DNA from: a virus
Virus record (IMG/VR): IMGVR_UViG_3300031841_000996
Coordinates: 1 to 37,349 of that record
Direction: 5' to 3' (one strand)
DNA: 37,349 nt
Both the position numbers and the translations under genes were made by a program. The notes under the pieces are model-generated. The model was not told where the DNA came from. It searched no databases and saw nothing but the letters and a program-made list of their open reading frames with translations. Shown in pieces: positions 1 to 37,349 of the stretch (its first letter is position 1; every line of letters begins with the position of its first letter).

Positions 1-524
1 ACTATCAACCGAGCCAAGAGGCGCTCAAGCGTCAGCAGGCGGCGTTACACAAGTACGACGATGAGGTGAACCGGTTAGAGCGAAAATGGGGTGTCGACAG
101 ATTGCCGTGGCTTGTGCCGGTTGAATTGCGTGATCGGTTTTACGAACAGCTAGACAGGCTCAATGCGGCTATCGATAAGACTGAGGGCGTTGAGCATGAG
201 GTCGAGGTGACGCTCAGGGGTTGCGCCGCTATCGAGCGTGCGGCGATAGAGGGTGGTGCCGAGCCGCTGACCGGCGACTATATCGAGGGCAGGATGCCGG
301 ATGGCACGGTGCTGGCGATAACGGCCAATGGGTACGAGGCGAGCAAGGTCGCGCAGGAAAACCGCGAGATGAAGGTTTTTAGCGTTGACGAAGTGGGCGT
401 CGTTCTGGAAAAGTGGCTGAACGAAAACAAGGTAGCGGCTGAGGCGAAGAGTGTTTTCCCTGGCGCCGTGATCGAGAGCATAACGAAGAACCAGTTATTA
501 TTGGATGACGAGATACCGTTTTGA
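1..524 (+). CDS. Conserved phage protein with SSB-like C-terminal tip (5' truncated copy)
   Basis: The reading frame is open from base 3 and ends with TGA at 522-524. The start lies outside the window, but the copy at the right end (36944 onward) shows that the full protein should be about 191 residues. I do not recognise an enzymatic domain. Visible are a basic, Gln-rich N-terminal stretch, a conserved core containing WGVDRLPWLVPVELRDRFY, and a segment reading GRMPDGTVLAI. The C-terminus is DDEIPF, which resembles the acidic tip by which bacterial single-stranded DNA-binding proteins recruit partners. Its place after the primase-helicase (through the ends) suggests a role in replication or recombination. 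GTG at 66 would give a shorter protein but is internal to the family-like sequence, so I do not use it. Confidence 0.75.
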   Translation, partial: YQPSQEALKRQQAALHKYDDEVNRLERKWGVDRLPWLVPVELRDRFYEQLDRLNAAIDKTEGVEHEVEVTLRGCAAIERAAIEGGAEPLTGDYIEGRMPDGTVLAITANGYEASKVAQENREMKVFSVDEVGVVLEKWLNENKVAAEAKSVFPGAVIESITKNQLLLDDEIPF

Positions 525-742
525 TCGAATACGAGAATGAGCGCGACGACGTACTGAAAGACCGCGAGTATATGTTGCTCGGTAAGTCGACGTGGATTGA
601 TATACGCAATCTCACAGTAAACGTGCAACGCACCGAGGCGGGTGTTACAATCGATGTCTGGCCGCGCGAGTTGATGCGCGGCTATTCGCCGATAGCGACA
701 CTGTCGGTGCCTTGGAGCGAGGGAAGCGATGTCGAAGATTGA
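521..742 (+). CDS. Hypothetical phage protein, 73 residues
   Basis: The frame starts at TTG 521, overlapping the TGA of the previous gene (522-524), and stops at 740-742. There is no good ribosome binding site, so initiation may depend on coupling with the upstream gene. The first in-frame ATG is at 572 region and would remove the N-terminus. The centre reads WIDIRNLTVNVQRTEAGVTIDVWPR, a pattern seen in small phage proteins of unknown role. No membrane segment or Cys cluster is visible. Function unknown. Confidence 0.6.
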   Translation: MIEYENERDDVLKDREYMLLGKSTWIDIRNLTVNVQRTEAGVTIDVWPRELMRGYSPIATLSVPWSEGSDVED

Positions 743-896
743 ACAGGGCGATGGATCAATGGCGCGGCTGTTGTCGCAACAGCGTTGTCCGAGCTGTCAT
801 TCGCTTATGCTTATCAGAAGCGACGACGGGTACAAAAAGAAATACGATTGCATCGTATGTGGTTTGAAAGTTATTGATGTAAAGGAAACAGAATGA
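729..896 (+). CDS. Small zinc-ribbon protein, 55 residues
   Basis: ATG at 729 lies inside the end of the previous gene and the frame closes with TGA at 894-896. The product carries two Cys pairs, CPSC and CIVC, separated by about 20 residues with basic residues between them, the classic layout of a single zinc ribbon. It is too short for an enzyme and could bind nucleic acid or a partner protein. It overlaps the next gene by 4 bases (ATGA), which supports it as a real gene in a coupled run. Confidence 0.65.
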   Translation: MSKIEQGDGSMARLLSQQRCPSCHSLMLIRSDDGYKKKYDCIVCGLKVIDVKETE

Positions 897-1162
897 AGCG
901 TGCAGAGTGCCTCGATACGGCAAAGGAATATGTGACAAAGGATCGCGCCAACGATCACGGGAATATGGAAGATAATTTTGCGACCATTGCGACGTACTGG
1001 TCGACGCACTTAGGACACAAGGTCGAGCCGCACGACGTTGGGGTGATGATGGCTTTGCTCAAGCTGGCTCGTGTCAAAAGCAATCCATATCACGATGACA
1101 ATTACGTCGACGGTGCCGGTTATCTGGCGTGTGCGGCAGAGTGTGTGAACGTGGATGGCTGA
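893..1162 (+). CDS. DUF6378-type phage protein
   Basis: The 89-residue product has the motif series DHGNMEDNF, then MMALLKLAR, then DNYVDGAGYLACAAE. This is the signature of a widespread phage family (DUF6378) that, from memory, has no assigned activity. His, Asp and Glu residues are spaced in a helical protein in a way reminiscent of all-alpha nucleotide pyrophosphatases, but that is only a suggestion. Start ATG 893 overlaps the preceding TGA; AAAGGAAACAGA gives a ribosome binding site. The end overlaps the next gene by 8 bases. Confidence 0.8.
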   Translation: MKRAECLDTAKEYVTKDRANDHGNMEDNFATIATYWSTHLGHKVEPHDVGVMMALLKLARVKSNPYHDDNYVDGAGYLACAAECVNVDG

Positions 1163-1379
1163 GATCATAAAATTCGGCGAAAGGCATGTGGTGCATTTCT
1201 TCACCGAGCCTGTGACCTGTGACTGGTGTCAGGAAGAGACTAAGGGGTTCGTCTATGAGGGCATGCAGTCAATCGTGTGTAGCTTGTGTAAGCAACCGCT
1301 ACTGATTATCGAGGACAAGCCGACGCTGATTGTGACGTTGGAAGATGACGATTACGATGAGGATGACGATGTCTCATAA
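1155..1379 (+). CDS. Small Cys-pair protein with acidic tail
   Basis: This 74-residue protein has two CxxC pairs, CDWC and CSLC, about 20 residues apart, so it probably binds one zinc ion. It ends in a run of Asp and Glu. It is the second zinc-ribbon-like protein within 600 bases. Its last codons overlap the start of the terminase small subunit by 11 bases, so translation of the two is probably coupled. Specific function unknown. Confidence 0.65.
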   Translation: MAEIIKFGERHVVHFFTEPVTCDWCQEETKGFVYEGMQSIVCSLCKQPLLIIEDKPTLIVTLEDDDYDEDDDVS

Positions 1380-1902
1380 AATCACCGAAGAGGTTTGGGC
1401 AGAGTTTTTAGAGCGCGTCACATCAGGCCGGTCTGGGCAGTCAGTGTGCAAGGACAAGGACATGCCAGCTTGGGGGACAGCTTGGAACAAGATTTACAAC
1501 GACAAGGACTTTGAGCGCAAATATATGAACGCGCTATCGTCGCGCGGCATGATATACGCTGACCAGCTCGACGAGATAAACAGGCGTGTCCTTAACGGCG
1601 AGATAGACCCGCAAGCGGCTAGGCTTGTCGCTGACAACTACAAGTGGACGGCGGCTAGGCTACTGCCAAAGGTGTACGGCGATAAGCAACAGGTCGATGT
1701 GACGCATGAGGCTGGTGGGTCGTATCTCGATTTGCTACAGCAGGTCAATCAAGCGGCTCAGTTAAAGCACGCTGATGTCGTTGAGGCTAAAGCTATAGAA
1801 ATCAAACAAAACACACATGATAAAGTACGCGCGCGCGATGAAATTAACCAAAAATCGGTTAACAAAAAGATGCACAAAAAACAGGCAAAACAGGGCAAAT
1901 GA
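1369..1902 (+). CDS. terS: Terminase small subunit (Sf6 gp1-like)
   Basis: The protein recognises phage DNA and presents it to the large subunit for headful or site-specific packaging. The sequence carries the Sf6-type small-terminase pattern: an N-terminal helix-turn-helix with GRSGQSVCKDKDMPAWGT, then ADQLDEINRRVLNGEIDP and DNYKWTAARLLPKVYG. I chose ATG 1369 because GAGG lies 6 bases upstream; in-frame ATGs at 1345, 1357 and 1363 are nearer the upstream gene body. The C-terminus after about residue 130 is Lys- and Gln-rich and probably disordered. It is followed by a non-coding stretch and then the large subunit, the usual order. Confidence 0.88.
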   Translation: MSHKITEEVWAEFLERVTSGRSGQSVCKDKDMPAWGTAWNKIYNDKDFERKYMNALSSRGMIYADQLDEINRRVLNGEIDPQAARLVADNYKWTAARLLPKVYGDKQQVDVTHEAGGSYLDLLQQVNQAAQLKHADVVEAKAIEIKQNTHDKVRARDEINQKSVNKKMHKKQAKQGK

Positions 1903-2093
1903 CGCAAAAGTTATCCACAGGCTTTGTAAGTCATTGTTTTTGTTACATACCGAAAAAACATAATGGACATTATGCGACATTTTCTGGAATTACGCCCAAA
2001 AATAACCGAAATCTGGCTACCCCCCCGTCAGCTCACACGCGGGGGGCGGGAAGAAAAATATATACCCCTACCACCCCCCGTCGGAGTTGACGC
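1903..2093 (+). promoter_or_regulatory. Non-coding control region between terminase subunits
   Basis: These 190 bases hold a perfect DnaA-box match TTATCCACA (1911-1919), an inverted repeat CATAAT-ggac-ATTATG (1959-1974), the half-site TGCGACATTTT (1973-1983), and strongly skewed C and G tracts with possible hairpins just ahead of the large-terminase ribosome binding site (GGAG 2083-2086). A weak sigma70-like pair (TTGTTT 1934-1939, CATAAT 1959-1964, 19-base spacer) could be a late promoter. Packaging initiation sites are often near terminase genes, so a pac or cos signal here is possible. An open frame across it (1899-2090) lacks family features. Confidence 0.5.
2020..2080 (+). promoter_or_regulatory. 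Alternative C/G-tract hairpins before terL
   Basis: CGGGGGG at 2040-2046 is complementary both to CCCCCCG at 2021-2027 (12-base loop) and to CCCCCCG at 2074-2080 (27-base loop). Only one pairing can form at a time. The second ends 2 bases before the GGAG ribosome binding site of the large terminase gene, so choice of hairpin could change translation. This is a structural reading only. Confidence 0.4.
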
Positions 2094-3494
2094 ATGACTG
2101 ACACCCACGCCACCGTCGAAGCAATCGCCGCCCTACGCGCCGACCCCGCCCTATTCGTTGAGACGGTACTGCAAGCCACGCCGCAAAAATGGCAACGCAA
2201 AGCCCTAGACGCGATAGCCGAAAACGACCGCGTCGCCATAAAATCCGGCCACGGCGTCGGAAAAACCGCATTTGAGAGCTGGGTCGTGCTGTGGTGGCTG
2301 ATGACGCACTACCCCTGCAAAGTCGCCGTGACGGCCAACAGCGCGCACCAGCTATCCGACGTGCTGTGGACAGAGATAGACCGCTGGGCGCGCAATATGC
2401 CGTCGGCGTTCAAAGACCTGCTGGAGTTTAAGAGCGACAAAATATCGCTCAAAGGGGCAACCGACAGCTTCGCCGTGGCGCGTACATCGAGGCGCGAAAA
2501 CCCTGAGAGCTTGGCGGGCTTCCACAGCCCCCACATGCTGTTTGTGGTCGAAGAGGCGTCCGGCGTGCCTAACGTGATATTTGAGACGGCCAGCGGCGCG
2601 CTAAGTACCCCCGGCGCGAAAATCATCATGTGCGGGAACCCCACGCGATCCGACGGGTATTTTTACGACGCGTTCCATAATGACCGCGACAAGTGGCACT
2701 GCATCACTGTGTCTTGCGAAGAGGGCGAGTACGTCGACCCCAAATTTATCGACGAAATGGCGCAAAAATACGGCGCCGAAAGCAACGTGTTTAAGGTGCG
2801 CGTGCTGGGCGAGTTTCCGACGCAATCTGACGACGTGTTGTTGCCGTTGCACTTAATCGAGGACGCCGTGACACGCGACGTCGAGGCGGGGCCAACCACC
2901 CCCGTCGTCTGGGGCTTGGACGTGGCGCGGTTTGGCGGCGACCGGTCGGCACTGGCGAAGCGACAGGGCAACGTGCTGGTCGAGCCGATTAAGACGTGGC
3001 AGAACAAAGACCTGATGGAGCTGGCCGGTATCGTGCTATCGGAATACGACGCCGTGCCGTACAGCATGCGCCCGCAGGCGATATACATTGACGCAATCGG
3101 CTTGGGCGCCGGTCTGGCGGATCGCCTGCGCGAGCTGGACATGCCCGCCGTCGCTGTGTCGGTATCCGAGACTGCGTCGCTAAAGGATCGCTTTAACCGG
3201 CTACGCGATGAGCTGTTTTGGGGCGCCCGCGAGTGGTTTGAGGCGCGAGACTGCCACATACCGGACGACGGCACGTTAATGGCGGAATTGTCGGGCATAC
3301 GGTACAAATACCTGTCGACCGGCAAGCTGAAGGTCGAGAGCAAGGACGAGATGAAGCGTAGGGGCCAAAGGTCGCCCGACGTGGCCGACGCGTTTGTGCT
3401 GACCTTCGCGGGGCAGGGTGCGGTTGCTGGCGGCTACTCAAGGGGTTATAATCACAATCGCACACTGAAACCTAAGACGAATTGGGTGGTTTGA
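2094..3494 (+). CDS. terL: Terminase large subunit
   Basis: This is the ATP-driven packaging motor and headful nuclease acting at the portal. In 466 residues the ATPase has Walker A KSGHGVGKT at 50-58, Walker B MLFVVEEA at 148-155 and a coupling motif GNPTR at 181-185. The C-terminal RNase H-like nuclease shows GLDVARFGGDRSAL with Asp276 and Asp283, IDAIGLGAG with Asp333, and PDVADAF with Asp429 and Asp432. All key residues are present and the length is normal. ATG 2094 has GGAG 7 bases upstream. Its TGA overlaps the next ATG by one base. Confidence 0.96.
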   Translation: MTDTHATVEAIAALRADPALFVETVLQATPQKWQRKALDAIAENDRVAIKSGHGVGKTAFESWVVLWWLMTHYPCKVAVTANSAHQLSDVLWTEIDRWARNMPSAFKDLLEFKSDKISLKGATDSFAVARTSRRENPESLAGFHSPHMLFVVEEASGVPNVIFETASGALSTPGAKIIMCGNPTRSDGYFYDAFHNDRDKWHCITVSCEEGEYVDPKFIDEMAQKYGAESNVFKVRVLGEFPTQSDDVLLPLHLIEDAVTRDVEAGPTTPVVWGLDVARFGGDRSALAKRQGNVLVEPIKTWQNKDLMELAGIVLSEYDAVPYSMRPQAIYIDAIGLGAGLADRLRELDMPAVAVSVSETASLKDRFNRLRDELFWGAREWFEARDCHIPDDGTLMAELSGIRYKYLSTGKLKVESKDEMKRRGQRSPDVADAFVLTFAGQGAVAGGYSRGYNHNRTLKPKTNWVV

Positions 3495-5668
3495 TGAACG
3501 GCTTACTGTCCCCCGACGACATGATGATGCGAGGCGCACAAGGTACGCCGAATAACTCAGACGCCCTGATGCAGTCGCTGTACGGCTTGGGCGACTACGC
3601 CGACGCTGGCATGATTTTGCCGTTTGCCATTACTCCGCAGGGCGAGCGCGTTTTGTCGTTCCCTGCGCCTATTCAGTCGGTCGCGCGCACTGTGGCGCGC
3701 GGTATGGGCGGTATGCCCCTAGAAACCGACCCATATACCGGTATGCTGTCCGAAAACGTGCTTGCAGACGCCGCAGAGGCCGCTGGGCTGTTTACTGGCG
3801 CCGGACTACTGGCACCCAAGCCAGCGGGCGCTATCGGCATGTCTGGGGGCGGTGGCGGCGTAACGCGCACAATACCGCCGCGCCAAGTCGACGATCTGGG
3901 TTTTTATAGTCAGGCGTTAGAGGCGGCCGCGCGTTTACCGCAAGCTAAAGGCACCGGTCAGCAGATGGAAAAGATGCTTATAAACGCCGGTGTAAAGCCT
4001 GACGAAATAGCGTTTACACCCGGACTGCGCGGATTATTAGATCAGCCGCAGGTTACACGCGAAGAGCTGGTTGGTCTGTTGCAGGAGAAGCAGATTAGGC
4101 CGCAGGAAACGGTGCTTGAGGGTGGCGATATATTTGGCGAAAGTCAGCTTCGCTTTGGCGAACCAGAAATTATGGAGCCTGACTACGATTACGACATATC
4201 TGGACGCGTCGATGATCTAATGTATATGTTCGATCCAGACGATATAAAGTCAGCTTTGATAGGCGCTGGCTTTGATGAAGATTACGCGTCAAACTTAGCG
4301 TTTAGGGCGAATAATGAGAACTTTCCTAACGAAATGACGTCTTGGGCGGACAGGCTTTCACACACTGAACAAAAGGAAATTGAAAGCGCTTTTGCAGATC
4401 AAGCAAAGGCAGAGTATTATGAAGAGCCTAGATTTGTTTGGCGCGACCAAGACACTGATTATGAAATTAGAGGGAATGACAACTTTGGTTACGAGGTTTA
4501 TGGCCCTTCTGGCGCTCCGATACGCGGAGAGGCTTGGAGCTTGAACGAAGCTAGAGCCTTAGCAACTAATGCGGCCTATGATGCTGGCGATATAGGCGTT
4601 GGCAGAGCTGGCGAGGCTAGATTTGGCGAAGAGGGCTGGGTCGAAGAGGGTGGCACAAACTACCGCGAAAACCTTTTACAAATACCTGAATATGAAGGCA
4701 TGACAGGTTATTTCTATGAAAAAGGCCATTTTGACGAACCTAATATTGCGGTTCATTCTCGCACCAAAGATCGTAATACCGAAAGCGGTGTAAATGATGT
4801 TTTGTATGTTGAAGAGTTGCAGTCTGATTGGGGACAACAAGGCAGAAAATACGGATTTGATACCCCAAAAGACAGGGAAAAACTGGCTCAAATAAAAAAG
4901 CAGGTAGAGCCGATACAGCAAAAACTAAACAATGCTGTGGATGAGAGGGATGCTTTTTATAGAGACTTTATGAACAAAATCGCTAAAAAAGTTGGCGGTG
5001 TAAAAATAACAAATGACGAATTTGACAAAGATTATGCTATGGCCGGTTTGGCTATAAAAGCAAAAGACGGTTCAGAGCTTCTCAGCCGCAGAGAGGTAAA
5101 CGCTCTTATGAGAGGCACAGACCAAGTTGCGCTAACTGCTGATGGCAGAGAACTTCCGATTGACCCGTCAAATTTTGACGGCGTAGACATTGCCACAAAG
5201 ATGGGAGATCTTGACTTTAGAATAAGAAGCGCCAGAGATGAGCTTGACAATACTAGGGGTGAATTTAGGGCTGACATACCTATAGGCCCGCTTGTCGGAA
5301 ACTCAGAGAAATTTGCTGAGGCTGGCATCAAGCGTCTTTTGATACAGGCCGCAAACGAAGGCAAAAGATATGTGTCGTTTTCACCGGGTGATTTGCAGGC
5401 TGATCGGTGGAATAACCCCGGACTTGAAGTTTATTACGACGAGATCATCCCGAAAGTAGCCAAAAAAGTAGCCAAACGCTTCGACAAAGATGCCTTTATC
5501 GGCAACAAATACGTTGAAGAGCTGGGCGACCGCTTCACCATCGAAATCACGCCTAAAATGCGTGCGGCGATACAAGAGGGCGTGCCACTATTTGTTACTG
5601 GCGGTCAGGGCTTACTAGCCGCAGGCGAAGGCATGCGCCAACAGCCACAGCAAGGAATACTGTACTAA
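3494..5668 (+). CDS. Large polyvalent-type phage protein
   Basis: A 724-residue protein with ATG at 3494 touching the terminase stop (TGATG) and GGGTGG upstream; a TTG at 3482 is less likely. The N-terminal third is Gly/Ala-rich and low in order. The C-terminal third has the pattern known from phage polyvalent proteins: YRENLLQIPEYEG, LYVEELQSDWGQQGRKYGF, then KRLLIQAANEGKRYVSFSPG, YDEIIPKVAKKVAKRF and ITPKMRAAIQEGVPLF. That region is conserved in many phages next to different effector domains; its activity is unknown to me. From about 4140 to 5400 the DNA is visibly richer in A/T with AGA and AAA codons, suggesting an acquired module. It may be injected or virion-bound. Confidence 0.75.
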   Translation: MNGLLSPDDMMMRGAQGTPNNSDALMQSLYGLGDYADAGMILPFAITPQGERVLSFPAPIQSVARTVARGMGGMPLETDPYTGMLSENVLADAAEAAGLFTGAGLLAPKPAGAIGMSGGGGGVTRTIPPRQVDDLGFYSQALEAAARLPQAKGTGQQMEKMLINAGVKPDEIAFTPGLRGLLDQPQVTREELVGLLQEKQIRPQETVLEGGDIFGESQLRFGEPEIMEPDYDYDISGRVDDLMYMFDPDDIKSALIGAGFDEDYASNLAFRANNENFPNEMTSWADRLSHTEQKEIESAFADQAKAEYYEEPRFVWRDQDTDYEIRGNDNFGYEVYGPSGAPIRGEAWSLNEARALATNAAYDAGDIGVGRAGEARFGEEGWVEEGGTNYRENLLQIPEYEGMTGYFYEKGHFDEPNIAVHSRTKDRNTESGVNDVLYVEELQSDWGQQGRKYGFDTPKDREKLAQIKKQVEPIQQKLNNAVDERDAFYRDFMNKIAKKVGGVKITNDEFDKDYAMAGLAIKAKDGSELLSRREVNALMRGTDQVALTADGRELPIDPSNFDGVDIATKMGDLDFRIRSARDELDNTRGEFRADIPIGPLVGNSEKFAEAGIKRLLIQAANEGKRYVSFSPGDLQADRWNNPGLEVYYDEIIPKVAKKVAKRFDKDAFIGNKYVEELGDRFTIEITPKMRAAIQEGVPLFVTGGQGLLAAGEGMRQQPQQGILY

Positions 5669-5925
5669 TGCCCGCCCGCAAAAAGAAAAACGTAAGCCTG
5701 TCAGTCGGTCGCGGCGAGAAGCTGTCGGTTAAGCAGGGCGGTGGACTTACCGCGAAGGGTCGTGCAAAATACAACCGAGCCACCGGCTCAAAGTTAAAGG
5801 CGCCAGTGACCGGCAAAGTAAAGCCGGGCAGTAAGGACGCCAAGCGGCGCAAGAGCTTTTGCGCCAGATCGAGGAGCTGGACTAGCCCGCGCGGCAAGGC
5901 GGCTCGACGCAGATGGAAGTGTTGA
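5668..5925 (+). CDS. DUF6321-like basic protein
   Basis: An 85-residue, very Lys/Arg-rich protein. Characteristic strings are SLSVGRGEKLSVKQGGGLTA, KGRAKYNRATGSKLKAPVTG and AKRRKSFCARSRSW, which match a family (DUF6321) found, from memory, in many marine phages between terminase and portal. The charge suggests DNA binding or a virion role, but no function is established. ATG 5668 overlaps the TAA of the previous gene by one base. Confidence 0.8.
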   Translation: MPARKKKNVSLSVGRGEKLSVKQGGGLTAKGRAKYNRATGSKLKAPVTGKVKPGSKDAKRRKSFCARSRSWTSPRGKAARRRWKC

Positions 5926-5926
5926 T

Positions 5927-6097
5927 ATGGCGGCAGGACTACACTACTTTCGTAACGGCACAAAATATCGTGGCGCCGTGCATAAGCACAAGGACGGCAC
6001 AATTATGACCGGCGCGCGGATGACACCGAAAAGCAAAAAGGTGTTACACTTCAGTCAGCTATCTGACACGGCAAAAAAGAAAGCGAGAAAAAGGTAA
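5927..6097 (+). CDS. Small conserved basic phage protein, 56 residues
   Basis: ATG 5927 lies 1 base after the previous stop and the frame ends with TAA 6095-6097. The product starts MAAGLHYFRNGTKYRGAVHK and contains FSQLSDTAKKKAR near the end. Small proteins with GLHYF...G..H...DG and a basic C-terminus recur beside DUF6321-like genes in marine phages as I recall. No known activity. Confidence 0.65.
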   Translation: MAAGLHYFRNGTKYRGAVHKHKDGTIMTGARMTPKSKKVLHFSQLSDTAKKKARKR

Positions 6098-6147
6098 TGG
6101 CTTGCATGAAGAAAAAAGGCAAGGGCGGCAAGAAGTATGCCCGCTAA
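6097..6147 (+). CDS. Possible 16-residue basic micropeptide
   Basis: ATG 6097 shares a base with the TAA of the upstream gene and reads MACMKKKGKGGKKYAR to TAA 6145-6147. AAAAAGG just upstream is a fair ribosome binding site. It overlaps the following gene by 11 bases. It is extremely short; it may serve only to couple translation, or be chance. Confidence 0.3.
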   Translation: MACMKKKGKGGKKYAR

Positions 6148-6301
6148 AGGTTTATACGCAAACATCCACGCCAAGCGTAAGCGCATTGCCGCTGGCTCCG
6201 GCGAGAGAATGAGAAAGCCCGGCACGCGTGGCGCGCCGAGCGCCGCCGCGTTTAAGAAGGCGGCAAAAACTGCGAAGAAAAAGAAAAAGGCGAAAAAATG
6301 A
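6137..6301 (+). CDS. Small conserved Lys-rich phage protein, 54 residues
   Basis: ATG 6137 to TGA 6299-6301. The protein begins MPAKGLYANIHAKRKRIAAG, followed by GERMRKPGTRGAPSAAAFKK and a C-terminal poly-Lys tail. The GLYANIHAKRKRI..GSGE.MRKPG pattern is common among marine phages in my memory, always as an uncharacterised small protein. The preceding GGCGGCAAG gives a weak ribosome site. It overlaps the next gene by 4 bases (ATGA). Confidence 0.75.
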   Translation: MPAKGLYANIHAKRKRIAAGSGERMRKPGTRGAPSAAAFKKAAKTAKKKKKAKK

Positions 6302-6519
6302 TTGTATGTGACAACTGCCCATATCGTGGGCGTTGCGAAATTAAGCAACGCTGTATCCAAGGCAAAAACCCTGTCGCTGAGACTACACCAGCGCCTCGCC
6401 CGCCAAAGACTGTGGCGACAACCAGCGGTCACACCGAGACTGCGGCCAAGATAAACACGCCGGTTAAAGGCACGGGCAAGGGCGCGAAAAAGAAGACGCG
6501 CAAGGTGACAATGCAATGA
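6298..6519 (+). CDS. Small Cys-containing protein with basic tail
   Basis: A 73-residue protein starting MIVCDNCPYRGRCEIKQRC. Five Cys lie in the first 21 residues (C4, C7, C13, C19 among them), suggesting a small metal site. A Pro/Thr-rich linker and a Lys/Arg-rich end follow. Function unknown. It is embedded in the chain of overlapping small genes before the portal gene. Confidence 0.6.
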   Translation: MIVCDNCPYRGRCEIKQRCIQGKNPVAETTPAPRPPKTVATTSGHTETAAKINTPVKGTGKGAKKKTRKVTMQ

Positions 6520-6662
6520 TGGTGCGTCGCCCGACAGTGGGCCGCATACGCCGCGTCCAGCCCCCGCTAGAACAAACAAAGGAAGTGTGCGATAATGCCA
6601 CTGCAATAAAAGCAAAACCCGCGCCAAAACGCGTGGCTAAAGGTGCGAAGAAAAATGGCTAA
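6516..6662 (+). CDS. Small basic protein, 48 residues
   Basis: ATG 6516 overlaps the previous TGA (ATGA) and the frame runs to TAA 6660-6662, overlapping the portal start by 8 bases. The product is Arg-rich at the start (RRPTVGRIRR) and Lys/Ala-rich at the end. It is supported by its exact fit in the coupled series rather than by a family match. Confidence 0.5.
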   Translation: MMVRRPTVGRIRRVQPPLEQTKEVCDNATAIKAKPAPKRVAKGAKKNG

Positions 6663-8718
6663 AATGGACGACTACCAGCTCGGCTCGATCGTGTCAGGTG
6701 AAATCACCGACGCGCTAAACCACTTTGACAGCGAGTACACCGAGGAGCGCCTACGCGCCCTTGATTTTTATCTGGGTGAGCCGCTGGGCAACGAGGTAGA
6801 GGGCCGGTCGTCTGTAGTCGCCACAGAGGTTGCCGACACCGTCGAAGCCATCATGCCAAATTTGATGCGCGTGTTTACGGCAAATGACAAATACGTCCGC
6901 TTTGCGCCTCGCACTGCCGAGGACGTCGAGGCCGCCGAGCAGGCGTCGAATTACGTTAACTACATCATCAACCAGCGTAATGACGGCTATAAACTGCTTC
7001 ACACGTTTTTCAAGGACGCGCTGTTATTTCGTATGGGCGTCGTCAAATTCTTCTACGAGGAAAAAGAACAGGTAGACGAGGAAGAGTACACCGGCCTGTC
7101 CGAAGACGAGCTGGTCATGCTGATGAATGACCCCGACGTCGAAATTGTCGAGCAGGCCGAAACCGTAATGGAAAGCATGTACAGCGAAGAAACCGGCGAG
7201 ACCGTGCCACTTCGCTCTGAGTACGACCTGACCGTCCGCGTCACACGGCGCGAGGGCGAGATCAAGGTCATCAACGTGCCGCCCGAAGAGTTTCTCGTGT
7301 CGCGTCACTGCACCTCGCTTGAGGACGCGCACTTTATGGCGCACCGCACGTCGCTGACTGTGTCCGAGCTTGTGGCTATGGGTTACGACCGCGACTTGGT
7401 CGAGAAGTACGCAGGCGAGAATGAGCTGGACACCGACCGCGAGGTAAACAACCGTTTCCAAGACATCGAGGCCGCGACCGGCGTTGATCCGGCCGACCCG
7501 ACTTTGCGCTCGGTCATCTATCACGAGTGCATCATGAACGTCGACTTCGACGGCGACGGCATTGCCGAGCGCCGCCGCATCTGCGCGATTGGCACCGACG
7601 GCGCCGAGATTTTGCACAACGAGCCGTGGGATCACATCCCGTTTGCGGTTGCGTCGCCTATCCTGATGCCGCACCGGCTGGTCGGTCGCTCGATCTACGA
7701 CATGACCGAGGACTTGCAGGTCATCAAGACTACGCTGATGCGCCAGTATCTGGACAGCGTCTATTCGTCGACACTGCCGCGCATAGCGGCGGTCGAGGGC
7801 GCCGTAAATCTTGACGATTTATTGGATGCACAGGCTGGCGGTGTGATCCGGGTTCGCCAACCGGGCATGATCCAGCCACTTGCTGGCGCGTCTGTGGGTA
7901 ACGAAATACGGCCGCTGATGGATTACCTGGACACGGTCAAGGAACAGCGCACCGGCATGTCAGCCGCGTCGCAGGGCCTCGACGCAAACGCATTGCAGTC
8001 GTCTACCGCTAGTGCGGTTGCCGCCACGGTACGCGGCGCGCAGATCAAGTTGGAAAGCTACGCGCGCACAATGGCCGAGACCGGCGTGAAGGACTTGTTT
8101 AAGGGCATCTTGGCGCTTGTGCTAAAGCACGACACCAACGAGAAGATGCTACGCCTCAACAACAGCTTTGTGCCGATTAACCCGGCCGAGTGGAAGTCGC
8201 AGTTTGACACCATCGTGCAGGTCGGGCTTGGCACCACTGACGACGAAACCAAGATTGCGTTCCTGACGCAGATTGCGGCGAAGCAAGAGCAAATCCTGAT
8301 GCAGTTAGGCGCCGATAACCCGCTGGTGTCAGCGCCGCAATATGTGAATACATTGCGCTCGATTGCCGAGATTGGCGGCTTTAAGGATGCCGACCAATTC
8401 TTCAACCCGCCGCAGGTTGTCGCCCAGACGCTGGCAATGCAGAAACAGCAGGCCGCACAGCAACAGCCGCAACAAGATCCGGCGCTGATGATGGCACAGC
8501 AAAAAGCGCAAATGGATATGCAACTTGCACAGCAAAAGGCCGAGGCCGATATCGCGTTGAAGCGCGAGCGCATGCAGGCCGAGCTTGAGCTGGAGCGCGA
8601 GAAGCTGATTATGGAAATGGACATACGGCGCCAAGAGCTAGAGGCTGAGGCGCAACTGCGCGTGGCTAAGGCAGTGACCGACGCCGAAATATCAACAAAC
8701 TTACCGAGGGCGCAGTAA
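6655..8718 (+). CDS. Portal protein (P22/podovirus type)
   Basis: The portal forms the dodecameric ring at one capsid vertex through which DNA is packaged and ejected. This 687-residue protein shows VATEVADTVEAIMPNLMRVF, DALLFRMGVVKFF, then VPPEEFLVSRHC, PHRLVGRSIYDMTEDLQ and TGMSAASQGLDANALQSST, a combination typical of podovirus portals of the P22 family. From about residue 595 the C-terminus is a Gln-rich, charged coiled coil, fitting the P22 barrel. I chose ATG 6655; GTG 6643 and ATG 6664 are alternatives. TAATG joins it to the next gene. Confidence 0.93.
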   Translation: MAKMDDYQLGSIVSGEITDALNHFDSEYTEERLRALDFYLGEPLGNEVEGRSSVVATEVADTVEAIMPNLMRVFTANDKYVRFAPRTAEDVEAAEQASNYVNYIINQRNDGYKLLHTFFKDALLFRMGVVKFFYEEKEQVDEEEYTGLSEDELVMLMNDPDVEIVEQAETVMESMYSEETGETVPLRSEYDLTVRVTRREGEIKVINVPPEEFLVSRHCTSLEDAHFMAHRTSLTVSELVAMGYDRDLVEKYAGENELDTDREVNNRFQDIEAATGVDPADPTLRSVIYHECIMNVDFDGDGIAERRRICAIGTDGAEILHNEPWDHIPFAVASPILMPHRLVGRSIYDMTEDLQVIKTTLMRQYLDSVYSSTLPRIAAVEGAVNLDDLLDAQAGGVIRVRQPGMIQPLAGASVGNEIRPLMDYLDTVKEQRTGMSAASQGLDANALQSSTASAVAATVRGAQIKLESYARTMAETGVKDLFKGILALVLKHDTNEKMLRLNNSFVPINPAEWKSQFDTIVQVGLGTTDDETKIAFLTQIAAKQEQILMQLGADNPLVSAPQYVNTLRSIAEIGGFKDADQFFNPPQVVAQTLAMQKQQAAQQQPQQDPALMMAQQKAQMDMQLAQQKAEADIALKRERMQAELELEREKLIMEMDIRRQELEAEAQLRVAKAVTDAEISTNLPRAQ

Positions 8719-9845
8719 TGAAAAATCCGCCACGCACCACCAAGATTAGAGGCCAGAAGCACCTGCTGGCATACATCACGCCAGACGAAGCAAAGCTGTT
8801 AAAGGCTATGGGTGGATCGGGTGAAAAGGTACACGGCATACCGGCTTATGCTGACGTGGGACACGGCGGTGGCTGGGGCGGAACCGGTGGTGAGAATGAT
8901 GGCGACCCCGGTGGTGATGCGGGCATGAGTGGCCCCGGTGATATGGGCGGACAAGATAGTGGTTTTGATAGCGGATACAGCAGTGGATACGCAGACACTG
9001 GGTATGGTTATGGCACCCACGATGACGCATCAAGCCAAAGTCAAACTGGCCTTGGTATGTCACCCGGCGAAAGTCAGGCAAGATATGGAACCCCTGCATT
9101 TGCTGGCAGGACTACTGCACCCAGCCAAGGCGAAATTGATGCGGCTAGAGCAGATTACCAAAGTAGCGGCAGGGGCTTTGACGTAAACCTTGCAAAAGCT
9201 ATGACGACAATAGCTATGGCTCCGCCAGATCAAAGGGAAAATTGGGTTGATAGGGCTATAAGAAACGCCTACCAAACCGGAAAAGCGCCCGGACTTATGG
9301 GCCTGCTTGGGTTTGATTTGGGTCGAACACAAAACTTTACCAGAACAACAAATCCAAGCCTTGGAATTTTTGAGAGCTTCCAAAGCCAAGCCCCGTCTTT
9401 TGGTATGACAGGCTTTTTTTCGGATGTTTTTGGTCTAGACCCATATGTAACAACAGGTTTTGGTGAAAGTGGTATGGGCGACGGCTCAGATATGGGCGGC
9501 GACGGCCCAGACATTGTACCCGCAGAGTACAACCCCGTGACCGGCGAGCAAGACCAATGCCCAGACGGCTACGTCTTCGACGAGGACTTGCAGGCGTGCC
9601 GCATGAGCGCCGACCTACCGTTTGGCACACCGGTTACCGGCGCTGGCCCGTATGAGGCTGGCGACTATGCGCGTATGGGATTGCTGGATATTGCGCCTAT
9701 GGGCATGAGCCTGTTTGCTGATCGCTACGGCATACCGCAGATGGATTTTGACACAGCCAACTTGGCGTTCCGGCGCGCTGGCGCTACGCGGCCGCAGTAT
9801 TTCCGCAAAGCGCCTGACCTAACAGGATACACACTTTTATCGTAG
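8718..9845 (+). CDS. Gly-rich conserved phage protein with C-terminal MGLLDI module
   Basis: A 375-residue protein starting KNPPRTTKIRGQKHLLAYIT, a beginning I recall from marine podovirus genes after the portal. It then has a long Gly/Asp/Ser-rich stretch (about residues 48-125), a region of ordinary composition, CPDGYVFDEDLQACRM near residue 280, and a C-terminal module with YARMGLLDIAP and APDLTGYTLLS. That last module recurs in the next gene. DNA of about 9000-9460 looks richer in A/T than its flanks. Function unknown; probably a head or ejection component by position. Confidence 0.65.
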   Translation: MKNPPRTTKIRGQKHLLAYITPDEAKLLKAMGGSGEKVHGIPAYADVGHGGGWGGTGGENDGDPGGDAGMSGPGDMGGQDSGFDSGYSSGYADTGYGYGTHDDASSQSQTGLGMSPGESQARYGTPAFAGRTTAPSQGEIDAARADYQSSGRGFDVNLAKAMTTIAMAPPDQRENWVDRAIRNAYQTGKAPGLMGLLGFDLGRTQNFTRTTNPSLGIFESFQSQAPSFGMTGFFSDVFGLDPYVTTGFGESGMGDGSDMGGDGPDIVPAEYNPVTGEQDQCPDGYVFDEDLQACRMSADLPFGTPVTGAGPYEAGDYARMGLLDIAPMGMSLFADRYGIPQMDFDTANLAFRRAGATRPQYFRKAPDLTGYTLLS

Positions 9846-9852
9846 GTGAAAT

Positions 9853-10455
9853 ATGGGACTTGCATCTTCTCAAGATTATATTCGTCAGGTTTCTGTTCCG
9901 CAGGAAGCGTACACGCCTGAGTATTTTAACAACTTGTACAGCCCAATAATGGAACAGGTCGGCGGAACTGGGCCTGTTGGGTATGCCCGTATGGGGCTTC
10001 TGGACATTTCGCCGGAAATGGAAAATCAGCAGGCGGAGCAAGATTTTCTAAAGCAAAACCTATTATTTAGAATGGGGTCAGCCACTGTGCCGTCATACTT
10101 TGGCACCGCGCCAGACCTTTCCGGTATGTCCCTGTTAGGCCCGATTGCACAACCTCAAGGCGGCGTTTCAAATTATCAGGCTCAACAGATTACGCCTGAT
10201 TATTTACAGCAGATGGCAGACAGAGAGGCCGCGCAACAGCAACAACAGCAACAACAACGACAGCAACAGCAACAGCGTCAAAGACGGCGGCTTACACCAC
10301 AAGAAGAATTTAGGTATCGGGTACTTGACCCAATGACTGAGGCTGAACGGCGTATTAGTCCGCCCGGTGGTCAGATGAAGTGGACGTGGGAAGGCGGCAG
10401 TAAGTATATTGATGATTACGGCAATGTAGCGGTTTTGTCTGAAGGTGGAGATTAA
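9853..10455 (+). CDS. Phage protein with MGLLDI module and poly-Gln tract
   Basis: The first 95 residues include YARMGLLDISPEM and APDLSGMSLLGP, clearly related to the C-terminus of the upstream protein. Residues about 127-147 are nearly all Gln with a few Arg, encoded by CAA/CAG repeats. The C-terminal part (EEFRYRVLDPMTEAERRI) is ordinary. GTGAAAT precedes ATG 9853, seven bases after the upstream stop. No known function; a virion-associated role is likely from context. Confidence 0.65.
   Translation: MGLASSQDYIRQVSVPQEAYTPEYFNNLYSPIMEQVGGTGPVGYARMGLLDISPEMENQQAEQDFLKQNLLFRMGSATVPSYFGTAPDLSGMSLLGPIAQPQGGVSNYQAQQITPDYLQQMADREAAQQQQQQQQRQQQQQRQRRRLTPQEEFRYRVLDPMTEAERRISPPGGQMKWTWEGGSKYIDDYGNVAVLSEGGD
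10234..10278 (+). repeat. CAA/CAG trinucleotide tract
   Basis: About fifteen consecutive codons are CAA or CAG with occasional CGA/CGT, giving runs of eight and five Gln. The mix of CAA and CAG means it is not a pure microsatellite, but slippage could still vary its length between relatives. Confidence 0.75.
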
Positions 10456-10457
10456 TT

Positions 10458-10745
10458 TTGGACAAACACAAACTAAGGGACAAGCAGGCGCGGGCTGAGA
10501 AGGCCGCCAGCCTGCTACGGCATGAGCTTTTTATCGAGGCGTTTGAGCATTTGGACGCCAAGTTTATTGAGGCGTGGAAGTCGAGCGAAGTTGCCGACAC
10601 TGAGGCACGCGAGCGTATTTATAATCTGAGCCAAGCGCTTTATGCTCTAAGGGGGTATTTTCAAAGCGTGGTCGAGGATGGTAAGTTGGCAGAGGCGCAG
10701 ATAGAAGAGTTAAAGCGCCGCAATATTATTAACAACATAAGGTGA
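10458..10745 (+). CDS. Helical phage protein before the scaffold gene
   Basis: A 95-residue, all-helical, charged protein. TTG 10458 is preceded at 7 bases by GGTGGAG, a strong ribosome binding site, so the rare start codon is credible. Segments LLRHELFIEAFEHLDAKFIE AW and DTEARERIYNLSQAL resemble a small family commonly found just ahead of scaffold or capsid genes in phages; I do not know its function. It sits 7 bases before the scaffold gene. Confidence 0.7.
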   Translation: MDKHKLRDKQARAEKAASLLRHELFIEAFEHLDAKFIEAWKSSEVADTEARERIYNLSQALYALRGYFQSVVEDGKLAEAQIEELKRRNIINNIR

Positions 10746-10752
10746 TGACATT

Positions 10753-11763
10753 ATGGTCGATAATCCGAGTGGAACCGACACCCTTTCAATGAATGACGCA
10801 TTAAGCCTTCTGAGCAATCCCCCAGCGGATACTGCGGCAGAAGAGAACGAGGCTCAAGACGAGCCTCAACAGCCTGAGGCTGAGGCACTAGATGCCGCCA
10901 CCGATAACGCCGACGAGGCGCCGGATGACGACATCGATGATGATGAAGCCGCTGACGGTGAAGATGACTACTACGATGATGAAGACGACGAAGTTGTCGA
11001 AGAGCCTCAACAGACCTACAAAGTCAAAATCGACGGCGAAGAGGTAGAGGTAGACCTGGACACTTTGAAGTCTGGATTTATGATGCAGAAGTCATTTACT
11101 AGGAAGTCGATGGAATTGGCTAACCAGCGCAAAGCCTTTGAGCAAGAGGCGGCCGAGGTTAAGCAAATGCGCGACGCCTACGCACAGCAACTTGATTTGT
11201 TGAGCGCCCAAATCCAACAGACAGTCCAGCAGGAACCTGATTGGAGAGCATTAGCCGAAACGATGAGCGAGCGTGACTTGTTCCTAGCTAAGACCGAATG
11301 GGATCAGTACAAGGAACAGCAGAAAGCAGTCGAAGCCGAGAGGCAACGCGTCGCAGAACAGCAGATGCAGGATCATCAGCGCAATCTGGAAAAGCACTTA
11401 CAGCACCAGCGCGCCGATATGTTGCAACGCATACCTGACTGGCAGAACGACGACATTCGCGAGAATGAGCGTCAGGAAGTCATCAAGTACGCACAGCGTC
11501 GTATTGGGTTTAGCGAAGAAGAGATCGCCAACGCGTCTGACGCGCGGGCTATTGAGCTTCTCTACAAAGCGTGGAAGTGGGACAACCTTCAGTCGAAGAA
11601 GCCCGCCGCCAAAAAACGCACCCGGCAGGCGCCAAAGATGGCTAAGGCAGGACGCCCGAAAACCAAGCGTGAAGTTGCTACACGTTCTCGGCAAGAAGCG
11701 AAAAAGCGTTTTGAAAACGCTGGAACCGTGGATGCCGCTGTTGAGTATCTAATGGGTAGATAG
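10753..11763 (+). CDS. Capsid scaffolding protein
   Basis: A 336-residue internal scaffold guiding procapsid assembly. The N-terminal 85 residues are very acidic and disordered. A short folded piece follows with TYKVKIDGEEVEVDLDTLKS and the FTRKSMELANQRKAFEQE motif, typical of this scaffold family. The middle is a long Gln/Glu coiled coil and the C-terminal 60 residues are Lys/Arg-rich, suited to binding the capsid inner surface. Its place immediately before the major capsid gene supports the call. Confidence 0.85.
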   Translation: MVDNPSGTDTLSMNDALSLLSNPPADTAAEENEAQDEPQQPEAEALDAATDNADEAPDDDIDDDEAADGEDDYYDDEDDEVVEEPQQTYKVKIDGEEVEVDLDTLKSGFMMQKSFTRKSMELANQRKAFEQEAAEVKQMRDAYAQQLDLLSAQIQQTVQQEPDWRALAETMSERDLFLAKTEWDQYKEQQKAVEAERQRVAEQQMQDHQRNLEKHLQHQRADMLQRIPDWQNDDIRENERQEVIKYAQRRIGFSEEEIANASDARAIELLYKAWKWDNLQSKKPAAKKRTRQAPKMAKAGRPKTKREVATRSRQEAKKRFENAGTVDAAVEYLMGR

Positions 11764-11780
11764 CCCAAGGAGTAAATAAA

Positions 11781-12731
11781 ATGACTGTATTCGCTACTGG
11801 AGCGGCTATAGGTGAACGGGAACAACTGGCGGATATTATCTACCGGATCGACCCGGCCGAAACACCAATTTTTTCTAACGTAAAAAAAGAGACCTCAAAC
11901 GGCATTTTTGTTGAATGGCAGGTCCAGGAGCTGACAGCGGCGTCAGCTACCAACTATCATAATGAGGGGGCGACAACTTCAACCGCCGCCGCTACTCCAA
12001 CAAGCCGCGTTGGAAATTATCACCAGATCTCCAAAAAGGTCTTCGCAACATCTGGCACCCTCGACGCTGTCGATACTGCCGGGCGTGAGCGTGAACACAA
12101 CTACCAAAAAGTGTTAAAAGCCCTGGAGCTTCGTCGTGACATCGAAAAGGCAATCGGTGACACCGACGTTGCCCGTTCTGGTTCAGACCCACGCAAGTCA
12201 GCGTCACTTTCTTGCTGGATCACAAACGGGTCAGTCGGTGCGACTGCCGGTGCTTTTGCGACTGGTGATGGCACAGACACAATCACTGACGGCGACGACC
12301 GGGCATTGACACTTGCCCTTATCGAAGACGGCATGCAGGACGCCTGGACAGACGGCGGTAACCCACGTCTGATGGTTGCCAGTGCCACCAATAGAGCCAA
12401 TTTTTCTGACCTAAGTGCGTCAGGTAATCTGGTTTCTAACGACGTAAATATGACTGCCGCTAAGGAAGTCACATACGTCGGGTCTACCAGTGTTTTCTTG
12501 ACCGATTTCGGTACGGTCGAGGCGGTTCCATCACGCCTGATGGGTAACGACCGGGTGTTCTTGATTGATCCAGATTTTGTTTCAATCTGCACACTGAACG
12601 GCCGTAACTTCCTTGAAGAAGACCTGGCCAAGGACGGCGATGCAACCACCAGTCACCTGGTGACTGAGTGGTCACTCAAGCCTACGGCCCCCAAGGCCCA
12701 CGCCGGGATTTTTGATCTCAGCGGTTCATAA
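11781..12731 (+). CDS. Major capsid protein (DUF5309/SU10 type)
   Basis: A 316-residue HK97-fold capsid subunit. Typical features are IYRIDPAETPIFSNVKKE near the start, TSRVGNYHQISKKVFATSGT in the middle, LRRDIEKAIG, and the C-terminal FLIDPDFVSICTLNGRNFLE and LVTEWSLKP strings. AAGGAG at 11767-11772 lies 8 bases before ATG 11781, one of the strongest ribosome sites in the window, and a terminator follows, both fitting very high expression. Confidence 0.92.
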   Translation: MTVFATGAAIGEREQLADIIYRIDPAETPIFSNVKKETSNGIFVEWQVQELTAASATNYHNEGATTSTAAATPTSRVGNYHQISKKVFATSGTLDAVDTAGREREHNYQKVLKALELRRDIEKAIGDTDVARSGSDPRKSASLSCWITNGSVGATAGAFATGDGTDTITDGDDRALTLALIEDGMQDAWTDGGNPRLMVASATNRANFSDLSASGNLVSNDVNMTAAKEVTYVGSTSVFLTDFGTVEAVPSRLMGNDRVFLIDPDFVSICTLNGRNFLEEDLAKDGDATTSHLVTEWSLKPTAPKAHAGIFDLSGS

Positions 12732-12738
12732 TATCACT

Positions 12739-12762
12739 GAGGGGGCGGGCGACTGCCCCCTC
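12739..12762 (+). terminator. Hairpin terminator after the major capsid gene
   Basis: GAGGGGGC (12739-12746) pairs perfectly with GCCCCCTC (12755-12762) across an 8-base loop, followed by a short pyrimidine-rich TCTTCT. The weak T tract suggests partial termination, which would raise capsid mRNA over the tail genes downstream. Confidence 0.75.
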
Positions 12763-12784
12763 TCTTCTAATTCATAGGTGGAAT

Positions 12785-13108
12785 ATGAAGCGCGTAATAC
12801 AAAAAGACCCGCTAACCGGCAAAGAGATTTACCTGCATCAAAACAACGACGGTTCGACATACCTTGAGCAAAAGCAAAGTTTTGAGGGCTTGGTAAAACT
12901 AAACCGGCAAATGAATAACGACTACTCCAAGGGCAGTATGATCGGCAATACCCAGCGCCACATGCAACATGTAGCGGAAATCCCCAACGTCGTGTATAAT
13001 CACCTGATTGAGACGCTTGGCACACCGCAGGAAAACCCGAAGGGTTGGAAGGCGTGGCTGAACGATCATCAAAACCGTGATTTTAGAACAGGCGGCGGAA
13101 CCGTATAA
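12785..13108 (+). CDS. Conserved small head-region protein
   Basis: A 107-residue protein with PNVVYNHLIETLGTPQENPK, GWKAWLNDHQNRDFRTGGG at its C-terminus. The pattern NPK.WK.WLND..NR.FRT is widespread in phages immediately behind the capsid gene, with no assigned role as far as I know. AGGTGG lies just before ATG 12785. The TAA overlaps the next ATG by one base. Confidence 0.75.
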   Translation: MKRVIQKDPLTGKEIYLHQNNDGSTYLEQKQSFEGLVKLNRQMNNDYSKGSMIGNTQRHMQHVAEIPNVVYNHLIETLGTPQENPKGWKAWLNDHQNRDFRTGGGTV

Positions 13109-13752
13109 TGGCAGTCGATACCTACAACAATCTGAAGCTGGCGATCGCCGACTTCTTGGCGCGCGACGACCTAACGTCGCAGATACCTGACTTCATCACA
13201 ATGGCTGAGGCTCGCATGAGCCGCGAGCTGGAGACACGCAGTCAGGAAAAACGCGCCACAGCGTCAACTGTTGCGGGTAACGAATACCTAGCCCTGCCGA
13301 CTGACTTGCGCGAGGTGCGCGAGGTGAAGCTAAACACCACGCCGCTGACCGTGCTGTCCTACTACAGCCCGTCAGCCCTAGACACAAAGTTTTCGTCGGG
13401 CGGTCAAGGCAAGCCGTTAGGCTACAGCATTGTGGGCGACGAGATTAAACTGCGCCCAGTGCCGGATGCGGTTTACACGATGGAGATTATCTACATCGGC
13501 ACGATCACAGCCCTGTCAGCCGCAAACCAGACAAACAACATCCTGAGCCGGTCGCCGGATGCCTACCTTTACGGCGCACTGGCCGAGGCGTATGCTTTCT
13601 TGCTAGATGAGGCGCGTGCGTCGCAGTACCTGCAACGGTTCAACCTTGCGCTCGAAGAGATCAAGGTCGATGAGCAACGCTCGCATTATGGCACCGGGTC
13701 GTTGTTTATCAGCAGTGTATATCAACGCCAAAATTCAGCAGTGGAGAGCTAA
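13108..13752 (+). CDS. Head-to-tail adaptor (P22 gp4-like)
   Basis: A 214-residue protein of the adaptor class that attaches below the portal ring. Diagnostic stretches are LKLAIADFLARDDL, then IPDFITMAEARMSRELETRS, LPTDLREVREV, and a C-terminal helical part with LYGALAEAYAFLLDEARASQYLQRF. This arrangement is the usual one for podovirus and siphovirus adaptor proteins found after the capsid. TAATG coupling to the upstream gene. Confidence 0.8.
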   Translation: MAVDTYNNLKLAIADFLARDDLTSQIPDFITMAEARMSRELETRSQEKRATASTVAGNEYLALPTDLREVREVKLNTTPLTVLSYYSPSALDTKFSSGGQGKPLGYSIVGDEIKLRPVPDAVYTMEIIYIGTITALSAANQTNNILSRSPDAYLYGALAEAYAFLLDEARASQYLQRFNLALEEIKVDEQRSHYGTGSLFISSVYQRQNSAVES

Positions 13753-13755
13753 ACT

Positions 13756-14142
13756 ATGTCTGCTATGTCCGATTACCTGGAGAACGAGATACTGGATCAT
13801 ATCCTGTCTGTCGGTTCCTACACTATGCCATCAGCCGTATATGTCGGCCTGTCGACTGGGTCGTTTAACGACGACAACAGCGGCACCGAGTTGACCGGCA
13901 ACAACTACAGCCGCGTGGCGGCTACGTTTAGCGCGGCGGCTAGTGGCACCACATCAAACAGCGCGGCTATCGAGTTTGCCGCCGCCACTGGCTCTTGGGG
14001 TAGCGTGTCGCACTTCGGCATTTTTGACGCGGCAAGCGCGGGCAACCTGCTCATTCACGGCGCGTTCACCACAGCCAAGACAATCGCGTCCGGCGACATC
14101 TTGAAAATACCGACGGGTGATCTCGACATCACTGCGGCTTAG
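13756..14142 (+). CDS. Conserved phage structural protein (often called tail fibre protein)
   Basis: A 128-residue protein with SDYLENEILDHIL at the start, AVYVGLSTGSFNDDNSGTEL, SHFGIFDAASAGNLLIHGAF and KTIASGDILKIPTGDLDIT. This is a very common small virion protein, routinely labelled phage tail fibre protein although direct evidence for that name is thin. GGAGAG at 13743-13748 lies 7 bases before ATG 13756. It is predicted to be mainly beta. Confidence 0.75.
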   Translation: MSAMSDYLENEILDHILSVGSYTMPSAVYVGLSTGSFNDDNSGTELTGNNYSRVAATFSAAASGTTSNSAAIEFAAATGSWGSVSHFGIFDAASAGNLLIHGAFTTAKTIASGDILKIPTGDLDITAA

Positions 14143-14150
14143 GTGCGGTA

Positions 14151-14876
14151 ATGGCGACAGGAACCCCGAGCCTAGACAACTTTACGTCAAGCCTTGACGC
14201 GCTACCATATTCACTGGATAGCGCGTTACTGCTAACTAAAGTCGACTGGTCAAACCCCACGCTAGAACAGCTAGACAACTGGGGTACGCTTGAGCAGTTA
14301 GACACGTTTGGCACGCTTGAGCAAATGGCGAACCTTGAGGTTCGCGCGTTTGAGGGTTCCGCATCTGTCGCGCTAACTGCCACCGGCGCTGTGCAGTTTG
14401 CTATCGATATAGCAGGCGCCGCGACTGTGGCTGTAACCGCCACCGCCACGCCTCAGCATGTGCAGGTCACTGACGGCGCCGCGTCTATTGCGGCGACTGC
14501 CACTGCGACAGCCAATCGCATACAGCCATTTGCGGCGTCAGTCACTGGTGCGGCCAGCGCCACTGCAAGCGCCAACTTTATTGCGTCATACGGCGGCGCG
14601 GCGACTGTTGCATTTAACGCCACGGCTCAGGCGTTTTTGGTTTACGCATTTGAAGGTGAAGCAGAAATCGCCGCCACGGCCACAGCGGCACCGGTTGGCG
14701 AGTTTGCTATGGTCGGGTCGGCACAGCCAGAAATTACTGCTACAATCACCGGCAGTATATTGGGCGAAGAGTGGACGGGTGAAGCCGACACACCAGCGAC
14801 GTGGACTGACATACCTGACGCGGCTGGCATTTGGGCGACACAGACAACAACAACTGCAACTTGGTTGGGACAATGA
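14151..14876 (+). CDS. Beta-repeat virion protein with seven 20-residue repeats
   Basis: The 241-residue protein is built of three repeat types. Residues 7-27 are three 7-residue units starting SLD. Residues 37-63 are three 9-residue units of the form TLEQLDxxG. Residues 69-208 are seven 20-residue units without gaps, most with G-x-A-x-(V/I)-A-x-T-A-T-A. A Trp/Thr-rich C-terminus follows. Regular 20-residue beta repeats suggest a solenoid or stacked strands. I know no function; position between a tail protein and the tail hub, plus the SLD motif shared with the hub, points to the tail. Confidence 0.65.
   Translation: MATGTPSLDNFTSSLDALPYSLDSALLLTKVDWSNPTLEQLDNWGTLEQLDTFGTLEQMANLEVRAFEGSASVALTATGAVQFAIDIAGAATVAVTATATPQHVQVTDGAASIAATATATANRIQPFAASVTGAASATASANFIASYGGAATVAFNATAQAFLVYAFEGEAEIAATATAAPVGEFAMVGSAQPEITATITGSILGEEWTGEADTPATWTDIPDAAGIWATQTTTTATWLGQ
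14355..14774 (+). repeat. Seven tandem 60-bp coding repeats
   Basis: The repeats encode 20-residue units starting at residues 69, 89, 109, 129, 149, 169 and 189 of the gene above. The protein pattern is conserved more strongly than the DNA, so they are old repeats kept by selection. The fourth unit is the most diverged and lacks the leading Gly. Confidence 0.8.
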
Positions 14877-16336
14877 TTACTTTTGGCGAATGGCTACCGG
14901 ATCAGCCTGACTTTACCAACGCTGGCGTCGTCGAGGCCACAAACGTGATACCGGCGTACAATGGCTATCGCAGTTTTAACCAGTTTGTTGATTATTCAAA
15001 CGCGGCGTCCAACACCTTGCTAAACGTGTTTGCGGCTAAAGATAACGACGGCACCGTGCGCCTGTTCGCCGGTGACGCATCAAAGCTGTATCTGTTTAAC
15101 GCTGGCACAACAAACCTAGACGACGTCAGTAAGTCAGGAACACCTGCTTATGACTTGGAGAGTAACGAGCGTTGGCGCTTTGTGCAGTTTGGCGACACGG
15201 TTATTGCGTCCGGCGGCATTGGCGAAGAGTTGCAAAAGTTTCAGCTAGGCACCGACACCGCGTTTTCTAACTTGTCCGGCACGCCGCCAAAGGCTGACTT
15301 TATTACGGTTGTGCGTGACTTTGTGTGGACGGCTAATATCGACGAAGGCTCTGGGCGTGTGCCGTATAAGGTGCGCTGGTCTGGATTTAACGACGCAACA
15401 AGTTGGACGGCTGGCACCGACCAAAGTGACTTCCAAGAAATACCAGACGCCGGTGCCATTACCGGTATGGTCGGCGGAGAATACTGCACGATCCTGATGG
15501 AGCGCGCCATCGTGCGAGCCACTTACTCTGGCCCGCCGTTGATCTTCCAGTTTGACAAAGTTGAGACCGCTAGAGGTTGTCAGGTGCCGGGGTCGGTTTG
15601 CAATATCGGCCACAACATATTCTACCTGTCTGACGACGGCTTTTACATGTTCGACGGGGCGCGCTCACAGCCGATCGGAGCCGAGAAGGTGGATCGGTTT
15701 TTCCTGACGCAAGATTTCAACTTCTCGTATAAGGATAAGATGACGTCTACCGTTGATCCGCAAAATCAGCTTGCGGTCTGGTCGTATGTGTCGAACAGCT
15801 CACTCGACGATCAGCCAGATACATTGTTGATATTCAACTACGCCCTTAACAGGTGGTCTTTGGTGAGGGTTAAAAACGATTTGGTCGCGCCATTCTTTAC
15901 GGCTGGCTATTCGCTAGAGCAATTAGACAACATCAACACCAGCCTAGACGCCCTGCCAGCCTCGCTTGATAGCGCGCTGTATAAAGGCGGCCAGTATTTG
16001 TTTGGCGGCGCAAACGGCGCAAAGATAGCGGCGTTTTCTGGCGACCCAATGGAAGGCACTATTGTAACAGGTGAGGCGGCGGTCAAAGTCGGCAATCATT
16101 CAATCGTCACGCGCCTGTACCCGTACCACGAAGGTGGCACGGTTAACTTGTCAATCGGCCTTAGAGGCACGCCCACAGACACGGTAAACTTTAAGGCTGG
16201 CGGCACGACAAATGCCTCGGGGTTTGTGCCGTTTAGGGCGCACGACCGTTATCACCGCGTGAAGATGGTATTGAGTGGCTTATGGTCATACGCGCACGGC
16301 ATTGACGTTGACGTGAGGCCGGTGGGTAGGCGATGA
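14873..16336 (+). CDS. Tail hub/nozzle beta-propeller (P22 gp10-like)
   Basis: A 487-residue protein. ATG 14873 overlaps the preceding TGA (ATGA); an upstream TTG is unlikely. Propeller-like strings are NVIPAYNGYRSFNQFVDYSN, LFAGDASKLYLFNAG, WRFVQFGDTVIASGG, VPYKVRWSGFNDATSW and FYLSDDGFYMFDG. These are typical of the nozzle proteins at the distal end of podovirus tails. Near residue 350 is LEQLDNINTSLDALPASLDS, a motif shared with the gene before it. Confidence 0.82.
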   Translation: MITFGEWLPDQPDFTNAGVVEATNVIPAYNGYRSFNQFVDYSNAASNTLLNVFAAKDNDGTVRLFAGDASKLYLFNAGTTNLDDVSKSGTPAYDLESNERWRFVQFGDTVIASGGIGEELQKFQLGTDTAFSNLSGTPPKADFITVVRDFVWTANIDEGSGRVPYKVRWSGFNDATSWTAGTDQSDFQEIPDAGAITGMVGGEYCTILMERAIVRATYSGPPLIFQFDKVETARGCQVPGSVCNIGHNIFYLSDDGFYMFDGARSQPIGAEKVDRFFLTQDFNFSYKDKMTSTVDPQNQLAVWSYVSNSSLDDQPDTLLIFNYALNRWSLVRVKNDLVAPFFTAGYSLEQLDNINTSLDALPASLDSALYKGGQYLFGGANGAKIAAFSGDPMEGTIVTGEAAVKVGNHSIVTRLYPYHEGGTVNLSIGLRGTPTDTVNFKAGGTTNASGFVPFRAHDRYHRVKMVLSGLWSYAHGIDVDVRPVGRR

Positions 16337-16656
16337 CAACTTCTGAAAGAATAACTAATTTTAGAATATTAAACCCAATTACAGCAACCACAAGAGAGAT
16401 TGCAGAGGTTCTTAATCGCACGATAAATGGCGGCTTAAATAGTATCGGATATGTTACTTTGTTAGCTACCACAACACAGGTAACTGTTGATGAGCCTAGA
16501 TACTCAACCAGTAGTTTGGTGTTTTTTACTGGCGTTGACCACGACCCGTGGCATCACAACCCATACATAGACAGCACAAGCACAGACGGTACTATGGTTA
16601 TTAACTATCAAAATGCAGGACACGATGCACGTTTCGCCTATCTTATTATCGGATAG
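16333..16656 (+). CDS. Small conserved tail-region protein
   Basis: A 107-residue protein with TREIAEVLNRTINGGLNSIG followed by a beta-rich domain ending RFAYLIIG. The pattern REIAEVxNxxLNGxxN..G.VTL..NTT..TV is common after tail hub genes in podoviruses; the role is not known to me. ATGA overlap with the hub gene. The A/T content is higher than in its neighbours. Confidence 0.7.
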   Translation: MTTSERITNFRILNPITATTREIAEVLNRTINGGLNSIGYVTLLATTTQVTVDEPRYSTSSLVFFTGVDHDPWHHNPYIDSTSTDGTMVINYQNAGHDARFAYLIIG

Positions 16657-17026
16657 TGACCGGCTAGGTGGACACTGGGAACGGTGCCACAAGTGGATCA
16701 GCGACGCGCTGGAATATGCTGGCGGCACGCACACAATGGAAGACGTCTACCACGCTGTGGCTACCGGCAAGGCACAGTTACATCCGCTAGAGAAGTCTGC
16801 TATTATTACCGAGATAGTGGACTACCCACAGCGGTCTATATGCCGCATCTGGTTAGCTGGCGGGGACTTGAGCGAGTTGACTGAGGCGGAGAAGTCCATA
16901 TCGGTTTGGGCGAAGTCACTCGGTTGTGACGCGATGGAAATTATCGGCAGGAAGGGCTGGCAACGGCACCTCAAAGATTACACCGCGACGGCGGTTATTT
17001 TGGCGAAGGATTTGAACGATGAGTAA
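16613..17026 (+). CDS. Conserved phage protein with EIVDYP/AGGDL motif
   Basis: A 137-residue protein overlapping the preceding gene by 44 bases. Features: HKWISDALEYAGGTHTMEDV, then HPLEKSAIITEIVDYPQ, WLAGGDLSEL, and CDAMEIIGRKGWQRHLKDY. Many podoviruses carry this protein beside the ejection genes; its fold looks GNAT-like in the EI...AGG...GRKGW pattern, which is only an impression. ATG 16613 has no clear ribosome site; ATG 16625 has AGGA 4 bases ahead and may be the true start. Confidence 0.7.
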   Translation: MQDTMHVSPILLSDSDRLGGHWERCHKWISDALEYAGGTHTMEDVYHAVATGKAQLHPLEKSAIITEIVDYPQRSICRIWLAGGDLSELTEAEKSISVWAKSLGCDAMEIIGRKGWQRHLKDYTATAVILAKDLNDE

Positions 17027-17774
17027 AGGCGGCGGATCAACACGCACAATCACCCAGACTAGCGGCCCACCAGAATACGCGAAGCCGTTTCTTGAGTACG
17101 GTATGGGGCAGGCTAAACAGCTCTATGCCAGCGGCACCGGTCAGCAGTATTACCCCGGTCAGACGGTGATTGGTTTTTCGCCAGAAAGCGAGCAGGCGCT
17201 GTCGGCGCAACGTCAGATGGCGACTACCGGATCGCCTCTTATCCCAATGACGCAGGCCGTTGTGGCGCAAAACCTAGCAGGCACAAACCCGCTACAGTCG
17301 GCCGCGTTTCGCCCAGCAATCGAGGCGGTGCAGGCTGAGGCGGCTAAGTCCGGCCGCTACGGCTCAGGCTACCAGCAGGCGGCACTTGGTCAGGCGCTGG
17401 CGCCACTAGCGTATCAGGCACAGCAAGACGCACTAGCGCAGGCACCAGCCGCATACGAGTTTGGGTTCGCCGACCTACAGAAGCTGGCGCAAGTTGGCGC
17501 GGCACGCGAGGCGCAATCGCAAGCCGAGCTTGAGGCGGATATGCAACGCTTCCAATTTGAGCAAGAGGCGCCCGGTCAGGCATTAGCGAATTATATGGCG
17601 ATGATCCAAGGCGGCACGGTGGGTAGCACGTCTGCCACGCCGGTGTATCGTCAGCCTATCGGCTCGGCGTTGTCAGGCGCGCTTGGCGGCGCTCAAATGC
17701 TCGGATCAATTAATCCGGCCTACGCTGGCTTAGGCGCTATTGGCGGCGGCCTAGCGGGATTGTTGGGGGCTTAG
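17019..17774 (+). CDS. Internal virion / DNA-ejection protein candidate
   Basis: A 251-residue protein starting MSKGGGSTRTITQTSGPPEY, a beginning typical of podovirus internal proteins. A helical, Ala/Gln-rich centre (residues about 90-190) carries SGRYGSGYQQAALGQALAP, and the C-terminus is Gly-rich and hydrophobic (about 212-250), suitable for membrane insertion. AAGGA at 17006-17010 precedes ATG 17019. It is the first of three consecutive large internal proteins, like the P22 and T7 ejection sets. Confidence 0.7.
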   Translation: MSKGGGSTRTITQTSGPPEYAKPFLEYGMGQAKQLYASGTGQQYYPGQTVIGFSPESEQALSAQRQMATTGSPLIPMTQAVVAQNLAGTNPLQSAAFRPAIEAVQAEAAKSGRYGSGYQQAALGQALAPLAYQAQQDALAQAPAAYEFGFADLQKLAQVGAAREAQSQAELEADMQRFQFEQEAPGQALANYMAMIQGGTVGSTSATPVYRQPIGSALSGALGGAQMLGSINPAYAGLGAIGGGLAGLLGA

Positions 17775-17775
17775 T

Positions 17776-19074
17776 ATGGCGGACAGTATAGCTAACAGAT
17801 TTAATCGCTTGCAGATGCCATCACGCTTGGCGCCGACAGCCGGAATTACCGCCACTAATCAATACGGCCAACGCAGTTTTGGCGGTAGTCGTCGCAACCC
17901 ACCAATGATGATGCGCCCAGCGGCACCGACGTTATCACCTATGATGCGGGAAGTATTGCGTCAGGCGCAGATGAAAAAGGCGCAGACGGCGTCTGGTGCT
18001 GGTATGCCCGGCGTACTGCCAATGTCCAAGCCAACGCCGCCACCGAGCCAACCTAGCGGCTTTATGGGCGCATTTAGCCAGCCGCTGACGTCACCGGTCG
18101 GTCAGGCGATTAGCCAAGCCGCGATTGCGGGTGCGCGTGCCAGCGACTATTCGCCCACGCCGGTGTCTCTCGGACGTGTATTGGCTGAGATGGGTGCGGC
18201 GGCTAGTAAGGGGTATGCGGCTGGTGAAGAGCGCCAGCGTTTAATTGAGGATAGACAACAGCCTAAAATACAGGTCGCCGGTAAAGATATATTTAGAATT
18301 TTTCCAGACGGGCGCGTTGAGAGGTTGACTGGTGGCAGAGGCCCAGAGCCTATCGAGATTAAGTCAGAAGCTGGACGATATGTAACTGATGATGGCCGCG
18401 TAATAAATGCTGTTTTGGGCAAAAATGGCAAGCTGTATGAGGCTGGAAACGTAGCGGCAGGACAAGAGCTTGACCCAGCAAAGATGCAAATTGTCGACCA
18501 GTACACGACAATGGATTATAATCAGATAGAAAAACACAAAACCGACAAAATTCTAGCACCAGAAAAAACGCTTAGATTGATAGATAACTTTGCCGCGCAA
18601 ATTGAGGCAGGGCCAGAGGGCTTTGTTCAAAGGCAAAAGGCAAAGATTTCTTCTGCTATTAAAAACCTGTCCGCAAACACAGAATACGAGCAAGATGAGC
18701 TGATGCTCGCCCTGCAACAAGGGACGCTGACACAGTTAGTTGGCGCGGCACGTCTTGAGTTATTCGGCCCCGGTGTAATGACAGAGTTTGAACAAGCTAT
18801 GGCTAGAGAAATTCTTGCGGGCAACTTCGATAGAATGAACAAAAGCGTAGCGTTGCAAAGGTTGAACAACTTTAGGCAGAGCTTCCTGTCTACATATGAG
18901 GATGCCATAAAAACGTACAATCGTCAGCCAATCGTAAGAGCTGAAAAGATGCAGTTGAAACCATACAGCGGCTTTGACTGGAGCAAAGTAGGGTCATCAA
19001 CCTCAGCGGCTGATGGGGCATCTGGCTCCAACACAACTACCGGCGGAAACACTTGGAGCGTGGTGACACAATGA
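17776..19074 (+). CDS. Internal virion protein, second of the ejection set
   Basis: A 432-residue protein. Residues 1-120 are Pro/Met/Gln-rich and probably disordered. A beta-like part follows (FRIFPDGRVERLTGG), then a helical region with TLTQLVGAARLELFGPGVMT EFEQAMAREI, a string I recall from phage internal proteins that precede large transmembrane-like ejection proteins. DNA from about 18240 to 18960 is richer in A/T and uses AGA codons more than its flanks, a sign of mosaic origin. Confidence 0.65.
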   Translation: MADSIANRFNRLQMPSRLAPTAGITATNQYGQRSFGGSRRNPPMMMRPAAPTLSPMMREVLRQAQMKKAQTASGAGMPGVLPMSKPTPPPSQPSGFMGAFSQPLTSPVGQAISQAAIAGARASDYSPTPVSLGRVLAEMGAAASKGYAAGEERQRLIEDRQQPKIQVAGKDIFRIFPDGRVERLTGGRGPEPIEIKSEAGRYVTDDGRVINAVLGKNGKLYEAGNVAAGQELDPAKMQIVDQYTTMDYNQIEKHKTDKILAPEKTLRLIDNFAAQIEAGPEGFVQRQKAKISSAIKNLSANTEYEQDELMLALQQGTLTQLVGAARLELFGPGVMTEFEQAMAREILAGNFDRMNKSVALQRLNNFRQSFLSTYEDAIKTYNRQPIVRAEKMQLKPYSGFDWSKVGSSTSAADGASGSNTTTGGNTWSVVTQ

Positions 19075-21110
19075 AAATAAACATTGAAGGTCTTGGCGTT
19101 ATTGAAGTTGATGACAACTTCACCAAGCTATCACCAAAAGAACAAAGTGAAATCGTCGATCAGGCGGTTATACAAGACGCTGTAACAGGTGCCGGTAAGG
19201 CGTTTGCCAGCGGCATGCTTTTTAACTTTAGAGACGAGATTGTTGCCGCGTTATCGGAGCCGTCATCATTTATTGGCAGTTTTATGGATGATGAGGCTGG
19301 GCGAGAATATGAAAAAGAACTGACACGTCAGCGCGTTTTGGAAAGCGCGTTTCGTCGTCAAGAGCCGGGACTAGCTGTTGGGTCTGAGATATTAGGTGGG
19401 GTGTTAGCGCCCGGGGCCGCCATTGGTGCGGCAACTAGAGGTGCTACTATGTTGGGTAAACTGGCTCGGACAGCGGGCGCTGGCGCACTTTTGGGTGGCG
19501 TTGCTGGTGCGGGCGCAGGCACAGACGCAAAAAGTCGTGCAGAAGAGGCTTTAACATATGGCGCGACGGGCGCGGCGTTAGCCCCAGCCATAGCCGCCGC
19601 AATACCTGCCGCAAGGGCTGTGACGGCGCCAGTAGCGCGCACAGCCGGGCGTTTGTTTGAGGCTGGCGTATCTGAACCAAGTGTCCGCGCGGCTAGAATG
19701 GTTGCCCGCAGGCTTAAAGAGGCCGGTGTAACAAGTCAGGCGCTTGAGGCTCTTAAAAAAGACCCGAAGCCAATGGCGCTTGCGGATATAGATAGTCGCG
19801 GCATCCAGTCTTTGGCTCGATTGGTAGCTCAATCGCCCGGTAAGGGTGCTGAACTTGCCCGCAGTTTAGATGTGCGTCAATTTGGCGACGAGGCCGTGGA
19901 AGGCGCGGCCAAGCGTATTGAGCAGGATTTGATTGACGCAGGCGTGCCTAAGCAAACAGCCCTTGAGGCTAAGGCTGTTGTAGATCAGATGAAGGGCGGC
20001 AAGGCGGCTGATGCTTATAACAAGTCAAACGCATTTCAAGTAACTGCGTCACTGCGGCAAAAATTGAAGCCGTTTTTTGACCGGCCGTCGATGATAAACA
20101 TTATCGGTCAGGCAAAGAAATTAGCCGCAGAAGAGGGCAAGCCATTTGTCGGGACTACGCTCGATAACATCGACATGAACGGGCTAGACTATGTCCAGCG
20201 TGCGTTAAATAAAAAAATCACGCGCGCGTATATGGGCGGTGACACACAAATGGCTAAGGCCATTAAAGACACAAGAACTGATTTTTTGAGTGTTCTTGAT
20301 AAGGCAAACCCTGACTTTGCGTCGGCCAGAAGTTTATATGCTGACGCGTCGGCCAGAGAAAACGCCTTGTCTCTGGGGCGTAAATTCAAAACGATGCGTA
20401 GTGAAGGCGAAATAGCTGAAGCCACAAAAGACTTTGGCGCAGACGAGATGCACAACTTCCGCACCGGTATGGCACAGACAATCCGGGACGACTTAGAGGG
20501 CGCCAGAAGCGGCGCAGACTTTGCGGCTAAAATTGCGGGCAACCAGCGCCAAATACGTCAATTCAGAGAGGCGTTTCCAGAGGAGAGCATAGCGCCGCTT
20601 GAAGAGGCGCTGGCAAAAGAAAGCCGGATGGCGGCCACCAGATCAGGCGTTATGAAGGGAAGCCAGTCGTTCCAAACAGCGGCTGAGGCTATGAGGGCTG
20701 GGGCTGAAGACCTAACAATGGCACAGCGCGGTATGGCTGGCGCCCGTCAGGGCGGTATGCTCGGAGCTGTAGCTGAGGCGGCAGAGCCTATTGCCCGACA
20801 AGCGGTTTCTGCTGTTGGCCCGCGCACCAGCCGAGAGCTTGGGCAACTGCTGTTCGCTACAGATCCAGCGCAACGGGCGGCGGCTATATCTAAGGTGCAA
20901 CAGGCTAGAGGATTTGGCCGCCCAAGTGGTGCGCCTGTCTTGCCACAGCAAACGCGTATACCATCTATTGCGTCTAGGGTTGCTAGTGCAATGCAGACAG
21001 CGGTTCCGCGTGGGTTGCTTTATTCTACGGCACAGCAAGTTGCGCCGCAGATGTTACCCCGCGTAGACATCACCGAGAGCCTGCCATTCCAGCGCCGGAT
21101 GGGGCAATGA
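19071..21110 (+). CDS. Large ejection protein with hydrophobic segment
   Basis: A 679-residue protein; ATG 19071 overlaps the preceding TGA (ATGA). The N-terminus (IEGLGVIEVDDNFTKLSPKE QSEIVDQ) matches a common start of large podovirus internal proteins. Residues about 95-185 contain several Gly/Ala-rich hydrophobic segments that could cross a membrane, followed by long helices with many Ala, Lys and Glu. No lytic transglycosylase motif is visible. Such proteins form a conduit for DNA through the cell envelope in other podoviruses; here that is inferred from context. Confidence 0.72.
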   Translation: MKINIEGLGVIEVDDNFTKLSPKEQSEIVDQAVIQDAVTGAGKAFASGMLFNFRDEIVAALSEPSSFIGSFMDDEAGREYEKELTRQRVLESAFRRQEPGLAVGSEILGGVLAPGAAIGAATRGATMLGKLARTAGAGALLGGVAGAGAGTDAKSRAEEALTYGATGAALAPAIAAAIPAARAVTAPVARTAGRLFEAGVSEPSVRAARMVARRLKEAGVTSQALEALKKDPKPMALADIDSRGIQSLARLVAQSPGKGAELARSLDVRQFGDEAVEGAAKRIEQDLIDAGVPKQTALEAKAVVDQMKGGKAADAYNKSNAFQVTASLRQKLKPFFDRPSMINIIGQAKKLAAEEGKPFVGTTLDNIDMNGLDYVQRALNKKITRAYMGGDTQMAKAIKDTRTDFLSVLDKANPDFASARSLYADASARENALSLGRKFKTMRSEGEIAEATKDFGADEMHNFRTGMAQTIRDDLEGARSGADFAAKIAGNQRQIRQFREAFPEESIAPLEEALAKESRMAATRSGVMKGSQSFQTAAEAMRAGAEDLTMAQRGMAGARQGGMLGAVAEAAEPIARQAVSAVGPRTSRELGQLLFATDPAQRAAAISKVQQARGFGRPSGAPVLPQQTRIPSIASRVASAMQTAVPRGLLYSTAQQVAPQMLPRVDITESLPFQRRMGQ

Positions 21111-21135
21111 CGCGGGCGCGTGACTATGGTATAAA
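21107..21135 (+). promoter_or_regulatory. Possible sigma70-like promoter of the fibre cassette
   Basis: ATGACG (21107-21112) and TATAAA (21130-21135) are spaced by 17 bases and sit just behind the last ejection gene. The following 25 bases contain AGAGGA ahead of ATG 21161. Match to consensus is moderate, and no terminator separates it from upstream genes. Confidence 0.4.
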
Positions 21136-21160
21136 GGATTAGGTTTAGAGGAACCAAGAC

Positions 21161-21649
21161 ATGAGCGTAAGAGATTACAGCACCACACCAGCCAGCAATA
21201 CGACGATTGCGTCTATTGATATTTCCGAGGGTTGTAGCCCGGCGGGCATCAACAACGCGATACGCCAACAGCTCGCGGATGTGGCTGACGTGGTGGCCGG
21301 TAACGTCGGGCTGGACGTGTTGAGCCTTGCAGACGACGACAACAGCGCACAGATCAAGATACAAGCGCCAGCGAGTGTAACGACCACAACCACGTTTACC
21401 TTGCCCGATGGTGACGGCACTGACGGCCAGACATTGCTCACTGACGGCGCTGGCACACTCAGTTGGGGGCTAGGCGGCGGTGGCTCGTTCTTGGGCGAAG
21501 CTGGCGGCGGTCTGGGCGATATTATCCGCGTACACGAAGAGCAAATCGACACAGATGTGACGGTTGCGGCTAATACCAATGGCCTGGCGGCGGGGCCACT
21601 TATTGTAAACGCCACGATAACCATTAACGGCAACCTGACGGTGGTTTGA
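21161..21649 (+). CDS. Tail fibre protein, type A anchor
   Basis: A 162-residue fibre component. The N-terminus (RDYSTTPASNTTIASIDISEG, then INNAIRQQLADVADV) and the segment IKIQAPASVTTTTTFTLPDG followed by LLTDGAGTLSW are the typical anchor of fibre proteins in marine phages. A Gly-rich linker and a short beta C-terminus follow. The same anchor starts the protein at 23361. Probably attaches to the tail and presents a tip. Confidence 0.75.
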   Translation: MSVRDYSTTPASNTTIASIDISEGCSPAGINNAIRQQLADVADVVAGNVGLDVLSLADDDNSAQIKIQAPASVTTTTTFTLPDGDGTDGQTLLTDGAGTLSWGLGGGGSFLGEAGGGLGDIIRVHEEQIDTDVTVAANTNGLAAGPLIVNATITINGNLTVV

Positions 21650-21650
21650 T

Positions 21651-22334
21651 ATGAGTAAGATTTATGTAGATGAAATCAGACACAGCGGCGGCGCAGTTGC
21701 GGCTATCAACATTGATAGCAGTGGAAACGTAGACATCAACGGCAATGACCTTATTTTAGATGCTGATGGTGACACTAAAATATCTGCCAGCACAGATGAT
21801 GTGATGACATTTGACACTGCCGCATCAGAACGTATGCGTATCGACAGCAATGGAAAAATAGGAATTGGCACGACAAGCATATCAGCAACGCTTGAGGTTG
21901 TGCCGTCAGACATAAACACGATTATTGAAACAAATAGTTTCAACACTTCTGCACAAAACCATATACGAATGGTAAATAACAGCGGAACAGAGGTTGGTAG
22001 TATTTATGTTACAACGACAAGCACAACCTACTTTACATCATCCGACCACCGCCTCAAAGAAAACGTGGTAGCAAACTGGGACGCAACCACACGCCTCAAG
22101 CAACTCAACCCTGTTCGCTTTAACTTTATCGCTGACCCTGACACCACAGTCGATGGCTTCTTAGCACACGAAGTGCAAAGCGTAGTGCCAGAGGCAATCA
22201 GCGGCACACACAATGAGGTAGATGACGATGGCAACCCTGTGTATCAGAAAATTGACCAGAGTAAGCTAGTGCCGTTGCTGGTGAAAACCATACAGGAACT
22301 TGAAGCCCGTATTACGGCACTGGAGACTGCATAA
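21651..22334 (+). CDS. Fibre protein with S74 endosialidase-type chaperone domain
   Basis: A 227-residue protein with a type B anchor (residues 1-30, ending IDSSGNVDING), short beta repeats, and a C-terminal intramolecular chaperone domain. That domain shows SDHRLKEN, LKQLNPVRFNF, GFLAHEVQSVVPEAISG and LVPLLVKTIQELEARI. In this peptidase family a Ser-Lys pair cuts the chaperone from the folded trimer just before the Ser; here these are Ser131 and Lys136. The expected mature part is only 130 residues, so this is a short fibre or tip. Confidence 0.85.
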   Translation: MSKIYVDEIRHSGGAVAAINIDSSGNVDINGNDLILDADGDTKISASTDDVMTFDTAASERMRIDSNGKIGIGTTSISATLEVVPSDINTIIETNSFNTSAQNHIRMVNNSGTEVGSIYVTTTSTTYFTSSDHRLKENVVANWDATTRLKQLNPVRFNFIADPDTTVDGFLAHEVQSVVPEAISGTHNEVDDDGNPVYQKIDQSKLVPLLVKTIQELEARITALETA

Positions 22335-22867
22335 TGGCAAGCATCATCGGCGTACAGGAACTACAGCACACCAACGGCACGTCTGCTATGACGATTGATA
22401 GCAGTGGGCGTGTGACTATGCCTAACAGACCTTTTGTTTCGGCGGCGTGGGATGGTTCTTCATCGACAGAAATTGAAACCAGTATATATAAATTTACTGC
22501 ATACAGCACATCTAATCAAAATATAGGTTCTGGGGGCAGAACAATAATTTATAAAAACGATTACAATATGCTTAACACATCAACTGGAAGCGTGACTATT
22601 CCAGTATCAGGAATTTATTTAATACTAGGTCACTATTCAGCAGGAGCTGAAGCAACAGAAGGCAGAAGATTAGGTCGTTTATGGGTTACACCATCTGGAG
22701 GTTCCAGAACATCATACGGTGAGTGGTTAGAAAGTTATGGCACTTTTGATGATGTCACTGGTTCAAAATTGTTAAGTCTTGGTGCAAATGACGTATTAGA
22801 GTTTGGTCACAATACTGCAACAGTTGATTGGTTTGCTTTTGGCTTAGAAATTGTTTTGATAGGATAA
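22334..22867 (+). CDS. Fibre protein, type B anchor with C1q-like tip
   Basis: A 177-residue protein. Residues 1-32 (MASIIGVQELQHTNGTSAMT, then IDSSGRVTMP) share the anchor of its neighbours. The rest looks like a compact beta jelly roll with VTIPVSGIYLILGHYSAGAE, resembling C1q/TNF-like domains in phage fibres, with the final aromatic-hydrophobic strand at the end. DNA is A/T-richer than the structural genes. It overlaps the previous gene by one base (TAATG). Confidence 0.7.
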   Translation: MASIIGVQELQHTNGTSAMTIDSSGRVTMPNRPFVSAAWDGSSSTEIETSIYKFTAYSTSNQNIGSGGRTIIYKNDYNMLNTSTGSVTIPVSGIYLILGHYSAGAEATEGRRLGRLWVTPSGGSRTSYGEWLESYGTFDDVTGSKLLSLGANDVLEFGHNTATVDWFAFGLEIVLIG

Positions 22868-22873
22868 CGAGAT

Positions 22874-23356
22874 ATGACCAGTGTAATCAAAGTTGACAAC
22901 ATCCAGAACAGTAGCGGCACAGCGGCTTTGTCGATTGATAGCACTGGTCGTGTGACTACACCAGCGCGTCCAGCATTTCGTGTTTATGGCCCTACATCAG
23001 CTTGGGTTTCTTTTGGCACTGCAAAAGTCACTGGATTAACTACAGTCGATTACAATATTGGAAGTCATTACAGCACTGCTAATTCAGAATTTACTGCGCC
23101 GATTGATGGTCTGTACCATTTTTACGGTCATTTTTATGTAAACGATTCCGCTTCATTAAGTACGTTTTACATCACGATAGATGACATTGCTTACAGTCAC
23201 ACTTATTTTGCCAGTCAAGAAGATGCCTCTGGTGACAATACCGTAACTTTTAGCGAGACATTTCAACTTACCGCTAATCAAACAGTTGCTATAAAGGGAA
23301 ACAGCGGGGAGTTTTTTTCTTTGTACAGTAGTTTCGGCGGATATTTAGTAGGATAA
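22874..23356 (+). CDS. Fibre protein, type B anchor with second C1q-like tip
   Basis: A 160-residue protein with the anchor MTSVIKVDNIQNSSGTAALS and IDSTGRVTTPARP, then a C1q-like beta domain containing FTAPIDGLYHFYGHFYVND and a terminal FGGYLVG strand. The tip differs strongly from that of the previous gene. AACGAGATATG provides a weak ribosome site. Likely another receptor-binding head on a shared base. Confidence 0.75.
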   Translation: MTSVIKVDNIQNSSGTAALSIDSTGRVTTPARPAFRVYGPTSAWVSFGTAKVTGLTTVDYNIGSHYSTANSEFTAPIDGLYHFYGHFYVNDSASLSTFYITIDDIAYSHTYFASQEDASGDNTVTFSETFQLTANQTVAIKGNSGEFFSLYSSFGGYLVG

Positions 23357-23360
23357 CGAT

Positions 23361-24686
23361 ATGACCAGGGATAAACTCACTGATTACGACGGCGTGACGG
23401 CGTCCAATAACACCGATATAGGCGGCGTGTCGATTGCTGAGGGCATGTTGCCTAGTAACGTCAACAACTCTATGCGCGAGCTTACAAAGCAACTTGGCGC
23501 GTTTGCTGACGGTACAGACGGCGTGGACGTTCTGAAGTTGCAGGACGACACCGACACCAACAGCATCAAACTGCAAGCGCCATCAAGCGTGACCGCCGAC
23601 ACCACGTTCACGATGCCTGACGGTGACGGTAGCGCCGATCAGGTGCTGAAGACGGACGGGGCAGGCCAGCTAGGCTGGGTCGATCAGACGGCTGTTGCGG
23701 CGAACCCTAACCTCATCATCAATGGGGCGATGACCATCGACCAGAGAAATGGTGGGGGCAGTATTACGCCTACTAGTGGGCAATATTCTGTTGATAGGCT
23801 TATCTGCCTTCAAAGTGCGGCAAGTAAATATTCAATTCAACAAAATGCTGGTTCTGTAACACCGCCATCTGGCTTTGTTAATTATGCTGGGGTTACTTCA
23901 TTATCAGCGTATTCAGTTTCTGCTGGTGACCAGTTTTATGTTGCCCAACGTATTGAAGCGAATAATTTGTCACATTTGGGTTGGGGGACATCTGACGCCA
24001 AAACAGTAACTTTGTCGTTCTGGGTGCGAAGCTCCTTAACAGGCACCTTTGGCGGCTCAATCGTAAATGCACCAACATTTAATTATTCATATCCATTCAG
24101 CTATACCATTTCATCTGCGAACACTTGGGAACATAAGACTGTAACTATTGAAGGCCCGACATCTGGGACTTGGGCAACAAGCGGCAATGGAACTGGGTTG
24201 CAATTAGCGTTTGGATTAGGCGTTGGGTCTACTTTCAGCGGCACTGCAAATGCTTGGGCATCCGCTTTGTACTATGCGCCAACTGGCGCAACCAGTGTAG
24301 TCGGCACATCTGGCGCAACCTTCTACATCACAGGCGTAAAGTTAGAGGTTGGTTCGTCTAGTACGAGCTTTATACACGAGGATATCGGCACCACGCTTGA
24401 GAAGTGTCAGCGGTATTATGAAACAGGTATAACAGGCGCGGCTGGCGGCTTGAGCTTCGGCAATGGTTATACAGGCGCAATGGTCAGTTATAATGTGATT
24501 AAATGTAAAGCGGCGCAACTTAACTCATCAAGTGTAACTGCAACGAATGTTTATGGTGGCACTATCAATCTTGGTTTTGCAGGCGGCACTGCGGCTAACG
24601 ACATCAATGGATTTTGTCATAGCTGTGTCAATGGAGCCGCCGCCGTTTCTTATGTCTTCACATTTACGGCAAATTCGGAGTTGTAA
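23361..24686 (+). CDS. Large tail fibre with type A anchor and carbohydrate-binding-like domain
   Basis: The 441-residue protein has the type A anchor (residues 1-110: VSIAEGMLPSNVNNSMREL, SVTADTTFTMPDGDG, TDGAGQLGW), then NLIINGAMTIDQRNGGG at 117, which opens a jelly-roll domain common in marine phages, ending in FYITGVKLEVGSSSTSF and LEKCQRYYET. That domain is often assigned to carbohydrate binding. The last 90 residues are a Gly/Ala/Ser-rich tip. It is the largest of the five fibre genes and probably a main host-recognition protein. Confidence 0.8.
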   Translation: MTRDKLTDYDGVTASNNTDIGGVSIAEGMLPSNVNNSMRELTKQLGAFADGTDGVDVLKLQDDTDTNSIKLQAPSSVTADTTFTMPDGDGSADQVLKTDGAGQLGWVDQTAVAANPNLIINGAMTIDQRNGGGSITPTSGQYSVDRLICLQSAASKYSIQQNAGSVTPPSGFVNYAGVTSLSAYSVSAGDQFYVAQRIEANNLSHLGWGTSDAKTVTLSFWVRSSLTGTFGGSIVNAPTFNYSYPFSYTISSANTWEHKTVTIEGPTSGTWATSGNGTGLQLAFGLGVGSTFSGTANAWASALYYAPTGATSVVGTSGATFYITGVKLEVGSSSTSFIHEDIGTTLEKCQRYYETGITGAAGGLSFGNGYTGAMVSYNVIKCKAAQLNSSSVTATNVYGGTINLGFAGGTAANDINGFCHSCVNGAAAVSYVFTFTANSEL

Positions 24687-24688
24687 TA

Positions 24689-24916
24689 ATGAACATTACA
24701 GATGCTCAATACAAAAATGATAGAGATGGCAATCCAGCTTGTATAGTAGCAACGATTGATGGGGTTGAGTGGTTTGTGCCTATTGACACCGCAAATGCCG
24801 CTTATGTAGAAATGATGCGTCAATCTGAAGAAGGCACGCTCACAATAAGTGCAGACACCGAAAATTTATTTGTGCGAATGGAAGCTGGCGAACTGGCTGT
24901 ATCGGATGCTGACTGA
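24689..24916 (+). CDS. Small protein following fibre genes
   Basis: A 75-residue protein starting MNITDAQYKNDRDGNPACIV with TIDGVEWFVPIDTANAAYVE. Proteins with this start recur directly after fibre genes in marine phages, as I recall; a fibre assembly or tip role is plausible but unproven. GGAG lies upstream of ATG 24689. TGATG overlap with the next gene. Confidence 0.65.
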   Translation: MNITDAQYKNDRDGNPACIVATIDGVEWFVPIDTANAAYVEMMRQSEEGTLTISADTENLFVRMEAGELAVSDAD

Positions 24917-25140
24917 TGGAAATGACCAGCCTCATAGACATGCTACTTGGCCTTGTTGTGGCTGGCGTTGCGTGGTTTTTGTCAGAGCAGAACAAAGAGC
25001 AGAAGCGGCTCAACATTTTGCTGAACAAGACCCGCGAAGAATACGCCACGCGAATGGAACTGCGTGACGACATGCGTCAGGTAATGGACGCCCTGCACCG
25101 CGTCGAGGACAAGCTCGACAAGGCGCTTGGCCGTGCCTGA
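24916..25140 (+). CDS. Small membrane-anchored coiled-coil protein
   Basis: A 74-residue protein with one transmembrane segment (residues about 5-22, LIDMLLGLVVAGVAWFL) and a charged helix afterwards that ends in a heptad pattern (VMDALHRVEDKLDKAL). This type of protein is frequent near phage lysis genes; it could be a holin-associated or spanin-like factor, but no lipobox or signal peptide cleavage site is seen. Confidence 0.6.
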   Translation: MEMTSLIDMLLGLVVAGVAWFLSEQNKEQKRLNILLNKTREEYATRMELRDDMRQVMDALHRVEDKLDKALGRA

Positions 25141-25346
25141 TGTTCAAGGTAATCGTACTGGCCTGTAGCGTAGCCTATCCCGAACACTGCTGGGAATATC
25201 ACGACACAACTGGCCCGTGGGCTACCAGAGAGCAATGCGTCAGCCGGGCGCATGAGATGGGAAACGACATTGCGTCTATTCATAAGGGCGCGATCATGCC
25301 ACAATCATATAAGTGTAAGCCACTGGCCCCGGGGAGACTGACATAA
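25140..25346 (+). CDS. Small Cys-containing protein, 68 residues
   Basis: MFKVIVLACSVAYPEHCWEY begins with a short hydrophobic stretch and four Cys occur in all. The pattern with HDTTGPWATREQCVSRAHEM is known to me as a recurrent uncharacterised marine phage protein in this position. The hydrophobic start might act as a secretion signal. It overlaps neighbours by one base on both sides (TGATG and TAATG). Confidence 0.6.
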   Translation: MFKVIVLACSVAYPEHCWEYHDTTGPWATREQCVSRAHEMGNDIASIHKGAIMPQSYKCKPLAPGRLT

Positions 25347-25840
25347 TGGTAGTTGCAGAGGCGCTGGCTGGTATTGCTCTGGTTAAGGCCGCAGTGGACG
25401 GCATAAAAACCACAATCGGTACGGCTAAGGACGTGTCTAGCATTGCGTCTGAAATTGACGCATTATTCAAAGGCACAGACGAGGTGCAAAAAAAGGCATC
25501 GAAAAAATCAGGCATTAGCTTGGGTGAGCAGTTTGGTGTTGATACGGTTGCAAAAGAGATTATTGACCAACGCCTTGCGGCAGAGGCGCTTAGGGAAGTT
25601 GCGTCGATGGTCGACATGCGCTTTGGACACGGGACGTGGGGGTCAATTCTTGCGGAACGGCAAAAACGTATTCAAGAGCAACGAGAGGCGGCGGCGAAGG
25701 CGCGAAAGGAAGCTCAGATGGCGCACGATGAGTTGATGGAAAACATCAAAACATTTTTAATTATTGTGACTGTGGTGGCACTAGCCGTCGCGATTATTGT
25801 GGCTATGATGGTCGGAGTGGCAACAGCAACGATCATTTAG
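25346..25840 (+). CDS. Conserved membrane protein of the lysis region
   Basis: A 164-residue protein with an amphipathic N-terminal helix (VVAEALAGIALVKAAVDGIK), a central part with FGVDTVAKEIIDQRLAAEAL and MVDMRFGHGTW, a charged helix, and one C-terminal transmembrane segment (residues about 136-160). The family recurs in marine phages near lysozyme genes. Its activity is unknown; topology would leave most of it on one face of the inner membrane. Confidence 0.65.
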   Translation: MVVAEALAGIALVKAAVDGIKTTIGTAKDVSSIASEIDALFKGTDEVQKKASKKSGISLGEQFGVDTVAKEIIDQRLAAEALREVASMVDMRFGHGTWGSILAERQKRIQEQREAAAKARKEAQMAHDELMENIKTFLIIVTVVALAVAIIVAMMVGVATATII

Positions 25841-26254
25841 ATGAGCGAAACTACAACCGGGCTGATTGGCGAATATATCGCCGCAAGCGCCATTTTGGGT
25901 ATGGGCTGGCGCGTATCTCTTTGTCAGCAGGATCGGGTGGATTTGGTAGCGTGGAAAGACAATGTCTATATTCGGGTTCAAGCAAAGACTGCGAGTTTAC
26001 TGTGCGATAAAGATGGTCGATCTCCGCGTCACCACTTCCAACTGGGTCACGGCTGTAAAGCAAAACACTTACCTACCAAGGACGATTACGATGTTTGTTG
26101 CCTTGTATCACCGGACGCTCGGCGATGCCTGTTCATGCCGGTTACGTCTATTCGGCAATACTCGATGCGACTGTCGGCGTCTCGGTTCCACGCTGAGGCG
26201 GAAGCTGAGAGCTGGCATCGAGCGATTGAAGTCATTATGGAAATGAGACGATGA
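25841..26254 (+). CDS. PD-(D/E)XK nuclease-like protein
   Basis: A 137-residue protein with GEYIAASAILGMGW at the start (Glu11), DRVDLVAWKD (Asp34) and IRVQAKTAS (Gln47, Lys49). Glu-Asp-QxK in this order fits the restriction-endonuclease fold seen in small phage and bacterial endonucleases. It lies between membrane and lysozyme genes in the late operon and starts with ATG directly after the previous stop. It could process DNA late in infection, or be cargo. Four-base overlap with the lysozyme gene. Confidence 0.65.
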   Translation: MSETTTGLIGEYIAASAILGMGWRVSLCQQDRVDLVAWKDNVYIRVQAKTASLLCDKDGRSPRHHFQLGHGCKAKHLPTKDDYDVCCLVSPDARRCLFMPVTSIRQYSMRLSASRFHAEAEAESWHRAIEVIMEMRR

Positions 26255-26700
26255 ACAAAGACCAATTACGCAAAGAGCTGGCCGAAGATGAGGGCTGTAA
26301 ATACGAGATTTATCTCGACACGCACGCCCTGCCAACTTTCGGTATCGGCCACCTAATAGTAGAGGCTGACCCCGAATACGATCAGCCGGTTGGCACGCCG
26401 GTGTCAGAAGAGCGCGTGCGCCGAGCGTTTAACCTCGACGTCATTGTGACGCTAGAGGACTGCGACCGGCTGTACCCAGACTTCGACGACCTGCCAGAAG
26501 AGTGTCAGCTCATCATTGCGAACATGATGTTTAACCTCGGCTACCCTCGGATGTCCAAATTCAAAAACATGAAGGCCGCAGTCGATGCGCGTGATTGGAA
26601 CCGGGCCGCAGACGAGATGGTCGACAGCCGCTGGCACGATCAGGTTCCTAACCGGGCAAAGCGTCTGGTCGGCCGCATGAGGAACTTGGTTAATGGGTGA
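26251..26700 (+). CDS. Endolysin, T4-type lysozyme (GH24)
   Basis: A 149-residue muramidase cleaving the N-acetylmuramic acid to N-acetylglucosamine link in peptidoglycan. The triad spacing Glu14, Asp23, Thr29 (EDEGCKYEIYLD, then PTFGIGH) matches T4 lysozyme exactly, and NMMFNLGYPRMSKFKNMKAA and SRWHDQVPNRAKRLV are typical of the helical lobe. There is no signal sequence or SAR segment, so it needs a holin to reach the wall. Confidence 0.92.
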   Translation: MNKDQLRKELAEDEGCKYEIYLDTHALPTFGIGHLIVEADPEYDQPVGTPVSEERVRRAFNLDVIVTLEDCDRLYPDFDDLPEECQLIIANMMFNLGYPRMSKFKNMKAAVDARDWNRAADEMVDSRWHDQVPNRAKRLVGRMRNLVNG

Positions 26701-26902
26701 AGTCACAATGGAGCGCTTTTTGCGCTGGAAGATATTACCCCGGCTAATGATGATCGCCTTTACGGTGATGGCTTGGAATGTGTGTGACTGGTTTATGTCG
26801 CTCGGAGCTGAGGCGACGACACAGCAGACGGCTTTCGTCAGCACCATAGTCGGTGCCGCCACGGGGGCGTTTGCAGTTTGGATGGGACACGAAGCGAAAT
26901 GA
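26693..26902 (+). CDS. Small two-helix membrane protein, holin or antiholin candidate
   Basis: A 69-residue protein with two hydrophobic helices (about 15-33 and 46-64) separated by a short polar turn and ending in a charged tail. Two starts are well placed: ATG 26693 with GAGGAA 8 bases ahead and ATG 26708 with GGGTGA 7 bases ahead. They would give products differing by five residues. It directly follows the lysozyme gene and precedes a 3-TM holin gene. Confidence 0.65.
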   Translation: MGEVTMERFLRWKILPRLMMIAFTVMAWNVCDWFMSLGAEATTQQTAFVSTIVGAATGAFAVWMGHEAK

Positions 26903-27285
26903 TTACAGCACTGATAGGCCCAGCAATGAACATAGCCTCAACGTGGCTAGAAGGCCGCGTGGAGCGCACTAAGGCAGAAACAGGCGCAAAGGTAGCCAAA
27001 GCAAAGGCAGAGGCCGTCATAGCCGAAAAACAGGCGACAGGCGAAATCGACTGGGACTTGAAGATGGCAGACGCCAGCGCCACAAGCTGGAAAGACGAGT
27101 GGCTGACACTGCTGTTTAGCGTGCCGCTGATACTCGCCTTCTGTGGCGACTGGGGGCGTGAGATAGTGGCTGAGGGGTTTGCGGCGCTTGAGGCGATGCC
27201 GACGTTCTATCAGTACACGCTCGGCACGATTGTTGCGGCCAGCTTCGGCGTCAGGTCAGCGACAAAATTCTTCGGCAAAAAGTAA
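26899..27285 (+). CDS. Holin, GTA 3-TM type
   Basis: A 128-residue protein of the holin family found in gene transfer agents and alphaproteobacterial phages. Its helical, Lys/Ala-rich first half (AETGAKVAKAKAEAVIAEKQ) is followed by DEWLTLLFSVPLILAFC, then AMPTFYQYTLGTIVAASFGV and a basic end. ATG 26899 overlaps the preceding TGA; an upstream start would run into the previous gene. It is the last gene of the late operon and ends next to the convergent terminator. Confidence 0.8.
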   Translation: MITALIGPAMNIASTWLEGRVERTKAETGAKVAKAKAEAVIAEKQATGEIDWDLKMADASATSWKDEWLTLLFSVPLILAFCGDWGREIVAEGFAALEAMPTFYQYTLGTIVAASFGVRSATKFFGKK

Positions 27286-27286
27286 A

Positions 27287-27308
27287 ACCCCCAGCCGAAG
27301 CTGGGGGT
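27287..27308 (-). terminator. Convergent hairpin terminator with UUCG loop
   Basis: ACCCCCAGC (27287-27295) pairs perfectly with GCTGGGGGT (27300-27308). Read on the minus strand the loop is UUCG and the stem is followed by TTTTAC and TTTTT, a classical intrinsic terminator for the leftward operon. On the plus strand the T tract is poor, so it may also stop late transcripts less efficiently. Confidence 0.9.
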
Positions 27309-27318
27309 CAGGGAGAAA

Positions 27319-27465
27319 CTATTTTATAGGGCTTTTTTCTCTGACCTTGAGCATTATGCTCTTGCTGGTGGTTGGCCGGTTAGTCCGACCCAGCCGATCC
27401 ACCGGTGGCTTTACGACCGGTATGGCGAGCGCCTTTTTCAATTCTTCAACTGTTGGTGTCTTCAT
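27319..27465 (-). CDS. Small basic protein at the end of the leftward operon
   Basis: A 48-residue protein beginning MKTPTVEELKKALAIPVVKP. ATG at 27465 has AGGGG 7 bases ahead, while a longer reading start inside the neighbouring gene lacks one. It ends 10 bases before the convergent terminator. Lys/Arg- and Pro-rich C-terminus. Function unknown. Confidence 0.55.
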   Translation of the reverse strand: MKTPTVEELKKALAIPVVKPPVDRLGRTNRPTTSKSIMLKVREKSPIK

Positions 27466-27640
27466 TGTTTTCCCCTGTTCTATAGCGGCGGTGATATCTG
27501 TCGCCGGTTTGCATGTTCTCAAACGTGACGGTGTAGCCGTCGTCCATCTCTTCGACATATCTGACCAGCACGCTGATCTGACGGCCTCGATCGTCGACCA
27601 GCCACGCCCACTGGCCGACGGTGTACGGGACGGCGCTCAC
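27446..27640 (-). CDS. Hypothetical protein, 64 residues
   Basis: GTG start at 27640 overlaps the TGA of the upstream gene (GTGA), with GAGGCGGCG ahead. The product is beta-like with YTVGQWAWLVDDRGRQISVL and GYTVTFENMQTGDRYHRRY, a compact SH3-like strand pattern. No family recognised. It overlaps the next gene by 20 bases. Confidence 0.55.
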   Translation of the reverse strand: MSAVPYTVGQWAWLVDDRGRQISVLVRYVEEMDDGYTVTFENMQTGDRYHRRYRTGENNEDTNS

Positions 27641-28026
27641 TGCGCCGCCTCTTTTGACAGTTTGATTTTTGCGTCAAAGTCGTCTGACAATTTGCCTAAA
27701 CCAGCGGCCAATTTTTTTTGCTTTTCAGTCAAACAGCCAATTTTCGATATAGCTAGTTTCAACTCTATCGCCACACGAATTTGGTTTGCAATCTTTTCGC
27801 TTCGTGCGTAACGACCTGTTTCTGGGTTGAGGAAAGCACGACCACGATGCGGATCGTCTGTTTGAAAAAAGCCGCGCAATTCGCGCTTTGCTACACCGTC
27901 AACGCCTTGGCTGACTGTCACAGACGCCCAGTAGTATGTACTGCGACCATTTTCATCTGTGTGCCTGTTCCTATAGACATCTTGAATTGTGCGAGTGTCG
28001 CGGATTTCGTTTACATAAATATTCAT
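27637..28026 (-). CDS. Hypothetical protein, 129 residues
   Basis: The start at 28026 follows AAGGGAG, part of a 43-base junction element duplicated at 32246-32292. The N-terminal half contains GRSTYYWASVTVSQGVDG and RGFFQTDDPHRGRAFLNPET; the C-terminal half is helical and Lys-rich. I recognise no domain. It belongs to the run of small genes transcribed from the promoter at 28359-28386. Confidence 0.6.
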   Translation of the reverse strand: MNIYVNEIRDTRTIQDVYRNRHTDENGRSTYYWASVTVSQGVDGVAKRELRGFFQTDDPHRGRAFLNPETGRYARSEKIANQIRVAIELKLAISKIGCLTEKQKKLAAGLGKLSDDFDAKIKLSKEAAQ

Positions 28027-28045
28027 TTTATTCTCCCTTGTTTGG

Positions 28046-28068
28046 GGTGGGGCCGTTAGGCCACCACC
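28046..28068 (-). promoter_or_regulatory. Stop-codon hairpin element, copy 1
   Basis: On the minus strand a GGTGG-T-GGCC arm pairs with GGCC-CCACC around the loop TAAC, leaving one bulged T. The loop contains the TAA stop of the upstream gene (28056-28058), and the ribosome binding site of the next gene follows within 10 bases. A second copy with compensating changes lies at 32270-32292. Confidence 0.75.
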
Positions 28069-28328
28069 TTAGAATATTTGCTGATGAAACGCTCAAGCTG
28101 ACGCGCCTCACGGCGGTAGTCTGGGTCAGTCATGTTGTCACCACTGTGGCAGATGTCCAACCTGTTCTCAGCTTCGCCTATGATGTATGCGTCACTGAAT
28201 TTTTCGTTGACCTCTGCCTCAACATCGTCAGATGTCAAAAGCCCATCCTCACAGTCAATGACTTCAAACTGGTAAACCAGAGCGTCACACTTAAAGGCGT
28301 CTTTAACGATTGGTCTTAACTTGGTCAT
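28056..28328 (-). CDS. Acidic hypothetical protein, 90 residues
   Basis: The first gene after the internal minus-strand promoter. GGGAG precedes the ATG at 28328. The sequence is acidic (TSDDVEAEVNEKFSDAYIIG) with a basic C-terminal helix (YRREARQLERFISKYSKVVA). No known family. Small acidic early proteins are often host-takeover or antirepressor factors, but nothing here proves that. Confidence 0.6.
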   Translation of the reverse strand: MTKLRPIVKDAFKCDALVYQFEVIDCEDGLLTSDDVEAEVNEKFSDAYIIGEAENRLDICHSGDNMTDPDYRREARQLERFISKYSKVVA

Positions 28329-28358
28329 ATCAATTCTCCCTTTCTTAATTGATAACTC

Positions 28359-28386
28359 ATTATATCAGATTGATAGCATAACGCAA
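28359..28386 (-). promoter_or_regulatory. Sigma70-type promoter for the distal leftward genes
   Basis: On the minus strand TTGCGT (28386-28381) and a perfect TATAAT (28364-28359) are separated by 16 bases, about 30 bases before ATG 28328. It lies after a terminator, so genes 28328 to 27319 can be expressed independently of the genes upstream. The palindrome at 28397-28413 sits 10 bases behind the -35 box. Confidence 0.75.
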
Positions 28387-28396
28387 GCACTAATAA

Positions 28397-28413
28397 TGCG
28401 ACAAAATGTCGCA
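28397..28413. promoter_or_regulatory. Palindromic operator candidate TGCGAC-N5-GTCGCA
   Basis: TGCGAC (28397-28402) and GTCGCA (28408-28413) form a perfect inverted repeat with an AAAAT spacer, adjacent to the promoter above and downstream of a LexA-like DNA-binding gene. The minus-strand half TGCGACATTTT also occurs at 1973-1983. A binding site for the phage's own repressor is a reasonable guess. Confidence 0.5.
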
Positions 28414-28422
28414 CACAAAAAA

Positions 28423-28444
28423 GACCCCCGCCGAAACGGGGGCC
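28423..28444 (-). terminator. Intrinsic terminator behind the LexA-like gene
   Basis: Read on the minus strand, GGCCCCCG pairs with CGGGGGTC (one G-U) around a six-base loop and is followed by TTTTTT (28422-28417). Just ahead, AGTCGC/GCGACT (28445-28450 and 28480-28485) and TCGGGT/ACCCGA (28459-28464 and 28473-28478) form a nested hairpin directly after the stop codon. Confidence 0.88.
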
Positions 28445-28483
28445 AGTCGCTCAATTTATCGGGTGGGAGGAAACCCGACGCGA

Positions 28484-28696
28484 CTACAGTAACCGAAAGC
28501 CGCGCGCGATGCCAGCGGTCTTTTCTGCGGCGCCGCGCTTAACCAGCGCGTTCATATATCTGGCGCACTGTGTCATCGACTTGCCGGTCTTCTCGGCCAG
28601 CTCACGGATCGACGGGTAATAGCCGTACTTGCGGTGGAACCGCGCTATCACCAGCCTCATGTTGTGCTGTTTCGGCGTAAGCGGCACGTCAATCAT
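28484..28696 (-). CDS. LexA-type winged-helix DNA-binding protein without protease domain
   Basis: A 70-residue protein matching the LexA N-terminal DNA-binding domain: LTPKQHNMRLVIARFHRKYG, YPSIRELAEKTGKSMTQCAR, then LVKRGAAEKTAGIARGFRL. The self-cleaving peptidase half of LexA is absent, so it cannot respond to DNA damage by autocleavage. ATG 28696 has GAGG at 6 bases; a GTG at 28699 is less likely. It overlaps the exonuclease gene and is followed by hairpins, a terminator and a palindromic operator candidate, consistent with a local repressor. Confidence 0.8.
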   Translation of the reverse strand: MIDVPLTPKQHNMRLVIARFHRKYGYYPSIRELAEKTGKSMTQCARYMNALVKRGAAEKTAGIARGFRLL

Positions 28697-29654
28697 CACG
28701 CACCTCTTTGATCGTCAGCGTGTTCTGGCGCACCGTGCGGGCTGGCTTGCCGGGGGTGGCTGGTTTGGGCGGCTGTGCCTTGAACTGCCGCATCGGCCAG
28801 CGCACCGAGTATTTGGTATTGCCGACGATGCCGGTGGCCTGCTCGTGACTGCCCATAAACTCTTTCAGCGCCGCCTCAGCCTCGTCGATGTCGGCCTCGG
28901 CCGCACGCTTGGCGTCTTTGGCATTAACGAGCTGGGCGAGCCACTCAGCCTCGGTGGCGGGCAATTCCAGCGGCTCGGCGCCGTCGTCTACCCGTGGGTA
29001 GGCGGTGTTGCCGTCCGAGGATGACAGCACCGGATACCACTCGATGTCGAACTTGCGGCGCTCAAAGTCTTCGACCGCGTCGATGATCTTCGATTGCACG
29101 GCCGCGTCGGCCTGATACAAGAAGATGCGTAGCTCTACGCCGCCGTATAAGACGCACACAGCGCCCCAAGTACACTTGCTGACCATCAACTGCCCTTGGA
29201 GCTGTAGCGGGCCTCTGTGGGGCGCTGGCGCCTCTTCTGGCTTGGCGCTAGTGAGCTTGCTTTCCAGAACACCGGTGCCGGTCACAAACACTCGCCCGTT
29301 GGGGCAGATGATGCCCTTGTCGTAGTCGGTGTCGACCCAGCCGCCGACGCCCGCATCTGCGGTGCCGTCGAGCGACGCCGCAAAAGGTATCTTGTCGTGG
29401 AACAGCGCGTCGTGATCCAGCTTCAAGTCGTCGAGGCCGAGGCGGTTAGCCGCCTCGGTCAGTATCATGCCTTCCAGCGCGTCGCCCCAATCGCAGGCTT
29501 CGTTGCCGTTGAATGGCTTGGGGTCAGGCTTGCCCTCGATGTCTGCCAGCACGCTTGCCAGCAGATCGTTTTGGGTGTCGTATGGCGACGCGTTTAATAG
29601 CGCGGGCAGTCTTGATCCCGTGACAATATTATTGGGTGTTTTTTTACCGACCAT
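28689..29654 (-). CDS. YqaJ-like phage exonuclease
   Basis: A 321-residue PD-(D/E)XK exonuclease related to lambda Exo, which resects double-stranded ends for recombination. The motifs are GSRLPALLNASPYDTQNDLL, GDALEGM (Glu61), LDGTADAG (Asp96), GVLESKLTS (Glu131, Lys133) and LQLQGQLMVSKCTWGAVCVL. All catalytic residues are present. AAGGAG precedes ATG 29654, and TAATG couples it to the upstream gene. Its annealing partner may be the SSB-like protein at 34256, but no Redbeta or RecT-type gene is visible. Confidence 0.85.
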   Translation of the reverse strand: MVGKKTPNNIVTGSRLPALLNASPYDTQNDLLASVLADIEGKPDPKPFNGNEACDWGDALEGMILTEAANRLGLDDLKLDHDALFHDKIPFAASLDGTADAGVGGWVDTDYDKGIICPNGRVFVTGTGVLESKLTSAKPEEAPAPHRGPLQLQGQLMVSKCTWGAVCVLYGGVELRIFLYQADAAVQSKIIDAVEDFERRKFDIEWYPVLSSSDGNTAYPRVDDGAEPLELPATEAEWLAQLVNAKDAKRAAEADIDEAEAALKEFMGSHEQATGIVGNTKYSVRWPMRQFKAQPPKPATPGKPARTVRQNTLTIKEVRDD

Positions 29655-29998
29655 TACTTTTCTCCTTGTGCTTTTAGACGTTCAACTTTTGCCTTCCAGA
29701 TGCCAGCGCGGCGGTTAGCCACGTTTATCTTTTTTGTGTAGTGACGTTCAGCAATTTTGAAAATGCTTTTCTCTGTATCGAGCGCCTCTTCAAGATTGCT
29801 GGCACGATCACGCCACTCGTCCACCTGAGTTTTCATTGCGTTTACGCGGTCAGACATTTTGCGATTGTAGTCGTGCGACTGATCCACCAAGTCGCGCAAC
29901 GCAGTCAACAATATTATAAAGTCAGCGCAGGCGCGCTCACCGTTCATAATCTTTTCATCCATATCTTTAATGATTTTGCAGTGTTTAGATGTATTCAT
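29654..29998 (-). CDS. Coiled-coil hypothetical protein, 114 residues
   Basis: Start ATG 29998 has GGAG 9 bases ahead; an upstream start would overlap the endonuclease gene. The protein is helical with long charged heptads (MSDRVNAMKTQVDEWRDRAS, NLEEALDTEKSIFKIAERHY) and a basic end (RRAGIWKAKVERLKAQ). No family recognised. It lies directly ahead of the exonuclease and could be a cofactor. Confidence 0.6.
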   Translation of the reverse strand: MNTSKHCKIIKDMDEKIMNGERACADFIILLTALRDLVDQSHDYNRKMSDRVNAMKTQVDEWRDRASNLEEALDTEKSIFKIAERHYTKKINVANRRAGIWKAKVERLKAQGEK

Positions 29999-29999
29999 T

Positions 30000-31001
30000 T
30001 CAATTACTCCACTTGTTAGATTTACGCAGGTTTTGATTGTTGCCGTGTACCGGTTCAAGGCCAACGGCTTGTTCTGGCGTCCAGCCATTTCTGATACGCC
30101 AAGATATGGTGCTTGAGTTTATACCAGTTGCCCTTGCCGCTTCTGATATAGAACCAAAGCCCTTTATCTTTATTGAATTGGTGTGAGGCCGTCTTGGCTC
30201 AAGCTCAAATGCTTCGCCTATTGTCCATCCATTTGACAATCTCTGTGTTACGCACCCAGCCCTAATCCCAAAATGCTTTGATGCTTTTGACACACTAGGA
30301 AAAGACAAGCCGCCAACGGTGATCCTAGACCCGAAGCCAGTTGGGCGGTCTCGCTTTTTAATTTCAAATATTTCGTTCAAAGGCCAGCCCTGCTTTTTGC
30401 GAGAATGATATAAATTTTCTTTTATACCGTAATACTTGCAGGCCGCCTTTATTGAGGCAAACTCCTTATCGTTGATACATACTGTTTTTCCACAAGAATA
30501 CAGCTTGTGATGTCTTCCATTGTATTTCTTTATGCCTGCTGGCGGGGCATCAATCTCTACCGCCTGACGAGGTGTCCATCCAGCCCTTAAAATTCTGTGC
30601 CTAATGTTATGGACGCTGATAGGAAAATGCTCTGCAAGATCGCCGCACCCATAATATTTTTTCCCGTCAATTTCGTACAAGTCGCCAGCGGCTAGTTTAA
30701 AAGTAGGACAGCCACCGGACTTTACGTTATACCCGTTTGGGTATCTTGTATTTAACTTCTGTATCCAGTACCTTTCCGCACGGCTCAATGTTTTTAGGTT
30801 TTCAGTCTTGTCCAAAACCTCAAACTTAAAGACGTCTTCACCGTAAACCCTAATAGCGTGAGCTATGGTTTTGTGGCTTCCTTTATTAGAGTTTCTGGCT
30901 CCGGCAAAATGTTCAGCCACTCTAGGCTTTAAACTTTTTCTGCGAGTAAGCCCAACGTACTGCATGCCGTTGACCGTGTTGGTTGCCAAGTAAACAATCA
31001 T
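30000..31001 (-). CDS. GIY-YIG homing endonuclease with four DNA-binding repeats
   Basis: A 333-residue free-standing endonuclease. The N-terminal catalytic domain (1-95) has VYLATNTVNGMQYVGLT (Tyr4, Tyr15, Gly17), Arg27, Glu76 and Asn84. The rest carries four beta-beta-helix modules at about 109-152, 173-215, 226-268 and 277-317; three end in GWT..(Q/E)A(V/F)E, typical of NUMOD-like DNA-binding repeats. I chose ATG 31001 (GGGGG 5-6 bases ahead, TGATG junction); ATG 31013 is possible. DNA is richer in A/T than its neighbours, consistent with a mobile gene inserted between two phage genes. Confidence 0.85.
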   Translation of the reverse strand: MIVYLATNTVNGMQYVGLTRRKSLKPRVAEHFAGARNSNKGSHKTIAHAIRVYGEDVFKFEVLDKTENLKTLSRAERYWIQKLNTRYPNGYNVKSGGCPTFKLAAGDLYEIDGKKYYGCGDLAEHFPISVHNIRHRILRAGWTPRQAVEIDAPPAGIKKYNGRHHKLYSCGKTVCINDKEFASIKAACKYYGIKENLYHSRKKQGWPLNEIFEIKKRDRPTGFGSRITVGGLSFPSVSKASKHFGIRAGCVTQRLSNGWTIGEAFELEPRRPHTNSIKIKGFGSISEAARATGINSSTISWRIRNGWTPEQAVGLEPVHGNNQNLRKSNKWSN

Positions 31002-31294
31002 CACTGCCCCCATTTCTTATTCAAAAATTGCAGGCACTTCATTAGCGGCGAGAATGGGTCGGTGCGGCCATACACTAAGCGGCCGGTCAGTAGCGGCTCG
31101 GAATAAGCGTCGGCACCATCAAGTTTTAACTTCCAGCTACTGTCTGGGCTGTCATCCACCATATTATACGACTGATGCAGGTAGTAGGTTTCTAACACCT
31201 TGCCATTGCGATCTGCGGCTTCAATCAAAAAGCCCCAAAGCTCTGCGCTTGACCGTATGTCGAAAGACACATCGTTTTTAGGAAACATATACAT
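31001..31294 (-). CDS. Hypothetical protein, 97 residues
   Basis: A protein starting MYMFPKNDVSFDIRSSAELW with GFLIEAADRNGKVLETYYLH. GGGGGG precedes the ATG. No recognised family. The C-terminal TDPFSPLMKCLQFLNKKWGQ is helical. It directly precedes the endonuclease gene in the leftward operon, overlapping it by one base. Confidence 0.55.
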   Translation of the reverse strand: MYMFPKNDVSFDIRSSAELWGFLIEAADRNGKVLETYYLHQSYNMVDDSPDSSWKLKLDGADAYSEPLLTGRLVYGRTDPFSPLMKCLQFLNKKWGQ

Positions 31295-31295
31295 A

Positions 31296-31427
31296 TCACT
31301 GCCCCCCGAAATACTGCGCCGACTTAACCATCAGCGCAAATAGGTTCCACTCAGTCGTTACCGCGTTAGTACACATCACAATCGCAAACGACACCAAAAA
31401 CAACATTCCGAAAAACTCTTTAATCAT
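31296..31427 (-). CDS. Small membrane protein, 43 residues
   Basis: ATG at 31427 with GGAG 6 bases ahead, stop at 31296-31298. The product MIKEFFGMLFLVSFAIVMCT followed by a polar part has one transmembrane helix (residues about 5-20). It overlaps the upstream GNAT-like gene by 8 bases and ends one base before the next start. Such small early membrane proteins may act in superinfection exclusion, which is speculation. Confidence 0.55.
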   Translation of the reverse strand: MIKEFFGMLFLVSFAIVMCTNAVTTEWNLFALMVKSAQYFGGQ

Positions 31428-31980
31428 TGTGATCTCCAGATAATTCCTTCATGCGATCCAACCCCCTTCTGGCAAACTCACGGTCGTCCACGTCCGGCTG
31501 GCGACCATCAATGCAAATCCATCTCACCAGACCGTCAGTGATGGTGCCTTTGCGATCGTGTTCGACTTTCCATTGGTTCATGCTGAACCCGGCGCCCATA
31601 AGAGACGCGCCGCTTTCGTTTGGCCGGGTGTAGGTCACGATGACTTTGTAGCCCATTGCAAAGCAGGCTTGCTTCACCTTGCCGATCAAGTAACTTGCGG
31701 CGTGCGTTTCAGCATACTTTGGGTTTACACAAAGCCGCCGCAATTCGATGTAGCCGGGGTACTTCGACCAAGCCGACGAACACCGGTCGACGGTGGCAAT
31801 GCCAATAAGGCCAAGCGGGAAGCCGTGACGCTCGTGAAATCCCGCACCGTACATCAGCATGCCCTGATGCGCGCCAATCGAAAACATGTGGCGCTTCAGC
31901 GGCTTTGAGTGTCGGTGAAAATGCCGGACGAAGGATTGCGCCTCGTCCAGCTTCAAGTGTGTGTGGCATATCTTTTTCAT
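31420..31980 (-). CDS. GNAT-like phage protein (XF1762 type)
   Basis: A 186-residue protein of the acetyltransferase fold. FHRHSKPLKRHMFSIGAHQG, IELRRLCVNPKYAETHAASY, CFAMGYKVIVTYTRPNESGA and SLMGAGF form the family pattern seen in many phages (XF1762-like). The substrate is unknown. The GNAT fold also includes the phage Mu Mom protein, which modifies adenine in DNA, so a DNA-modifying role is possible but unproven. AGGAAG precedes ATG 31980. Confidence 0.75.
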   Translation of the reverse strand: MKKICHTHLKLDEAQSFVRHFHRHSKPLKRHMFSIGAHQGMLMYGAGFHERHGFPLGLIGIATVDRCSSAWSKYPGYIELRRLCVNPKYAETHAASYLIGKVKQACFAMGYKVIVTYTRPNESGASLMGAGFSMNQWKVEHDRKGTITDGLVRWICIDGRQPDVDDREFARRGLDRMKELSGDHND

Positions 31981-32250
31981 TTACTTAATCTTCCTAAAGT
32001 AGCCACCCTGCACGACCAGATGCCCAGACCCGTCGCAGGTGTTGTAAAAATCCACATACCTATAGTTGGCGTGGACGCCAGACCGGCCACCCTTGTACAG
32101 CTTCTTGATCTGGACGTATTGGACTGGGTCGATGCCATTCGCGTGCAGGTATCTCGCCGCCTCGTTTTGCGCCTCTTTGATTGATGGGTGCATCACGCCA
32201 AGCACTTTGCTGGTGCCGTCGGCTAAAAATATTTCGCTGAAATATTCCAT
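31981..32250 (-). CDS. Hypothetical protein, 89 residues
   Basis: ATG 32250 follows AAGGGAG, part of the duplicated junction element, so I reject a longer reading start upstream. The product has SIKEAQNEAARYLHANGIDP and a beta-rich C-terminus (GHLVVQGGYFRKIK). No family recognised. It ends immediately before the GNAT-like gene. Confidence 0.6.
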   Translation of the reverse strand: MEYFSEIFLADGTSKVLGVMHPSIKEAQNEAARYLHANGIDPVQYVQIKKLYKGGRSGVHANYRYVDFYNTCDGSGHLVVQGGYFRKIK

Positions 32251-32269
32251 ATTATTCTCCCTTGGTTGG

Positions 32270-32292
32270 GGCGGGGCCGTTAAGCCGCCGCC
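32270..32292 (-). promoter_or_regulatory. Stop-codon hairpin element, copy 2
   Basis: On the minus strand GGCGG-C-GGCT pairs with GGCC-CCGCC around a TAAC loop holding the TAA stop (32280-32282). Compared with copy 1 at 28046-28068, a U-A pair is replaced by C-G and the loop-closing C-G pair by U-G, so pairing is kept while the sequence changes. The spacing to the following AAGGGAG is the same. Confidence 0.75.
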
Positions 32293-32609
32293 TCTTCGCG
32301 CATTGATGCAAGGTCTTGCCAATTTACGGTGTGACCGTTTTTTAATTTCTTGCCGTTGAGGCAATTAAAGATGACTTGGGCGTGCATCTCGCTGACGCCA
32401 CTGACGTCCAATCCGCAATCCAGCATCTTGCTGTGGATGCGACGGCGCTGAGCGATTGACGCGTCGCGCAGGTAGTGGCGATAGGCGTGGTTCCAGAAAT
32501 ATGCGACACCCATATAATCAGGTGTGCCAACAAAGCTATCGTCAAGATTGAAGACGGCCTGAGTAGCGGGCCAAGTGATAGCATTTAGGTTTAATGAATA
32601 ATCCGACAT
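32280..32609 (-). CDS. Hypothetical early protein, 109 residues
   Basis: First gene of the leftward operon. AAGGGAG precedes ATG 32609. It contains YMGVAYFWNHAYRHYLRDAS and RRRIHSKMLDCGLDVSGVSE, and ends in MREEAAA. The family is not known to me. It is likely among the earliest transcribed genes, because the divergent promoter lies about 50 bases upstream. Confidence 0.6.
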   Translation of the reverse strand: MSDYSLNLNAITWPATQAVFNLDDSFVGTPDYMGVAYFWNHAYRHYLRDASIAQRRRIHSKMLDCGLDVSGVSEMHAQVIFNCLNGKKLKNGHTVNWQDLASMREEAAA

Positions 32610-32632
32610 TTTAGTCTCCCTTGTAAATTTAC

Positions 32633-32853
32633 CTGTTTTGTGCCTCTCGACTATTTGAATATGGGCTTTATATTAGTGTACGTCAAGTGCTGTATTTAAC
32701 GAATATTAAGAAAATATCAAAAAAATAGCACTATGCCTTTAATCGCCCATAGAAGCTCACTGACGGGCTTTGGGTGTTTTGGGGCATGTTAGTACCAAAA
32801 AGTTGCTAGAAGCGTTTTTAGCTTCCAGCTTGGATCACAGAAGGGGTCACAAA
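32633..32853. promoter_or_regulatory. Divergent A/T-rich control region
   Basis: About 220 bases between the divergently oriented leftward and rightward early operons. It holds the leftward promoter, an A-rich stretch (about 32700-32730), and a hairpin (GCTAGAAGC 32805-32813 with GCTTCCAGC 32821-32829) in the leader of the rightward genes. I could not identify a convincing rightward promoter. Confidence 0.6.
32658..32686 (-). promoter_or_regulatory. Sigma70-type early promoter for the leftward operon
   Basis: On the minus strand TTGACG (32686-32681) and CATATT (32663-32658) have a 17-base spacer. The -35 box matches 5 of 6 bases and the -10 box 4 of 6. It is the only such pair I found in the divergent region 32633-32853 and points into gene 32609. 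Confidence 0.65.
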
Positions 32854-33063
32854 ATGCCAGAAATTAAACCAGTTTTGCTTCGGCTTCGCACGTCGACGAT
32901 CGAGGCGCTCAAGGGCGAGCTAGAATTATCAGCTCACCGCAGTCAGTCGTCGCTGGCTGACGAGATGCTCGCCAAGCAAATCGCCAGCAACATTCGCCAG
33001 CGGAGCGTGCAGTCATCTCTCGACGGTCAGGGTGGTCGTGTCGGCTTGGAGAAGTTGGGCTGA
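32854..33063 (+). CDS. Ribbon-helix-helix DNA-binding protein
   Basis: A 69-residue protein with PVLLRLRTSTIEALKGELEL SAHRSQSSLADEMLAKQIAS, the strand-helix-helix pattern of Arc/CopG-type regulators. AAGGGG 8 bases before ATG 32854 supports this start over an upstream reading. As the first gene of the rightward operon next to the divergent control region it is a good candidate for an early repressor or switch. The C-terminal tail is Gln/Ser/Gly-rich. Confidence 0.72.
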   Translation: MPEIKPVLLRLRTSTIEALKGELELSAHRSQSSLADEMLAKQIASNIRQRSVQSSLDGQGGRVGLEKLG

Positions 33064-33503
33064 TGGTAAACAGTCGCAACAAGGGGGCCAGCTTCGAAAG
33101 AACGGTGGCTTCAATGCTGAATGACGAGTTTTCGCCCGGCATTACTTTCAAGCGCAACATCCTGCAATATCAGACGGTCGGGATGGACGACCTGACGCCG
33201 AGCGCGCCGTTCCCGTTTAAGCTGGAATTGAAGCGTTACAAAAACTCGGTGTCGCCGGGCTGGTGGGATCAAATCTGTGCGACTTGCAGATCGAGCCACA
33301 ACACGAATGATGCGTTGCCCGCGTTGATCTGGAAGCTCGACCGTCAGCCGATCCAGTGTCGCATACCCATCGAGGCGCTAGTCATGCTGGGTAGGCCGCT
33401 GGCTGGCGACAAGTCCGAGGCATACGACTGGCGTTACACGGCGACGATGTCTTGGGATGAATTTATTTTTGTGTGCCGAGAATTGATAGGGATGAGCAAA
33501 TGA
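33063..33503 (+). CDS. Holliday-junction-resolvase-like nuclease
   Basis: A 146-residue protein with NKGASFERTVASML (Glu12), QTVGMDDLTP (Asp42/Asp43) and FKLELKRYKN (Glu55, Lys57). This Glu-Asp-ExK arrangement matches the Hjc-type resolvase branch of the PD-(D/E)XK fold. WWDQICATCRSS and ALIWKLDRQP are family-typical. Such enzymes resolve branched DNA before packaging. TGATG junction with the upstream gene. Confidence 0.75.
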   Translation: MVNSRNKGASFERTVASMLNDEFSPGITFKRNILQYQTVGMDDLTPSAPFPFKLELKRYKNSVSPGWWDQICATCRSSHNTNDALPALIWKLDRQPIQCRIPIEALVMLGRPLAGDKSEAYDWRYTATMSWDEFIFVCRELIGMSK

Positions 33504-33682
33504 AATATTGGCTAATATTGGTCACGATGACCAGCACTGAGGCGGGCGTGGTCAGCGTCGTGTCAAAACACGAGACGATCAGCGAGTGTCACGTCGCGCT
33601 GACGCAACTGGCGTTTGCCCGGCCGAATGAAGCGACGTATTGCCTGACGACCGAAGACGGCGTCGATTGGAAGTTGAAATGA
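33500..33682 (+). CDS. Hypothetical protein, 60 residues
   Basis: ATG 33500 overlaps the preceding TGA (ATGA) with AGGGATGAG upstream. The product starts MKYWLILVTMTSTEAGVVSV and is a small alpha/beta protein (C-terminal TTEDGVDWKLK). No function known. It is coupled to genes on both sides by 4-base overlaps. Confidence 0.55.
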   Translation: MKYWLILVTMTSTEAGVVSVVSKHETISECHVALTQLAFARPNEATYCLTTEDGVDWKLK

Positions 33683-34203
33683 TGCTGGTTGAAATTCCGC
33701 CAAAAGATTTATCGAAGTGTAGGCAGGCCGCAACTGGCCGCTGGCAACTGGCTCGTATGTCGGGCGTCGGTAATCAAAAAAGAGACAAGAGCCGGGGCGA
33801 CAACGATTTAGATTGGATTGGCGTGCGAGCTGAATACGCCGTTGCCGCACTGTTTCAGTTACCGTATGAGCCGAGCGCCTTGGGCATTGATGACGGCGCT
33901 GACTTGTGGTGCGACCGGGTGAGTATAGACGTGAAGTCGACGTTTCACCGTGACGGTCGTATGTTGTTTAAATCAAAAGACGCTTTCAAAGCGTCAGTTT
34001 GTGTGCTTGTATCTTCAACCGAACAAGAATATGTAATGGACGTCCGGGGGTGGGCGGCACAAAAAGATTTTTACGAACACGCAGAGCAAGTCGACTTGGG
34101 TCACGGGCTTTGCTGGGTTTTACCCGACGAAAAATTACGGCCGTTGCCAGATTTGTGGTGGCGATTAGCCGAAAAAAGAATTGGCCCTGAAAAGCCAATG
34201 TAG
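33679..34203 (+). CDS. PD-(D/E)XK-like protein of unknown function
   Basis: A 174-residue protein with WIGVRAEYAVAALF (Glu52), DDGADLWCDRVSIDVKSTFH (Asp75, Asp84, Lys86) and GRMLFKSKDAF. The core resembles the nuclease fold with D-V-K replacing E-x-K. ATG 33679 overlaps the previous stop; ATG 33682 is equally possible. It may be a second DNA-processing nuclease or an inactive relative. C-terminal RPLPDLWWRLAEKR is helical. Confidence 0.6.
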   Translation: MMLVEIPPKDLSKCRQAATGRWQLARMSGVGNQKRDKSRGDNDLDWIGVRAEYAVAALFQLPYEPSALGIDDGADLWCDRVSIDVKSTFHRDGRMLFKSKDAFKASVCVLVSSTEQEYVMDVRGWAAQKDFYEHAEQVDLGHGLCWVLPDEKLRPLPDLWWRLAEKRIGPEKPM

Positions 34204-34255
34204 CGCCGGTAATCGGCATGTTTGAACTAATGTTGACGTTAAGGAGTTAAAGGTT

Positions 34256-34897
34256 ATGGCATTAGGTTTTAGCACAGAAGCCCGTTCAAGCGGGGACATT
34301 TTACCGATCATCAAATTCGATGCGAAGGGTGGTGACTGGATCAAACAAGACCGCGTCCAAGGGGCCGACGGTACTTGGCAAAAGCAGGAAGAGGACATAG
34401 CGCCGGGCTTCAAATTCGCCGCAGATTTAGACAATATGGAAGTGGGCTGGCTGAGTTTTGCGTCAGGCGCCCCAGACTTTCATATGGTCAAGATCGGCGA
34501 CGCAATGGTGGCGAAGCCAAGCGAAGAGCATAAGCAGGCGTTTCGTATGCGTATTGTGATTAGCGGCGAAACTGGCCCGCGTGAATTTAGCCACAGCGCC
34601 AAGACGGTTCTGCGGGTGGTCGATAAGTTGCACGACCAGTTTATGGCCGAGCGTAGCGCCAATGCGGGCAAGATACCGGTGATCGAAGCCGGTACGCCCG
34701 AGACGATCAAGATGCAGTCGCCGCAGGGTGAGTTGCGTTTTAAGGCGCCGGTTCTGTCCATCGTCAACTGGGTGGATCGCCCAGCCGCAATGGATGCGGC
34801 GGGTAGCGCACCACAAGAACACGCGTCAGCGCCGGTCGCGCCGCCTATGGCGGCAACACCACCGGCCGCCGTCAGCGCAGGCGGCGACCTGTTCTGA
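34256..34897 (+). CDS. Probable single-stranded DNA-binding protein
   Basis: A 213-residue protein. The first 170 residues are beta-rich with GDILPIIKFDAKGGDWIKQD, an aromatic-containing OB-like region and VLSIVNWVDRP. The tail is Pro/Ala-rich and ends GGDLF, echoing SSB tails. The position beside recombination and primase genes supports the role. AAGGAG at 34239-34244 lies about 11 bases before ATG 34256. I rely more on context and the tail than on a strong domain match. Confidence 0.6.
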   Translation: MALGFSTEARSSGDILPIIKFDAKGGDWIKQDRVQGADGTWQKQEEDIAPGFKFAADLDNMEVGWLSFASGAPDFHMVKIGDAMVAKPSEEHKQAFRMRIVISGETGPREFSHSAKTVLRVVDKLHDQFMAERSANAGKIPVIEAGTPETIKMQSPQGELRFKAPVLSIVNWVDRPAAMDAAGSAPQEHASAPVAPPMAATPPAAVSAGGDLF

Positions 34898-34970
34898 TCG
34901 CGTGGCGGGCGGCGGTTTTCCCTTGGCCGTCGCCCGCACCTTCAAGGGAACAGGGGTCGAGGGTTTTTAG

Positions 34971-36812
34971 ATGAGCAATATTGCAAGCTATATAGAGACG
35001 GTGGCGAAAGCCTACTGGGGCGAGCCTAACCAGAAGCGCGGGCATACACTGCGCTGGGGTACACACGGCTCAAAGGAAGTCGACCTACGCAAAGGCACCT
35101 GGTTCGACTTTGAGGCCAACGAGGGCGGCGGGGTAATTTGTCTCGTGCGAAAGTATGAGGGCGCCACGGTGATGGGTAGCATCCCAGACATTTTGGAAAA
35201 GAAGTTTGGCATACAGAAGCAGGCGCAGGTTAAGTTGCAACCGGCGCGGTTTATGAGCGCGGTGTACGACTACACCGACGAACACGGCGAGGTGGTCTAC
35301 CAGATACGCCGCTACGAGCCAAAGACGTTTCGTCAGGTGCGCCCAGACGGTAACGGCGGGTGGTTGCACAACCTAGATGGCGTGACGCCGGTGCCGTATC
35401 GCCTGCACGACATGCTGGCAAAGCCCGACATGCCGGTATTTATCGTCGAGGGCGAGAAGGCGGCCGACCGGCTGGCGCGGCACGGCATCGTAGCCACAAC
35501 AAATAACGGCGGGGCGAAGAACTGGAAGCCGGAGCTGAACCGGTGGTTTGCGGGCCGCAATGTCGTGATCCTGCCGGACAATGATGAGGCGGGGCGCGCT
35601 CACGCGCAAACGGTGGTCGCCAATATCTTTGACGGTGCGGCGGCGGTAAAGATTTGCGAGCTGTCGGGCTTGGGCGATAAGGGCGACGTCGTCGACTACC
35701 TCGCCGGTGGTCGGGATATTGAGGACATGCTAGACGAGGTCAAGGCGGCACCGCTGTTGCTCGCGGCGCCGACGGTCGACGTGGTCGCGGACAACGACAA
35801 CGCGGGCGAGCCGGATGGCGATTACTTCGACTTCGTTGGCGCCAGCTACATACGCAACATGCCGCCGATTGATTGGGTGATTGGCGATGGCGATAGCGGG
35901 ATCATCACGCAACACGGCCTCAGCGTTATGTATGGCGCGCCGGGGGCGGGTAAGTCGTTTATCGCGCTCGATATGGCGCTGTCGATCGCTGAGGGCATCC
36001 CGTGGCAGGGCATGCAGACGCGGCAGGGTAAGGTGCTGTATATCGCCGGTGAGGGCGTTGGCGGGCTTGGCAAGCGCCTCAAGGCGTGGGAAGCACACAA
36101 CGGCCGTCAGGTGGGCGATAATCTTCACGTCTTGCAGGTTGCTGTGAATTTTCGTGAACAAAGCGACGTCGAGAAGCTGATGCGCTCAATCGACCGTGCC
36201 GGTGACGGCTGGACGTGCGTGTTCGTCGACACAGTGGCAAGGTCGCTGGTCGGGGCGGACGAAAACAGCGCGACCGAGCTGGGGCTGTGGGTGGCGGCGG
36301 CGGATAGCCTCAAGGCGCACTGCAAGTGTGCGCTGGTGGGTATTCACCACAGCGGCAAGGACAGCACGCGCGGTATGCGCGGCTCTAGCGCGCTTCTAGG
36401 CGCCGTAGACACGTCGCTGGTGGTCGCAAAAGACGAAAACCTAGTGTATATGCGGTGCGAGAAGCAGAAGGACGCCGAGCCTGCGGATGAGCAGGTGTTC
36501 GAGATGACCGAGGTGGCGCTGATCGACGGGTCGTCCATTGTGCTGACGCGCGTGGACGGCGATGAGGCGCCCAAGAAGCGCAAGTCGGGCGGCCTGTCGG
36601 TAAACCAGCGGTTGGCTCTTGAGGCGCTACAGAACGCGATTATCGAGACGGGTAATAGCGTTGTTTCGTCGACGTTGTGGCACGAGAAACATCGTGAAAA
36701 ATGCCCCGATTTAGACCGCAGAAGGGCTGGCGACGCGCGTCACAAGCTAATTGAGTTTGGAATTGTCGCGGCGGACAGCAAAAAGGTTTGGATAGTAAAT
36801 GAAAACAATTAG
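34971..36812 (+). CDS. Primase-helicase (Toprim + RepA/AAA_25 ATPase)
   Basis: A 613-residue replication protein. Residues 25-65 resemble a primase zinc-binding fold without its Cys residues. A Toprim domain at about 153-235 shows VFIVEGEKAADRLA (Glu160) and VVILPDNDEAG (Asp203, Asp205). A RecA-like ATPase of the RepA type has Walker A YGAPGAGKSF at 321-330, Walker B VFVD at 417-420 and GIHHSGKD at about 464. A C-terminal winged-helix part follows. It likely primes and unwinds the origin with host polymerase. ATG 34971 follows a GGTCGAGGG sequence. Confidence 0.85.
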   Translation: MSNIASYIETVAKAYWGEPNQKRGHTLRWGTHGSKEVDLRKGTWFDFEANEGGGVICLVRKYEGATVMGSIPDILEKKFGIQKQAQVKLQPARFMSAVYDYTDEHGEVVYQIRRYEPKTFRQVRPDGNGGWLHNLDGVTPVPYRLHDMLAKPDMPVFIVEGEKAADRLARHGIVATTNNGGAKNWKPELNRWFAGRNVVILPDNDEAGRAHAQTVVANIFDGAAAVKICELSGLGDKGDVVDYLAGGRDIEDMLDEVKAAPLLLAAPTVDVVADNDNAGEPDGDYFDFVGASYIRNMPPIDWVIGDGDSGIITQHGLSVMYGAPGAGKSFIALDMALSIAEGIPWQGMQTRQGKVLYIAGEGVGGLGKRLKAWEAHNGRQVGDNLHVLQVAVNFREQSDVEKLMRSIDRAGDGWTCVFVDTVARSLVGADENSATELGLWVAAADSLKAHCKCALVGIHHSGKDSTRGMRGSSALLGAVDTSLVVAKDENLVYMRCEKQKDAEPADEQVFEMTEVALIDGSSIVLTRVDGDEAPKKRKSGGLSVNQRLALEALQNAIIETGNSVVSSTLWHEKHREKCPDLDRRRAGDARHKLIEFGIVAADSKKVWIVNENN

Positions 36813-36822
36813 TTATCGAAAA

Positions 36823-36954
36823 ATGTCCGGTGTCCGCCGGACAGTGTCCGGTAAAAGCGGACGTTGTCCGTCCTGTCCGGTTTCACTAGGAACCGGACGG
36901 ACAACCGGACGGACGGACGGACTGAAGAAAAAAGGGGTTAATTATGGTGGCTAA
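36823..36954 (+). CDS. Possible 43-residue ORF across the GTCCG array
   Basis: ATG 36823 to TAA 36952-36954 gives a Gly/Arg/Thr-rich peptide with one CPSC pair. The frame stays open mainly because the GTCCG/CGGAC repeats contain no stops. Overlap with the next gene by 11 bases fits the coupled style, but there is no clear ribosome site. Low confidence. Confidence 0.25.
   Translation: MSGVRRTVSGKSGRCPSCPVSLGTGRTTGRTDGLKKKGVNYGG
36825..36922. repeat. Dense GTCCG/CGGAC array, iteron or hairpin region
   Basis: Within 98 bases the pentamer GTCCG occurs 5 times on the left side (36825, 36832, 36846, 36866, 36875) and its complement CGGAC 8 times (36838, 36858, 36894, 36898, 36906, 36910, 36914, 36918). 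GTCCTGTCCGGTT (36870-36882) pairs with AACCGGACGGAC (36891-36902) except for one bulge, around an 8-base loop. The region directly follows the primase-helicase gene, so a replication origin or replication-control site is possible. Confidence 0.7.
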
Positions 36955-37349
36955 AAAGCGTGTGGCGAGAGGTAAGCCGAAGACGAACAAGGTGTACTAT
37001 CAGCCGAGCCAAGGGGCGTTGAAGCGTCAGCAGGCGGCGTTGCACAGGTATGATGACGAGGTGAGTAGGCTGGAGCGTAAGTGGGGTGTCGACAGATTGC
37101 CTTGGCTTGTGCCGGTAGAGTTGCGTGACCGGTTTTACGAACAGCTCGACAAGCTCAATGCGGCTATCGATAAGTGCGAGGGCGTTGAGCATGAGGTCGA
37201 GGTGACGCTCAGGGGTTGCGCCGCCATCGAGCGTGCGGCGATAGAGGGTGGTGCGGAACCGCTGACCGGCGACTATATCGAGGGCAGGATGCCGGATGGC
37301 ACGGTGCTGGCGATAACGGCCAATGGGTACGAGGCGAGCAAGGTCGCGC
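36944..37349 (+). CDS. Conserved phage protein, second copy (3' truncated)
   Basis: ATG 36944 has AAAGGGG 6-7 bases ahead. Its basic N-terminus (MVAKKRVARGKPKTNKVYYQ) is missing from the left copy because that copy starts later. From 36996 it aligns without gaps to bases 1-354, with 28 base differences but only about five amino acid changes. It runs off the window after 135 codons. It is either the same gene meeting itself in a permuted genome, or a tandem paralogue. See the left copy for the C-terminus. Confidence 0.8.
   Translation, partial: MVAKKRVARGKPKTNKVYYQPSQGALKRQQAALHRYDDEVSRLERKWGVDRLPWLVPVELRDRFYEQLDKLNAAIDKCEGVEHEVEVTLRGCAAIERAAIEGGAEPLTGDYIEGRMPDGTVLAITANGYEASKVA

Follow-up and report, generated by a model that had tools for sequence, protein, structure and literature searches.

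A 23-base hairpin with a stop codon in its loop recurs at junctions of exchanged genes in unrelated phages

Two copies of the hairpin in one phage genome

What does a short hairpin do at two gene junctions of the same phage genome, when the stop codon of the upstream gene lies in its loop? The question is raised by the window, the whole stretch of 37,349 nucleotides analysed here (IMG/VR record IMGVR_UViG_3300031841_000996, positions 1 to 37,349). A first-pass annotation had placed two 23-base hairpins on its minus strand, each with arms of 5 and 4 bp, a one-base bulge and a TAAC loop, the TAA ending the upstream gene and an identical ribosome site following. Both hairpins were found as described, in the following surroundings.

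28046..28068, minus strand: hairpin copy A (arms of 5 and 4 bp separated by a U bulge; UAAC loop)
28056..28328, minus strand: gene X-A, 90 aa, stop codon within the copy A loop
27637..28026, minus strand: gene Y-A, 129 aa, start 29 nt past the X-A stop
28033..28039, minus strand: Shine-Dalgarno sequence AAGGGAG of Y-A
28359..28364, minus strand: TATAAT, candidate -10 box upstream of X-A, read from the sequence and absent from the promoter-scan list
28423..28444, minus strand: intrinsic terminator, GGCCCCCGTTTCGGCGGGGGTC followed by TTTTTT, from the terminator scan, closing the preceding unit just upstream of X-A
32270..32292, minus strand: hairpin copy B (arms of 5 and 4 bp separated by a C bulge; UAAC loop)
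32280..32609, minus strand: gene X-B, 109 aa, leading a leftward operon, stop codon within the copy B loop
31981..32250, minus strand: gene Y-B, 89 aa (MEYFSEIF...)
32257..32263, minus strand: Shine-Dalgarno sequence AAGGGAG of Y-B
32658..32686, minus strand: promoter-like TTGACG-17-CATATT upstream of X-B

Read on the minus strand, copy A (28068-28046) is GGTGG-T-GGCC-TAAC-GGCC-CCACC and codes for the final V V A and stop of its upstream gene, while copy B (32292-32270) is GGCGG-C-GGCT-TAAC-GGCC-CCGCC and codes for a final A A A and stop. The differences between them include the annotated changes of a U-A pair to C-G and of the loop-closing C-G to U-G, and the shared ribosome site after each hairpin is AAGGGAGAATAA. 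Predicted folding energies of 46-nt stretches were -18.1 (copy A) and -17.1 kcal/mol (copy B). With up to 3 mismatches allowed, the pattern gave two matches in the window and none in 100 shuffles. Both copies come after the first gene of a likely transcription unit; Pfam and PHROG searches of the genes flanking them returned no match.

A dispersed family of near-identical copies

Further copies were looked for in other phages, their absence having been named beforehand as a point against the element, and many were found: the pattern matched at least 120 IMG/VR stretches, and a reversed-pattern control none. The copies, nearly letter-for-letter alike and oriented in gene direction, end dozens of small genes that are unrelated to one another, and they come from many uncultured phages, some of which have almost no proteins in common. 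As judged from these matches, the two window copies are members of a dispersed family that extends far beyond a two-copy repeat. The carriers are probably marine phages. Large records hold one or two copies each among about 50-60 genes, so that the function of the hairpin is not generally required.

Positions 19053-37349 of the window had no near nucleotide match in the phage collection. The nearest cultured relative by protein is phage C72C1 (67-73% for portal/terminase), in which the element was looked for and is absent. Among cellular genomes covering 84,980 species, the only pattern match was in a Microthrix contig, where a longer frame reads through the TAAC, and this was taken as chance. 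An Rfam search gave nothing reaching gathering score and no match on either hairpin. A literature text search for GGCCTAACGGCC matched solely a fire-blight paper, unrelated by title, and a literature search for intercistronic hairpins with a stop codon in the loop found none. The first-pass annotation knew of no described element with such a loop. Loops containing a stop codon are not peculiar to this element: further gene ends in these phages have unrelated hairpins with a stop in the loop, including some terminators.

Position of the hairpin between genes

The loop TAA closes the longest open frame in 135 of 141 copies. From the predicted genes, the hairpin ends short, mostly promoter-proximal accessory genes, its 5' arm and loop holding the last three codons and the stop. 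A same-strand gene follows in nearly all cases. The stop-to-start distance varies from 21 to 44 nt, a mild argument against tight reinitiation, which the first-pass annotation had put forward as a possible role alongside protection of mRNA ends and protein binding. The hairpin nearly always lies upstream of a strong Shine-Dalgarno sequence, present at 89% of hairpin junctions, and the ribosome sites there were computed to be slightly more open (0.549 vs 0.474-0.485, a modest difference). Junctions of this kind in these phages can also carry a different hairpin, which has a cUUCGg loop but shares the 3' arm and the spacer.

Its GC-rich stem and its place at gene ends would suit a transcription terminator or attenuator, but this is very improbable. 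An intrinsic (rho-independent) terminator was rejected, as no U tract directly follows the stem and CCCCAACC..AAGGGAG typically comes next instead. The terminator scan skips the hairpin yet calls the true terminator at 28444-28423, and the same-strand gene lies 25-44 nt downstream in nearly all cases.

Conservation of a fold on the sense strand

When the loop was left free in the search, it read TAAC in 87 of 87 copies; UAAC likewise occurs in all 176 standard-register copies, which were retrieved by TAAC. The loop is thus a UNAC tetraloop (U-N-A-C closed by a pair), a type known to adopt GNRA-like folds (PMC5311481). Counted without a pairing filter, the loop-closing pair 10-15 is C-G in 71 copies, U-A in 51, U-G in 10 and C-A in 1, and pair 3-21 is C-G in 106, U-A in 4, U-G in 9 and C-A in 0. 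Wobbles outnumber mismatches 19:1 (sign test p = 2e-5, a value that overstates independence among copies related by descent), and the covariation score of 0.224, over 26 distinct variants, was higher than in all 500 shuffles and all slides. Retention of the structure only in the minus (sense) strand, first claimed from two copies, is borne out across the wider family. By these counts the hairpin has been kept foldable on the sense strand with its UNAC tetraloop, although single-stranded sense DNA would yield the same pairing asymmetry as RNA. The many additional copies, the invariant loop and the compensatory and wobble changes on the sense strand support the earlier call of a real RNA element. 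The hairpin is also 96-98% identical where the preceding X gene is 77-79% identical.

A C-terminal -AAA is encoded by 101 of 141 copies, the rest giving -AVA, -VVA or -VAA, and might be thought to mark early proteins for ClpXP-type turnover. However, substitutions occur at second codon positions (A to V), whereas positions 4 and 7, both third codon positions, are invariant, which argues that RNA (or single-stranded DNA) is selected and not the -AAA peptide. This codon-position pattern rules out coding selection on -AAA. Variants in which the bulge is moved or lost retain the stem but alter the peptide, the bulge-shift variants yielding -ARA, -VWA and -GGA, and the 3' arm is conserved though untranslated. 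A protein-level tag is therefore largely refuted and barely credible.

Conservation also goes further than pairing needs: pair 4-20 is invariant. The main rival explanation is a protein-binding operator, in which a phage or host RNA-binding protein would recognise the bulged UAAC hairpin and switch early-gene translation or stability, as T4 DNA polymerase does. The gene 43 operator hairpin of T4/RB69 has a -UAAC- loop sequence, also selected by SELEX with gp43, and resembles the present element as a phage mRNA hairpin with this loop sequence near a ribosome site (PMC3014915). An invariant loop, stem conservation in excess of pairing and a dispersal like that of a regulon fit this reading as well. 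In contrast, the T4/RB69 operator serves a single gene, overlaps its ribosome site and is bound by DNA polymerase, whereas the present hairpin accompanies dozens of genes and has its Shine-Dalgarno sequence 3' of the stem, outside the hairpin, with a spacing to the start of 21-44 nt. In addition, the bulge shifts or disappears and the UUCG-loop hairpin occupies the same kind of junction, while the near absence of shared proteins among some carriers makes a common phage-encoded binder unlikely. On balance we consider an operator unlikely.

Exchange of genes at the hairpin

Across 152 junctions, 53 upstream (X) gene families are joined to 65 downstream (Y) families in 115 combinations. Breakpoints accumulate at the hairpin edges, units of gene plus hairpin are present or absent among relatives, and exchange from hairpin to hairpin is exact. 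The 3' arm tends to go with Y and the 5' arm with X. In other phages, starts resembling that of Y-B come after hairpins that close several different X genes, and a leader near-identical to that of X-B precedes other X genes in other carriers. As read from these junctions, the hairpin has remained in place through repeated replacement of the flanking genes, and it has been the point of exchange for upstream and downstream genes in unrelated phage lineages. The first-pass annotation had mentioned neither this seam for gene shuffling nor the promoter-proximal position of most upstream genes.

These observations could be accounted for by a recombination linker only, a short gene-boundary sequence that gives homology for exchange and has no RNA function. 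Phage mosaicism has been proposed to arise through conserved boundary sequences, and the likeness lies in a short sequence at gene boundaries through which genes exchange (PMC3029335). The hairpin is such a shared short sequence where junction homology begins or ends, and the gathering of breakpoints at its edges, the exact hairpin-to-hairpin units and the partition of the two arms between X and Y are all as expected. We know of no boundary sequence described as a single RNA element that folds and includes a stop codon, or as common to unrelated lineages. Crossover in the loop, however, predicts U-G and C-A to be equally frequent, against the 19:1 observed; moreover, a linker needs no hairpin and leaves the structure-keeping bulge shifts and the alternative UUCG hairpin unexplained. 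A linker alone thus seems quite unlikely.

In integrons, a gene and its attC hairpin form an exchangeable unit, and a similar site-specific recombinase might recognise the folded single strand here and move gene cassettes via the hairpin. The exactly exchanged units of gene and hairpin recall such cassettes, serine recombinases are the most frequent downstream family (15 junctions), tyrosine integrases form another (5), and GCCTAAC in the hairpin fits the integron core, RYYYAAC. Yet serine recombinases occur in only 5 of 22 carriers and integrases in 3, too rarely for a recombinase to be the mover, and the window has neither. No constant tyrosine integrase accompanies the array among these carriers, and the long attC-type fold with paired R boxes is absent, the element being 23 nt with a 9-bp stem and one bulge. 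Units also insert at hairpin-less junctions, via Shine-Dalgarno homology. An integron-like site is therefore improbable.

Comparison with other repeats and hairpins

Among repeated phage elements, the start-associated SAS/ESAS sequences of cluster K mycobacteriophages and cluster EF Microbacterium phages and the 17-18 bp inverted repeats of clusters O and EG (PMC7302621) are also short and conserved, some of them palindromic, and lie in small gaps upstream of the starts of several genes per phage. These repeats are intergenic, tied to starts, described within one cluster and present in about 8-12 copies per genome (PMC7302621). Our hairpin, in contrast, lies half inside the upstream gene, whose stop codon it holds in the loop; genomes have one or two copies, unrelated lineages share it, and the gene pairs that it marks have been exchanged.

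Stable intercistronic hairpins include the cUUCGg hairpins of T4 and those of T7 and the Rhodobacter puf operon. The present element is likewise stable and placed between operon genes, and a cUUCGg version exists in the same phages; it differs in its bulged stem, its UNAC loop with a stop and its near-identity at unrelated genes. With about 9 bp, the hairpin lacks the long duplex (about 20 bp) of an RNase III site of the T7 type.

A proposed portable intercistronic mRNA hairpin

We favour, at a probability of roughly 0.5, a portable intercistronic mRNA hairpin that would close accessory genes, shield both the end of the message and the ribosome site that follows, and act as a seam for gene exchange. 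Whereas the hairpin and its shuffling are seen directly in the genomes compared, its biochemical role is what we infer from them. Ribosomes translating gene X would melt the hairpin to get to the UAA, and it would refold after their release. Once refolded, it could hinder 3' exonucleases, thereby stabilising the X message, and keep the strong Shine-Dalgarno sequence a few to ~20 nt downstream free of pairing with the coding RNA of X. Any following gene Y could then be translated independently, which would let every X be combined with every Y. The near-identical copies and the conserved Shine-Dalgarno region would jointly supply homology for inserting, deleting and swapping units of gene and hairpin. 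Conservation beyond pairing counts against shielding alone, which does not need it; it would be accounted for by a protein site or by recent spread.

A bolder version, which we regard as possible but doubtful, is a self-spreading 'gene closer', a 23-base mobile module combining gene end, stop codon, insulating RNA hairpin and recombination seam. If it is true, unrelated phages would put together their early operons out of accessory genes that can be interchanged, in the manner of integrons but with homologous recombination replacing the integrase.

Phage genomes are mosaics whose junctions usually bear no visible signal. Here the junction is marked by a 23-base folding element, stop included, that stays fixed while both neighbours change, and a stop codon can evidently sit inside a conserved tetraloop. 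The element could be used to search metagenomes for exchangeable early accessory genes, nearly all of them without known function, and to test directly whether insulation by an RNA makes the exchange of genes tolerable.

Stop-codon hairpins in the window

The first-pass annotation had described two minus-strand hairpins with a stop codon in the loop, and both match that description exactly. They are the only two pattern matches in the window with up to three mismatches allowed, and none arose in 100 shuffles. In each, the upstream gene ends at a stop codon inside the hairpin, and CCAA(A/C)CAAGGGAGAATAA and then ATG come after the hairpin. The hairpins and other features of the window are as follows.

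28068-28046, minus strand: hairpin copy A, closing the first gene past an intrinsic terminator (28444-28423) and TATAAT
32292-32270, minus strand: hairpin copy B, closing the first gene of a leftward operon, with a promoter-like TTGACG-17-CATATT ahead of that gene
32640-32720, minus strand: leader cacttgacgta..cccatattcaaatagtcgagaggcacaaaacaggtaaa, found in many carriers and common to phages with differing first genes
31420-31980, minus strand: gene for a protein resembling Mom-like DNA modification proteins
30000-31013, minus strand, between the two hairpins: gene for a GIY-YIG homing endonuclease whose DNA-binding domain is I-TevI-like
28689-29654, minus strand: YqaJ/RecE-like recombination exonuclease gene, present in 10 of 21 hairpin carriers
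1-300 and 36996-37295: 300-base stretches near the record ends, 91% identical, suggestive of a diverged terminal repeat or a near-circular contig

Extent of the family

The hairpin is a real and widespread phage element. A degenerate pattern, GGYGGNGGCYTAACGGCCCCRCC, matches at least 120 IMG/VR stretches, and its reversed version, used as a control, matches none. Scans with one arm left free yielded a second large subfamily, GGCGGCGGCTTAACAGCCCCGCC, bringing the collection to 201 distinct TAAC hairpins with a downstream ribosome site, of which at most one (in locus L051) is plainly chance. Across bacterial and archaeal genomes (84,980 species) the pattern was matched once, and this match was judged from its sequence to be chance. 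Among the matches listed, the element is nearly always oriented with the gene and has a Shine-Dalgarno site and a start after it; the upstream and downstream contexts are highly diverse.

The stop codon is held in the loop. In 135 of 141 distinct copies no open frame is longer than the one ending at the TAA, 101 of the 141 encode the C-terminus AAA, and with the loop position left free in the search the loop was TAAC in 87 of 87. One copy in phage record G001 is an exception, lying directly after TGA with the stop outside the hairpin.

Large records carry one or two copies. An SU10-type portal scores above the cut-off in 9 of 21 carriers; G003, G004, G005, G015 and G028 form a second group, and G008, G001 (GC 0.64) and G010 (GC 0.68) have almost no proteins in common with either. 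In Brevundimonas jumbo phages (Dolichocephalovirinae) a single copy closes a gene, its loop again holding the stop codon, possibly by convergence in a GC-rich genome. The copy in one of them (ON529851.1, 1501-1523; locus L132) is exact, and in their relative Kikimora TGA replaces TAA at the loop.

Selection on the structure

Pairing is maintained on the sense strand. In sets gathered without a pairing filter, the loop-closing pair 10-15 was C-G 71, U-A 51, U-G 10 and C-A 1, and pair 3-21 was C-G 106, U-A 4, U-G 9 and C-A 0. Wobble pairs possible only on the sense strand outnumbered the converse 19:1. Covariation was scored on 26 distinct variants: both the score and the proportion of paired cells were higher than in any of the 500 shuffles or any slid version, and the two-sided changes fall in two pairs. 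The stem survives in variants whose bulge has moved (GGCGCGGGCC) or is missing (AGGTGGGGCC) and in those with a re-made 3' arm (GGCGGCGGCTTAACAGCCGCC); the peptide or spacing is altered in them. In the standard register, codon third positions 4 and 7 are invariant and second positions 3 and 6 variable, the opposite of protein selection, and hairpin identity is 96-98% where the preceding gene has only 77-79%. Single-stranded sense DNA predicts the identical signal; RNA is the simpler reading.

Position and gene shuffling

Hairpin-closed genes are biased towards promoter-proximal positions. By simple-script gene calls, errors included, 49% of 116 such genes come after a divergent gene or after 90 nt or more of gap (other genes, 16%), 22% follow another hairpin (11%) and 10% are tightly packed (59%).

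The element is also a seam at which genes are shuffled. In all-against-all comparison of 129 loci, shared sequence tends to start at -10 to +10 of the element, or to end just past its 3' end, up to the Shine-Dalgarno/start region. Across 152 junctions, 53 upstream and 65 downstream protein families occur in 115 combinations. The probability that two family members have the same partner across the hairpin is 0.15 for upstream and 0.19 for downstream families; for the outer junctions of these genes, which have no hairpin, the values are 0.34 and 0.62. These are within-locus contrasts at loci selected for carrying the element, rather than genome-wide rates.

Units of gene plus hairpin are present or absent among relatives, either from hairpin to hairpin (loci L016/L013, L116/L117, L099/L039, L094/L127) or, with Shine-Dalgarno homology, between a conserved leader and the following gene (L110/L042, L116/L049, L011/L125). 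G012 and G013 are near relatives (terminase 94% and 91%); in both, a hairpin lies at matching distance from shared flanks and the adjoining genes differ. Serine recombinases make up the commonest downstream family, behind many different genes (L013, L016, L036, L052, L073, L116, L117), and tyrosine integrases make up another; their genes occur in 5 and 3 of 22 carriers, respectively. Most flanking genes on either side have no known-family match. The YqaJ/RecE-like exonuclease is a candidate driver of the shuffling.

Intercistronic hairpins are a known kind of element. Start-associated repeats (PMC7302621) and boundary sequences (PMC3029335) have already been described. Our literature search, which covered few subscription journals, returned no single folding element uniting a stop codon, a tetraloop and an exchange seam across unrelated phages.

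Related hairpins and possible function

The same phages carry, at the same junction type, a hairpin GGCGGGGC-TTCG-GCCCCGCC after TAATCAACC (e.g., L045, L047, L055, L121, L181), with the 3' arm, spacer and ribosome site of the TAAC element, and further stable hairpins precede other ribosome sites. Unrelated stop-in-loop hairpins occur at 13 other gene families; when the position is shifted within the gene end, most shifts give about 0-5. Both observations suggest that what counts is the hairpin and not just its sequence.

Unrelated stems with a stop codon in the loop include those at L119 1911, L071 1664 and 1864, and L014 1913 (script coordinates). A third recurrent hairpin, of the type GCGCCCGGC..GTCGTG..GCCGGGCGC, lies directly ahead of the ribosome site behind different genes (L024, L034, L107, L121 and others).

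UAAC belongs to the UNAC tetraloops, which can mimic GNRA loops (PMC5311481), and UAAC loops have been observed in the UNAC-type fold with outside stabilisation (PMC12306022). Since the T4 gene 43 operator likewise has a UAAC loop (PMC3014915), a protein-binding role is the main rival to the mechanism proposed here. For shielding of the downstream ribosome site, a strong Shine-Dalgarno site at 89% of hairpin junctions and the computed unpaired probability of the ribosome site (0.549, versus 0.474-0.485) offer modest support. We propose that the hairpin would refold once translation of the upstream gene terminates, and that it may thereby protect the end of that gene's message and shield the ribosome site of the next.
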